64,000 nucleotides of DNA, from assembly GCA_015227615.1 (NCBI GenBank), contig JAALGZ010000058.1:102111-166110 (forward strand). The letters are read 5' to 3'. The position numbers and the translations under genes were made by a program. The notes beneath the pieces were generated by a model. The model ran no database searches and was not told where the DNA came from. It saw only the letters and a program-made list of their open reading frames with translations. Positions 1-64,000 of this stretch are shown piece by piece (positions within the stretch are counted from its first letter, which is position 1; each line of letters opens with the position of its first letter). The stretch is from Labyrinthula sp. Ha. Lineage: Eukaryota > Sar > Bigyra > Labyrinthulida > Labyrinthulaceae.

Positions 1-1363
1 TTTTGTCCATACTCTCTACAGTAAAACTATAGTTGATATTACATTATTTCCATTAATGGGTATTTTTTAGTGGTAGGAACCCTCTTGTTCCAATAACTTT
101 CTGCTTGTCCTTAGTCCTTGTGCTTGATTTGCCATAATGTAATCTTAAGTAAACCCAAGACAGCAATTGTGACATAAAAGATTCCGATTCTTCAGTTGTG
201 TTCCAGAGAAAATGATTAAGAGATCCAACAATGATAAAAATTGTTTCCAAATGCACTAGAGGCATGTATTAGGTAAGTTACAGGAATTTTGGTTCCACTT
301 CTGTGTTTTTGTTGTCCAATAGGTTCCAAGTGTTTCATTTTCTTCATTCGAGTTCCAGGAGGGCTATTTCCAGGCCACTATGGTGATTCTTTACGATGTT
401 TCAAGGTTCAGATGTTTAATGTTGACCATATTCTATTTTTTGATTCTTGATCAGATTGTCTTATGCTCTTGAAGGTTCCATGGCCTGATGGTGGCATGTC
501 TTCTGGACTTCCTGTTTCCTGTCGTGTGCCTGTGATTTACGATGTCAACCTCGTTGCGTAGGAGGAACTATTCAAGGATCTTTCCTTTTCATTTACCTCT
601 TAGAAACAGTCTATACTCATAACTTGCATCTTCTTAAGTTCTCTTGACCTATACACCCCAGTCTGCGCCTACAACGAATCATCTTCGTTTGTTCACTTTG
701 TCTATGGTTTTTTGCGGTATCATCCGCAGGTATTCTTGGGCCGGGAGTAAACCGTGCATTAGCTAAATGTTCTTTAATAGCAGTTTTCTTTTGCTAATTG
801 ACCTGATCTCGACAGCTAGGATCCGGCGACTCACTCTGTAGGTGTCAGTTACGTCCTGAAGGAGTTCCTGCAACACAGAGATTGCTACGCAAGCGGAGCT
901 GGAGTTGGCTTGTGAAACAAAACACCTTCCTTTTCCGCTCTGACTGGCATTTTCGCTTGTTTTTTATAGCCTTTCAACACCTTTAATTCCAATTCCTTGA
1001 AGTAAGTTTAGGAAGGACGGAAGTGCGTGTGTAAGTTTTCCTATTGTGGAGAGTTTGTACGAAAAAAGACCACAGACGTCTAGTGAGAGTACTTTAATAA
1101 TTACCTTGTGCCAGCTCGTGAAGTATGCGAATCTTTGGAGGCATTGATTCTACGTAAACTCAGTCTCAGAAACAACTTGTATCATTTCTTCTGTTAACCC
1201 AAAATTTGGTTGATATCTTTTTTTTCTTATATCTAAAACATGATAAAGTTGTCTGATCGTTTTGTATCTTAATCTGCCCAAAATATCTGACCAAAATAGT
1301 TCGAGGCCAAAACGGACATGCAAAAAGCAAACACGAATCGAATAAAAAACAAGTTCACAAGCA
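1..1363. other. gene-free flank upstream of PLAA
   Basis: No convincing coding region is seen. Short open frames exist, for example about 70 codons on the minus strand at 53-265, but they show no family signature and no conserved motif. The 3' part is AT-rich and must hold the promoter and 5' UTR of the gene at 1364. I see no tRNA, repeat or mobile element here. Confidence 0.5.
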
Positions 1364-3559
1364 ATGTCAGAAAAATATACTCTATCTAAACAAATTTACA
1401 TCCACAGTGATGATGTAAGATCAATTTTGATTCTCCCTGGAGAGAAATTAATCACGGGCTCAGCTGATACCGTATTATCATACACTGAACTTTCTGAAAC
1501 CACATCGAATGTAAGCAACTCCAAGACATCTGAATACTCACATTCTAATTTGGTATCAGACATTTGTTTGTTAAAAGAAAATGTTATTGCAACAGCTTGC
1601 TATGATAAATATATTAGAATATATACTTTGAAGGAAGACGGTTCATTTGGTGCTCCTGAAGCAATCTTTGCTGACGATAGGCAAATCAGTTCGCTGTCTA
1701 AATTGGGTGATGACAAACTGCTTTCGGGAAGTTGGAGCGGCGTTGCTAAAATATGGAAATTAAATGAGCAAAACGGATCTATTTTTCTAACCCAACTTTG
1801 TTCAACAGGTCAACTGGAAAATAATTTGTGTGTTCTTGGGTTATACGGAAATCAGTTTTTGGTAGGATCTTCGGGTGAAAGAGGTGACAACAAAGTTATT
1901 AATGCCAAGGTAAGAATGTATCAGTATAATGATTCTTCAAAGCAAGCCATACTCAGAAAAGAGATTCAGGATCATAAGTCAAGTGTTCGGGGGTTGTGTA
2001 GATCTGAAAATATGTTTTTCTCTTGTGGAAATGATGGAATGATATTTGGATATTCGCTTGAAAGAGAGGAGGCAAACAAGGAAAAGGAGTTTGGTTCTCT
2101 ATCATATGGGTTTTGCTTTTCTGTTTCATTTTCTGATGGAAAAATTTTTGGTGCTTACGACGATTTATGCTGTAGAATATTTGATGTTGAGAGCGGTGAG
2201 TTAGTAGTTGTAAAATATCCCAGTACTGTATGGAAGGCTGTTCCTGATGGAAATAAACTATATCTTGCAGGAAACGATAAAGTATTGCGCGTCTTCAGCA
2301 AGGATCCCGCAGATGCCGCTGAAGCCTCTGTGATTCAAACTTATGAAGGTACCATTAAGGCACAAAGGGATAAACTTGAAGAAAATAAGAAGAGACAGAC
2401 CGAAGATGTACAAAGAAATGGAGTTATCAATGGGGAAACCTTTGATTATGTTTTTAAAATTGAGGTAACTTCAGAAGAGAATCCTTCTGAAATGAGAAAT
2501 CTTAGATTAGGTTTCAACTTGTTTGCTAATCCATACGTTGTTGCTCAAGAGTTTTGTGCAAAAAACAAGCTTCCAATGGATAATGTTGAAGCTATTGTAC
2601 AGTTCATCAACCAACATGCTAGCCAAGAGGCTACCTCGCAAGTTCAGCAGTCGAGAAGTTTTTTTCCCCTTGAAACTTCTGCAGGGTTTTATTTTTCTTT
2701 AAAAGAGAATGTGCTTAGAAAGAGTTTGCAAGGTGCTATCACAGCCATGGTGAAGCACAACGATGGGTTTTACAAGGAAGATGAAAGCAAAAGGCTCTCT
2801 TCTGAAGAAATTGCGAAACTTCAGACTTTGGCTGAAACTTTAGGGGAGACTGGTAGTTATCATGGTTCGAAAGTATTTGTGTCTGATCTTGCACCTCTTC
2901 AGAAAGTCCTAACCTTGTGGAACATAGAGCACATAAATCCAGTCTGTCAATGCGTAAGACTCGTCTTGCTTCATCCAGATGCTGTGTCTAATTTAAGAGG
3001 AAGTGGAAATTTTAATGTATGGATTGAATTAGTTTGCTCAATTCTTGATAATACTTTTAAGTACAATACAGTACTTACAGCTTCTTGGGTTTTGTCAAAT
3101 GCTTTTAGGTTTACAGACTCTATTCCTGATGTATTGAAAAGTCGTGTGAAAATAGTAGCTGCATTGAAGGAATTGGGTATGCGACTTGACCCAAAGAGTT
3201 CAGCTACTAATAAAATGGAGGAAACTGCTAAGCAGTCATTGAAAGATAAGGCCATTGTCGCTGCAACCACGGTTGCACTAAACCTGGCTAACGCGCTGGC
3301 GCACTTTGAGAACATTGATACATCAGGTGATTTAGTGATCCATTTAAGCTCTTTTCTTGAAACTGTGACTGAAAACTTTTCTGATGTTGAAGTAAAACGG
3401 CGAGCTGCACTTGCTTATGGGTGTCTATTGTCAAAAAACTTACTTGGTGTTGAGTTAAAATCCCATATTCAAAAGCTTGAAGCTAAATTAAAGGAAGGAA
3501 TAGAAGTACAAAATGATTCCGAAATGACACAGAAATTTCTTTCCTTGTTAAAATTTTAA
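1364..3559 (+). CDS. PLAA: PLAA/Doa1-type WD40-PFU-PUL ubiquitin-binding protein
   Basis: A single open exon of 731 residues. Residues 1 to about 340 form a WD40 propeller: repeat-like blocks include HSDDVRSI, HSNLVSDIC, SGSWSGVAKIWKL and HKSSVRGLC. Residues about 348-416 look like a PFU (PLAA family ubiquitin-binding) domain (LRLGFNLFANPYVVAQEFC). From about 470 to the end the sequence fits an alpha-helical PUL domain. This order and length match Doa1/Ufd3/PLAA, a cofactor of the AAA ATPase Cdc48/p97 that binds ubiquitin through WD40 and PFU and Cdc48 through PUL, acting in ubiquitin homeostasis and vesicle or mitochondrial quality control. The chosen ATG directly precedes the first WD repeat. 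No intron is needed. The gene stands alone, with long gene-free DNA on both sides. Seen: domain order. Known: family role. Inferred: the same role here. Confidence 0.88.
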   Translation: MSEKYTLSKQIYIHSDDVRSILILPGEKLITGSADTVLSYTELSETTSNVSNSKTSEYSHSNLVSDICLLKENVIATACYDKYIRIYTLKEDGSFGAPEAIFADDRQISSLSKLGDDKLLSGSWSGVAKIWKLNEQNGSIFLTQLCSTGQLENNLCVLGLYGNQFLVGSSGERGDNKVINAKVRMYQYNDSSKQAILRKEIQDHKSSVRGLCRSENMFFSCGNDGMIFGYSLEREEANKEKEFGSLSYGFCFSVSFSDGKIFGAYDDLCCRIFDVESGELVVVKYPSTVWKAVPDGNKLYLAGNDKVLRVFSKDPADAAEASVIQTYEGTIKAQRDKLEENKKRQTEDVQRNGVINGETFDYVFKIEVTSEENPSEMRNLRLGFNLFANPYVVAQEFCAKNKLPMDNVEAIVQFINQHASQEATSQVQQSRSFFPLETSAGFYFSLKENVLRKSLQGAITAMVKHNDGFYKEDESKRLSSEEIAKLQTLAETLGETGSYHGSKVFVSDLAPLQKVLTLWNIEHINPVCQCVRLVLLHPDAVSNLRGSGNFNVWIELVCSILDNTFKYNTVLTASWVLSNAFRFTDSIPDVLKSRVKIVAALKELGMRLDPKSSATNKMEETAKQSLKDKAIVAATTVALNLANALAHFENIDTSGDLVIHLSSFLETVTENFSDVEVKRRAALAYGCLLSKNLLGVELKSHIQKLEAKLKEGIEVQNDSEMTQKFLSLLKF

Positions 3560-6500
3560 TTTGCTTGAATCGACCGGACAGCTGGATCTAATGTTTGTTT
3601 TTAAGCCTTTTAAGTTGTTATTTTAAGTATATGGGTTCTTTGTGAATATTATTGTTCACTGTGTGCATTAACGCACACCTGTTCCGCGTGGCTAGCCTAG
3701 AGTTGCTTGCCTACTAGAACTATTTTGATATTTTTCTTATAATTTCGTTTCGTTGTTATATCTGCTCCATGAAAACTCTGAAACTTTGACCCTACGAATT
3801 AAGAAGAACTGTTAAGAGATTGATAGTAGTAAAAGTTACCTTATGTTAAGGCGGCCGAGCTTCTATACTCTAGTGCACCTAAAATGTTTCGAAATGGAAA
3901 AATTTCTCATTTAGGAAGGACTTCTTGTGACTTCTCTTGTATTCAAACCAGGGACGTTATTAACGCAACCAGGACTTAGTACTCCCAGACCGTATGCCTT
4001 GTAGATTTCTCCTCCAAGAGCTTTACTTATAACTTAAACACGCAATAAAAGACAATGAATTATACACCAGTGTAATTATTTACCTACCCTGAGTAGTTTT
4101 TCAAGCTTTCCTCGTGCATGAGTACTTACTTTGCCAATGTAACTTATTTGCATCTTCTTATTTTAATCTGAATAAATGAACTATAAGAAAAATGAACCTC
4201 ATCAGTAAAACGTATATTATTTGAAGAGCAACTACCCACGACGAGGCAGATCAAAACGTTCCTAACTTTTATTTTTCAATTTCATGACCGATAATAAAGG
4301 TACCCACCATTCTAGTTTGTTTTTCAAAGGTAACAAACCTTAAACCTAGTGATCTTAGCTCGAGGATATTTTTTTATGCTGAATCTCCTAGTTTGCATGT
4401 AAAAAGAAAAATTGTAAAATACCTAAATTACGGAGGTAGGCGTCCTGGATCAGGATAGTTGGGTAGAGTCTTTGAACAGTTGGTTCAAAACTTTCAGCTA
4501 AGGAACGTATGTAGGTCAATTTTGCACTTTGGGCTTTCTTATATAGTAAATAGGCTCTATCAAACAACACATTACATTACATCCCTTCTCTATGTTTTAG
4601 TGTGAAGAGATTTATGTCTCATCATGGAATTTTCTAGTTAGTCTCTAAGAGGCTAATGTTTAGGTTTTAGAAAAATAGCAAAATGACTTTGGTTTTATGA
4701 ATAGACATCACATTGTTTGCTGGAAGCATATCCAGGTTGTACAAACCACAGTAAAGCTATTAGCGAGAAGAAACAAAAGTTACTTAGATTTAGTTCCATT
4801 TACACTATACTAAGTTAAAGAGTTTGTAACCAGTGAGAGCGAGAACATCAGATGTGAAGTGTTTGGCTAAAACCCAATGTATGTGGAGATCTGCAGGTGT
4901 AACCACATTACTAAGAACTGAGGAAGCTGTTCAATTGATTCATTTCAGACTGAAGTAATAGGTATATGTATTTATATGGAAAGCTTACGACAAGTATCCA
5001 GAGAATATAACATTAACTTGACGCTTCACTACAAAGAGCTGTAAGAAATGGAAGTTCCCCGCAGTATCACGGTTAAATATATATATTCCACTAAAACTAA
5101 CCTTCCCTTTGCGTATTTCTCTTAAGAAAGCCCAGTAGTTCACATCCCAGGACTGAATTAAGAAATGTTAGCACAAATAATAAGTAAAACTTAACCTTTC
5201 ATAAATTTTGTGAAGTTAACCCGTCCCAGTACTTAGGACAACAAGAAACTTTCGTTTATTTCATTTCAAGGCTATTCGAAACTACAAACATTTCACATCA
5301 TGTTATCCTAAGCATACATGCTAAAACCCCATCATGTCGAGAGCAACAAAACAGAACAAATGTCTGAGACTCGATGTAAGATCTTGGTGCAGAAAGAAGA
5401 AAAAAAGATTCTCTGTTTTTTTTCTGGTGATTCTAAATAAACGTTTCTGGTTTACCTTGTGACTGATTTAAAGTTTTGCTCTGTCCAATGATTTCTAAGT
5501 TCCCAGTTGAAGATGATGAAGTAAAATGTGCCGGGCACCTCTAGTAGCAATTTACTGCGTGGTTAGAGTATTCCTTGCGAAGCAGCTAGTCCTCTCGGTT
5601 AAAACAGTACTAAGAACGCGTCTCTAACTTAGAAATTATCCTGTTTTACTGTGAAGCTTTAAATTACGTGTATCAAATGTCTTATCTTAGTTTTTGAAAC
5701 CAACCTCATTCTAGTGCGTTTTGTAGCTAAGTTTTGGATGTAACCTATTTGTCTTTAAGCATGCGCTAAGTGCCACATTATTGGAGCAAATAACTATTAC
5801 GGAAGAAGTTTAGTATATTTACATATTGTACGAGTACATACTAAGAAAAATTTCTTAATGAGGAACAGATGACTATCATTTTCTTGGTGAGCCTACTTGG
5901 AGGTTGGAAACCTTTCAGTCTTAAGGGCCATCAAGCTCAAACTCGCTTAAAGCAAAGCTGAAAGTTTGGAGGATCCTCAAAATTTGCCTTTAAACTCAAA
6001 GTATTCAAGGTGTTCCTCAGCCAATTCCTCATTTAGTATCTCATTCCTCATTCAATGTGGTATCGAGACCCACTCACACTCAATGATATGGAGCATTTCT
6101 CAAAAATCAAAGTAAATCCTCTAATAGAATTCATTCAGAATTTCTACAAATGAGCCATTCATAGGGAACAAGTCCCACGTATTTACTCTGTGTTAAAAAA
6201 ATCCTTGCCTAAAGTATCGAGTCTGTACCACTGGAATTTATGAGGTTCCAGGTCATAAGAAAGAAAGAACTACAGTATGGAGAAACTCTGCATACCAGAC
6301 GCACAAAACAAAAGAATCTTGGTTATCACTGTATGTAGATTAGAAAAGTGCATTCGTAAGCAATGGAAAAAAGCAAGAAAACATATTTGAGAAAAGGCTC
6401 ACTGGGATGCTTACAAACGTTTTTCTGGCGCAAAGAATGTGAAATTTTTAAAACTTCTTTATTTTTTTGAAGTGCAGAGTCAGAGAAAGAAGACTCAGAA

Positions 6501-8007
6501 AACGATGGATAGAATTCTGCATCACCCTTTTGATTTCTAACCCTTTCACTGAAAATGGAGATTTTTTTTTTGTTCATATATTTCAGGTAGTAGATTTCTC
6601 AAAACCAAGTTATTGGAAAGCGGTACTCTTTGTGTCAAGATAAAAAATATTTACATGTAAGAAGTTCCTGGATCTGAATCCTAAATTTAATATACTAATA
6701 AAACCGTATCTCACATGAACGCTTACAACGAGAGTATAATTGATGTAGAAGACCGGTTATGTGCAAAACTAGAGTTGAATTAGTTGTGCCGACATGGACC
6801 CCTGAAAAGGAAAAACACCGAAACGTGCTTTGTAATGCGGGAAAGAGTCACTGAACTCATCTCTTAGATAATTTAGAAGGTACTTATGATATGCGAGAGA
6901 AGCCCTATTGAAAAAATTATTGACATCAACTTATCACAACATTTAATAATTTATTTTGACAATAAGAAAAATTTTAACATTTCGCTGTTTGCTACCTAAA
7001 CTCTACACTAATAACAAGGATAGAAAAATGCACATATTTTGACAATGTGTCGGAGGATGAAAAACACGGTTTAAAACTAGATCTTTAAAAGAGAATGGAC
7101 GACATTGGGTATCAGGATGTTTGAACTGTCTTAAGCCATTGGTTACCATTAACTAAATTCATCAAAACTTGACTAGAAAGCCTGCTAAGACAAAGCGAAC
7201 TTGACTTTCTTGGATAGCCAGGTTGGCACGAAAAAATGTTCTCATTCTTTGGTACTAACAAAAATTCTATCCCATCCTTTTAGTACAAGTAACAAACTGT
7301 TTGTTTCTTACTGGTGTATGTGTGTTGTATATTACACACTTTCCCACCAAGCCACGTCATTAGTGTATTTTTGGAATATGAAATATAAGCGTTAAGAACA
7401 GAAATACAAAGCTTATATATATTCGAAGAGTGGTCACTTGTGTCTATATTGATTTAAATAAACCAACTCAGTAATTATACGAACATTTTCTTGATTTCAA
7501 AAAATTTTTCAGAGAGGTCTAATGCTATTCTCAGAAAACTCCTTGTTCTTTTCTAGCATAGAAATTTACTCTGTTTCTTGGAAGATTTCCTCTTACCAAT
7601 CCATGGCATTGATTAAGACTTAAGTTAGTTCACGAACTAAGCTATATAGCTCACTGCCATGTTAACCAACCTACTGTTCGATCGCCAAACTTATGGTTTA
7701 GCTGACAACATCGATACATCACAATAAGAGTTTCTGGATAATGTGTAACTGCCCAGAAGATCACTGTTCACATTCATAAATACTCTCTTTCGCTTCAGCT
7801 GTTCCGAAGATTTAGAAGCTGTTAAAGCATTTTTCGGCTTGAACATCAGTGAATAAGGCAATCAAATGTTTTTTTATTGATCAATGCAGTCATGGCTTCG
7901 TAACAATGTGAAAAAAAGTAAAGTAAATAAATTATATCAAAAGAGGGGTGTGGAGAACGCTCTTTCCTTTAGAATTCTGGTAAAACAAAGTAAGGGAAAC
8001 CCACTTC
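3560..8007. other. gene-free region with one dispersed repeat
   Basis: 4.4 kb without a recognisable gene on either strand. The open frames are all below about 85 codons and low in information. A perfect 6-bp stem (GTGTGC / GCACAC) lies at 3661-3678, about 100 bp after the PLAA stop. A dispersed repeat is found around 5930-6110 (listed separately). The rest is AT-rich sequence in which I see nothing further. Confidence 0.5.
5930..6110. repeat. dispersed repeat, copy A (CCTCATT-rich)
   Basis: This stretch contains several CCTCATT/CTCAAAC motifs and a core reading CATTCCTCATTCAATGTGG followed by TATCGAGACCCACTCA. The reverse complement of that core occurs at about 19330-19370 with only a few changes over roughly 38 bases. 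The two copies are 13 kb apart in opposite orientation and each sits in gene-free DNA, so this is probably a dispersed, internally repetitive non-coding element. Its class is unknown. Confidence 0.55.
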
Positions 8008-9142
8008 TTAACTTAATTGCTCTAAACTCTCAGTGGTTTGTTGCACCACTTCACTCTTAGTATAGTCCTGTACATTACCTGCCTTTTTATCTTCCTCAAT
8101 CTGAGTGCCTATCCAAGCCATAGTTTTAGTCATACCATCCTTTAACTTGATACTAGGAGCCCATCCAAGCTTCTCCTTGATGAGAGTATTATCCGAATTC
8201 CGTCCTCTTACTCCTTCTGGTCCTTTAATATGTTTCTTCGTCATTCCACTCTTTCCTGCTATCTCCAAGACCAAGTCACACAAGCCATTCATTGAAATCA
8301 TCTCATCACTTCCTAAGTTAATAGGCACATCGCAGTCAGAATCCATGAGTCTCAAAATACCTTCAACACAGTCATCAACATAGATAAAACTTCTTGTTTG
8401 CTTTCCATCTCCCCAGATTTCAAACTCAGTTTCACTTGTCAAAGCTTTACGGGAAAATGCCGCAGGTACTTTTTCCCTACCTCCTTTCCAAGTTCCATGT
8501 GGACCATAGACATTATGAAACCTTGCAACTCTGACTTTCATGCCAAAATCCTTTCCATAGTGCATACAAAGCTCTTCAGAACATAATTTCTCAAGTCCAT
8601 ATGCATCCTGTGGCTGAGCTGGCCAGGCATCAGATTCTTTCAAACTAGCATTGTCAGTGTCTAGCTGTTTTGACTCGTTATAAACACAAGCAGAGGATGA
8701 GTAAAAGAACTTTTTAACTTTGTTATGTCTAGCTGCTTCACACACATTGAAAGAAATCATTGTGTTATTGTAAAATAAAACAGAATGATTGGACTGTATG
8801 AAGCCCATTCCTCCCATGTCCGCAGCCAGGTTATATACCTCTTCACATCCCTCAGTAGCTTTCACACAGTTTTCATATTTTCTAAGGTCTAGCTTTAGAA
8901 ATTCATCACAGAATTTTTCACCTTTGAAAAACTCTTGTTCCTTCCAGTCTACAGCAACGACATATTTGCCCTAAGAAATAAGAACTCCTTGTAAAATCCA
9001 GAAGGACGAAAGTAAAAACACCAGATAGCAAGACTAAAAGCTTTTAAATCCAATGTACCTGTTCTAGCAATTTTTTAGCCAAGTGTGCACCGATAAATCC
9101 ACCAGCACCTGTAACACAAACTTTAATTTTTCCATCTGACAT
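8008..9142 (-). CDS. GME: GDP-mannose 3,5-epimerase (2 exons)
   Basis: Exon 1 is 9142-9059 (28 codons) and exon 2 is 8970-8008. Removing the 88-nt intron 8971-9058 (GTAC...TTAG) joins them in phase 0 to give 348 residues. The protein is an extended SDR enzyme. Residues 11-18 (TGAGGFIG) form the NAD-binding Rossmann loop, SSACVY lies at about 119-124, and the catalytic YxxxK is Y152-GLE-K156. Blocks such as NLAADMGGMGFIQSNHS, ESDAWPAQPQDAYG and GPEGVRGRNSDN are near-diagnostic for plant and algal GME. That enzyme converts GDP-D-mannose to GDP-L-galactose or GDP-L-gulose, for ascorbate and wall or glycan synthesis in the cytosol. The gene is divergent from the NOP16-like gene, with 93 bp between starts. 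Seen: motifs and splice sites. Inferred: use in an ascorbate or L-galactose pathway. Confidence 0.93.
8971..9058 (-). other. spliceosomal intron in GME (88 nt)
   Basis: The donor GTACATTG follows CAG (Q28) and the acceptor TTTCTTAG precedes GGC (Gly29). Removal is phase 0 and joins the Rossmann beta-alpha unit to the next strand, as expected for the family. This is the longest intron I could place in the window. Confidence 0.85.
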
Positions 9143-9235
9143 GATTCTATCTTCTTGTTTAGTTTTAAAATTTGGGAATGATTTTTTCAACGCGTGTCTG
9201 GAACAAATATTTTGGGCAATTGATAAACTAATAAA
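9143..9235. promoter_or_regulatory. 93-bp divergent promoter region GME/NOP16
   Basis: The start codons of the two flanking, oppositely oriented genes are only 93 bp apart, so both promoters and both 5' UTRs must lie in or overlap this segment. I see no clear TATA box placed for either side. The role is inferred from gene arrangement alone. Confidence 0.5.
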
Positions 9236-9712
9236 ATGGGAAAGAAACCACAGAAAAAAGATGAAATAAATATAGTAAAAGATGAAGTGTTTAATCCATT
9301 GTTGAGACAATATGGATGGAATAAGAAGAAAACAACAATGTCCAATTATAAAAAAATGGGATTGCAGTTCAATGTAAATGATAGAAGTATTTTGAAACAA
9401 AAGAAGAAACCAGTGAACGAGCAGAAAAAAGTAACTTTGGGTGACGTAATGCAACAAAACGTGAATACAGAAAAAAATTTGTCTCGTAAGAATGTAACCA
9501 AGTTAAGTAGACCAGATTTTTATTTGACTGAGGATGAAGAGCGATATTTACGCCCCTTAGTAAAGAGGTATGGTCTTGACAGAAGTGCTACCAAGAAAAT
9601 GTTCATGGACATCAAACTGAATAGAATGCAACGGACTATGGGTTGGCTTAAAAACAAAATTTCAATATATAAGCGAGGTGTAGATGCAGGGAAACTTGCT
9701 TCACCTTTATGA
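9236..9712 (+). CDS. NOP16: NOP16-like ribosome biogenesis protein
   Basis: Single exon, 158 residues, very basic. Residues 15-45 (NPLLRQYGWNKKKTTMSNYKKMG) match the N-terminal Nop16 pattern in which a W near the start is followed by K/R-rich sequence and NxxxMG(L). The C-terminal part (LTEDEERYLRPLVKRYG, then MFMDIKLNRMQRTMGWLKNKISIYKR) matches the second Nop16 block, where a tryptophan or Q-rich helix ends in a basic (K/R)xxxYKR motif. Nop16 is a nucleolar protein of the 60S pre-ribosome. The length is close to that of yeast and animal Nop16 (about 180-230), slightly short. The gene is divergent from GME and followed by a long gene-free region. The assignment rests on a short-protein pattern match, so moderate confidence. 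Confidence 0.68.
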   Translation: MGKKPQKKDEINIVKDEVFNPLLRQYGWNKKKTTMSNYKKMGLQFNVNDRSILKQKKKPVNEQKKVTLGDVMQQNVNTEKNLSRKNVTKLSRPDFYLTEDEERYLRPLVKRYGLDRSATKKMFMDIKLNRMQRTMGWLKNKISIYKRGVDAGKLASPL

Positions 9713-12700
9713 AGCTTTTTATTAGAATGTAGTTGAGAACAACAGAAATTTTTTCTCTTTTGTTCAGCAGTTATAGGAACACCTGTGTATATAGGATCTT
9801 GGGATTTTCCATGTACACATGGGTTTTTACTTGATATTGAATTGAAGTAGTTAAGCGAGAATACGCTATCACTTTCGATATCTTATTTTTTTTTGTTCTC
9901 AAACTACCCTTTCTTCCTTCAAGTACCAATTTTCTGTATTCTGGACAGCTCACATGGACTTCAGTCTAACCTTGTTTGCTCAAATTTTCACATTAACTTT
10001 ATGCAGTCCTGAATTTTATATACAGAGTTAGGACACCATATGATTTAATAAGTTATACTTGCAGGAGTACTACGATGTGCTTTTGGTGAAGGTATGATAG
10101 TAGGAAGAAAACCATAGCATGAGAAGCCAAGTGCTATTAGTGGCACCGGTTTCTTAAAACTGTTCGAAGGGTATTGTTTTAAGTTTTTTCAACGAAAATA
10201 GCATAACGCTTGAAAGCTGACTGGAATTTTATTTTCTTAGAGCCAAGAATAGGTTGGAAGTGAGATTTTCATTTCGACTTTGTATCTTTTTGGTTGAATA
10301 CAACAAGCTGAGCTAACTTCATTTTAAAATATACTTTCATTTGAATTAAATAATTATGAAAATATTTGGTAGATCTCTTTGAGCTTGCGACTTGTTCATT
10401 GTACATCTTTTAAGACTAGGGGCTCATTTCCTCTGGGTCCAGCACTCTAAGCCCTTTTTATTCTGTGAGATTTTTTCATCTTACTTTAACTTGTGTACCT
10501 ACATGAGTATCATCTACAGGCGATGCACCCAGGTAAGACCTTTGTAATACTTTGATGAGTTAATATATCTATATCTGTTCACTTACACTGAACATAGAAA
10601 CTGGAAAAGTGCATATATAAATCTAATCTAAACTATTACTTTTCTTTAGCTTAGCTGTAGAAACTCCTTCCTGAAAAGCTAAATTTTCTCAAAGTCAGTT
10701 CTATCCAGCGCAGCTATTAAAATTCAGTGACCCATTTCAAGTCCTATGATTCTCCGAGTGACTTCTAGAATAAGTTTCAACCCTTGTATAGCATTTAGCT
10801 AGAAATATCAGTTTTTTTTCTTGGTCAAGGAAATCTGTAAGTGCTCCATGCTCATCACTTCTTTCAGTGAAACTATGTCCAGAGAACACATTATTAAGAA
10901 ATAAGAAGCTACATGAATCTAAATAGAAAATTAGAAAGATTTAACGAAGAAACTTCAAATTATGAGTTCAACCTTTCCAATTTTCAGTAATTCTTCTGCT
11001 GCTGGTGGTTTCTTGCTTGTTATTACAAGTGATTATAAATAAGAAATAGATACTTGCAGAGGAGAGCCCGTAGAGTGAGAATTTGCAGTCGAAACAAGTA
11101 AATTATTATGTCACCTAACATTGTGTCAAACTTCGTAGATTCTTCTGCTTGATTTACTTTCCAATTATTCTCTCTTATTCGAAAATCCCCGAGTAGACAT
11201 TCTCACCACAGAGCTACATCGTTCGAGTTCACGCCAGCAAATCCGTGAAAGCACATCTCGGTATGTTAACTCGAGGCTGTAAACAAATAATGTAAAGTCG
11301 TATTTGTGCTATTTGCAGAAAGAAGATTATCATTAAAAGCAATACCTTGCCGTCAGATATCCGCGGGTGGTAGTCATTTTCGGCACATTCTTGTGGAGGA
11401 TAAATAAGTTAAATTTAGTGCAGGAATTGTTGGATCAAATACCCCAAAGACAAGTACTATATCTCCAATATGCAAAAATTACCACCTTTGTTGTCTTGGG
11501 TATATGTCTGCTTGCTAGTACAGTCTTTTCACCCATTTTGGGGATTGGGACTCGTAATCGAGGCAATTAGGGGTGTTCCTGCGTCAAATTCCCTTATGAG
11601 AAAACATTATTCAGGCACGTAGAAAAGCTAGACTAAAAGGCCGAATTGTCTAATTTTATCCCAACTGATTGTTCATGTAAACTTTTACTGTCATCGTACA
11701 TAATATATGCATTATTGAGGTAGAGCATCGTTTACTTAACATTTTGTTTCTGACTCTGTCATGCTGTCCCATCCTCACCAAATGCGACAGCCTTTATGCA
11801 CAAGTTTTAACTGCAGAGGTTCTATTGGTAGGTGTATATTATGTGCAACAAAGGCAATCCAAATACAATGCCATTAACTGCCGTCAGTGAAGGATAAAAA
11901 ACACGGGGATATTGTTTTAAGCCTCATTGCTAGGAAAAATGCAAAGCAATCATATGAAAAATGGGGGTCTTAACAACATAATTATTTGAGCTATTAAAAC
12001 CACGAGATCTGCAACTAAAAAAACTCTATAGAACAATGAATATCATTTAAGCTGCATTATAATAATTATCCTTTTAATTCTTGACAAAGAATTAGAGTAA
12101 CATATTCGCTTGCGGTTGGCCTACCAAGAATGCTAGTCATACATTAGCATGTAGTAGTGGTACAATCAATTCTCAAATCTTAATATACCTTTGAGCACGG
12201 GGTTCTAGCGCCAAAATTAAATGGAACCTATATTATTATTCTACCACGAATGAGGTTTACGTTTGGTGGGTATTAGTATCTGCTCTTCCATTTCTTCATC
12301 ATTGCCATCATTGGACTCTCTATTTATAAACAATATTATCTCCAATCCTTAAGTAACTCTCCAAACGTTAAAAAAGATTATTCGCCTATTAGAGTTATTC
12401 ATATCGTAACAGCTATTCAAAATTTGGGAACAATAGGTTTAGTTGCTTACCATGTATCAAAGTAATGATTATGGAATAGTACAGGCTAATAAAGATCATT
12501 GTTCTACAGCATGGGTTGTTTGCTCCAACTGTCATAGCAATGTATGATCAGGGTCCTACCTCGATATAAGATCATCACAACCTAATTTGTGAAACAGTTT
12601 TAGGTTTTATCAAAGTACTATTACAAGCTTTTTAGAATCTCCATCTTCAATGTTTTCAGTTTCATCCAAACTAAGGGTTTAGTATTGTTGCGACAGGGAG

Positions 12701-14484
12701 CCCCAGCTGCAATAGGGCAGACTCTAATAGCATGGCACCTACCAAGTCTTACTATTTTTGCTAGGGTTTAACTTGAAGTAAGAAAAATATAAACTCGGAA
12801 TCTCCAACTAGAGTGCAGATTATTTAGTAGGAACAACCCTTTGAAGCTACTCGCATTAATAGAAAAAAAATTGGGAGATCTACATCCTATAATTCCAAGA
12901 GCTGCTTAGTTCTTCTACCTGACGGTACTAAGGTTATGAAGCTGTAGCTGCTGTATATACTTACATATATATTTGTTTTAGAAACAATGGGTTACTGGAA
13001 AGGATTATTTTTGTACTCTATTATATTATACCATTTCTTCATGGGATAAAACGCGTTTTGAAATCCCTTTATTGGAATAACCTTCTCTTTTTCAACTTTC
13101 TCTATTCATATACAAAGAAAAAAAATTCTAAGTATTGCACCCCAAAACTAAAAAAAATATTCCTAATTGTAACTTTTCTAGGTTAGGAAAACCATCCTAA
13201 ATGAAACAATAGGGGTTGGAGTAGTGCATCTAGTATGAACATAGTTTTAGATCACATTTAAGAGTTTCTTTTGAGCAATTATGGACAGAGTATTAGAATA
13301 AATTTTGATTAAATCTGTACAAACAGCTCTTTATCAGAAATCTAATGATTATTTAATTTCTGCATTATACTACATACCAGAAAAAAGAAAACATTCTTTC
13401 GATTTAGGAAGATTGAAGTGTATTTAAAATGCTTCAATAAAATAAAAACAGGGAAGACATAACCTCATTAAAGGTTTCAATAAAGAACATTGCTTAATCA
13501 AAATCATTGAATCCAGAACCCTTCTTCACCTGCTCAAACAGCTTTGCTAATTCAGCGCTAAGAAACTAAGACAGCGAAGTTCTTTCCATATAATCAAAAT
13601 CCTCCGTGTCAAATTTTGAAGGCTGGCTATGTTGAAAGAACTTTAAAGGTATTTATGTTCTGGAAAACTAGAGGGTTTGTGTAACAAGACAAGAATTAAT
13701 TCCATTTAGTCAAACAGAAAATAAATTTGATTTACCTATGGATGCGGCGTGACATGTTCCTCAGATATCAACTCAGTCCCGAGATATTCTCCCGAGGACT
13801 TAGATTGACTGAGAGTATTTTCTGAAGTTTTTTAACATCCCAATGGGAAATGGACCATTAGGCTCACTTCTACATATAATTAGGTATTACGGGTTATTAG
13901 CATACAATTGCCGTAACATTGCCAAACTAGAATTGATTTCGGGATGATCCATTAGTCCTGGAAAGTGATTTGGTTCTTAAAAACCTCGATGCTTAAGTAA
14001 AGTTATTGGATATATATTTGACTACATATTCAGTCTATAAAGAACCCCTTGAGATATTGTCAAAAATTTTCTTTGACTGATTTCTAAGAAGTTTAGAGGA
14101 AATACATAACAAGAGTATAAGAACCCTGTAAGAGCTCTCGAACAACTTTTCACTGAGAGCTTAAGTAACCACAAATGTCCTTGATATTTCTCAATACTTC
14201 CAAAACTTGTTTGGAGTGAAAATGAGAATTCTCAGTTGGTCAACAATGAATTCTCCCAGGCTGAACCACTAGATATGCCATATACTACCAAGAAAATAGT
14301 GCAAGTGATACTGTACTCAAGGCATAATTACAACATACGGTTAAACTTAGGACCTAAGCATCTGATTTTGTAGTATCAAACACTACAGCATGCTATCTTG
14401 ACTTCAAGGCAGTAAAACCCCCATTCCAGTAACGATAATATCACAAAGCAAGCTTTAAGAACCTGATGTATACCAACAATAAAC
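9713..14484. other. gene-free region with possible decayed coding remnants
   Basis: 4.8 kb without an intact gene. Two stretches look faintly like old membrane-protein coding sequence. A frame on the plus strand ends at 11570 (about 67 codons) and contains a hydrophobic segment near its end. A broken frame at 12238-12465 is described separately. No tRNA, snRNA or transposon domain was recognised. The remainder is AT-rich sequence. Confidence 0.4.
12238..12465 (+). pseudogene. possible decayed membrane-protein remnant
   Basis: Reading the plus strand, one frame gives a coding-like stretch with VWWVLVSALPF. After a change of frame near 12290 it continues as FFIIAIIGLSIYKQYYLQ and then KKDYSPIRVIHIV...VAYHVSK before a TAA. 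Together this resembles a transmembrane segment followed by a polar and then a hydrophobic tail. I do not recognise the family. It may be chance, or a terminal exon of a broken gene together with the hydrophobic frame ending at 11570. Confidence 0.2.
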
Positions 14485-15803
14485 TTAGTACAGATACCCC
14501 TGCGTAAACTTGTCATTTGGGGTCAACTTTAGCTTCCTTGCTCTGGTTTCTATGTAGTAGGTGTTAAGGGTATGGGTTATGACTTGCATTTCAATATCGA
14601 AAACCTTGATTTCTCGTTGCAACTGGCCGATACTATCTTTTAGTTCCTTTAAAGGTTTTGTATCACTGACCATGTTGCTTCTTTTGTCCATTTTTTCTTT
14701 CACCTGCTCAAGTTCGTTAGTAAGACAAAGCATTTCTCCATTCAGATCCTCCACCTCGGACGCAATATTGGCCTCTAGTTCCAACATAACTTTTTCGTCT
14801 TTACTTGCAGATTGCCAAGCACTGCATATCTCTTTGTTCGTCATATTCAGGTCGATTTCTTTTTCCTTAACAAATTCAATATCCTGTTCTAGGATTTGTC
14901 CAACACCATTGGTACGTTCTGTCAAGTCCCTTTTCAGTTTTGTGAGGTTTCTTCCACTCTTAGAACTTGAACTCAAATGTAGTGCCCAATTTGATTTCAT
15001 TACTTTCGAATATACCCCTTTTTTCGTAAGTCTCAATAGCACTGCTGAGTTTTTTGCAACTTCTTTCTTCCATTTATTGTCCAGTACGAGTGCTTTCTTG
15101 TAATTCTGCAAAGCATCGTTCTTAAGCAAAATTTTCTTGTTTGGGATGGAACACTTGCTTCTACCACTGTTTCCTTGCTCACTCTGAGCCTCTAAGTGTT
15201 CTGATATTTCAGAAGAACTATCTAAGTCTTCAGTTTTCTCTTCCAGCAATTCGAGATCTGCCTCAATGTCTATTTTTATATCTTCAAACTGTAAAGTTTG
15301 CGCAACCTGTGGTTCGCCAAACACGTAATTCTCGGTTTCAAGTGCTTTTTCTTTAAGGAATAGCAGAACTTCAATCACTTCTTTTCCAAACCCTGTTCTT
15401 AATGCTGAAGCTGGAAAGTCTGAGTCAAATCCTAATTCTTTTAGAATTAAGAAAATCGTGTTGCACAGAGACGAAGGGTCATCCAGATCAGAAACAAGGA
15501 AAGGCTCTGAGCGCAGGTCATTAACCATAAAAGCAAAAACAGTTAGGAAATTCTTCCATTGAGCTCTATGATTGAGTTTTTTTAAGCATGTACCCCGGAT
15601 TGCAAGACACATGAGCAAGTGTTTCTGCAGACAAAGTAACTCCTGATTTGTCTTGATCCTCCACATCTTCAAAATTCAATACTCTTAAGCTCTCATATAT
15701 TTCTGTTGCTTTGGTTTCAAGATCAGGTAAATACTAAGCTTGGTATGTAATACTGAAATACCTGACGTTTTGAATTACTCTTTTTCTTCCTTTCTGGTTC
15801 CAT
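14485..15803 (-). CDS. IFT57: intraflagellar transport protein 57 (3 exons)
   Basis: Exons are 15803-15762, 15733-15594 and 15565-14485. Removing two 28-nt introns gives 420 residues, close to the 429 of human IFT57. Across intron 2 the joined sequence reads NPG|AQWKNF, the equivalent of the NPGEQF block of IFT57. It continues with DDPSSLCNTIFLILKELGF and then DFPASALRTGFGKEVIEVLL, which matches the family pattern DFPxSxLKSGYGExVCYVL. Residues 1 to about 130 are thus the N-terminal CH-like domain. The rest is mainly coiled coil, with many E/K/L heptads. IFT57 is part of the IFT-B complex that carries cargo along the ciliary axoneme. The start codon lies 11 bp downstream of the stop of the preceding gene on the same strand. 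Without the introns the first 60 residues would be missed or misread. Confidence 0.82.
15566..15593 (-). other. 28-nt intron 2 of IFT57
   Basis: The donor GTACATGC and acceptor AATCATAG are 28 nt apart. Removal is in phase 2 and restores the conserved NPGAQW junction of the family, which is strong support that it is spliced. Confidence 0.85.
15734..15761 (-). other. 28-nt intron 1 of IFT57
   Basis: The donor GTATTTCAG and acceptor AAGCTTAG flank a 28-nt AT-rich insert after codon 14 (CAG). Removal in phase 0 joins the short basic N-terminus to YLPDLETKATEIYE. Confidence 0.75.
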
Positions 15804-15814
15804 TTGTTAAACCG

Positions 15815-16699
15815 CTATAATTTCTGGGATAAGAAAAATACAAATTCAGGATAAATTCTCTCTGGCTTGTGAAGAGTGTATAATTGAGAAGTCGGATCAA
15901 AGAGATCTTCCAGTTTATCTTTTTCAGATCTAGTTGCCAATGTAGCAACTTTTCCGAGTTTTACCCTGCATAAAATGAACGCCTTGCTTGAGGTAAATTT
16001 CGGGGAGAGTCTTGATGGAAAACGAGAAAATTGTCGAGGAAGGTGAAGTGAAGGTCCATCAGTAACATATTTTGAAACTTGATCAAGCTCTAGTTCACAA
16101 AATAATCCCCTTATAAGAAGGTTTTCCAAAACTCTTCCCTGGAGTTTTTCAAACGAATCTAACATCTGCTTATTTTCCAGTTTCAGTATAGTGTATACGT
16201 ACCGAGTATTCAGCTCTGAGTTTGTACCTTCCCCATTTAAGAAAGCTTCCAAACACTTGAGAAACTGCTTACTTCCAGGTTGTAATATCTTATAGTTTAT
16301 AGGGTGCTTGTGCCGAAATATGGAAAGAATTAGATCTTTTAAAAAAGCATATCGACACTTCTCCCTTGATATATTGATCTTGTATGCTTCCTTCAATATT
16401 TTCTTTTCTTCGTGTAAACCACTTAAGTTTGAGCAAATCTGATCTTTCAGTCTCTTAATCTTTTCACCTACTTCGTTCTTCACCAAACACTCTTCAAAAC
16501 TGATTATATTTTTCCTTTGTAAGAATGATGCTTCAGCTTTTTTCTCCACCAGAGCAAACTCTCTAATTATCTCATCACAGTCCTTTATTAAACATAACCT
16601 CCTTCCTTCCAATATTTTCTTGAGCAAAACGTGCATTTGTTCGTTATGCTGTTTCTTTCTTTCTTCTATCTTGTCATCATCAAACACTATCCATTTCAT
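15815..16699 (-). CDS. small protein with divergent PARP-like C-terminus
   Basis: 294 residues, single exon. The first 130 residues are charged and helical (probable coiled coil). The C-terminal half contains ILCRVKLGKV followed about 30 residues later by a YPEF block. These resemble the last strands of PARP/ADP-ribosyltransferase catalytic domains (LLCRVLLGK ... YPEYLI), and an upstream IRGLFC segment resembles the conserved IL-x-x-GL turn. The hallmark LxHG motif and the glycine-rich GIYF strand are not visible, so catalytic activity is doubtful. It could be a pseudo-enzyme, or the similarity could be by chance. The gene is packed between two minus-strand neighbours (28 bp after the stop of the ABC-GNAT gene, 11 bp before IFT57). 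The name is tentative; a function cannot be assigned. Confidence 0.42.
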   Translation of the reverse strand: MKWIVFDDDKIEERKKQHNEQMHVLLKKILEGRRLCLIKDCDEIIREFALVEKKAEASFLQRKNIISFEECLVKNEVGEKIKRLKDQICSNLSGLHEEKKILKEAYKINISREKCRYAFLKDLILSIFRHKHPINYKILQPGSKQFLKCLEAFLNGEGTNSELNTRYVYTILKLENKQMLDSFEKLQGRVLENLLIRGLFCELELDQVSKYVTDGPSLHLPRQFSRFPSRLSPKFTSSKAFILCRVKLGKVATLATRSEKDKLEDLFDPTSQLYTLHKPERIYPEFVFFLSQKL

Positions 16700-16727
16700 T
16701 ATCTACACTATTTAACTGTAACAAACT

Positions 16728-18990
16728 TTAAGCCATACTAAATGGAGTCTTTCCTATGTAAATATGGGAATATATAAATTTTGGTGTATTCAGTTTAACT
16801 CTAATCCCTTTCTTCCTTTGTTTCCATGTTTCTATTTTATACTCTTGAACAGTATTATTATGTTTTGCCGGTTTCCACCGTGAACTTCTTTCTCTATAAC
16901 CTCCAAACAATGGATGCACTGTTTGACCAAAATATACCCCAGGAATATTATGTTCATCAAATACATTTTCATATGAAGTAGCAACATTTACAAAAATATC
17001 CCTTTCTGTCAAAGAACTTTGTGTAAATATTTCCCCGGAAAGATCGGATAGCAAACTTCCTAAACCAATTCCTTGCCAGTTTGGTAAAATTACTGTCCGA
17101 TGAGCTCTGAAGGCTAAACTAAGTAATATCATAAGAAAATACCTTTGAAACCAGAAAATTTTCCAATTTGAGAAATGGCAGCAACAAAACCTACTAGTTG
17201 AAACACCTGTTTCTCTTCTTTAACTAGAACAAATGGGTAACATTTTTTTGAAAGTTTTTCAGTTTTGTAGTGATATTCTTTAAAATAATCCCTACAAAAT
17301 AAAAATAATGTTTACAGTACCAAAACTTTGAAGAACAAGCAAGAAGCTTCAGATGTAAGATAGGTTTACCGGGATAAGCGGATTCGCTGGATGTGAAATG
17401 AGAGCTACATGAAGCACCTCTTGTTGTTCTAGTGTTCAAAATTCTTAAGTGTGCATCTGTTTGAAAAACCCAGTCAGCTAGACTCCTAAGAATAAATTCT
17501 TTACACATTACAAATATCCACTTATGTGCAGTGTTTTCTCTAATATATTCAAAAATAGATTTCTGTAACTCAATGCATGTAGCCATATCAAAGCAGCTCA
17601 AGAACTCGTCCACACATATAACCCTTTCTTTTAACTCGTTGTTAGAACAGAGTAAATACGAGAGTTTTGTCACTTCTTTCAAACAAGGAGATAAGTCATT
17701 AAAGCTGGTTTCTGAAAGAATTGTAATCAGTTCCAAGACTGCGATGCACGACGAAAAAATGTTAAAAACTTCAACTGTCTTTTTTGACTTTGAGAAACAA
17801 GAGAGAACAGGTTCTTCTTTTGGAAAGTAAACTTTAGTATCTTCAGAAAAATAATGTTTTGCTAGTGCCGATTTAAGAGAGCCAGATTTTCCTGTAATTA
17901 TACCTATTCGAAAATGCTGGTTCTTGTTAAGAAGGGTCTCAAAATTAGAGTTATTTAGTTGAAGAAGATTCTCACCAGTAAACTCATGGTCAAACAAGGT
18001 TTCGCATCTCTTTGTATGTTTATCATGTTGCACAAAAGTACAACATATTGCCTTTGCTTGCCTTAAATTTTGAGGTGAACTTTCAGCACTTATTCTTGGA
18101 GATATTTCCCCGCTTCCTTCAAGGGGTAACTTTGAGTAGCTTAGAGGAACCGAATATTTGATATCGTAACCAGGTTTCTTTAAATTACTCTGCTGAACGA
18201 TCTTTAGTTCTCTGTTGACAATTTTAAATATGAGTTTAGGCTGAATAGCGGCAACTAGTTCGAAATCGTTAACAACTAGTATAGCAGGGATATTCTCTTT
18301 ACGCAAGAACTTTGAAAGAGATATTGCACAAGACATGGAAGTTTGTCTGTCTAGGTAGGTGCAAAAATTATCAATTACAAAATAATGTTCCAACTTATCT
18401 TCTTGATGTAGTAGGAGTAACCTTGCCAAGTATGCTCTGTATTTTTCTCCAGTCGATAAGATTCTATAACATTTACACCAACTCTTAACGGAGTTCAAAC
18501 CAGTGGAAATAAGCCATTTATATCCATCAGATCCAAAATGAGATAGTATAGACTTATTATTATCCCATAATATCTCCCTGTTTTGTTGTTTTTCGTTCAA
18601 GTACAACTGTAGATCGTGAAGAACCGTTGACTTACCTGACACCGATGTTCCATACACAACAGTTGTTCCAGAGAAATCAAGATTTTTCAAAGTAATATTC
18701 ATGAAATCAATAGTGACCTTATTTATTTCTTGCTTAATATTTTTCTGCGTTGTTTCCAAGGTAGCCGATGTCAAAGATGGATAATCCAAAGATATGAAAT
18801 CCGTTAGTTTCGTTCCTTTAGACTTAACCCAAAATTCAAGCTTCTTATATTTGGATGGAAAATCCATTTCATAAATATCACAATTCAGGAATCGCTGCGC
18901 AATAGGTTGTGGAGTACCTTTAACTTCTTCTATGACTTTCAAGCCTTTCTCTAATTTTCTGGTTAACATTCTTACATATTGCCACGTCAT
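16728..18990 (-). CDS. tandem ATPase + GNAT acetyltransferase, COG2401-like (3 exons)
   Basis: Exons are 18990-17321, 17291-17143 and 17113-16728. Removing two 29-nt introns gives 734 residues. Domain 1 (about 85-265) is ABC-type: Walker A GTSVSGKS at 114-121, a signature-like LSTGE at 178-182, and a Walker B variant VIDNF at 205-209. Domain 2 (about 335-520) has a modified P-loop GKSGSLKS at 367-374 and Walker B CVDEF near 459-463. The C-terminus (about 540-734) is a GNAT fold: FWDYFKEYHY, then RAHRTVILPNWQGIGLG, which carries the acetyl-CoA-binding QxxGxG at about 620-625. This ATPase-ATPase-GNAT order is that of COG2401, known mainly from archaea, bacteria and phages; the substrate is unknown. 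Both exon junctions fall inside GNAT and restore its motifs. There are no membrane segments, so this is not a transporter. Confidence 0.75.
17114..17142 (-). other. 29-nt intron 2 of the ABC-GNAT gene
   Basis: The donor GTATTTTC and acceptor AGTTTAG are 29 nt apart. Removal joins GFKA to FRAHRTVILP and restores the GNAT acetyl-CoA-binding region in frame. The total coding length becomes a multiple of three (2205 nt). Confidence 0.82.
17292..17320 (-). other. 29-nt intron 1 of the ABC-GNAT gene
   Basis: The donor GTACTGTAAAC and acceptor TTTTGTAG define a 29-nt insert. Splicing joins TTTTG to GGATTAT, producing the FWDYF junction that fits the GNAT part. Unspliced, the frame runs into an out-of-family tail and stops. 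An alternative 24-nt version starting at the inner GT keeps the wrong frame. Confidence 0.82.
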
Positions 18991-20954
18991 TAAGACAAGT
19001 TATTCTATGATGGATTAGCTATGGTAATGTCATAACAGAGATTGGAAAATAAATGCTTAAGGGAATAAAATTAGGAAAATCACGTCACAGTCAATATGTA
19101 TGTCATTGTTCCAGGAGCATGGAATATATGAGTGCTGTAGTTTCGTAAGTAAATTGGGAAAATACCAGGCTTCATTGAGTTCTTCTGAAGAGAATCATAA
19201 GTGTAGAGTTTTTTGTTTAATTAGATCATCAAGAAAGCTCGTGTACAAGGACAACTAAGGGTAGTGAATGAATCCTCATTGAGGACTCATTCAGGCTATT
19301 GAGGAAAATTTTCGACACCTGAATGGATTTGAGTGAGTCTTGATACCACTTTGACTGAGGAATGAGGACCTCATTAATGATTTCTGAGTGAGAAATTGTA
19401 TGATTCTTGACTGAGTGAGGAATGAGTTCCTTATTGAGGAATTGACTAAGAGGATTTGTTAACTACATCAGTTGTATTTAAAATTATCAATGATGTTTGT
19501 AAAATGTGTTGGAAGGTTTTGAGAAAATTCGTTTTTTGGTTATTTTCTCTTTGATTCGGCGTTGCTGGCTGGAAGCTGCTTCTTCTAGTTGAGAGTATGG
19601 TGACATGCACTATTGAGGTTCTTGTATCAGTCGTTGTTATTGGTTGCGTATCATCTGTGTTGGTGATGAGGACTAGGCTACTATTTTTACTAAAATTCTA
19701 TGATAGCACAATTAGACAATAATCCCGGTGTTTGTTTGTAATAGGTTTACCTTGATTTTGAACTCTGTAAGGTTCAAATTTGTGTTGATCTGTCCCTTCT
19801 AGTCGGCTCTAGTTAACTACCTTAATTCATTAGCTTTAGGTGGATAATTTTTCTTTTTCTCTTTTTAGCTTTAATAAGAATTATTTCCCGTAGGAATACT
19901 CTTAAAAGCACTTTGTGCCCCCTTGAATCAGATATTAAGCGGTATTGATATTTTACCTAGATGATACTCTGGTTGCTAAGTTTAATTCTGAAAGTGTTAG
20001 TGCTGAATAACCTATTTTTACTATATTTCATGGACCACAATAATGGTGGACATTAAAACTATCTGAATAAGTATACCTACTGTAACTATTAATCATCAAA
20101 GACTAGTAGGATGCTCGAGTTGCGTTTCATGCATTTGTAATAGGAAAGGTAGTTAATTCATTTATTGGTAGTTCATCGGTGATCTTTAGATATTGTAACT
20201 AAGCAGATGATGAAAGCATCATTGCTGGCTGAGTTGGAGAAGTTGTTTCGCTCATCCATGTCTTCAAAGAAGCGTCTCTCTCTCTGCAGTGAGTTGTGTT
20301 AGAGACGTCTCACTTTAGTTGAAAACTTAGTGTATACAGATCAGTTGTAACTTGCAGGGGTGTCTTTGGTCATTATTTTGTGCCTAAGAAAAGGATAAAT
20401 ATGTATACGTTTTCCGCAATAATTTATCTTTTCCCTCTAGTGTAGAATAAGTAAGTGGTGTTTACCAGCTTGTGTTGTATAGACTTTCTTGGTCTCTACT
20501 TCCAGCTTCTAGAAGTGCTACTAAGTTTTCGTGAGAATTAATGGCATGGTGCCTAACCATTTTAAGTCCGTTGCTTTGATGGCCTTTAACATTCACTGTT
20601 ACTATTTTCGATGAACAGGAATCTTGCGTCTCGATGATTGGGAGGTGCTGATAGGGGCTCTGATATGTCAGTTGTTACAAACATTTCTTTGTTCCCAAGT
20701 TTTCCGTCTCCAAAAAAAATACTTAAGGTGAATTCGTAGAAATGAAGGGAGAAGAAAACTTTGTAACATATGTATAGTCTATAAAATCATCATAACTACA
20801 TCATGAGTTTAATTAACACAACTTTGTCTTCTTATTTTGGATTATGATGCAAGAAGATTTGTGCCACGTCATCAGTTTAAGTACAGAATTCGAAACAAAC
20901 TGAAACAGGAAAATCTTGGTGAATCAGCACGTAATAGAAGTCTAACCTGAATAA
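18991..20954. other. gene-free region with one dispersed repeat
   Basis: 2 kb without recognisable coding sequence. A TGAGGAATGAG-rich repeat lies at about 19255-19470 (listed separately). The right part must hold the promoter of the gene starting at 20955. Nothing else was seen. Confidence 0.5.
19255..19470. repeat. dispersed repeat, copy B (TGAGGAATGAG-rich)
   Basis: This contains several GAGGAATGAG / TCATTGAGG motifs in a short span and the core TGAGTGAGTCTTGATACCAC followed by TTTGACTGAGGAATGAG. That core is the reverse complement of the core at about 6035-6080. Each copy is itself built of short, imperfect, partly palindromic repeats. No coding capacity and no clear terminal inverted repeats were seen. 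Confidence 0.55.
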
Positions 20955-21521
20955 ATGGAGAACCCCGAACACGAGGAAAGAGAAGTTACAACCCCTATTA
21001 CCTATGAAAATATATTTGAGGAAATAGGACATCTTGAGTATAGAATAAGAAAACTTTTCAACAAAGAGTTTCACACTGCAGCCCCTGAAAATGAAACTGA
21101 AGTAGAGCAGGATCTAAAAAGTACCGAAAAAGAGCTTGAGAAGGTAGAAACTTTGTCAGCAGATGAAGTTACTAAACTTAAAAGTGACTTGAATAAAGCC
21201 TACACTTTATTCTATGCCTTTCAATTCTTACAATCAAAACAACCTGAAGAAGGGTTGGAAGAAAAAGTATTGTTTCGAGGGGAAAGTGCAGGATGGAGCA
21301 AGTTAAAAGATGAAACCTGGAGACCTCAGTTTATAGCTAAAGTTGGAAAATGTGACCTTTTAACAGCTGTAAAGCTTTCAGCTAAATATGAAGATTTAAG
21401 AATAGCAATAAGTGAATCAAAGAAAGGGATCAAGTTTGGTGATACTCCCAGTTTTGGTGGTGCACCACCAAATGCACAAGCTATTGCAACACTAAGAAGA
21501 GTTGCTAAAAGTAAGCATTAG
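20955..21521 (+). CDS. C1D/Rrp47-like nuclear exosome cofactor (tentative)
   Basis: 188 residues in one exon. The N-terminal half is acidic and helical. Residues about 70-97 (KLKSDLNKAYTLFYAFQFLQSKQP) resemble the Sas10/Utp3/C1D helix, where an (A/S)YxLNxLFW-like block is followed by QGxxPxxH. The C-terminus is basic and ends in RRVAKSKH, as in C1D and Rrp47 proteins that bind structured RNA. C1D/Rrp47 partners the nuclear exosome nuclease Rrp6. The central part with WSKLKDETWRPQF is not something I recognise, so the family call is weak and other small helical nuclear proteins are possible. The gene is convergent with the transporter gene, with 27 bp between stops. Confidence 0.4.
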   Translation: MENPEHEEREVTTPITYENIFEEIGHLEYRIRKLFNKEFHTAAPENETEVEQDLKSTEKELEKVETLSADEVTKLKSDLNKAYTLFYAFQFLQSKQPEEGLEEKVLFRGESAGWSKLKDETWRPQFIAKVGKCDLLTAVKLSAKYEDLRIAISESKKGIKFGDTPSFGGAPPNAQAIATLRRVAKSKH

Positions 21522-21548
21522 ATATTTAAGTTGATAAGATAGTAGGGT

Positions 21549-22586
21549 TTATCTTGTAGTTTCTTTTGCATAAGAGTATAACAAAACACCAACAATAGCA
21601 AGAGTTATTCCAAGAGCGTTTATTTGGTTTATATAGTTTCCAAAATACCAAACAGAGAATATGATAGTAACAACTCTTCTAAAGGCATTTGCAACTGCAT
21701 GACTGACTAGAGATACTTTGGATAGAACGTAGAAAGACATCTGATTGTATAGAAAGTATGCAACTCCATTTGTTATAATAAGTCTTACCTAAAGAATAAA
21801 AACAATAAAAAAAGATACGTCATCAGGATTTATATCAACGATATCTTCACTTACGGAAAGTTCATTAAACCCAGTTAGAATAGACAAAACTTCTTTTAGC
21901 ATCATAACAAATAAGAGAGATACTAAACCTATTTTAGAAACAAGGTAAAATAGTTGAAATGCGTTGTATTCAAAGTGTGTTTTATCTGGATAAACCAAAT
22001 TCATATTTTTTTGATGAGCTTTTACTTGTTTCGTTATAAGGGAACGAAGAGAGAAACTCATATTCGATATCATAACACAAAGGAGCGCGATTAGAGAGAA
22101 AGAACTGTCACCTGCAGAAGATAAAGCTCCACCAACAGCAATTGGAATCATAGAAAATATTATCAGATTATTTATTTTTGCTTCTGAGAGATAAAACTTA
22201 GCGAGAAAAACTGAAATCAAAGGTTCAGTTGATCTAAGGGTTTCTGCCAAAGAGACATTTACCAGAAGATATCCACTGTTTACGAACAAGAAACCAAGAG
22301 TGTAAACAAATGAGAGTTTCAATAGAAGTTTATTCAGCTTCTTATTCTGTGGCTGAGCTGGTATTTCTCCTTTAACTTGTAGGAAAACACCAAGGAAGAG
22401 GAAAGCAGTGAGGAATTGTGTAGTTGTCAGAAATAGCGGCATCGGAAAACCATTTAAGAAGCTACGACTAGTTGTGTTTGCCACAGCAGAGGCAGTGTAC
22501 CTATAAGATAATGAGATATAAGTTAACTACCAGACTAAAACAGCTGAAGCAATGCCAACTAACTCCCCAAGGACGCATTTATTCAT
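21549..22586 (-). CDS. TPT/nucleotide-sugar transporter family carrier (3 exons)
   Basis: Exons are 22586-22531, 22500-21819 and 21788-21549. Removing two 30-nt introns gives 325 residues. It is a drug/metabolite-transporter-superfamily protein with about ten hydrophobic helices. The first starts within exon 1 (LGELVGIASAVLVWYTASAV), TM3-4 contain SLAETLRSTEPLISVFL, and the last helices contain SHAVANAFRRVVTIIFSVWY and GITLAIVGVLLYSYAK. The KR/RR-VVTI block and preceding SHAV are typical of triose-phosphate/phosphate translocators and their Golgi-located relatives. The N-terminus is too short for a plastid transit peptide, so an endomembrane nucleotide-sugar or related antiporter is as likely as a plastid carrier. 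The substrate cannot be told from sequence. It is divergent from Brr2 (109 bp) and convergent with the C1D-like gene. Confidence 0.78.
21789..21818 (-). other. 30-nt intron 2 of the TPT-family gene
   Basis: The donor GTATCTTT and acceptor ATTCTTTAG are 30 nt apart and T-rich. Phase 0 removal joins PDD to VRLIITNGVAYFLYNQ, restoring the expected transmembrane segment. Exons 1 plus 2 then total 738 nt, a multiple of three. Confidence 0.82.
22501..22530 (-). other. 30-nt intron 1 of the TPT-family gene
   Basis: The donor GTAGTTAAC and acceptor TCTTATAG are 30 nt apart. Removal joins GTC TG to G TAC (VWYT) and extends the first transmembrane helix back to an ATG at 22586. Confidence 0.78.
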
Positions 22587-22695
22587 CTTTCTTGTATCTT
22601 TTTTCTAATTTGGGATGTTTAATAATAATTGAAAAAATATGGTAGGTACAAATTCATATTTATTAATTAGCACAAACTTAAAAAGTTGATAAACA
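22587..22695. promoter_or_regulatory. 109-bp divergent promoter region TPT/Brr2
   Basis: The start codons of the transporter gene (minus) and Brr2 (plus) are separated by only 109 bp of AT-rich DNA, so both promoters are compressed here. No specific element was identified. Inferred from arrangement. Confidence 0.5.
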
Positions 22696-25600
22696 ATGGC
22701 AGAGAAAGAAGCACGTGATAAGAAATATGATTATAAGAGCAACAGCAATCTGGTTCTTTCCTCAGGTAGGCGACGAAACTTAGATGGTCCTACAGGTGAA
22801 GTTGAGTCTTTAAATAACAAAATGGTACATTATTTTTGCTTTTTTGGTTGATTATCTTTAGTTCTGGATCTTATTGTTCAGGGTGGAACCAGATTTGGAG
22901 ACAAAGTTCAAAGAGAAAAACCACCAGATCTTTTAAAGCAAGATGCCAAAAAGAGACGACTATTAAAAGAAAAAGCTGATGAAAAAGAGAAGCAGCTTAG
23001 TTTTATGATTCGAAAAGGTGGGAACATCTTAGAAGAAGCTGTTACGAATCAAGCAGGGATATATCAGCCCACGAACTCTAAAGCAAAGGCAATCTTTGAA
23101 CAGCTTCTTCAGCTCTTATCAAGAAAATATTTCAAAATTTCCCCGCATTCTGTTCTGGAGCAAGCTGTGGATGAAATACTGCACATTGTAAAGGATAAGA
23201 ACTCAACTTCAAAGAGCCAACTAAAGGACATCAAATTTATACTTTCCAGTGAAGGAACAATTAGCTTTTCTGATATTGATCTTGGAGAGATTCGTTCCTT
23301 GGTGGATCAAATAGTTGATTTTGTGCCTGAAGAGCAACCAGTCAGTGGAATTGATATCTCAACAGCTTTGGAAGATGAGGCTATTGATAATGCTGCACTC
23401 TTAGATGAAGGTGTTGCTATTGACTTTGACAGTGAAAACGATGAGGAAGGAGTTGATATAATACGAGACACAGAAGGCCAACCAGAGAATATTCTCGACG
23501 AAATTCAAGAGATGGAGTCTGAGCAAAGTGAAGACGAAAATGTGGACAGAACAGTTCTAGTTGAAGAAATATCATCCATTTGGCTCCAAGAAAAGCTCCA
23601 AGGGATAGTTTCAGAAAAGCAAGATGTAGTTGTACTAATAGATAAGGTGTTGAAAGCACTAGGAGTGGAGACAGATAGGGAAGCTGAACAGAAGCTTCTT
23701 GATCTTCTTCCAGAATCAAAAGATATGAGACTCTTGGAGTTACTACTTTCGAACAGGGAAAGCATTTATTATTTAACTAGCCTATACAAGGAGCAGGATC
23801 CAAAAAGGCAGCATGTCTTGTTGAAAACTATGATGACGAAGGGTCTAGATGCAGAAATCGCAGCCTTTAAACGTAACCAAGAAGCAGAGGGTAAAGTGGA
23901 GGCATTCAGTGAGATGGAAGTGGACTTGGAAGGTTTTGACCTGAGAAAAGCCAAGCGCAAAGAAATTAATCTGTTGGACTTGGAGATCAAGGATGGTGAA
24001 CACCACATGAGTAACGAAAAGGTGTTTCTCCCGAAGAATTCCTGGCAAAAGAAAGAGAAGGAGTTCGAAGAAATTCATGTCCCGGCTCCACCACCTCCGG
24101 AAGTTTCAAGGGATGAAAAACTTGTCCCAATAAAGAAGCTTCCCAGTTTTGCTCATCCTGCGTTCAAAGGTATGTCCCAACTCAATAGAATTCAGTCCAG
24201 AATCTTTCCCAAAGCGATGGATTACATTGATTCAGCTAGTAACCCTGTTGATAATAACCTCTTAATCTGTGCACCGACAGGAGCTGGGAAAACAAATGTC
24301 GCTATGATGACAATCCTGAACGAAATTGGAAAGTTTTTTGATGAAACAACAGGAACTGTAAAAAAAAACAAGTTGAAGAAAGAACTTAAAATAGTTTATG
24401 TAGCACCTATGAAGGCTCTTGTTCAAGAGATTGTAGTAAATTATTCGAACCGGCTAACTGAAGCGTATGGCATGCAAGTGAAGGAGCTATCCGGTGATGT
24501 AAATCTAACCCGAAATGAAATAGAAAACACTCAAGTTATTATAACTACTCCTGAAAAGTTTGATGTAATCACCAGAAAACCAAATTCAGCTGATATTTTT
24601 GAAAAAATAAAATTAGTTATCTTTGATGAAATTCATATATTGCACAATGAAAGAGGGGCCGTGCTTGAAACTTTAATTTGTAGGATATTCAATTATGAAA
24701 AGCTCCGAAGCTTACGAATAAGGTTACTCGGTCTTTCCGCTACCCTACCAAATTACCAGGATGTTGCAACACTGTTGCGAGTGGATAAAGAGCACGGGTA
24801 CTTGTTTTACTTCGATGGTTCTTTTCGTCCAGTACCACTAAACCAGGTATTTATCGGTATTACGCAAAGAAAAGCCTTGAAACAATTACAAGTTCTTAAC
24901 AAGGTTTGTTTTGAAAAAGTAAAAGAAAACTTGACCAAAGAAAATTTGAAGAAGAATCAATTGATAGTGTTTGTGCACAGTCGAAATGAAACTTATAACA
25001 CAGCTAAACAATTAATTGAAACTGCCGTGGAAGAAGATTCAACTGATCTTTTCTTTGACAAAGAAGATGTCGCCACAAATGAAATTTTGACTAGTGAAAT
25101 AGAACAAAATCCTGGTATGGCTTTAAAATTGAAAGAAGTCCTGGCTCAAGGAATAGGAATCCATCATGCCGGTCTTAGCCGAAATGACAGAAACCTTGTT
25201 GAAGATCTTTTTCTGAATAAAAAAATCAACGTGTTAGTATCTACAGCAACTATTGCTTGGGGGGTGAACTTGCCAGCGAACACCGTCATCATAAAGGGAA
25301 CAAGTGTTTATAACGTTAAAGCAGGGGGTTTTACCGAATTGAGCTTTCTCGATATTCTGCAGATGCTTGGTAGAGCTGGAAGACCACAGTTCGACACGGT
25401 TGGAACAGGGATTATCATTACCAGTCACGAGAACTTGAACTACTATTTATCTTTATTAACTGAACAATTGCCGATTGAAAGTCAACTTGTAAGGTCGTTA
25501 CCCAACATCTTAAATGCTGAAATTGTTAGTGGTGTGATCACTAACATTGAGCAAGGTTTGGAATGGTTAAGATCCACGTATTTATGTATCAGAATGTTCC

Positions 25601-28600
25601 AAAATCCAAAGCTCTATGGATGTTTTGGTAACTCAACTTCGGAGGTTGAAGCTATGTTGCTGGACCTTTTTCATTCTACCTGTTTGATCTTAAACCGTAG
25701 TGGTCTCATTAGATACGACCAATCCAAAGGTGATGTAAATTTCACCCCACTTGGACGAATAGCTAGTTACTACTATCTTAGCGTGGAGTCGGTGAATCTA
25801 TACAATAGGCAACTAAAACCTTCAATGAGCGACATTGAAATACTAAGAATGTTCTCATTAAGCACTGAGTTTAGTAATATTTCTATTAGAAGTGAAGAGA
25901 AGCAGGAACTTGCAAAACTTGGTGAACGCGTTCCGATACCGATAAAGGATTCAATTGATGACAAGACTTTCAAGATTAATTGCCTGTTACAGAGCTATAT
26001 ATCTAACCTCTCTCTCTCAAATTATTCAGTTAAAGCTGATTTAGTTTACATTTATTTAAATGCAGAACGAATCTTCAGGGCACTTTTTGAGATCAGCCTG
26101 AGTTATGGGTTTGCTAGCATCGCGCAAAAATGCCTGTCGTTTGCAAATATGGTTTCGAACAAGGTTTGGTCTTCACAGAGTTTTCTTCGACAACTATTTA
26201 CCGAACACGCAAAGTTTAAAGAAAAGTTCTCTTTTGGAAAGGCCGATGAGAACTCAAGGAAACTAATTGAGCTCCAGCAAGAGTTTGATATTATTTCTCT
26301 TGACTTGATTAGAAAGCTTGAACGTAGCAACTTATTATTCAGTGATTATAGAAATCTCAGTGAATTCCAACTAGGTGAACTAGTTAACCGTAATTTACAC
26401 ACGGGAAAAACACTGAAAAAGTTGATTAACATCTATCCTAAGGTCAATGTCACAGCAACAGCTTACCCTCTAAATTTCAATACTATTGAGGTAAATATCA
26501 AGTTGCAACCTGAATTTGAGTTTAATGAAGGGTTTCTTGGTTTCAATCAAATCTTTTGGCTTATGGTGGTGGATAACGAAGGTGAAGAAATACTTTACCT
26601 AGAACAGTTTATGATGAACAAGAATCTCGTCGAGCAACTGAAAACCAGCAACATCATTGAGGGAGGTGGAGACAAAATTAGCAAGAGGGTTGTTGTGCGC
26701 ATAGATCATAAATTGAAGCCCACCCATTGTTTTGTTCGCGTGCAAAGTGACAAATACTTGAGTTGCATTTCTGAAGTTCCTGTTAATCTGGGGAAACTAG
26801 TCCTGCCCCGAAAGCCCATTGAATTCAATAAACCTCCTGAAAACCCAGCTAAATCTCTGCTTGAGCTCTTGCCACAGTCTTTTAATGAACTTATTTTGTC
26901 GACAGAAAATATAAATGCACTAATCGGTTTCCCTCTAAACCAAGGGTTAGTTGAGAATCTTATGGCTAACTTGTCCAAGAACTTAGGTCCTACCTCTTAT
27001 CAGGAGTTTCTAAATTCTATTGTTACGTGTTATGGCCGAAAAAGTAATGTCTTGCATGTAAATCAAAAGTACTATGCGCCTTTCTGGGGTAGCGCTCTCA
27101 CAAAAGTACAAACTGAAGTTTCAAAAAACATTCTCCGGCATGGTGCAAATCTATGCTTAAGTGCTCCGAATGGATGTGGACGAACATTGCTTGCCGAGAT
27201 TGCAATATTAAAGGTTTTCATTAACAAGCTTCGTTTATTTTTGAAACTTCTAACGGGCAACACGTCAGACTGGACTGTTCATTTGCAAAATTTAAGTAAA
27301 TCAACCCGGGCGGTGTTTGTTGCCCCAAACTTCAATGCACTGAAAGAAGTTTATAAAAGATGGAAAATCATCCTACCTAATATTTTGTCTAAGCTGGGGT
27401 TCACGTGTAACATTGTGCTTATAGATCCCGCAGAGGATGAAACAAGTTTTTTGTATTGGGAGGATCCGGCTAACAATATTATTATATCTGATGTCATTTC
27501 CTGGGACAGGTACTCTCGTCACTATAAGACTAAGAAGCTCGTATCCAAATTTGATTTAATTATCTTTGAAAACTTGCAGCTCTTGGGCGATGAGATCGTT
27601 GGACCGGTTTATGAATCAGCTCTTGTACGAGCACGTTTTTTGTCAAATAGAGCTACTGAAGCCATCACCGAAGCGAAGAATAGTTTGAAGGAATTTCTTG
27701 GTGTTAATAATAAACCATTGGGGTCGGACATTTTTGAATTAATTTCTTCAGTTAGTCCTAGAAGAATCATCGGACTTTCAGACGCAATTGGGAATACAGA
27801 GGATATAGGGGCGTTTATTGGTGCAGAAACTTCAAATGTCTTCAAGTATGGGTTTGATGCTCGCTCCAGTGATACTGAAATATTCTTGCAGACTTTTAAT
27901 GACTTTGAGTTCGAGTCTCTTATGGCTTCTATGTCTGCGGGGCTTTTAGCTACGATTCTTAATCGGGAAGAACTGCTTAGCCAGAAAGGAAATCTGAAAC
28001 AGCAGGTCATTGTGTTCGTGCCTAACTTTTCTCAGGCCCAACTTCGAGCGATAGATTTATTGAATAGTTTGCATTTAAGAAATATGAGTAATTTCCTGGT
28101 CAAGCATGGTGTCAAAGTACCTGAAGTTTTCAACAGCTTGAATCGAAACCTGCTTAAATCTGGCACAGGGATTTTATATAAGGGGATGACAGTCCCCGAC
28201 AGGCAAGTTTTAACACAGCTATTTCAAGCAGAACAGATTGGTCTGATATTTGTAGAAGCTTGCCTTAGCTATGAGATTCCATTTTCAGCTGCTTTAACTA
28301 TAATTATGAATACCAATGACAATCAAGTCATTGTTGGAAATGAACAAAAATCTTCTTATAATGAGTTCTCTTTAGATTTGATACAAAATATGATTGGAAA
28401 ATCTAGAATATCAGGTTCAAAATGCAGTTGTGTCTTAATGACTCATTCAAAGAATAAAAACTTTTACGAGAAAGCTTTGGAAGAACCTTTTACTGTTGAA
28501 TCGCAGTTGCCAGCGTCATTGTCACAAGTATTCAACACCGAGATTGTAAATGGGAATATTAAAACAAAACAAAACTGTGTTGATTATCTGACCTGGACCT

Positions 28601-29769
28601 ATTTCTATCAGAGGCTGGTTAAGAACCCGAACTATTATAACCTTGAAAATTTGACCTCAATCAGGTTGAGTGAATTCTTGTCGGAGTTGGTAGAGAATGA
28701 AAGTAAGAAGCTTTCAACCCTTGAACTGTTGGAGGTTGAAGACGGTGGCGAAGAAGAGATTTTTACTCCGCTGAATTTGGGATATATTTGTTTCCACTAT
28801 GCTTTAAGCAGTCGGACAGCTGATATATTCCATAATTCCATCTCTGCGAAATCGAAGTTGCCCGCCATTCTTGAGGTCTTGTGCTATGCCAAAGAGTTTG
28901 ATTCGCTCCTCGCAAATACTTATGGGCCAAAAGAAAGAGATACCTTGGAAAAGTTTTTACTCGACTCTACTGCTACTGCTTTGAAGATTTCACAAAATTC
29001 GTTTGCTCATGCTGGTGCTGAACTCAAGGTTAATATCTTGCTTCAATCATATCTTTCAAGATCTCCAGTAAATGAGGTGATGTCTCAAGAACAACGCACT
29101 CTAGTCATCGAAGCTCTGCGACTAATATCACCATTGGTTGATATTATTGCTAGTAACCTTCATTTACACCAATGTCTAAATGCCATGGAGCTTTCTCAGA
29201 TGTTTGTGCAGAGAGTTTGGAAGAATGAATCTCTTTTGAAGCAAGTACCATATCTAACAGTTGACTTGATAAAAAAGCTAGAAGAGCACAATGTTAAAAC
29301 CGTCTTTGACTTAATAGACATGGAGGACGATCTGCGACTTAAGCTTTTAAATCTAAATGAAGCGCAGCTTAATATGGTTGCTGAATTTTGCAACTCATAC
29401 CCTGATATCGAAGTTGAGGTATCATATGATAGTGAAGTTAAAGATGGCGAAAAGGTTTACGCAGTGAAGGTTTACCTTGCAAGGGTTATTGATGAAGAGG
29501 ATGAAGATACAATTTCAGAAGTACCACGAGCAGTTTCAGAGTTTTGTCCAATGACTAAACTTGAACAGTATTGGATTATTTTAGCAGATGAAGAGCAAGG
29601 AATTGTTCTTGGAATGAGAAAAGTAAAAGATTTGCTTGTTCATAAAAATGTGGGATTTGAAGTTGAAACTAATGAGATCCCAAAAAGTGGCAAGCTGAAG
29701 GTGTTTGTTGTTTGTGATTCATATCTTGGTGTTGATCAAGAGCACATAATTGAGTTTAACCTGGCGTAA
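22696..29769 (+). CDS. BRR2: spliceosomal RNA helicase Brr2 / SNRNP200 (2 exons)
   Basis: Exon 1 is 22696-22824 (43 codons) and exon 2 is 22882-29769. Together they give 2338 residues, slightly longer than human SNRNP200 (2136). The N-terminus (YDYKSNSNLVL, GPTGEV, GGTRFGDK) matches the conserved Brr2 start, which supports both the ATG and the 57-nt intron. Cassette 1 is complete: motif I APTGAGKT at about 507-514, motif II DEIH at about 625, motif III SAT, and motif VI QMLGRAGRPQFD, followed by a Sec63 module. Cassette 2 is strongly degenerate: motif I GCGRT near 1475, ENLQ near 1605 in place of DExH, LSDA in place of LSTA, and motif VI not recognisable. It is followed by a second Sec63 module to the end. 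Brr2 unwinds U4/U6 during spliceosome activation and works in the U5 snRNP with Prp8. Confidence 0.95.
22825..22881 (+). other. 57-nt intron of Brr2
   Basis: The donor GTACATTA follows AACAAAATG and the acceptor TTGTTCAG precedes GGTGGAACC. Phase 0 removal gives NKM|GGTRFGDK, which fits the conserved Brr2 N-terminus. An inner AG near 22861 would break the frame. Confidence 0.88.
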
Positions 29770-29771
29770 GC

Positions 29772-30869
29772 TTATTTTGTGTTATTCCTAAGGTTCCAGT
29801 TTGAAAACATTAAAGCTGCTTGAATAACCACTCCACATGCTAGCAGAATCTTCAGAAACTTAAGTTCTAAGTTTCTCTCTCCAGCTAGGTTTTCTTTAAG
29901 TCTCTTCCTAATCATGTTTTCATCACCCCCAACCCATAAAGGTAGATCCTGTTTCATTTTCGACAACTTTCCTGCATCTTTAGTAGATATTAGCCATATT
30001 GAACTTTTCTTGTGAACTTCTTCTGATAATTTCTTACCCTGCAGAGATAAATCTATTTCCAAATCAAGTATACTTTTTTCCTCTTTTAAATATAAAAGTG
30101 ATACACCACCTGCGACTTCCCATATAAAAGAAAGAGGTTGAACCTCGTAGAACAAACGCAATCTCTTTGAAGGATAGGAAAACAATCCTGTTCTAGAGTA
30201 TAAATTTCTATGAACATCTGCAACCATACAAGACATCCAACGAACACTTCTACCAGGACGAATAAGAGTGGAGATAAAAGCAGAGGTTATATCATCCCAC
30301 TTGTCACTATTTCCTTCGTTTATGGAGTATATTCTGGTTTTACTTAATTTATTATCTTGTATTCTATGTGCTTTCTCTTTTAACAGGAACTTTTTCTCAA
30401 CGAAGCTGTATTGGTAGTACTTAACTTTCTCAGTGGTTGCAAAACAAAAAACTAAAGGTGCACTATATAGGGCATATCCAGCAGCTACTATATTTCTTCC
30501 TGTTACTTTCTTGGTCTTTGTCAGTTGATAGATTGCGAAGATGGATCCAACAGAAAGAGAAACCGGTAGGTTTTGTGACCCATCTAGAGGATCAAAACTA
30601 ACGAAAATATCTCCTTTTGATTCTTTAAACCAGTGAATATTTTCTTCTTCCTCAGAAGCAAAACCTGACAATATATCCTTGTTTGTAGTTTCGAAGCGTT
30701 TTAGTGCATCACAGAAAACTTTATTAGAAGCAAAATCTAAAAGCGATACATCGTCTCCTGAAAAGTTTGTACTTAAAGAAAATGTCTTCTTCCTTATTGG
30801 AGTATGGGTTGACAACAGTTTGTATACATCAAGTGATATTTGCTTGAAAGTTGTTTCCAAATTCTCCAT
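29772..30869 (-). CDS. fructose-1,6-bisphosphatase-like protein with hydrophobic C-terminus
   Basis: 365 residues from the ATG at 30869; the reading frame is open slightly further upstream but without an ATG. FBPase signatures in order are: ASEEEENI (metal-ligand Glu), FDPLDGSQN at about 91-99 (family FDPLDGSSN), SVGSIFAIY, SINEGN, RWMSCMVADVHR (family RYVGSMVADVHR), and RLRLFYEVQPLSFIWEVAGG (family KLRLLYExxPMAFIxExAGG). The acidic metal ligands are kept, while the sugar-phosphate Lys before LRL is Arg. It would remove the 1-phosphate of fructose 1,6-bisphosphate or a related sugar bisphosphate. Unusually, the chain continues past the normal FBPase end. After a charged linker comes a hydrophobic segment (LKILLACGVVIQAALMF) just before the C-terminus, resembling a tail anchor. 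No chloroplast redox insertion was seen. Convergent with Brr2, 2 bp between stops. Confidence 0.8.
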   Translation of the reverse strand: MENLETTFKQISLDVYKLLSTHTPIRKKTFSLSTNFSGDDVSLLDFASNKVFCDALKRFETTNKDILSGFASEEEENIHWFKESKGDIFVSFDPLDGSQNLPVSLSVGSIFAIYQLTKTKKVTGRNIVAAGYALYSAPLVFCFATTEKVKYYQYSFVEKKFLLKEKAHRIQDNKLSKTRIYSINEGNSDKWDDITSAFISTLIRPGRSVRWMSCMVADVHRNLYSRTGLFSYPSKRLRLFYEVQPLSFIWEVAGGVSLLYLKEEKSILDLEIDLSLQGKKLSEEVHKKSSIWLISTKDAGKLSKMKQDLPLWVGGDENMIRKRLKENLAGERNLELKFLKILLACGVVIQAALMFSNWNLRNNTK

Positions 30870-33800
30870 ATCTTCCAACACCAATTCTACATAGTAATGT
30901 CACACTGTGTTATCAGCAACCAACAACTATACTGTCCATAGATCAGATTCTTACTTGAAACCTTTGGGAATAAATCACTCGGTAGAAACAATCAGAAGCA
31001 CCGTTCTTTCAGATACGAAAGCTGATTATTAGCGGAGAAAGAAAGAAATAATTTAAGGAGAATTACAAATTATGTAGCCTTGTTAGAAAGTAGAAGTTAA
31101 ATTTGTTTTCAAGACGTTTGCAGGAACTCTATTGAGAGCAAGGATGATACTTACGCAACAATGTCCGCGTTAAAGCTTTATGTAGGATCGCTCCATCTAT
31201 TTTATATTAGATATTTTTTATGGTTTCCGTGTTTTACCCGTAGACCAAAATTTGAAAACCAGAAACCGCAACAAATGTATTGCTACAGCTGATAAGGTTT
31301 TCTTAGAACCATAAGAACTATGAAGGGAAATACTTAAAAGATACTTTAAAAGCTAAAAATATTTTTGTCAATATATAGTTTGTAATAATTCTCCATTTTA
31401 ATGGTTTCTCCTGCCTATTTCATCATTTTGCGAAGTAGACATTTCGGGTTGGTGGACATCAGTATATGGCGAATACTTCCCGAATGTTTTTTCGTAGTTA
31501 GAAAACAACCAAATTCCGTCAAAAAAATATTGATTTAGGTTTTTTTAGCTAGAATTCAGTTTAGTTTTTTCTTTTCTTTATTGTATTTACTGAATAATTC
31601 ACCTCTCTCTTCCAGTATTCAATGGGTATGGCACCTTCGGCTACGAGTATTATTACGGTGGACCTGTTTCCTATAATGATTAGGAAATGATTTTATCCCA
31701 CTTGAAATAACCTTTTTAAAATCAAGGTCTCGGCTAGAAGCACAGAGTTTTGGATCATTTTGCATAACGTTTACAGTCTGTTTTAGGGTCGGCTCGACTA
31801 AGAACATGGACAATGAATTATGGAGCTCTACTTCTTTACTGTAAACACAACATGTGATGACCCTATTTGAAGTAGGAAAGTGCCACCATTCATACATTAT
31901 TGTCTAAGAAACTAACTAGAAGTATATTATATATTGATACCACTCATGAAAAATTGATCAACTCTCCAACCATCAATCGGGTGATTCTAATAAAAAGAAT
32001 TCATGAATTGTCTAGTATTGGCCAAATAGTCAGGATGCATCCACACGTTAGATTGTCTTTTCTATAGGAATTAACTCAGAACATTGAAATATATACGTTG
32101 TGTCTTTCTACTTAATGGTGCGTACTCTGGTTCTACGAGTTATACAAAGGGTTAGTTCAGTTCAGTTCCTCATTATGATACTTTTGTAGGGAAAAGTGAA
32201 CAGATATTCTATTTTCACTGACAGATTTTCAATTTAAATACTTATTTTCTGACTTTTATAAGAAAGCTTAGCATAAAATAGAAGAGTCTCAATAGCTGTA
32301 CAAGCAAATTCCCAGTGGTCCTTTCAATTTCTGCTGGATATGCTTTGTACTCTCTTCCTTCCCTATCAAGAGGGAGAAGTTTAGGAAGTAATGAATCTAC
32401 TTTGGGTTTACTACTCTCACACAGCCGCAACAATAAAATTCATGTTTTATTGGCTATTCTTTCCATTTAATGTGGTATCTAATGTGTAGTGGGTTTCTTG
32501 TGTATTAAGCGTTCATAATAATGTAGTTTCTCCCATGATTCAATTGTAGGTAGGTATCAGAATGACCAAAATATTAGCAACATTTGTTTGTTAATTCTTT
32601 TGATTCTGGTGATCAACAAGAGAACTTGGTTTTTCATTTAAATCATCGGTTTCCAAAATTATTCTGGATATCAATTGATAATAAATAAAGTGCCTAGCTA
32701 ACCAAAGGTCATGTGGTTTAGTCTTGAATTAATACTCAATGGTTATTAGTGATCAATCTGAAAAATTCGAAAATATTAATTACTATCGGTAAGAAATGTA
32801 CAACTAAGGAAAACCTTCATGCAATATGAAATAAACAAGTAAAATCATTAATTATATAACACAGTCAGTCTATGAGCAATAAATTTAAGATCACGGCGCT
32901 GAAACTTTAGTTGGTTGATGTTGTTAGTCAAGTGGTACATCAGGGCACATTAAAAAGTGAGAAAAAAATAATTGAATTTGATTTAGTTCCGCAACGCAAA
33001 AGTGTTGTGTTTTTCTTTATAGTTACTTTGTATTAGTTTAACCTATTATACATTTGAATTTTCCCTTGCCATGATATTTCTTCGTCAAACGTAGAATTAT
33101 TTCACAATGTACAGTGTTTTAGCCAAACACTGACTTAACAACAATAGTCCATTAACTTAATGCCCCCCCCATCCCCAGCAATATCTATCTATACACAACC
33201 GTTATAAGTTTCTAGGGCCTGCCAAACATTTTAAAACAATAATTAATATCACTGAAGTTTTGTCTGTTTACTCTAAATAGTATTGTTTGGGTGGAGTTAA
33301 GTCCAACTGTGTCTACATTGTTTGTTGTCTATCACTTTGATATTCCAAAACTTCATGTACCGAGTATTCAAAATAAGTACAGTTAAATAATACTCCAATT
33401 GCTTAATAATATTGAAAGGGACTGGAAGATCCGATCTCGGTTAAAATGAATTTATTATTATTATAAGTTTCTACTCGATTTTCTGTTTGCATAGTTTCTA
33501 GTAAGAGGATGGGTAAGCAACACCAAATACTTTAAAAGTTAATATATATCCAACTATTCATATACGCTTCAATTACAAATTAAACCCTTTCTTTTGGATA
33601 GGCAATATACCATTAAATGGCCAGTTTTCGGATTGTTCCCGTGGAGTGGGATATGCTCATTAGGCGAGATACAATAATTTTAATGCATTCAAGGTCTCAT
33701 AAGATTCATATTTATTGAAATGACATGAATTTCAATATCAAAATAATAGCTTCTTAAGCTCCATGGAAGTGAAATCTGTATTAGAAGTACCTTGCTTAAG

Positions 33801-36463
33801 ACTTTCCTTTTACACCAATTAAATTATATTCACGAACTAGTTTTCACTTGGAAATAAGATTCACATTTTTAACCAGAACTTCAGGAAAGAAGTCTTGAAA
33901 TGACCTAGAACAAACCATAAAAGGGGTTATATTATTCATTCTATGGTGTTTTAATAATTTATTTCCTTGACTTCTCTTTATTTGATTTATTCTCCATGTA
34001 TCTTGCAACTAACTTCTTTATATTCTACAATCTAACTTTAGAGTTGAACAAACTTGACTTTTGCCAGAGTGTAAATGCTTAGTTACAATACATGTTACTT
34101 TGAACTGTTTTAAATAACGCTATACAGATCAAGCTTGCCAATCAACAGGAATAACACTACGCTAACCCAACAAAGCATTTGGAATGAAACTCTAAAAAGA
34201 TTGACTTCAACATTAAATAAAATAAGTTTCTATCAAACAGCCAAGGATTAGAAGAGCTCTGCCTAAATCATCGATATCAATTGATTAGTAATAAGCACTT
34301 GATACATGAAAGTTATAGTAGTACATATTTAGGAGGTAAATACCTTTATGGGTCTTACATAGTTCCTAGCTATCATCTGACTTGAAATGTTTCTGTGGGT
34401 TTATAACAACTGAATTTGGACTACCCTAGCACTGTGCTGAGACATTTCAAATACTTCTCTCATTTCTTTAACTTCCCAAAGATTGAAATAAGTCTAGGAC
34501 TTATAGGTAAGCAAGAAACTGAATGTGATCTTCCCCTTATTGTTTCATTATGTTAATAGAAGGGCTCCTTTCTTCAAGAGATATGTAATATAGTAACTTG
34601 CTATACTTTGTTAAATATACACATAAAAATTTCAAGCCTGTGAAATTAATTAATGCTGACGATGCAGTTTTCAGGTGATATTGTCTTGATACTGAATCAC
34701 TGTAATGTCCCTAATGGTGTACATATTTATAGAAGTGTAAAGTATTTTCGCCATTGTCTAATCCCTTTGGTTCATAGAATCGCTAAGATGTACGCTAATG
34801 ACATTGTTATCTGCGAAGATAAGAAAGTCTTTAAAGTGGTAGCAGAATTTGTTGTCAGTGTTTCTATACCTTCGGAGGCCTTGTGAACTGTAACAACTTA
34901 TATATGTCCCGAATTTTATTACTCTAGTCGACACATCTAACATTAATAAGTTTAAGATACTGGAGCATGTGTAATCTTAGATATCACTGTCTAGGATATG
35001 TCATTACTTAGTTTTATTTATATTTTATGACATGTAGGAAAAGACTCTGCCTAGCTCTACTTTTCTCCCCAAAAAAAAATTATTACCCTTTCAAATATGT
35101 AGTTTAGCATTAGTATTGCTATTTTCTAATAACATGTTCTGCGGAACACGATTTGAATATGCCTAAATGGAACTAAAACCAGAATTTCGGATTTCATAAA
35201 ATTAACTTTAATGAATTAAAATATAGTTCGAGAATTCTTAATTCCTTGTATTTATATAACAAAAACATAATGGAAGCATTCTATGAGTGATCTGGCTGCT
35301 ATAGAGTAAAATTTAGAAAATAGATCATAATAACAGACTTAGTTATATAGCGAGAGAGCTAAACCTCTACAGACACAAACCTTGCAGAAGGAAAATTAAG
35401 CTTACTTGGTGAGTATCTATAGTTTCTACATCACTCCTAACACTTGAAATATTGTATGCTCCTAAGATTTAACAGAAAGTCTTCCAAATACACGGATTCC
35501 AAATTTGCATGGTTAAGGTTTAAATTTCTATGACTATCCTACTTACTACTGTAACCTAAGCAAATATTTATTCGGAATTTGACCAAATATCTTAACTACT
35601 TACTCAATTTATAAAAGCATAATATGACATTTCTAAGGTGGATCAGTGTACAAATGAGCAGAGCAAGAAATGGAGAAACAAAGTTAGACCTCAGGCAAAA
35701 CAGCTTGTTCAATGAGAATGAGTTTTTCTAACTAGTCATGAGCTTCAAGAAGTTGTATTATATATATATATATATATATATACCTGGCTTAAGTGCCAGA
35801 AGCTGTAATACAGTTATTTGTTTCCCAAAGAAACAGTGATATATATTTGTTTGTAAAATAGTTATATTAGTAACGTTATGTGCTGTTATGCCATCAACGA
35901 ATTTGATATATCTAAGTGAATCTTTTAGCCGGTAATAATAATAATGGTGAATCTTTGGAATATAAGACGGAAATATATATATATATATACGAAGGAAAGA
36001 CATCTTTTTGGCGTTTTAACTACTGAGTTATATATTATTTGAAGCTATCTACTTATTTTACACTGACATTACTCCAAGCGCGCGGTCCAAACAGCTAGAG
36101 AACAAGTTAAGGACGAAGAAGGTCAATACCCTATGCAAGATTACGAAGAAAATTAGCCTTCGATAGGTATCCAAAGGCTATAAACCTACCGTGTTCATTT
36201 CTATCTCCATTTAGCAACTGTTGGAGCTCAACTCGCGTCTATCTCTTTAACAGCTGACCAAACACAAGACATTTCAAAATGGGAATGAGTTGTAGCACTG
36301 ATAACTGTAGATGGATTCTACCCAAATTTTTATAATTTAAAAAATGTTATTCCAGCTTTCACAGAATTCAAGTTTTATTTGGTTAGATTGTTGGATAAAT
36401 ATCTTCTTGTCTTCGAATGTGGCAAACTAACTTGGCCGTTTATGTACACCCTCTCAAAAATAA
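30870..36463. other. 5.6-kb gene-free region with AT microsatellites
   Basis: No recognisable gene. Open frames reach about 90 codons (minus strand 31619-31897; plus strand 34653-34886) but carry no known motif. A 7-base C run lies near 33163. AT-repeat tracts occur at 35759-35782 and 35973-35989. Between about 36081 and 36430 one plus-strand frame is fairly open and looks mildly coding (EQVKDEEGQYPMQDYEEN, and after stops, VVALITVDGFYPNFYNLKN). It may be an old pseudogene fragment, but I do not recognise it. Confidence 0.4.
35759..35782. repeat. (TA)12 microsatellite
   Basis: Twelve uninterrupted TA units. A second AT tract lies about 190 bp downstream at 35973-35989. The segment between them shows no clear terminal inverted repeats. 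Confidence 0.9.
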
Positions 36464-39190
36464 ATGATGGCTATTTGTCGATGGTTCAATTTAATTCTTT
36501 TGTTTCCAATATATGATTTTAAAGAGTTATACTTTTCTGTTACTTATCGCGATTTTCTTCCCTCTGCGTGTTTATTTAAACTGGGTGACGAAAAAAAACT
36601 AAATGGACTTGAAATCTTTAAAGATATTTGGGAAATAAATAAATATGGAAGTATGAGTGAAATTAGTTCAGCTGCAAAGTCAAGATGTGATGTTCTTTTA
36701 TTAAGCACCGAAGACAATAAATTCAAAAGTGCATTAGAAGAAGGCGAAATATCAGGACACCCAGATTTTGAACTCCAGTTTTTTGTAACTGCTTCACAAC
36801 CTTGCTCGTGGGATTTTCCTTCTAGATCTTGTATTAATGAAGGAAATAGAACAAATATTGGGTTGGTAAAATCCTATCTTATTCCTTCTCATGCTGGAAT
36901 ACCAAAACCTGTATATTGTAGTGATACTGAAAGATGTGGATTACAAGATTATAGAGTCTACAACCAAAAAAGTGATAATTTGTATACTCAAAGCAACAAA
37001 GAATATTTTGATTTATGGTATAGAGATAACAGAACCTTTAATAGACGAGTAGGGAAAACTCTTAAGTTATCATCAGAAGATGGAATAAGTTTCGTTTATG
37101 ATTCTTTCTTTGATGACGATTTTTTCGGACCTTTAAATGAATACAAAAGTGGTACAAATAAGGTATCAACAAACACCGATGTTGATTTAGTTCCAGCTTG
37201 GCCACAAAGTTTTGTTAACCAGAGGAAAGAAAAGAACCTAGATTCTAGAAATTTTTGGTTTACAACTGAGATTCATAGCTTTTTTCAGTATAACTCTAGT
37301 GCTACTATGGTATTTGATTTTTCTGGAGATGATGATTTCTTCGCTTATATAAATGGAAAACTTGCAATAGATGTTGGTGGACTTCATGGAATAAGACATG
37401 GAACAATAAACTTAAATCGAGAAATAGAATATGAAGGAAAAGTACAGTTAATTGCTGATATCCTTGAACTTGTTGATGGTGAAATTTACACACTTGACAT
37501 ATTTCACGCTGAAAGACAAACAGTTGCTTCTAACTTTAAAGTTACCACCAACCTTTTCCCAGCTTGTAATGTAATCCAAAGTGGATCGCAAAGATTTTTA
37601 CTTGGCGCTTTATCAAAGGAGCAGGTAGATGACACTTTCTTCAAACATCCACAAGTTGCAGTTATAGAGGAAAATATTATCCTTCAGTCTAATACTTATT
37701 CCAATGGTGGCTGGTTTATTTATACAAGAACAAAAGAAAATGTTGGGAGAGGTTTCAAGGTTAAATTTGTTGCCAAAGTTTTGGATTTTGCAAGGGGTTT
37801 TGCTTTTGTTGTTCAATCTGATACACTTGATGAGTATCCTATTAGTACAGGTCAAACATTTAATTTGAGAGGACTAGAAAACGTTTTTGCAGTAGTTTTT
37901 GATTTTTGTGCAGATGGTAACTTTGGAAATTGCCGTAAGAATACTGTGTCTGTGCTTTATGAAAATTCAAAGAACGCAACCCAAGAAACGAAAAATATAT
38001 TTTCCATTTCTAATGAAACTGTTCAGACTTTTGAGCATTTCTATGATGCGTATCGTAATCTGTATGTTGAAGTTGTTTATTATGCGTCACCTTCGTTTCT
38101 GGAGGTGTATATTAATAATTCTTTATATTTGCGAGAAGCTAATTTTAATATTGCCGAGATTTTAGGTAGCTTAGGTGCTCATGTGGGTTTTACATCCGCA
38201 GCTTCTTTCAATACTCAAGGCAATGTTCAAATCTCGAATTGGTCATTAGAAACAGTTGAAGTTGATCCAATAAAGACCGAACTGTTGTTCAACTCTGAGA
38301 ATTTAACTTTTCAAAGCTTCTATACTGGAGGTGAATATGTTTTGAAAGATATATCTGTGCAAACTAGAGATTCTTGTGAAAATCTCATTGATTCTGGAAC
38401 ACTTGCTGAATGGTTCCAAGTGTTTTTTTATAGGGTAATAACAGTAGAGATACCTAAAAATAATACCTACAAGTTTAATCGTAACCTAGAAATAATAGAT
38501 AACACAACTCTGGACACAGTAAACTCCATTGAAATACTCGATGGAGCTGTGGTGGACAACGAAAATGGTACTTACTCCTTTCAGATTACCGCCGAAACCT
38601 CTGGGGAATACTTTTTTGCTTTTGTCTTTGGGATGAACTGTACTATTCAGGTAGAAAATTTGTCAGATGAATTTCGTTTTATTGGGGACAATTGCTTCAG
38701 CTATATCTCACCAGAGCCAATAGTTGCTGTTTACGAGGAAGAGGTGAATATAACTGATGCTCCGACTGTTTTAGAAGATCCTACGATTGACTCGGAAACT
38801 ATAACTCTCGTTTCTTCAACGGGTGGCATTTTGTTAGGACTAAGTTTCGTTTCTGGTTGTATAATGATTGGATATAAAAAGAGGTGGTATAGAGATAAAG
38901 AATATGTGAAGGAGGGAAACGCATATAAACTCCATGTGAATACAAATTTCGACGCAACTGAAGAGTATAATAGACTTGGGAGGAAACTGTTTCGAACAAG
39001 ACAAGAAATTGTTGAACTAGAAGCTAGACAGAATACAACAGAGAATGAAATCCAAATACAAGCATTGAAACAAGAAAATTTACAGCTGAAGAAGACGCTG
39101 TATCAACAAAAGAGGAATTTTGTGGGAGCTCATTCTGAAGAAACTACTTATCGCTTTGATACTGGACGAAGAAGAAAAAAAGAGTTTTAA
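36464..39190 (+). CDS. fibro-slime/PA14 + lectin-like single-pass membrane protein
   Basis: 908 residues in one exon. Residues about 8-22 are a short hydrophobic stretch that may act as signal peptide. Residues about 24-370 match the fibro-slime type of PA14 domain: FSVTYRDFLPS at the start, HPDFE near 101, FWFTTEIHSFFQY, and FDFSGDDDFFAYINGKLAID near 286-305, followed by LDIFHAERQ. Residues about 390-600 resemble an L-type lectin beta-sandwich (GGWFIYTR, FAFVVQSD, VFDFCADGN, HVGFTSAASF). One transmembrane helix (about 785-803) precedes a short cytoplasmic tail rich in E, K and Q predicted to be coiled coil. Fibro-slime domains occur in secreted adhesion or matrix proteins of Dictyostelium and in some algae and bacteria. 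A surface adhesin or matrix receptor is inferred; many N-x-S/T sites fit a glycosylated ectodomain. A copia element begins 18 bp after the stop codon. Confidence 0.72.
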   Translation: MMAICRWFNLILLFPIYDFKELYFSVTYRDFLPSACLFKLGDEKKLNGLEIFKDIWEINKYGSMSEISSAAKSRCDVLLLSTEDNKFKSALEEGEISGHPDFELQFFVTASQPCSWDFPSRSCINEGNRTNIGLVKSYLIPSHAGIPKPVYCSDTERCGLQDYRVYNQKSDNLYTQSNKEYFDLWYRDNRTFNRRVGKTLKLSSEDGISFVYDSFFDDDFFGPLNEYKSGTNKVSTNTDVDLVPAWPQSFVNQRKEKNLDSRNFWFTTEIHSFFQYNSSATMVFDFSGDDDFFAYINGKLAIDVGGLHGIRHGTINLNREIEYEGKVQLIADILELVDGEIYTLDIFHAERQTVASNFKVTTNLFPACNVIQSGSQRFLLGALSKEQVDDTFFKHPQVAVIEENIILQSNTYSNGGWFIYTRTKENVGRGFKVKFVAKVLDFARGFAFVVQSDTLDEYPISTGQTFNLRGLENVFAVVFDFCADGNFGNCRKNTVSVLYENSKNATQETKNIFSISNETVQTFEHFYDAYRNLYVEVVYYASPSFLEVYINNSLYLREANFNIAEILGSLGAHVGFTSAASFNTQGNVQISNWSLETVEVDPIKTELLFNSENLTFQSFYTGGEYVLKDISVQTRDSCENLIDSGTLAEWFQVFFYRVITVEIPKNNTYKFNRNLEIIDNTTLDTVNSIEILDGAVVDNENGTYSFQITAETSGEYFFAFVFGMNCTIQVENLSDEFRFIGDNCFSYISPEPIVAVYEEEVNITDAPTVLEDPTIDSETITLVSSTGGILLGLSFVSGCIMIGYKKRWYRDKEYVKEGNAYKLHVNTNFDATEEYNRLGRKLFRTRQEIVELEARQNTTENEIQIQALKQENLQLKKTLYQQKRNFVGAHSEETTYRFDTGRRRKKEF

Positions 39191-39208
39191 TTAAGACTAA
39201 ACATATTT

Positions 39209-39334
39209 TGTTTCTGTTTCTTATGTTCAAGAATTAAAGTATGCCTGGTATTCAGAGATAACTCCAGAATACCAACGCTAACTAACAATATATATATACG
39301 AAACTAAATACGCAAACTACATATAAATACAACA
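39209..39334 (-). repeat. 3' LTR of copia element 1 (126 bp)
   Basis: In element orientation it starts TGTTGTATTTATATG and ends CAGAAACA. It contains an 8-bp inverted repeat (TGGTATTC at 39246-39253, GAATACCA at 39267-39274) that is preserved in the other LTR. It is very short for an LTR. Confidence 0.85.
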
Positions 39335-39344
39335 CCTTCCCTAG

Positions 39345-40958
39345 TTAGAGGTGGTATACTTTATTATTAAATGTATTTATTTTATTTCTTTGGAGCATTT
39401 TAGTTATTACGTCCACAAGATTTTCTTCAGTCTCAACATAGATTAACTTTGCTTTCATGGCTTCAAGCTCCTGCTTTGCAAATTGAAAAGGGGTATCTAA
39501 ATATCGATTTCTCCCAGTAGCAGTGTCATTCAATATCATCCTCATAGCAGGTTGATTGTCAACATATACAAACGTGTAAAAATCAATATTAAGGCTGCAT
39601 AAAATAATAAAGATTAATTTCAATTCGCGGAGAGCTAAACTAATTCCGTCGTATTCAGCTTCTGTAGAGTTATTCACAACAACAGGTTCGAGTTTAGATA
39701 AAGCATCAATTAAAATTTCGTTGAGAAGAATAATAAATCCATAAACAGAGAGCCTTCTAGGTCCATTTGCAAATGAACTATAGACAAACATACTTAAATC
39801 CTTTTTAAGCTTTGTAGTGTCGTATTTCAAAACCAAATTCTTTGTGTCAAATGAATATCGCAAGGTTCTACGCGCTTCAGATAACATATCAGCGTTTGGA
39901 GCAGACGTATGTCTAGACAATACATGTACAGCGTAAGTCACTTCTGGTCTTCCATGGTGCGTTACATAATTAATAATACCCACAATTTGTTGGTATTGCT
40001 CCTTGTTAAACAATATTTTAGAAGAGTCACTATTGAATTCGTTAGCCAAAGGAGTAGTGAGTTTCTTCTTAGATACTTCAAGTTGATGGCGAGTAAATCC
40101 TTTTGTAATGTGAGGAGCAACTGATAATAAGCAAGACTGTCCAGAAGGAATGAGTTGTAATCCAACGTAGGTATCAGCTACAAGATTGAATTTCAGTTGA
40201 AACTTGCTTTCCATAAACTTTTCAAACATATTTATCATATCTTCCGTTCCGGGGTATAGTAAATCATCAACATAGATTAGTACTATTATCTTCATCCTTT
40301 CCTCATTGATAAAAAGACATCGTTCATTCATTAACGGCTTCATTTTAAGCTGCTCCAGTGCAGTAGTTAATGTTCTATGCCAAACCTTTGGCGCTTGCCT
40401 TAGACCATAAATGCTTGTCGCCGTCTTCCATACTAACGTGCTGTTTTGCCTTGGTGGATGACCTTTTGGAAGTTCAAGGTAGATAGCTTCGTCGAGATGA
40501 CCGTAAATAAAAGCTGCAGCTATGTCCAGTTGTCTCATCCACATATTGATGCTTATAGTAATTGTAATAAATATTCGTATTGTTTGAATAGGAGCGACGG
40601 GTGCGTAGAAGCGGATATCCGTAGAAGAATAGTTGCTTCGTTGTGTTGTATCGTTCGCACAAATGCGGGTTTTGGCGATCCAATCACCTTACATATTTGT
40701 CGTGCATTTAAGCACTTCAGGCAATGGGATTATTTCAATATTTGTAGGAGGTCTTAGTACGATATCAAAAGATCCGATTCTTTCGATACTATCGATCTCT
40801 TTTTGATAGGCATCATAACATAATTTAGCATCAGATCTTGATTTGATACTATGATAACTTCTTGGTGGAATTGTGGAATCGGTTATAGTAGAATTTGCTT
40901 CTAAATTCAGAACTCGTTGCTTCCTTTTTCGCTTCTCATGAATAATATTATTAGGCAT
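39345..40958 (-). pseudogene. copia element 1 reverse transcriptase-RNase H, partly open
   Basis: The long frame 40544-39345 contains RT blocks LDIAAAFIYGHLDEAIYLE, GLRQAPKVWH and IYVDDLLYPG (catalytic YVDD intact), then copia RNase H with STEAEYDGISLALRELKLI and TKMLQRNK near the end. The RT N-terminus lies in two other frames (40958-40689 and 40683-40474), so at least two frame changes separate it from integrase and from the RT core. The final codon is next to the purine tract before the 3' LTR. Confidence 0.8.
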
Positions 40959-42231
40959 AATATTGAAGTCGCCAATTCTATTTTTAGAATCGGAAATAGA
41001 AGAAGATGAAACAAAAGAGAAAGACGAAGGTAAATTGGAGTTTGGATCGTTTGCCTTCCCTGATTGATCATTGTCTTCACTTTCTTTGCTGTAATCAATA
41101 ATATCGAGTGTAGAGGCACCTTTTTCAAATAAAGTATCGTTGAGTTTTCTTCTAATGTTATAGGCGGATGCTTCAAGTTTATCGGCCTTTTTAAGGATTC
41201 GAATGTAGTATCAATGATGTGTCTATAAACTGAGGTAATAGTTCCAATTTCATCAAGTGTTATAGTTCTGAAACGTTGAACTTTTTTACTTTTTGGGTTG
41301 AAACATAAATGCGCGAGAGAAGTTTGATCACGGCCAAGATAAACTATTGGAGTAGTCCTAAAGAATTTATCCTTCTTTGTAGATAAAAGGGCGCGTCCAC
41401 GAGATCCAAACATTCGAATGTTATTTATTTGTGGCTTTTTATTGAAAACAGTTTCATAAGGTGAGTGATCTATCTTTTTCATAATAATATTTAGAATTCT
41501 GCAGCTATGAAGTAGGCAGTAACACCAGAGCCTGGTAGATATGTTAGCCTGTGCTAGGAAAGTTCTAACCATGGAAATAACAGATCTGTTGTAGCGTTCT
41601 ACTTCGCCGTTTTCACTTAGAAAATAGATATTGCTGTACTCTCTTTTTATTCCCTTCTTGTTACAGAAAGAGTCTAAGCTTGAGAATTCAGTTCCACGAT
41701 CCGGAAATATACACTTTACCCGTGTGTTATGGTTCTTTTTTATCTTTTTCAGAAGTTTTATAATTTTTCCAGAGATATTTGACTTGGATTTAGTTAATAT
41801 TGGAGTAATGAAGTTGGAATAATTGCATATCAATAAGGAGGTATATTTATAGCCTTGAATGGAAACAGAGAGAGGATCCATAGTATCGACGTGAAGTTAT
41901 AAAAAGGGTGCAGTTGCTTTAAATAGTTAATAGTTGTTGTAGTTGATGGCTTTTCCTTTTTAGACTCAGTCAATTTTCCAGCAGCGCAGCCCAGTCAGTA
42001 GAACTGTTTCATAGGTTGGAGCCCTGTGCGTTCTAAGTATAGATCGTTGATGTGCGCAAGACGATAGTGGGATAATTCAGATGGTGAAATATTGAGGTAG
42101 TTGATGCAAATGTTGTTGTTTAGTTTTAACATATTGTGTAGGAAAAAGTGGTTACTGCTTCGAAACAAGTTGGAGCTGATGAGCCCGTTTCTTGTTATAA
42201 TAGTATTTTTAGGCCCTTTGATGATAGCCAT
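40907..42231 (-). pseudogene. copia element 1 integrase, frameshifted
   Basis: 42231-41995 holds the pre-integrase zinc region (SHYRLAHIN). After frame changes near 41890-41990, 41881-40907 gives the catalytic core: the first Asp in the LHVDTMDPLS context, PDRGTEF with the second Asp, and NGEVERYNRS with the Glu. Then follow the copia block HSPYETVFNKKP and the GSRGRALL region. The catalytic triad is present, but the reading frame is disrupted upstream. Confidence 0.78.
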
Positions 42232-42235
42232 TCCG

Positions 42236-43076
42236 TCATCGATTAACTTTGGTTCGGATATGATAAAAGAGTTTTTTTAGATTTGGAACATATGTTACGT
42301 TTTTAAGAACTAGAGATGTGTTGTTGTTGAGTAGAAGAGTAACGTCTCCAGTAATGGTATTGAACTGTGTGGTTTTTAAAGCACTAGTTATAGAAACATT
42401 TTTTAAATGTTTTTGGATTTTTGAGAATGTTTTTATTGTTTGTAACATGTCCAGTAGCTCCAGAGTCGACCAGAGATTTGAGGCTATTCTCTTTGAATCT
42501 ACAAGTACAATTCTTTTGTATCTTAATCTCGTTGATAGTGATACTTATTTTTGCTAAGCTAATCTCGTTGATAGTGATACTTATTCTTGCTAAGCTAATC
42601 TCGTTTGGAGTTTCTTCGAAATATTTATCTTCATCGTTTTCTTGTGTTTCAGTATCAGAACCCTCAGAATTTTTATCGACTATATCTATTTTATTTACTC
42701 TTATAACTTTGAAGTGACAGTTTCGGAGTTTGTGTTCCGTAGAACCACAGCCCCAACATCTGTTCTGCTTGGTGGAGCAACTGGGATTACTATGTCTCCA
42801 TCCACCGCAAGAGACACAGCGGTCAATTTTCTTGTATTCTTTTTCTTTCTTGTTTACCTCTGTTTTCTTGAACCTAATATTATTTGGTTTACTATTAGAG
42901 TTATCACAACGTAGGTTCACGTTATTACTCTCAGTTTGAAAAAATGAAATAGCTGCTTCTAGAGATGTAGATGGACAGAGAGTCCTCTGAACTTTAAACG
43001 TTGAATCAGGAATATGATACAAAAACTCTTCAATTATTTCTCTGTTTTTCCTTGCCTCCGTGGGATATATATTCAT
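42236..43076 (-). pseudogene. copia element 1 zinc knuckles and protease, frameshifted
   Basis: In the first of two frames there are two Cys-rich knuckles (CVSCGGWRHSNPSC, then CWGCGSTEHKLRNC), then an acidic linker and the aspartic protease motif VDSGATGHV. The protease continues in a second frame (42448-42236) with SLVLKNVTYVPNLKK, the conserved end of copia protease. The linker carries a perfect-length 36-bp tandem duplication at 42525-42596. The break shows this copy cannot make an uninterrupted polyprotein unless shifting occurs. Confidence 0.75.
42525..42596. repeat. 36-bp tandem duplication inside copia gag
   Basis: Two adjacent 36-bp units (42525-42560 and 42561-42596) differ at a single base; a partial third copy begins at 42597. 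In the protein this gives two copies of ISITINEISLAK-like sequence, in frame. Confidence 0.9.
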
Positions 43077-44007
43077 CTAAACGTCGTTTAAATATAGATA
43101 TATATGTCCTTAATTCACAAAACTGGATAGCAGCAAGTCTTCTTTTACTTGTTATTAAAGCAGTTTCGATATCTTTTTCATAGTGTTGTTTAATCGTTGA
43201 ATAGCTTTCATAAAGATCAAAACTCTTATCGATATAATGAACAAGATTAGCAGATATTGTTCTTCTGAAAATATGGAGAACCGACTGGATTTCCATGGCG
43301 TGGTTAATTTTTGCTAACTTGATCTTCTTTTTATCTTTGAATATGGGAAAAACGAAATGTTTGTATTCAATTAGAGGTCCTTCTAGTGACATTTTCATGA
43401 GAGAAATGGGTGTATTGTCAGAGTTCTCGTTATAAATATTTAATATTTTTGTATCATTGTTAATTTTAAGGTCTGTGCATAACTTCTTTGTTAGATCTTC
43501 GTGTGATAGTTTGTCTTGAATGTACTTTGGACATTGCATAGAATATCTAAGATGTTGGTCAAGTTGTTTTCTTCCAAGATAAGCAAACATAGAGGCTTCC
43601 CAATCCTTAAATTGGACCCATGGAGAGCCTAGCTTTGGTAATTTACTTGAAATATTATCTTCTTTCATTATATTGTATTGGTTTGTTTGGTATCTGAGTA
43701 AGTGCGTTGTATTACTCGCTTTACATAGTTTTGTAACGTTTACCGACCTGCCACTTTGGGTAAACTGCAGCTTACAATAGTGAGGAGAAAGATAACCAAC
43801 GTAAGGAACTGTGTGTGTAGAACAACATAAACTTATCGGTAATACACATGTGGTACCAATAACTCGCACACAGTGTCGATACCGTAACAAGGTCTTTATT
43901 GTGATACTTTTAGGAACTTTCTTCTTGGTGGAGACGATAGGTATGTAGCTAGATAAAATTTCTACAAGTAGACAGATCGCAACTAGAACCATAAACATGT
44001 TTTCCAT
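43030..44007 (-). CDS. copia element 1 gag, N-terminal part
   Basis: Open for 325 codons starting 127 nt inside the 5' LTR. The copia gag-like part begins near MKEDNISSKLPKLGSPW with the WVQFKDWEASMFAYL block, typical of the UBN2/gag fold start. About 110 residues come before it and include a strongly hydrophobic segment near the N-terminus (FMVLVAICLLVEILSSY), which is unusual for gag and may be a chance upstream extension. The frame stops near the end of the capsid-like region, and the next gag part (zinc knuckles) is in another frame overlapping by 47 nt. Confidence 0.6.
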   Translation of the reverse strand: MENMFMVLVAICLLVEILSSYIPIVSTKKKVPKSITIKTLLRYRHCVRVIGTTCVLPISLCCSTHTVPYVGYLSPHYCKLQFTQSGRSVNVTKLCKASNTTHLLRYQTNQYNIMKEDNISSKLPKLGSPWVQFKDWEASMFAYLGRKQLDQHLRYSMQCPKYIQDKLSHEDLTKKLCTDLKINNDTKILNIYNENSDNTPISLMKMSLEGPLIEYKHFVFPIFKDKKKIKLAKINHAMEIQSVLHIFRRTISANLVHYIDKSFDLYESYSTIKQHYEKDIETALITSKRRLAAIQFCELRTYISIFKRRLDEYISHGGKEKQRNN

Positions 44008-44133
44008 GTAACTATCCTTTTAACTTTGAATTTATGTTTAATAAAGATATATATATCAAAAGTTTTCGAGGCTGTAGGTAAATGAAGACAAAGGAGAATA
44101 GAATCAGCAGGGAGACTTAGGCTCTTAACCTTT

Positions 44134-44259
44134 TATTTCTGTTTGTTATATTCAAGAATTAAAGAATGTTTGGTATTCAGAGGTCACTCTAGAATACCAA
44201 CACTAACTAACAATATATATATACGAAACTAAATGCGCAAACTACATATGAATACAACA
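44134..44259 (-). repeat. 5' LTR of copia element 1 (126 bp)
   Basis: Same length as the 3' copy and roughly 90 percent identical, with the same inverted repeat at 44171-44178 and 44192-44199. The sequence just inside (AACAGAAATAAAAGG in element orientation) does not begin with the TGG expected for a standard tRNA-3'-end primer site. Confidence 0.85.
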
Positions 44260-44729
44260 CATATATATTTGAACAGATACTTTTTTGTACTTTGTTCGGT
44301 ACGTATAGTTATTAACGAACTAGATGCAGCTATTTCCAATTATACTTTCATCGATATAATCTTCATAAAATTTAACTAACATCCACAGAAAATTTTTATC
44401 TTGGAATATAAAGACTGCAACTATAGGTACTGTACTTATTGAGTAGTATGGTATCTGTAATATAATAGGACAATGTCGTAACTTGATTGTTAAAAATATA
44501 AAAATAAGAAAACTCAATTCAACAGGTTAAGAACCTGAGTACATCCTTTGAACAAGAACAAAGGTAAGTTACTAAGAAGCAGCTTTCGTTGTCGAATATT
44601 TTAGCAGACATAAAAAAGGAAAGAGTAGCTCTTGGGTAAGATAAAGAAGTATTATAGCAAGAAAAGACGATAAGGTTGTTTAGGCGGTTCTTTTTCAAGT
44701 GGACAGCCCTAGAGGGACTCACTGGGCTT

Positions 44730-47560
44730 GTTTATGCATACATAATTTGCATTCTAAGTTAATACCGTAATTGGGCTTACATCGTATTGAATCGATGTCG
44801 TAATGGTATAGAACGAGAACACTAAGTTAATAAACGACAAGAAATAACAAATGCGGAAACCGAGAATATGACGAGAAATGTTGTTTCTAAGTTACGAAAA
44901 AGGATATAAGTTTCTTACATTGAAAACACTTTATCCTATCGTGCCTGGGAAGGAAGCATTTGCAACGCTGTCTTCTGCATGTAGTGACTACTCCAGCTTG
45001 TGTAAAAGTAACATTTACCCAGAAGAACATTGAAAATTAAAAAGTATTTCATGGTGAAGTAGAGTTTACATTTCCTACACAAGAACTAAAACCACGCGTA
45101 ATTGCCATCAAACTTGATTTTTATTTAAATTTTCTAAAAACGAGTTCTACAGATAATGTGGACACATCATCAAAGTTACATAAGTTGACGATAAAAGCAA
45201 CAGCGCTGATTTGTGATAGGAAATGTATATTTTCTTTGTAGTGAAAAAGTTCAGAATTTAATTAAAAAACCCTACAAACTGCAGCAGCTCTTCAAGAAGT
45301 AAAGTAATTGTTGGTGGAACACAGTTATTTCGGAGTTGTCACAATATGTATGAGGAAAAACTGCACATTATGAATCCTTTCAAAAACTAAAGTAACATTT
45401 CTGCAAAGAAATTGTAAGTCAAAGAGTTCAAACATTTAGAGAAGTATCTGAAATAAATTCCTGGTACGTGGAGAAATATGTTAAGGAGCATAAGAGCCTG
45501 TTTGCAAAGCTGAGACTATTTTTCATGTAATAAGTTGAAGAAGTCTAGTAGAAGCGTTTGTGAGAAAAAAGATACCAGACAAGAAATATGCAACATCTAA
45601 ATATAGGTGCCGTTTCGGCGCCTTATATGCGGCTATTGGCGATTTTGCTAAGGACTTAGCTTCTAGACGGTTCAGGTTCAGCGACACAAGAGCGCAAGAA
45701 AACAATTATGGATATATGTTTTCTAATAACAAAACAAGAATAGAGGAAGGAGGTTTTCCAAGAAGAAATGCAGGTAGCGCGGAGGATACGGTTATGAAAT
45801 GACTCGCTCTCCCACTAAAGAAGAAGTTTATATTATGTGTGGATCAACTAACCATACATTCTAGGATTGTCAACATACAACTATAAGAGTAAACAAGTTC
45901 GGGATCTTTGAAGATAACTACTGTGAATCAGAAATTGAAAATCAAATATAATAACAAGTAGACCAGAAAAACATAAACTCGGTAGCTATATACCCGAAGT
46001 TTAGTGGTAACGTACCTCCAGCTACTTTGAAAGCTGAAACCCATATTCACAACTGCTGATTTTCAGAGAGTCGTGGCAATGCAATTTTAGATGGTAGTGT
46101 CGCAAACCATATCACGCCAACTAGAAACTTCCTGTCAGGTACCAGATCTCTAGAAAACGTCACTGTGAACGGGATATTAGGATTAGAAAGTTTCACCACA
46201 GTTATTCGTGACATGTCCATAATGCTTCCCAATAACAGAGTGTTATAACTGCAATATGTAAGATATATTCCAAAGCAAAACCTCGCTATTATATCAGGAG
46301 CTCAGTTTATTCAACAAAATTTCTCAACAAAAAAGCAAGTTAAAATACTTGTACGGAAAACAATTACTTCAATGTATGGATCAAAAGAATCACCTTGCGT
46401 TTGGTACAGAACTGTTGCTAACATATTCAATTAACTGGATTTAACCCAAGTTGCAATGAATAGATGCTTTCTTACAAAATGGCGGAAAGGATTATGAAAT
46501 TGAATAGTTTACTTTATGTAGATGAGTCAATACATGCTGAAACAAATAGCATGGTAGACATATTTCAATAGAAAATGAATCAAGAATCATAACTGATACA
46601 TTTAGAACAGGTTGAAATCTTTGTGAGTCTGAAGTTCAAGAAAGAAGCTGAAGGAGCTATTCAGGTAGAACAAGGTGAACGTAGCACTAAAATCGCTGCC
46701 AACTTCCTACTTACAGAAAAAAAGTTAGCACATATCCAATTGGGAGCAAAAGAAGAAAAACGCCTTGAAATAAAGAGGTCGAAGATTAGAAAGTATACCA
46801 AGCATTAGTTGGAGGCATTGATTACTTCTCCGGAGTTGCACGTACAGATATAACTTATACTGCATATTGCCTCTTGAGATATTTAGTGGAACCTACTGTT
46901 ACATTGCTAAAGGAAGCCATGCAAGCATTGTGTTACTTGTATCAAATAACACAAATGGTTCAAAGATTGAAACAGTAAAAACAAGAATATTCTCGGGATG
47001 TATGTAGTTGATGCGTGTGCAACTACAGGTGAAAGTAAAACTATAATGCAAAATTGCAACTTTGTGAATCAAACTCTGATATCTTGTAGAAGTAAGAATG
47101 AACCTTCGGTCACCGTCAATTCAAATTAAGCAGAGTATGTAGGTTTAGAAGTGGCAATGAAGGATGCAAAGAACATATTTCTGTTGCCTGAAGAATTAGG
47201 TGCTTAGGTATGTTTGGGTATTTGTAGGGACATTTAGAGTGGGAAAGGAGTTATTAGAAACAAAGTAGTGAACGACCACACAAAGCATATAGACTTTAAG
47301 TTTAAGTTTATGTGATAGGAAGTTGAACGCTTGAATAGCAGACAAAGCTATGGTAAATGAGAGACTAATTGGGCGGGCATAGCTACGAAGGGCAGTACAG
47401 GAAAACAATTGGAAGAAATCAAGAAAATGTGATTTTGCAAAGATTAAAATACTAAGGGAAGGTGTAAATATATGTAGGTTTTTATTGAATAGTTTATTGT
47501 TGGTTATATAAAAAGTTCATATCCTAAGTTAATACTCTTAATTGCATAAATACGAAAAAA
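44730..47560 (+). mobile_element. decayed Ty1/copia element 2, plus strand
   Basis: A heavily mutated relative of element 1 in the opposite orientation. Traces in order are: a gag-like frame 45560-45802; a knuckle CGSTNHTF-stop-DCQH at about 45840-45870, followed by RVNKFGIFEDN, closely similar to RVNKIDIVDKN after the knuckle of element 1; a protease-like DGSVANHITPT at about 46090; an RT-like LYVDES at about 46515 followed by LKFKKEAEGAIQVEQGE; and an RNase-H-like AEYVGLEVAMKDAKN at about 47130. A purine tract AAGGGAAGG ends at 47462, followed by an LTR-like start TGTAAATATATGTAG. TAAGTTAATAC is shared between about 44756 and 47525, suggesting LTR remnants. Many stops; no active product is expected. 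Confidence 0.65.
45560..45802 (+). pseudogene. gag fragment of decayed copia element 2
   Basis: 80 codons open (ATG or internal), lysine- and arginine-rich, immediately upstream of the knuckle remnant. Its place fits the end of gag before the zinc knuckle. It has no other recognisable family and is probably not expressed as a protein. Confidence 0.4.
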
Positions 47561-47562
47561 TC

Positions 47563-48320
47563 TACTCAACAAAGATTTTATTGAGATTGATACATTCTGT
47601 GGCCTTACTTTCCATTTTCAAGCACCTAGTAATATCTTCATATCTTTCTAAGGAAAGAAACGAGTTCCGTTTAACGCTCAAAAAAACTCTTCTACACATG
47701 CACAAGTATCAAACACTTCACCAAAAGATTTTTCATCTTCCCACGGGCAAAAAACCTTCGTGACCCTACAAAAAACCTTTTATAGCTTCCCAATTTCTTA
47801 ACTTCTCGGACTCTATTCAGTTAAATTTGTGGCTAATAACTTGTTACAAGTGCTCTAATAGTTATTTGAAATAAAAATATGGTTTAAGGACGAAATACCG
47901 TGTGATTAGTTTTGCATTGTCAGGAAACAAGTACATTGAGAACCCTAATTATATTATACGAATAATATGTAACGTTTCCTGTTGCTATGCCGTATAAAAA
48001 GGTTTCAATAAAAAGGTTTTATCAATTAGATTTAATTATGAACAATTGGGATAAAAATAAAGCTTTTCGATCACAGAAAGGGAAATTACAGGTGTCTTTC
48101 AGTTATTATATTATTTTTCTATTCAGTAATTCGCTTAGTTCTTGTATTTACACTACTACAAAGCGTACTGGCCTACCTACGGGAACATCAAAGAAGAAAA
48201 AATATCAATACCGCAGAAGCGTCAAGACAGTGAGATAAAAAAATGGATATAATAAAATTGTGTCAGACAAGCAGTAAACAAAGGGCATGGGTATAAATTT
48301 TAGCCTTGTGACGAACTCAC
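47563..48320. other. spacer with a faint histone-H3-like fragment
   Basis: No intact gene. One plus-strand frame (47987-48238) ends with LPTGTSKKKKYQYRRSVKTV, and after a +1 change EIKKWI. This recalls the H3 stretch around [20 protein letters not shown]. A possible 35-nt intron-like insert (GTGTC...TTCAG, 48091-48125) precedes it. The N-terminal part is not H3-like. This is a weak hint of a degenerate H3 or chance. Confidence 0.2.
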
Positions 48321-48322
48321 AT

Positions 48323-48438
48323 TTGTTGTTGATTTACGAATCAATGGATAAATTCTAAATTCATGGTTTTGATTGATTGATTCATTAATTATTAGGTGAT
48401 GTGTAAAGCAACGTCACAATGTGATGTAATTATGTGCA
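48323..48438 (-). repeat. putative 3' LTR of copia element 3
   Basis: Aligns over about 100 bp with 54541-54644 in the same orientation, with many substitutions. The boundaries were set by TGC at one end and the loss of similarity at the other, so they are approximate. Confidence 0.45.
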
Positions 48439-48590
48439 ACTATCAAATGAAGTTGTTGAATCCATATCTTTAATTTAAGCTATTACGTGTTTGTAGTAAA
48501 GTTTGTCGTTAGGTTGTTTCCAATGTTTTCTGAACTTAATTTTGTCGGTTAAATAGTTTCCAAATAAATAACGCTGAAGTTGCATTTCAT

Positions 48591-50710
48591 TTAGAATACT
48601 TTCAGCTTCTTTTCTTTAACCAAATCCTTCAAGAAATGAATCTGAACACTTAAATGTTTTTGCTTTGCGGTGACTGGTTTTTCTAATGTGTTAACGCATG
48701 TTTCGGAATCAGTGAGGATTACAGGTGAAGAATCAAGTTCACAATGTAGATCCTTGCAAAGTCCTGCAATTCCTTGTAATTGCTTAGCTGTTGAATGAAT
48801 CTCCATCAACTCGGCACTTGCAGCTGAGGTTGCTACAACACTTTGTGCTTTGCTTTTTCCACTGACTAGAGATTGACCTAAGTAAATTAAGTTTCCGCTA
48901 ACCGATTTTTGATTTAATTTGTTAGCAGCCCATTCTGCGTCACAGAATGCGATTAGTTTAGTTTGAACATTTCCAGTTCCTTTGAAGAATCTTCTCTTTA
49001 GATTTTTTGTCTGTTGTAAGTAACCTAGGGTGTTCTTAATTGCTTTGATTGCCTCTTCAGTTACATTTTGGGTGAACCTGCTAAGAGCGTGTAATGCAAA
49101 AAGTAAATCTAACCTTGTTAGTCTAAGGTAGATGGGAGATCCTAAGATTTGTCTGTAAGGAAGTTTGGTGTTTGATTTGTGTTCAGGATCGACTAGTGGC
49201 TTGAATGTATCTGGAAGGGGTGTGTCTTTAGGTGTTGCAACTAAGTGTTTGAACTTCTTCAGTAATCCGTTGATGTACTTAGCTTGATCAATTTCAAAAT
49301 CTCCTTTGCTGTTTTCGGAAATGTTAACTCCTAAGAAATCCACTGATTCACTAAGATTTCCAACTGTGCATGGGTAAAAGTTATGAAATGATTTAATGAA
49401 TTTTGAAATTTCGTTTTTGTTTCCTAACATCAGAACATCACCCACGTCCAAGAGTAAAATTAGGTTTTGCTTGTAGTAAACACATTCATCAAATTTTGCT
49501 TGAAGGACACGCAAGCTGCGTAAGTTTGCTGTTACATTGTCATGGTACAGTTTATGATTTTCTATTAGTCCGTATAGCACTTTGCAGATTTTCATCACCA
49601 TTTTCTTGTTTTCATGCTGTAGCGGATGACCATCAGGAATTTCGTAAAAGAGTTCCGTGCTTGGTGGAATATCTGTGTAAAGAAAAGCTCTGCTGACGTC
49701 TAATAAGTTAAAGTCAAAATCTCTGCTTGCAGCAATTGCGAGAGCCACTTTTAACCACGTATGGATTCTTGTTATGAATGACTTATGCTTATTTTAACTT
49801 CTTGACTGCTTGGTAACTTAACTGAAGTTCTGACCAATATATTTCTTATCTTTTTACTTCTTTGAATTGCTTCAATTAAATCTGCTTATATATATATCAA
49901 AATACAATCTCCGCTCATTTATATTCCACTGACCACCCTTCAACCTTCTTCCTGACTTGACCATAACTCTAACCATTTATTCATATCCTTTCTGTGGTTG
50001 TTAGACTATCTTATTTTCCCAAGGCACTTATTTTTTCTCTCTTGTTCATCCAAGCCGCGTCGTGTTCTGGTACTCTTCTATTTTTCTCGTTTTTCGTATT
50101 CTCTGTATTTTGACGAGTGATCATATCCCTAAAATACAGCGAGTTTTCAGCATAAGGGTCGAAGGACGGCTGTATCTTTTTCCAAAAACTTTCCTGCCTA
50201 CAAAACTGGAACTCTTTCACTTTAATCGACCCAGGGTCAAAACCACACTTAGACTTTCTGCTTTGAGTATTGGCGAGCATCGATGTGTAGTGATTTTGTA
50301 GCGTTGATTTCGACCATTGTAAACGCAACGTGCCTTGTGCTTTCCATTACGCTTCTTCTTTACCAACATGGCACACTTTCCAGTGAACACATCTTGTGGA
50401 AGAGTTAACCTTGGGACTCGTTTCATAACACTTCTAGTTTCAAGAGCATTTATTTCTTTTCACACTGCTAAGTAAAGTCTTTCGTAAGGATGATTTTTAA
50501 CGTCTTTTTGAACGTTCGGAAGGTTTTTCAACTTTGCTTAAATGATTTTCTGTTGTAACCTTTTCGTTTCTCCAAGTGTTTTTGGTTTAAATTTGTAGGT
50601 TCCATCCCCTGTTTCCACAGTAAAAGCAGCTGCTTTTCTCAGATCCAACATTGTGGCCATTCTTCCAGATCTAGTGGAATCTGGTTTTGGAAGGTCACTT
50701 CCACTAAGGG
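48591..50710 (-). pseudogene. copia element 3 reverse transcriptase-RNase H, inactive
   Basis: RT begins near 50700. The PYERLYLAVCKEINALE block and KARCVYNGRNQRYK (family KARLVAxGxxQ) come first. Frame changes follow, and then the long frame 49748-48591 with LDVSRAFLYTDI and IYLRLTRLDLLFALHALSRF. At the catalytic site LLLDVGDVLMLG stands where LLLYVDDxLxxG is expected, so one active-site Asp is lost. RNase H (IAFCDAEWA, SAASAELMEIHSTAKQL) follows. The main frame is open for 385 codons despite the altered active site. Confidence 0.75.
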
Positions 50711-51700
50711 AACAGGCGGTTTTTTTGCCACATTTCCCAAAATCAAAAAAAAAACAAGAAAGGAAAAATTGTAAAAAATTGAGAACGGTATTGAGAACCT
50801 GATTGAAGACGAAAAGGAACTAGAAAACACTCTAAAAATAATGAGCTAGAACTATAAGAAAATTTTGAAGTTGTCACAGAAAACGAGATGTTTGTGCACC
50901 TTTCAACGGTTGCAAGCGATCGCTTCAAGTGGTTCAAAAGGACATCAGTATTTTTTACTTCAGAAATGAAAATTTAAAATTAAATTTTTAAGCATAACAG
51001 AAAATATTGTAGTGCTATTTTAATAATTGTTCTTTTGTTTTTATTTTTTCATAAATTTAAATTCAAGGATCAACTAATTTTTCCTTATATAGTTCATTTT
51101 TTTTAACTTTGACAAAAAATAGAGGGGGCGCGGGAAAAGTGAAGTGGACTAGAAGGTAGTGAGTAAATATTAAAAGTTAAAAACGTAAAAATGTGAAGTT
51201 GTCTAACCCTAGCGTTTTTAAAAATGGCCCCCATGACTCGGCCATCCCCCCCACTTTGCCCTCGATGAAGATGAGGATGGATTTAAATCTTTTTCTATAG
51301 CTTGAATACAGAAGTTTCAAAATATGTGTGGAAGTTAAAAAGTGGATATATGAACTAACTAAATAATAAATTTAAGATATTTAATATTGAATACTGAAAT
51401 TCACTAGATATGAATTTTAGTTAAAATTAAAATTTAAAACTTAAGTGGTTTCATACTCTAATCTAAGGGCAACTTCTTTATCCAAACTCGCTTTCTTTTT
51501 TTTAATTCAGCTGCAACTTTTCTATCCAAACTCATTTTCTTTATTCACTCTTTTTCGTTGGTTTTTGACATTTGGATATGGTGATTTTGGCCAATCTAAA
51601 TTTTACCCAATGGAACATCGCGTGTAAAAGAATAATTCATCCAATGAAATTAAGTGGCCTTTGGAAGGCTAGCCTCGATAAACGCTATTCTAGATCTAGT
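50710..51700. other. non-coding DNA inside copia element 3
   Basis: About 1 kb between integrase and RT in which no pol sequence is seen. It is AT-rich, with A/T homopolymers, a GGGGGCGCGGG patch near 51125, a C7 run near 51248 and an imperfect direct repeat (CTTTATCCAAACTC near 51477 / CTATCCAAACTC near 51522). It may be a later insertion or the decayed linker of pol. I recognise no transposon ends. Confidence 0.4.
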
Positions 51701-51709
51701 TGTAATGGT

Positions 51710-52887
51710 TTAAGTTCTTGGTTTTGCTAAGAGAGTTTCTTTGTAGCCGTTTTTCTGATTATTTGCTTCGCGTGAGTTGGTAACTGTCTCTTCATGATCA
51801 TTGTGTTGCTCATTTTGACTGGTGTCTACTTCAACATCTGAATGTCCAGAATGATCATCATCATGTAGATCCATGAAAATTTCCCAAATTTGTTTAGTAG
51901 AAGCTTTTTGGATTGACTTATGTATGTTTTCCGTATAATTCTCGTCATCGTTGAGATTAGACGAATTTTCATGTTGAGATTCAAAAAGTTTCGCTTCTCC
52001 TAAGGAAAGCTTTTGATTCTTACTGAATTTCTGATGCGTACTAAATTCTTGAAACCAGACGTCTGTTAACTTAACATGGTTGACCTTTTCACTTTCTAAG
52101 TTGTAAATGATTGCTGTTTCATGACTAGCATGAGGTTGAAACCCAAGAAACAAACCTTCATTTGTTTGTTCTTGAAATTTCGATCTCTGGGTTTTACCTT
52201 TAAATGCATGCCAAAGTGAACCAAAGATCTTGAGATTAGTGACTCTTGATTCTTTGTTGTAAAACTTCTCAAAAGGAATTTCATCATTTAGTGAAGAGTG
52301 AGGACATCTGTTTTTGATGAATGCTGAATAGTTTACTGTGTAGTACCAAAAAGCATCATCAAGTTTGGCTTTGATCAGTCCAGCTCTGGACATTGCTTTT
52401 AGAACACCAATGGTTCTTTCTGCAATTCCATTAAAACATCATGTCTCTCTCTTGGTACGAATTTAATTTTAATGTTTCTTGTGCTGAGGGTGTTCACAAA
52501 TGTTGAGGATGTAAAGGCTAGTTATGGATCAGTTACTAGAAGTATTGATGAAATCTGTAAGTTTGAAACTCCTCTAAGAGAAGCTTTTGTAACGTAATCA
52601 GCGGTAGTTGATCTAAGTGGGATTGTTTCAACTACTCTGCTTTTTGCATCGACTAGAACCATTACAGCAATGATTCCATTGATTTATTTGTTTTTTGCTT
52701 TAGAAGGAATTAGTAGATCCATGAGCAGTGTGTCACCAACATTGACTGGGACATGTTTCTTGCTAAGATCAAGGTTCTTAACTTGACATTGTCCCGCTTT
52801 GGCTTGGGTGCAAGTTTGACAGTCATCTGTCTTGTAAGTTTTCTTTGTCAAGTTAAGTTTTCTTAGTTTGTCGGATCCAACATGCAT
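51710..52887 (-). pseudogene. copia element 3 integrase, interrupted
   Basis: 52887-52684 carries the end of the zinc-binding region (DCQTCTQAKAGQC) and the start of the catalytic core (VNVGDTLLMDLL). From about 52680 to 52440 the core continues in the reading LLVTDP-stop-LAFTSSTFV, where a stop codon replaces the residue after TDP. 52393-51710 gives the core end (FWYYTVNYSAFIKNRCP, IPFEKFYNKESRV, FGSLWHAF). The gene is clearly broken. Confidence 0.72.
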
Positions 52888-52926
52888 CAGTCTACGATGC
52901 CAAATGCTAGGATCTGAAGTAGTTAA

Positions 52927-54159
52927 TCATGCCGAACCAAGTGGTAGGATTTCTACAAAAGCCTTTTTACCAAACAATGTAGCGTTGAATCTTTTTCCGT
53001 TTGGTAAGGTGATGAAAGGCTTAGGGCCATGTTGAACTTTGATGTTTCTAGTTTCGAGATCAAAATTGCACAGGATGTTAAAAGCACTTTCAGAGATGTA
53101 CAATGCGTTTACCTCAAATTTCATTGTAGGTGCTTCTCTAAATGAAAAGCATGCAATTCCCGAACCAGCGCTGTGTGTAGAGTCAACTGTTTGCTGTAAT
53201 GTAGTTGAGTGAGGATTTAGTTTCCTGAAAAATCTCTTGTCTTTGAAAATGAAGACATCGCTGCATGAGTCAACTCCAGCAAAATTTTCAGGAAGTGATG
53301 TAGAGAGTGAGCTTGCAAAGGAAAATGGGTCAAAACTACTCTGCTGTGATGTGCTAGTAATTGCTGCTGATTTTCTAAAAGATCTTTGTCTGTAAAATGG
53401 ACTTTTTGGATTTGTTGAGCAAATCTTTTCGTAGTGGTTCATCTTTGAACAGAGTTTGCACATGTAACCAATGGCTGGACATTGCTCCTTGCTGTGAGAC
53501 TTAGTCTCACCACAACGTCCACAAACATTGGATGATCTTTTCTTGCCTGCTGAGTTAGTTGATATTGCTGTAACTGATTGAAAGGAAACATCAAACGGAA
53601 ACAAGCCGCTGGGGCTGTTTTGTAGGATTCCTTGTTGAAACGCAGTCATGTAGTCCATTAGTAATGCTGGTTTAATTTGATCCAGATGGTTCACCAGATT
53701 AAAGACTGCATTATTTTTCGAGCGTTGTAGTAGAATCTTCGTTTGAAACAGAATCATTTGATCTTTTATGTTTTGAAAAAGTTCTACTTCATTGCATTTC
53801 TGTAGTAACTTCTCAAATGTTTTGATGAAATCAGTGATCGAGGATTCTTCTTTCCATGTTAGTTGTAAGAGATTCCGGAAAGCAACACGATTTCTAGTTT
53901 CTGAAGGTAGAAAATGTTTTGCGCCGGTTCTTCTTAAAACATTGTTAAAATGATGTGGTGTTCTAACTGTAGACAAAAACTCAATGTCTTTTTGCCAGAT
54001 TGAAATTAGGTCGTCGCTCAGGTTGTCGTCCACATCTTCATCCAGTTCGTAGATTCTTGTGCTAGAACCAGGAGACGCGCGATCGTAAGATTCGATGATT
54101 TCGTCAATCATGCATCCTTTAAAATATTTAAAGTACCTTCTTAAAGATCTCCATTCCAC
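52927..54159 (-). pseudogene. copia element 3 gag with zinc knuckles and mutated protease
   Basis: 410 codons open. The N-terminal capsid-like part is followed by two Cys-rich knuckles (CGRCGETKSHSKEQC, then CKLCSKMNHYEKIC). A copia protease follows, in which the catalytic DSG is replaced by DSC (GVDSCSDVFIF), with the later LPNGKRFNATLFG block retained. The frame ends before integrase. The open frame is long for an old element, but the changed protease triad argues against function. Confidence 0.7.
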
Positions 54160-54540
54160 TTTTAGAGAGAGTGCTAGAAGGTAGAACTCTGCAGCGCGTT
54201 TTAGGCTAGAAAAGCTGTGTTTTCCGGTCGATTTGATGAGGTTGTTAAATGGTTTTCTGACTAAGCTGTATCCATTAAAACCGACCCCATCCCCTTTGAT
54301 GACATAGGTTTTCGGCTTGGATTTATTTCGTTAAGATTACATGCTTCTTGTGCCTGAGTGCTGGATTTTTCGTGCACTTTCTGTTGTGGCTTCGTCGTTT
54401 CCACCGCTACTAAGTGAGAAAAAAGAAAAGGCGTAGACGAAATGAGGAGGCAGATAAACGGCAAGATAAATACATAAGATTAAGTTTCCAGCATAATTCT
54501 TAAGTTTGTGTAAATATCGTCCTCTAATTCATAGTACTTA

Positions 54541-54644
54541 CTGAGTTACGAGTCAACGAATGATTTTCAAATCTTATTATCTTTGTTTGAACAATTAATT
54601 GTTACAAGATATGTATGGTGATGTTATACTGTGATATAATAGCA
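54541..54644 (-). repeat. putative 5' LTR of copia element 3
   Basis: Partner of 48323-48438. It lies about 380 bp upstream of the gag start, as expected for a 5' LTR plus leader. Divergent and approximate. Confidence 0.45.
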
Positions 54645-56448
54645 CCTAAATATGAACGGTAGTTTTCAAGTATTTGTGTTTTTCTTGCAGCTTTGGTTTG
54701 GATTGTTTTTGCCCGTAATAAGAATTCGAAAATTAGTAGCATCTTGCCTTCTACAAAACAGTTACTTCATGGAATACTTTCTACCGTATAATGTACTTTG
54801 TACTGTAATACCATATCACAATTAATACATGGAAGTAAGTACAAGGTAGAAGTAATACACAACTTGCAATAGGGTAAGGTCGCAAAGTCCAGTTAAATCC
54901 TCAGCAATAAAACATGATAATCGCTTGACTTGGTACGATTATTTCATCCCTTTACCTTATTTAGCTAACGGGAGACCATGTACCTACTACACAATAGTTA
55001 ACCAAAATATATAGAATAAACTGTAACTTTGTTTTGTTCAGTGCTTTGTATCGTATAATCATGCTGCCGGGATCTATTTGGATTGAGTAATTTCTCGAAC
55101 AAATTTAAGCTTCGTTTAGTCTGCAATATAAAGGCTTTCTCGTTTCACTTTCTTAGCCTGCACACTCATGCACAGAACTACCATGTTTTTTGTCACTTGA
55201 ACGGTTGTCTCAAGTTAATGGTTTAACTTGCACCACCTGGTGACAAAATTTTTGATTTGAACCTATTTAAATGTAGTTGGTTCATTGCATCAACTTCAAC
55301 GTGTTGAATACTAGATAATTTAATGAAAAAAAAGTCTTTTTGCGGCTAAGGTGTTGCTGATGCACTTAGTGAAGCTGTGGTCTTAGCTTTCGTGTTGACT
55401 TTAAATTTTCCTACCGCTTCATTTCTTCGGATAATTATTAAGACAAAGTTGGAAATTGAACCAATGTGATTTTTGAGTAGATGGCGCCAGAGTCTATTAA
55501 CTGCAACAGGGAACCTCTAAGCTCATGAGCATGCTACGCTTAATCAACGCACAAATTAAAATACCAGAAAGAAAACATTAAACAACAATCAGAACGTGAC
55601 CAAACAATAAATATTCATGTTTCAAAAATTCGGAAGTACTGATTCGATCAATAGTGAAAAGTTGATCTTTACGTTAATTGAATGGTTGTAGAGTGCGCTG
55701 AGTGAAATAGTTTAATGTAGCTGTTGCCGAGTTTTCTAAGTGTAGTTATAAAACCTTTTAGTTATTTTCCGCTTTCATTCTTTATATCATTTCATATATT
55801 CTTAAAACAACTCCCTCAAAGAAAATTAATCGGTAAATTTCTGAAATAATCGATGAAATGTGACACATTGTATTCTGGTGAGCAGATTGCAAAAACATTT
55901 AAAAATTCTCCTTTAGAAAAAGCTAAAGGAGGGAGAAGATTTTTTCATGAGTTTGGGTACGAAATATGCTCTCCTTCTTAACGTCGTATATATAATCCCA
56001 CGTGCTTCCGTCCTCTCTGAGATATTAATCTCTTCTCTAATTAACTGATGTTCCGTTTTGTATCATCACTTTTGCATTGTAATGAGTTAAAACTTTGTTA
56101 ATTGTATTTTTATTTTGGGTAGTATGAAAATATCTGATGAAAATGGAGGGCTGTTTTATGTCAGAGTCAAAGGGCATTCGTCACATCCAGCTATGAGTAA
56201 ATTTCGTCGAAGTATGGAAAATTATTCAGTACCGCGATACGGAATTACTCTGTTCAATGAACCTAAGAATTCTTCAAAGTTCATACGAAGGGTAGGGAAT
56301 TGAAGAAAAAAAGTGACAGGTTATTACTATTTTGTCAAGTTTGTTAATTCATAGTTATCCCTCTGTCGCGATAATAAGTTCATACTACAACCTCTATTAT
56401 TGGTTTAAGATATGAAGTATAGAGAAGCTCTACCACTCTTCCATATAT
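54645..56448. other. gene-free spacer with one small open frame
   Basis: 1.8 kb between copia element 3 and the gypsy element. A 59-codon frame from an ATG at 56124 to 56303 (plus) contains GGLFYVRVKGHSSHPAMSKF but no recognised family, and may be chance. Otherwise AT-rich DNA. Confidence 0.4.
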
Positions 56449-57209
56449 TGCGTTTATCGTCTTCCTGTAAATTACTCTTAAGACGTCCGCGGAAGAAAAA
56501 ACCAATCACAAACACAACTTGGACCTTGTAAAAGACCTCAGATCCAATAAAATAGGGTTTCGCGTTAGATATAAACTCAATAAACTTCCTTTTATAATTC
56601 ACTAAAAAACTCTTTTTCTCTTTTTTTTATATCGCTTAACAGTTAGTAAAAAACGGAAAATATATGTCAAATACTACTTTCAACTTTCCTGAATATTGTA
56701 TATTTCAACTCAGTTCCAACACCGTATTATGCAGAATACCTATACCAAAATTCCCAAATGACCATGTCACCCCTCAATCGTAACTAACGATATCTCGTTT
56801 TTAATTTATATCAACAAATGTCACCAAATGTAAATTCATAGGAGAAAAACGTCAATGAACAAACCACCCTTTCATCTCATCACGGGCGAATTTTATCACA
56901 TAATACGAAAGAGAAAAGACTGTAAATTAGGTTCTCGATTTGACCAAATCAACTGTAACTCTTCGAAAACACTTCAGAATAAACCAAAAACTTCACAATA
57001 TCTTCGTATCATCTCATAAATTCATATTATACCAAAATTTCACTTGTATATCAACATTAACCAAAGTTTCTTTCACATCTTTATTTCTTAGTAACATCAA
57101 GAACATCAAAGACAAGCATTTTTGGAATCAACCACCTGAGACACAGCTGAAACAAAACATATATCGCAACTACATTAAACCATAAGATATTTCACATAAA
57201 ACCACAACA
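56449..57209 (-). repeat. 3' LTR of the gypsy element (~760 bp)
   Basis: The left boundary was set by alignment with the 5' LTR at TGCGTTTATCG, with up to three or four more bases (TAT) also shared. The right boundary is at ACAACA next to the purine tract. In element orientation it starts TGTTGTGG and ends CGATAAACGCA, so it has TG...CA ends. Confidence 0.85.
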
Positions 57210-57220
57210 CTGCCCCTTTC
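57210..57220 (-). other. polypurine tract of the gypsy element
   Basis: The minus strand reads GAAAGGGGCAG directly before the TGTTGTGG start of the 3' LTR. This is the usual primer for plus-strand DNA synthesis in LTR retrotransposons. Confidence 0.75.
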
Positions 57221-57232
57221 AGCATCAGGTGA

Positions 57233-60200
57233 CTATAACTCATTTCCAACAGTGAACCAATTCTTCCTCAAATTATTTTTCCGTCCAAATAGTTCCAAAA
57301 AACGAGTTTCCTTCTGACAACTGTTCTCTAACAACTCATATAATTCCACTGGTTTTTGAGCGTTACCAGTTCTTTTACCGTATAATATTTCTTTGCCCAA
57401 TGATCTTGTAACTAAAATCTTCGGTAGCTCACCTTTGACCCCTAAAATGCACTCCTCCGTGCAACGCATTGTAAGGTTACCAAGTGTGGATAATATTTTA
57501 TTGTGTCCATTTGTTTTTATCCAAATAAAACGTCCCATCATGCGAATTCCGTTTCGATGAAATAATTCTTGAACAATATTTTCCTTTCCTTTAATAACCC
57601 AAACGCAACAGAGGGTGTTATGCATCACTGCTTTCAAATTCAACTTCAAGATCTCATCATCAGATAAAGTAGAGTAAGACACAGCTGGTCCTCTAACAGG
57701 ATCCCCGGAGAACACTCTCCATGGTGGATCTACAATCAAAACATCAAACTTCTTCTGCGTTTCAGTTAAAAAACATCTAACATCACCTTTGTAAAACCTC
57801 CCAACACCTTCTGTGTTCCAAATATAGGCCACACAGTTCAATTCCTTAAAATCCGCTTTAACTAAGTTTGGTGTATCGCACTTTCTTACTTCATATTCTG
57901 CATTTCTCATTGGAAAAATATAATTCTCACACAAACTTTCTTTTACTTCTTCTAACTTTCCTTCAATATCTTTTTCTCTCCTTCTTAGATCACTCCAAAG
58001 TTGTTTCAGAAATAATAGAAAACTCTCTTTTCCTCCTACAAACTTCGGAAAACAATCATCCAAACTACTATCTTCTTGTTTAACATATTCTAACATCATC
58101 TTAACTCCCTCCGTATTTGTTAAATTAAACACTTTCAATTCCTTTTCCTTAGCTTTCTTGAAGTTTTTAATATGTTGAGCTGCATATTTCCATTTAATCA
58201 AAACCTCAAACATCCTAACTTGCTTTGAATCTCTAGGTATTCTTCTTACACAATATTCTTCTCCTGTCATCCGCAAGTTATCAACTCGTAAAACATCAAC
58301 ATCTAAATAAAGCCCATGGTAAACTTTCAGGTTTTGCCTTCCAACAAGTTTCTGTAACTTCGTGTAAACTTGTTGCTTATTCTTTCCAGGTACATATTTT
58401 TTCAGAGCAATAAAATCTCCAAAACCATGATTCAAAACACCAAATCTCAACGCTTCAACTTCATAGGTGGACCAGTTAAGATAGTTCCACTGCCCCAACT
58501 CATTTATAACAACCTTCCCATAAATCAATTTCTTAACATAAGACGATTCCTCTTTCTCACTCATAGCATAGAGAGAGTTCAAACTACCACTTACTTCTTC
58601 TTCGAAAGCATCTGGATACATTACTTTCAAATATTGATACAACTCTTTCGATAACACACCTGGATTGTCACGAATAAACTGGTTAACAAGTGAAGGAAGA
58701 TCCTCGAACATAATGGTCACTGGTTCAAACGTGTTGTCACTTGTAGGAAATCCACGCCACTTGACCTCAAAACTTAGGTTTCCTTCAACATCCTTGATTA
58801 ATCTTACAAACTTCTCAACCTCTAAATCACCACGGTTCATTCGGTAAACTAACTTAGTTGCCGGGTTAGGTAAAAACCCAACTGGCGCAAACGGTATTAA
58901 CAAAGTGGAATGTCTAACCTTGACATTACCATTTAAATCTTCCAACTTGTAAAGGTGCTCGCTAATCATCTCTCTAATCTGGTAGGGACCACACCATCTT
59001 GGCTTCACTTTGTCTTTATTTCCAGAATTTACTTCCTTCTCCGACATCCAAACAAACTCACCAGGCCGAAAGAATATGGGTGTCAACTTAGCATTTCTTC
59101 TGAGGTTAGCTTTCATGCGATATTCTAAACCACAACTACTAGCCTTTCCCTGAAGTTTATGAAGATCTTCTCTCAACTTAATAGCTGCTTCCTTTAATCT
59201 CTGAAAATCCTTCTTCTCCATGTTTTTGTAAACGCTACCTAACTTATTATTCTTTCCTTCTACTCCAATCATTAACTCCAATGGAGACATTCGTAAACCT
59301 CTACAAGTAAGCGGAGTTTGGTTAATGAAGGCCTGGACCATTGGAAGTACATCCGGCCATCCATTATTGCCTAAACCAAACTCGCTTACTATGCTTCTCA
59401 AATGTCTTAAAATTTGCCGATTTTGAACTTCTACAGCTCCAGCAGTATATGAAACGTATGTAGCAGTAAACCTGTGGCTACATCCACTTTCTCTCAAAAA
59501 CTTCTCCACAACGTTGGAGGTAAAATGTGATCCTTTATCGGTCACTAAAATAAAATCATCTCTTAGTTGAAAATGACTATTCCAATCCCAAAGGATGGAG
59601 ACCAAGTTATCGGCTGTAGCTTTTTTACAGTACCTCAATATCGTTGTCCTAGTCAAACTATCGACCAGTGTTAAGATCCAACCAGTTGAGTTGATGTATA
59701 AAAAGTCCGCTAATAAAACCTCACCAGAACGGCTGCCCCATTCGGTGATATTAAATGTTCGGCGAACAACTAAACTAGGCTTCTGACAATGCATGCATTG
59801 TCGTCTGAAGACCTTATGAGCTTCAACAACTAGAGCCCATATTTCTGCTTCAAAATAATAACTATCCTTCAGCAGTTTAACTTCGTTTGCTTTCGATCCA
59901 TGGTTAAACCACATATGTGCATGTAAAATAAGCACAGGGATCATAGACTTTGTGACAAATATTTTTTCCTTTTCTTTCTTCAATTCTTCAAGGCTTTCTC
60001 CTAAATCCCTTTTCTGTAAGTTAAATAATAAAACTTCGTCAATCACCTCCCAGCCGACATCCGCTAGGTTCAAACGTGCTGGATGTCTAGGTGAGACATG
60101 AAGCATATCAACCGCTCTCCAAAAATCTAACTCTGTATCGCGACTGTTAGCTCTAGAAATAGCTTTACAAATAACTTCTAAATCAGCTTCAGTTTTATGG

Positions 60201-61057
60201 TATTTAGGGTTCAACCACCTCGATAAACAATCAGCTGGAATATTCTGGTAGCCGTCTAAATGACAAGCTACCAGGTTTAATTCCATAAACTCCATTGCCC
60301 AACGATTTAATCTAGAAGTATGGGACTTTAACTTCGCTTCTCTTGGATTTAATATCTGAACCAAATTCTTATGGTCAGTAAATAACACTTTCTCTTTAGC
60401 ATTGTACTTTAAATAGTACGGAAACTTCTTGACTGCCATTAAAACAGGAAATAATTCTTTGCACGAAATGTGCCAATTCAATGCTGATCCTACAAAACTT
60501 CCAGAGCTCATAGCAATTACTCTGAAATTGCTTAGGAATGGATTCAATCTATCAACCTTCTCAGAAGTTTGCGAAATATATAAACTGTAAAATCTTTCAC
60601 TTGCATCTGTGAATAAATACACGTCTTCTTTTGGATCATAAAAACCAAGCGAATAACTCATCGAGTCTTTCAATGCTTGCATCATTTCTTCGTAAGTCCT
60701 CTCCATTTCTTCAGTCCATTCAATGGGTACTCTTCTTCTCTCCAAATTCTTCATTTTACCTGTAATTTTGTGACTCCCAAGTAACAGTTTTCTTATTTTT
60801 GAGAACCCCGGAATAGTCGCTGAAATGAAGTTCGCGGTATAAATAAGTTGAGCAAGTTCGTGTAAATAAGTAGGTTTTACTCTCTCCAACAACCCTTTAG
60901 CATAACTGTTGTCAAAGCTCCAACCATCCTTATTCACTTCACGACCGCAAAACGTCAACTTATCTGCTACCAACTCACATTTCTCCACATTTAAACGCAA
61001 TTCCTTCTTCTGAATTTGTGTTAAAAACCTAGACGTATTATCATAGAGTTCTTCCAT
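57233..61057 (-). CDS. gypsy RT end-RNase H-integrase-chromodomain-SANT-MT-A70
   Basis: 1274 codons. RT thumb (LNVEKCELVADKLTFCG, 23-39). RNase H: FTDAS 149-153, TDHKNL 227-232, and HLDGYQNIPADCLSR 266-280. Integrase: H379/H381...C421xxC424 zinc module and D451, D507, E543 (a DD35E spacing), then the GPY motif at 690-692. Chromodomain about 745-795 with the FEVKWRGF and NTFEP core. SANT/Myb-like about 860-908 (NWSTYEVEALRFGV, HGFGDF, KNKQQVYTKLQKL). The MT-A70 domain, about 1055-1274, has FDVLIVDPPWR (DPPW 1110-1113), YSTLSDDEILKLN, IWIKTN and CILGVKG. It ends with LFGRKNN and NWFTVGN, where R1259 and N1262 match the SAM-binding R and N of METTL3. That is the METTL3/IME4 branch rather than a bacterial N6A enzyme. 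The CCCH fingers of host METTL3 are absent. The start at 61057 is nominal: translation probably comes from the upstream frame. Confidence 0.92.
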   Translation of the reverse strand: MEELYDNTSRFLTQIQKKELRLNVEKCELVADKLTFCGREVNKDGWSFDNSYAKGLLERVKPTYLHELAQLIYTANFISATIPGFSKIRKLLLGSHKITGKMKNLERRRVPIEWTEEMERTYEEMMQALKDSMSYSLGFYDPKEDVYLFTDASERFYSLYISQTSEKVDRLNPFLSNFRVIAMSSGSFVGSALNWHISCKELFPVLMAVKKFPYYLKYNAKEKVLFTDHKNLVQILNPREAKLKSHTSRLNRWAMEFMELNLVACHLDGYQNIPADCLSRWLNPKYHKTEADLEVICKAISRANSRDTELDFWRAVDMLHVSPRHPARLNLADVGWEVIDEVLLFNLQKRDLGESLEELKKEKEKIFVTKSMIPVLILHAHMWFNHGSKANEVKLLKDSYYFEAEIWALVVEAHKVFRRQCMHCQKPSLVVRRTFNITEWGSRSGEVLLADFLYINSTGWILTLVDSLTRTTILRYCKKATADNLVSILWDWNSHFQLRDDFILVTDKGSHFTSNVVEKFLRESGCSHRFTATYVSYTAGAVEVQNRQILRHLRSIVSEFGLGNNGWPDVLPMVQAFINQTPLTCRGLRMSPLELMIGVEGKNNKLGSVYKNMEKKDFQRLKEAAIKLREDLHKLQGKASSCGLEYRMKANLRRNAKLTPIFFRPGEFVWMSEKEVNSGNKDKVKPRWCGPYQIREMISEHLYKLEDLNGNVKVRHSTLLIPFAPVGFLPNPATKLVYRMNRGDLEVEKFVRLIKDVEGNLSFEVKWRGFPTSDNTFEPVTIMFEDLPSLVNQFIRDNPGVLSKELYQYLKVMYPDAFEEEVSGSLNSLYAMSEKEESSYVKKLIYGKVVINELGQWNYLNWSTYEVEALRFGVLNHGFGDFIALKKYVPGKNKQQVYTKLQKLVGRQNLKVYHGLYLDVDVLRVDNLRMTGEEYCVRRIPRDSKQVRMFEVLIKWKYAAQHIKNFKKAKEKELKVFNLTNTEGVKMMLEYVKQEDSSLDDCFPKFVGGKESFLLFLKQLWSDLRRREKDIEGKLEEVKESLCENYIFPMRNAEYEVRKCDTPNLVKADFKELNCVAYIWNTEGVGRFYKGDVRCFLTETQKKFDVLIVDPPWRVFSGDPVRGPAVSYSTLSDDEILKLNLKAVMHNTLCCVWVIKGKENIVQELFHRNGIRMMGRFIWIKTNGHNKILSTLGNLTMRCTEECILGVKGELPKILVTRSLGKEILYGKRTGNAQKPVELYELLENSCQKETRFLELFGRKNNLRKNWFTVGNEL

Positions 61058-63506
61058 CGTACCCCCCCATGATAATACTGTCGTCGATCCATTGCATGGC
61101 CTTCCTAGGCCAGAGGCCTGAAGGCATTAAAACTTCCTCAATTTGGCGCATAGAAAATAAACTAGGGGTATTGCACCACCCCTGTGGTGCCCCTAGGAAA
61201 GAATATGATACCCCCCATGGGGTTGTAAACGTGAAAAACTCACCAGCTTGCTCTTTACAAGCTAAATAATCAAAGCCAGAAAGTAAGTCAAATCCACAAA
61301 AATGCGCATTTCCTTTCACGCGATCCAATTGCAGCTCAATTTTTGGTAGTGTATTTGAAACTTTCTTCGTAACTCTGTTTAAAGGTCGAAAATCGACCAC
61401 CAACCTAAAACGTTTAGGTCCCTTCTTGGGCACAACCAGCACACTCATTGCTGTTGTGGGATTTTTATTCACTTGAATAATACCAGCTTTAACCATATGA
61501 TTGATCCGAGCGTGTAAGAAATCCTCTTGCTCTTGGCCTAGGGGTAGTTGTTTCTGAACGCCAACTTGAGCCCCTTCAATTATATCACATCTTATCGGGG
61601 TAATCTTCGACAGCTTCGTATAACTATTTGAATCCCCAAAGGTCTGAGCATGTTGCAAAAATAACCCTGTGAACTTCCGTTTCCACGCTAAAGAATCATC
61701 AAAGTTGACCACTGGTATATTCTCCAACTTCTCTCGAATAATATTCCTCATTCTTTCATTGTCTTTTTTAATATCAGTGACCTCTGCACCTGCTCCTAAA
61801 TCAATGTTTTCAATATCTAAAAACTCCTCCTCGTTGGGCCAATCCCAACCAAAAACTTGAGGAGGAATGTTTTTCTCGTTGCTCGGATATATTTCTTTTA
61901 TCTCAATATCCCTCGCAGCTTCATCTTCCACACCAACGTTGCTAACAAACCATTTAGCAAAACTAGTTTTTGCCTTCCCCTTAACCTTCATCTTACTTTC
62001 CATGGCGCTAAGGGGGTCCAACCCGTAACGACACAGCACGTCGTTACCTATTATCAGGTCATCCCATTCCGGCACTTCCAGGATTAGGACTTCAACCTCT
62101 TCAAAAACAAGTGGTTCCAACTCGGGTTTATCACTTTCCACCCACATTTTTCCAATAAATCCCACTTCATGTACGGGGTATATAACACCCCCCGCGGCCT
62201 GTACCCTCACCGGCCTTTTCAACTGCTTAATACCATCACATAGCTTCTTATGTTTGCTGTTAAGTGCACTTCTAAATGCTCCTGAGTCCAACAAACATTT
62301 AAGTTTCTTTCCAGATAAATATGAATCAACAAAAGCGTTATCCTTCACCGCTTTTATTTTATAAAAACCATCGTCGTGGAGAACTTTAGATGAATTTATA
62401 ACACTCTTCACCTCATTAAGTTTCACACTTCCTATTTCAGTATCCTTCTTTCCACCAAAAAACTTATTTGGACATCCACCAACAGCTCTAAACATCTTAC
62501 TTCCAAAATACTCCTTAGCCATATCTTCCACTTTATCCTCTTCTTTCTTTATCGACGCAGACTTGGTCATCTCATACAACTTCTCCTTCTTCCTTTCTTT
62601 ATATCTTGTTAACCTTCTCTGCATTTCATCTAAACCAGGATAAGGTAGTGCAGGCTTTCCTGCCTTCTTTTCATAACAGAATCTCTGCGTGTGCCCGTAA
62701 ATCCAGTCGTGTTCACACAGCAGCTCGTTTCCTTTAGGCAACTGACCCTGATCTTTCGGCATCTGCGCAGACTTTATCTCATACTTCTGCTTCCGCGATG
62801 CAACCGGGTGTTGCTTTGTGGATTTAATCTTATCCGCACAAAAAACTTTAAACTCCTTCCTCACATGTCTTGGAGGTATGCACGATAAAATATATTTCTT
62901 TAACTCTTGGCGATCAGCTTCCTCTAGTTCTGGTTTCAAATTTAAATCATCATAGCGTACCCAGATGTGTTTGGGTAACAAATCAAATATAGCCTTAGCG
63001 ATCTTCCTTGGCTTCCGTCTTGATTCAGGAGGTAGTAAAGAGAGAACTTCTTCTACTTCTTGGAAAAGAACTTCGACTGCCTCTTCCTCGTCCATCTCCT
63101 TCTTAAAAACGACCTGTTTCCTAATAAGGCCTTCAGCGCTTCCGGCATCTTCGACCTTCACTCTTACTATCTTCTTCTTGATTGCATTAATTATTTCATC
63201 ATTAGAACCCAAACAACCTAAACATTCCATTTGCTTGTAAACTAGCTTCCCTAATTTCTGCCTCAGCATAACATACTTTCGCTGATCTTCGTTAATTCTT
63301 TCATATTGGTAAATAAACTTCTCCATGCTACGGAGTGTAAAATTTTCCAAGATAGATATCTCTGCTTGCATTCCTGCAAAGTTATTTAGCATCGCTTCCA
63401 TTCTCCTCTGCGATTCTTCTTGTTGCTTCAATAAAATCTCCTCAAACATTTTCATGACCTGGGCCATGTTAGGAGCTCTTTCACTCATATCTACTTCCCA
63501 CTCCAA
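61041..63506 (-). CDS. gypsy gag-protease-RT (first part)
   Basis: 821 codons. Residues 1 to about 260 are a gag-like helical region (start MEWEVDMSERAPNM; a second ATG is at M7). A possible degenerate zinc-binding motif (CEHDWIYGHTQRFC, about 266-279) follows, then a Lys/Glu-rich linker. The retropepsin motif LLDSGA is at about 404-409, with IIGNDVL later, as in Ty3 proteases. RT begins near 640 and shows FRLVVDFRPLNRV (about 698-710), FDLLSGFDYLACKE, TPWGVSYSFLGAPQGWCNTPS and the catalytic MQWIDDSI block, where WIDD takes the place of YxDD. The frame stops 12 codons later at TGA, while the rest of RT continues in the -1 frame of the next entry. The overlap is 17 nt and contains a G7 run. 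Confidence 0.88.
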   Translation of the reverse strand: MEWEVDMSERAPNMAQVMKMFEEILLKQQEESQRRMEAMLNNFAGMQAEISILENFTLRSMEKFIYQYERINEDQRKYVMLRQKLGKLVYKQMECLGCLGSNDEIINAIKKKIVRVKVEDAGSAEGLIRKQVVFKKEMDEEEAVEVLFQEVEEVLSLLPPESRRKPRKIAKAIFDLLPKHIWVRYDDLNLKPELEEADRQELKKYILSCIPPRHVRKEFKVFCADKIKSTKQHPVASRKQKYEIKSAQMPKDQGQLPKGNELLCEHDWIYGHTQRFCYEKKAGKPALPYPGLDEMQRRLTRYKERKKEKLYEMTKSASIKKEEDKVEDMAKEYFGSKMFRAVGGCPNKFFGGKKDTEIGSVKLNEVKSVINSSKVLHDDGFYKIKAVKDNAFVDSYLSGKKLKCLLDSGAFRSALNSKHKKLCDGIKQLKRPVRVQAAGGVIYPVHEVGFIGKMWVESDKPELEPLVFEEVEVLILEVPEWDDLIIGNDVLCRYGLDPLSAMESKMKVKGKAKTSFAKWFVSNVGVEDEAARDIEIKEIYPSNEKNIPPQVFGWDWPNEEEFLDIENIDLGAGAEVTDIKKDNERMRNIIREKLENIPVVNFDDSLAWKRKFTGLFLQHAQTFGDSNSYTKLSKITPIRCDIIEGAQVGVQKQLPLGQEQEDFLHARINHMVKAGIIQVNKNPTTAMSVLVVPKKGPKRFRLVVDFRPLNRVTKKVSNTLPKIELQLDRVKGNAHFCGFDLLSGFDYLACKEQAGEFFTFTTPWGVSYSFLGAPQGWCNTPSLFSMRQIEEVLMPSGLWPRKAMQWIDDSIIMGGYDGRTL
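61062..61068 (-). other. G7 run at the RT frame break
   Basis: Seven consecutive G on the minus strand, just after the catalytic WIDD codons of RT. The upstream frame reads through it and ends at 61041; the downstream frame is -1 relative to it. It can be a slippery G-GGG-GGG site, a one-base indel in this copy, or a base-calling error. Confidence 0.7.
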
Positions 63507-63633
63507 AGTAGCTTCTCTTAAAAATAAATTGCCGTAAATCTTGAATAGCAGGTAAGCTTATTAATAAAACCTTCTTTAAAACCCAATAAAAAATATATGA
63601 TGGTTCTTCCCTAAGTATACAATATTGCAATAT

Positions 63634-64000
63634 TGCGTTTATCGTCTTCCTGTAAATTACTCTTAAGACGTCCGCGGAAGAAAAAACCAATCACAAACAC
63701 AACTTGGACCTTGTAAAGACCTCAGATCCAATAAAATAGGGTTTCGCGTTAGATATAAACTCAATAAACTTCCTTTTATAATTCACTAAAAAACTCTTTT
63801 TCTCTTCTTTTATATCACTTAACAGTTAGTAAAAAACGGAAAATATATGTCAAATACTACTTTCAACTTTCCTGAATATTGTATATTTCAACTCAGTTCC
63901 AACACCGTATTATGCAGAATACCTATACCAAAATTCCCAAATGACCATGTCACCCCTCAATCGTAACTAACGATATCTCGTTTTTAATTTATATCAACAA
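63634..64000 (-). repeat. 5' LTR of the gypsy element (partial, off window)
   Basis: The first 367 bp as read on the plus strand match 56449 onward with one A-run indel, a T-run difference and one G/A change. The remainder of about 390 bp lies outside the window. The palindrome GCAATATTGC (63627-63636) straddles its inner boundary. The adjacent internal sequence does not begin with TGG in element orientation. Confidence 0.9.

Follow-up and report, generated by a model that had tools for sequence, protein, structure and literature searches.

Organization of the element

The window, the whole 64,000-nucleotide stretch of Labyrinthula sp. Ha DNA analyzed here, carries an LTR retrotransposon on the minus strand. 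Its second open reading frame (57233–61126, minus strand, 1297 residues from stop to stop) encodes the C-terminal part of the reverse transcriptase (RT; 60737–61126, delimited by matches across copies), RNase H (60281–60718; Pfam, 3e-15), the rve integrase catalytic core (59456–59731; Pfam, 6.5e-9), an SH3-like module at the integrase C-terminus with GPY at residue 713 (58919–59056; Pfam SH3_Tf2-1 below cut-off), a chromodomain (58673–58822; Pfam Chromo, 4e-7), a Myb-like domain with predicted DNA-binding capability (about 58277–58501), a linker (57749–58276), and an MT-A70 methyltransferase domain (57239–57748). The MT-A70 match is full-length (Pfam, 4e-28, profile positions 1–172 of 172) and occupies residues 1127–1296, bearing out the original prediction of such a domain in a retrotransposon pol frame; the catalytic DPPW lies exactly where it had been placed, at 57719–57730. 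That prediction also had the frame starting with RT, RNase H, and integrase, and saw nothing between integrase and MT-A70. RNase H and integrase are present and no stop intervenes, but the frame opens inside RT, and the stretch from chromodomain to MT-A70 holds the overlooked Myb-like domain.

A separate first open reading frame (61041–63557, minus strand) contains a gag-like region, an aspartic protease, and the N-terminal half of RT. Since RT is split over the two frames, the polyprotein frame of the window copy is broken inside RT. The gag-like region is assigned by position, with no Pfam gag match, and the protease is marked by DSGA near 62288, with Pfam matches below cut-off. The 3′ LTR (56446–57209, minus strand) forms a direct repeat with 63631–64000, its 764-bp length being inferred from the LTRs of copies L015, L017, and L020. 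The 5′ LTR (63631–64000, minus strand) is incomplete, as contig C108 stops where the window stops. Just inside the 3′ LTR lies a putative polypurine tract, GAAAGGGGCAG on the element strand (57210–57224, minus strand), found at the same place in other copies.

By its domain order, chromodomain and GPY module, and target-site duplications, the element is a Ty3/Gypsy chromodomain LTR retrotransposon of the chromovirus type. RT, RNase H, and integrase follow one another in pol between the LTRs, and chromodomain and GPY module lie at the integrase C-terminus; in the distant lineage L037, the Chromo match is weak (E 0.085). Seventeen loci have both LTRs within the sequence examined; 15 of these LTR pairs are 98–100% identical and the other two 94.1% and 92.4%. 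A 4-bp target-site duplication flanks 13 of these 17 loci, a count that excludes the window copy because its 5′ LTR is cut; two of the four misses are truncated by contig ends.

Distribution and selective maintenance

Approximately 295 MT-A70 places, plus one host gene, were counted in the 50.8-Mb genome. The domain lies directly downstream of 130 of 137 related integrases, and two of the seven integrases lacking it are cut by contig ends. No MT-A70 domain lies downstream on the same strand of any of 150 Copia RTs, with 7/150 having one at any side or strand. Opposite-strand controls for chance neighborhood gave 0/137 (against 212 places) and 0/150 (against 296 places), and same-strand upstream domains occur near 5/137 related integrases. 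Together, the opposite-strand, upstream, and Copia controls rule out chance neighborhood of integrase and MT-A70. An assembly join or a lone odd copy is likewise excluded, because copies on other contigs share the identical junction. The range matched from gag to MT-A70 is an uninterrupted open reading frame in 5 of the 20 loci examined. Scans requiring exact short patterns returned no relatives in IMG/VR viral contigs (two MT-A70 queries and one integrase query) or GTDB genome contigs (one MT-A70 query).

Integrase and MT-A70 have diverged jointly (Mantel r 0.954 across 16 families, with none of 10000 permutations as high). Synonymous divergence is saturated in nearly all compared pairs, and dN/dS ratios therefore come only from L016–L021 and L016–L023. 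For L016–L021, families about 85% alike in MT-A70, dN/dS is 0.08 for MT-A70, 0.05 for Myb, and 0.04 for integrase, with dS near saturation in gag and chromodomain; for L016–L023, the ratio is 0.15, for MT-A70 only. These observations support MT-A70 as a fixed, selected component of a chromodomain LTR retrotransposon lineage. The original prediction had proposed looking for the domain in other copies and for purifying selection, and had named copies lacking the domain at the junction, an assembly join, and loss of catalytic residues in most copies as what would speak against it. None of the three applies: few copies lack the domain, no join is present, and most of the places read retain the catalytic residues.

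Relatives of the MT-A70 and Myb-like domains

Among MT-A70 families with solved structures, in which AMT2/5 have no labeled entry, profile scores rank AMT1 first (214 bits), followed by METTL3 (146), METTL14 (85), METTL4 (65), and MTA9 (45). AMT1 is also the top match for each of three diverged retrotransposon lineages. The loop between a conserved tryptophan and glutamate spans 22 residues in 40 of 40 rows, host and Tetrahymena AMT1 among them; it is longer in the human enzymes METTL3 (24) and METTL14 (25). Trees are less decisive on the deep order. The best MT-A70 trees do not unite the retrotransposon domains in one branch; a single retrotransposon clade has p-AU values of 0.163 and 0.12, and a grouping with AMT1 0.131 and 0.159 (the latter without METTL3), so that neither arrangement is rejected. 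Grouping the retrotransposon domains with METTL3 to the exclusion of AMT1 gives p-AU 0.041, one of four tests and uncorrected. AMT1 stands nearest in profile score and loop length, and the Myb fused to the domain is p1-type; these three features place it with the AMT1/p1 DNA-6mA system, although the tree alone does not decide. The METTL3-type, RNA m6A-writer identity originally proposed was set aside on the same three grounds, though the tree leaves METTL3 open. A prokaryotic, phage, or plasmid donor was also rejected, with prokaryotic rows forming a separate branch (99/98 and 98/96). The listed 8 of 82 phage and 8 of 17 plasmid records score 56–72 bits by tblastn and AMT1 125 bits by phmmer, two different programs.

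Key residues are largely retained. D209, K280, R357, and N360 (MTA1 numbering) are kept in 14 of 14 lineages listed from 38 rows; L044, outside these 14, has asparagine at the D209 place. The window copy has D209, R357, N360, N370, and E371, with alanine replacing S332, and SAM-pocket residues 370–371 vary between lineages. The catalytic motif, read in 34 distinct places of the ~295, conforms to [DN]PP[WY] in 28. The other six carry DPAW or DLPF in lineages that still have open frames, indicating that the catalytic motif is not constant. Between two DPAW families, pN is 0.16 and pS 0.93 in MT-A70. Single-sequence structure prediction of the window MT-A70 domain was uninformative (pLDDT 30).

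The Myb/homeobox-like domain between chromodomain and MT-A70 has p1 of the AMT1/MTA1 complex as its nearest solved relative (profile E 5e-20), a likeness that includes the stretch after the third helix. The window's own sequence matches p1 at E 5e-5, and the sole further match up to E 1 is TRF2 (E 1). Predicted from the window sequence alone, the domain has three helices at low confidence (pLDDT 42), and a fold search with this model placed SANT/Myb entries on top, none of them significant. The linker is conserved across related families, and its six-family profile has no significant match to p1, AMT1, or any other solved structure; the C-terminal AMT1-binding helix-turn-helix of p1, a short motif, was among the features sought. 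With an AMT1-like MT-A70 and a p1-type Myb in the same frame, the element carries a p1–AMT1-type fusion. AMT1 works together with MTA9/AMT7 and p2, yet no such partner was recognized in the element, which weighs against the DNA-marking role considered below. The host has a separate AMT1 gene with 58% identity to the Tetrahymena enzyme. METTL3 and METTL14 queries against the host gave no match surpassing AMT1, so no RNA m6A pathway is evident.

Possible functions of the module

The fusion is present in deeply diverged families, moves with the element, is selectively maintained, and resembles AMT1 and p1 more than other solved relatives. It is almost certain that the lineage took up a p1-type Myb and an AMT1-type MT-A70 between the chromodomain and the 3′ LTR. 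What the module does is probably self-marking with DNA 6mA, in which the polyprotein would bring a predicted 6mA writer to the element's own new DNA or insertion site. Two functions of the cellular AMT1 (MTA1c) 6mA complex, catalysis and putative DNA gripping, would be combined on one chain: AMT1 has no DNA binding of its own and relies on p1 for it, and the attached Myb would take over that role. Presumably packaged with RT and integrase as part of Gag-Pol, the module would have new double-stranded cDNA, the insertion site, or both as its natural substrate. Methylation would fall on adenine, probably in ApT as for AMT1. A new copy would thereby be pre-marked as transcriptionally permissive chromatin and escape silencing, which is the likely benefit. 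A permissive mark fits poorly with antibody mapping in Phytophthora, which reports 6mA mostly in repeats, including LTR elements, with low expression (PMC6211444); antibody 6mA maps of this kind have been doubted for Trichomonas (PMC12695648).

An unlikely alternative gives Myb–MT-A70 a targeting or structural role, in which it chiefly directs integration through binding to AMT1-type sites or aids assembly, with methyl transfer secondary or lost. Chromodomains of such elements are known to steer integration, MT-A70 stays open in the DPAW and DLPF lineages, and SAM-pocket positions 370–371 vary. The low pN relative to pS of the two DPAW families would likewise recall the non-catalytic partners MTA9 and METTL14. 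The prevalence of [DN]PP[WY] and the invariance of D209, R357, and N360 in the listed lineages argue against it.

It is quite unlikely that the module instead places m6A on the element's genomic RNA and so controls packaging, stability, or sensing. In its favor, RNA and single-stranded DNA are both possible substrates of MT-A70 enzymes, and METTL3 ranks second among the solved relatives. The AMT1/p1 DNA-6mA system is favored instead by profile score, by loop length, and by the predicted p1-type DNA-binding domain; the host shows no evident RNA pathway, and the METTL3 grouping without AMT1 has p-AU 0.041. Of the marking roles originally proposed, RNA is therefore likely the weaker and DNA the stronger candidate.

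A more far-reaching version of DNA marking, also improbable, holds that the p1-type fusion replaces the multi-subunit AMT1 complex as a self-sufficient single-chain 6mA writer. The DPAW/DLPF lineages would then be MTA9-like partners and the hundreds of copies a parallel, parasite-owned 6mA system shaping host adenine methylation. Action in trans, whereby copies raise or dilute genome-wide 6mA or compete for host AMT1 complex partners, would suit ~295 places against one recognized host AMT1 gene and the proposal that retrotransposon DNMTs change the dinoflagellate epigenome (PMC5890265), but it is very unlikely, and the polyprotein location speaks for action in cis.

The function of eukaryotic 6mA is disputed, and the transposon lineage described here bears relatives of both the catalyst and a DNA-binding subunit of the AMT1 pathway. 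Their selection across deep divergence is natural evidence that a genomic parasite gains something from 6mA or from AMT1-type engagement with DNA. This suggests that a large retrotransposon family may chemically mark DNA to its own advantage. According to a 2025 survey, by contrast, MT-A70 families are relatively static and the 6mA–AMT1 pathway targets endogenous genes (PMC12695648).

Comparison with known systems

No printed account of MT-A70 in a chromodomain LTR retrotransposon was found in open-access PubMed Central, in keeping with the original prediction that it is not a standard chromovirus component. Cytosine methyltransferases are already known in retrotransposons, and the module adds a predicted counterpart for adenine. 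KnitGypsy-Dnmt3 of Klebsormidium nitens (a Gypsy element, in Pol), SymbioLINE-Dnmt, and SymbioDIRS-Dnmt3 likewise encode host-derived DNA methyltransferases (de Mendoza et al. 2018, PMC5890265). In that account they too have many copies under purifying selection, and self-methylation of the new copy was proposed for them. Theirs are cytosine-5 DNMTs of an unrelated family, whereas the element described here has an N6-adenine, AMT1-type MT-A70 with a p1-type domain. The same paper cites Dam-like N6-adenine methylases in DIRS retrotransposons; these too are adenine methyltransferases encoded by a retrotransposon, but of bacterial type, in contrast to the eukaryotic-type MT-A70 of this integrase-bearing LTR element (PMC5890265). 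Ectocarpus Sola1 elements pair a ParB DNA-binding domain with an N4mC/N6mA methyltransferase gene; they are described as DNA transposons with a separate gene and prokaryotic-type domains, unlike the fusion in a retrotransposon frame seen here (PMC12477816).

A further parallel is the Tetrahymena AMT1/MTA1 complex (MTA1–MTA9–p1–p2), which the element resembles in its MT-A70 domain, p1 Myb/homeobox-like domain, loop length, catalytic residues, and most SAM-pocket residues. The subunits p1 and p2 are reported to bind DNA, to be needed by the MTA1 complex for its activity, and to occur only alongside AMT1 (PMC9852454, PMC12695648); in fungi, P1 is described as a Myb-like protein with enrichment in chromatin rich in 6mA (PMC13297926). 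The Tetrahymena complex is a heterotetramer of separate host-encoded subunits, whereas here two of the four have counterparts on a single retrotransposon polyprotein, with no recognized MTA9 or p2. This small fused protein is offered as a test case for 6mA writing without the four-subunit complex.

Element organization and genomic setting

A minus-strand LTR retrotransposon occupies the last 7.5 kb of the window, which ends together with contig C108 of the 50.8-Mb, 153-contig eukaryotic assembly. Two overlapping open frames lie between the element's 3′ LTR (56446-57209) and an incomplete 5′ LTR (63631-64000). The upstream frame encodes a gag-like region, an aspartic protease that Pfam matches only below its cut-off, and the N-terminal half of the reverse transcriptase (RT). 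The downstream frame (57233-61126) completes RT and runs on through RNase H, integrase, a GPY module and a chromodomain. At its extreme end stands the complete MT-A70 domain that the original prediction had placed in the integrase-bearing frame of a Gypsy-type element. This copy has a frame break inside RT. Other family copies lie at the ends of contigs C111, C119 and C96, as recent repeats are expected to break assembly.

Elsewhere in the window, host genes named from Pfam domains occupy single long frames: PLAA/Ufd3-like (1346-3559), IFT57 (14488-15675), a Brr2-like helicase (22852-29766) and fructose-bisphosphatase (29775-30899). The presence of IFT57 suggests that the host lineage is probably flagellate. 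Two frames (39348-40688 and 48594-49793) encode Copia-type RVT_2 domains, and 130-bp direct repeats (91% identical) at 39206-39335 and 44131-44260 may be LTR pieces.

A conserved component of an element lineage

Searches with the domain and its relatives found 296 distinct MT-A70 places genome-wide, one of them a host AMT1 gene; this is a lower bound because scoring was limited to the best candidates, a fragmented copy may count twice, and a minority of the places were fetched. MT-A70 lies 1.1-1.7 kb downstream on the same strand at 130 of the 137 integrase places related to that of the window, which answers the proposed check for the domain in other copies; two of the seven exceptions are cut by contig ends (C96, and C33, starting at base 306). 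A second, distant integrase query, with an overlapping set of places, gave 139 of 150. Controls returned no opposite-strand partners in either integrase set, upstream MT-A70 at 5/137 integrase places, and no downstream partner at any of 150 Copia RT places.

The order gag, protease, RT, RNase H, integrase, chromodomain, Myb, MT-A70 is constant over 20 loci taken from the best matches, wherever the stretch covers the parts. Myb is present in 19, and the remaining locus lacks the integrase-to-Myb part. A single open frame spans the full matched range from gag to MT-A70 in five loci, and a sixth is open apart from one stop inside the gag match. Five more distant loci retain the succession RNase H-integrase-MT-A70, all with a Myb segment, the chromodomain being weak in one (L037, E 0.085). 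MT-A70 is thus a component of an element lineage rather than an accident.

Some lineages show further peculiarities. A DSGA aspartic protease motif (weak in Pfam) lies between Myb and MT-A70, near the C-terminus, in loci L034 (C2), L035 (C122), L036 (C145) and L037 (C140). The 5′ part could be read in one such lineage (L036, with L049 upstream), where a zinc-knuckle gag leads directly to RT and the protease motif is absent from its usual place between them; the protease seems, from sequence, to have been relocated. At the position immediately following the 5′ LTR that a tRNA primer site (TGG...) would normally occupy, several families (e.g., L015, L022, L026, L029) share TTGCAATATTG, and several have LTR termini TG...TA rather than TG...CA. 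Unusual or self-primed reverse transcription is possible in these families.

Mobility and selection

The element is mobile and has retained MT-A70. An LTR pair lies within the stretch at 17 of 20 loci (two partial, at contig ends); 15 pairs are 98-100% identical, one 94.1% and one 92.4%. Target-site duplications of 4 bp, two of them printed as 6-bp matches containing the 4 bp, occur at 13 of the 17, seven exactly at the aligned ends and the rest within an allowed end shift of up to 6 bases. Integrase and MT-A70 distances correlate across 16 families (r 0.954; 0 of 10000 permutations as high). Purifying selection on MT-A70, proposed as a check, is evident between two families ~85% identical in this domain, with dN/dS of 0.08 for MT-A70 beside 0.05 (Myb), 0.04 (integrase) and 0.02 (RT); silent sites are saturated in other family pairs. 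Across ten lineages, D-P, R-G, W-x-K, K-P and E-x-F-x-R-x-x-N-x-R-x-x-W are near-invariant despite identity down to 24%.

Relationship to AMT1

The domain, originally called METTL3-type, is by similarity AMT1-like rather than METTL3-like. Against solved structures, the window domain's best score is with Tetrahymena MTA1 (AMT1), at 126 bits, followed by METTL3 (79), METTL14 (58) and METTL4 (24); a ten-lineage profile gives 214, 146, 85 and 65 in the same order, with 45 for MTA9. AMT1 is likewise the top match for two far lineages. AMT1 chains, listed in the PDB as "MT-a70 family protein", were named through their companion chains (MTA9, AMT7, p1) and the structure papers; "Methyltransferase-like protein 2" we take to be METTL4. 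Between the conserved W and the conserved E, every one of the 40 rows compared (host AMT1, Tetrahymena AMT1 and 38 element rows from 34 places) has a 22-residue loop; this loop is 24 residues long in human METTL3 and 25 in its METTL14 counterpart.

The proposed phylogeny gave a partial answer: the element domains group with eukaryotic MT-A70s and are set off from five sequences of prokaryotes or phages (99/98), but the trees do not settle how AMT1, METTL3 and the element lineages branch relative to one another. Approximately unbiased p values are 0.163 and 0.12 (two trees, the second with three rows and METTL14 removed) for the element domains as one clade, 0.131 and 0.159 for their grouping with AMT1, 0.338 for AMT1 with METTL3 to their exclusion, and 0.041, uncorrected and one of four tests, for their grouping with METTL3 to the exclusion of AMT1. 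AMT1 kinship is therefore based on similarity, loop length and fusion to a p1-type Myb domain, not on tree support. A single capture is likely, though not established by the tree.

The host has a separate AMT1 gene (C91, locus L039), 58% identical to Tetrahymena MTA1; the remaining scored places reach at most 41%. Genome searches with human METTL3 and METTL14 fragments returned nothing above this gene (44% and 33%), element copies following close behind; intron-split genes could escape such searches, yet several neighbouring host genes in the window are single frames. The METTL3/METTL14 pair of RNA m6A writers is probably absent from the host.

A p1-type Myb domain

The Myb-like domain, missed by the original prediction, sits between the chromodomain and MT-A70. 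Pfam Myb exceeds the cut-off in one lineage (L037, 26.9 bits), falls below it in L031 (20.6 bits) and the window (17.1 bits), and is unlisted in the other five frames scanned. The best match of an eleven-lineage profile is p1 (E 5e-20), the DNA-binding subunit of the MTA1 complex in Tetrahymena, and its 72 residues extend beyond the Myb fold; SNAPC4 (2e-14) and c-Myb (7.5e-9) follow. The window's own Myb sequence finds p1 at 5e-5 and, up to E 1, otherwise only TRF2 (E 1).

Published studies describe MTA1 and MTA9 as devoid of a nucleic-acid-binding domain, with activity needing p1 and p2 (PMC9852454), report p1 and p2 exclusively alongside AMT1 (PMC12695648), and place fungal P1, a Myb-like protein, at 6mA-rich chromatin (PMC13297926). 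The element thus unites, in its p1-like Myb and AMT1-like MT-A70, relatives of two components of a single pathway.

Proposed function

The best reading, in which we infer every step beyond fusion and retention, is DNA-adenine self-marking by the element. As part of Gag-Pol, the module would be expected to be packaged with RT and integrase. A p1-type DNA grip and an AMT1-type catalyst could then methylate adenines of the freshly synthesised double-stranded cDNA or of the site where it inserts, and the methylated copy would resemble permissive chromatin.

Several features fit a simple enzyme poorly. Among 34 distinct places (doubly fetched places merged), four have DPAW and two have DLPF as the catalytic motif, residues 370-371 (MTA1 numbering) vary across element rows, and no MTA9 or p2 partner was recognised. 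By analogy with MTA9 or METTL14, altered-motif lineages could possibly act as non-catalytic partners. By fetched locus, DPAW occurs in L010-L013, L034, L035 and L043, DLPF in L032 and L033, and NPPW in L044, all with open MT-A70 frames. Contrary to a permissive mark, antibody maps of Phytophthora associate 6mA with repeats and with genes of low expression (PMC6211444).

Comparison with known elements

The original prediction regarded such an enzyme as not known to be a standard component of chromoviruses. Titles and abstract openings of the open-access papers searched yielded no LTR retrotransposon with MT-A70. Nor is such an element described in the matching passages of papers naming both "MT-A70" and "LTR retrotransposon", or of a fungal review. 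Retrotransposons that carry cytosine methyltransferases are known, among them a Gypsy element, as are DIRS elements carrying Dam-like adenine methylases (PMC5890265). Like the cytosine-methyltransferase retrotransposons, the present element carries a methyltransferase, but its enzyme is an MT-A70 of the adenine type. An MT-A70-bearing LTR retrotransposon thus adds to the known retrotransposon-borne DNA methyltransferases.
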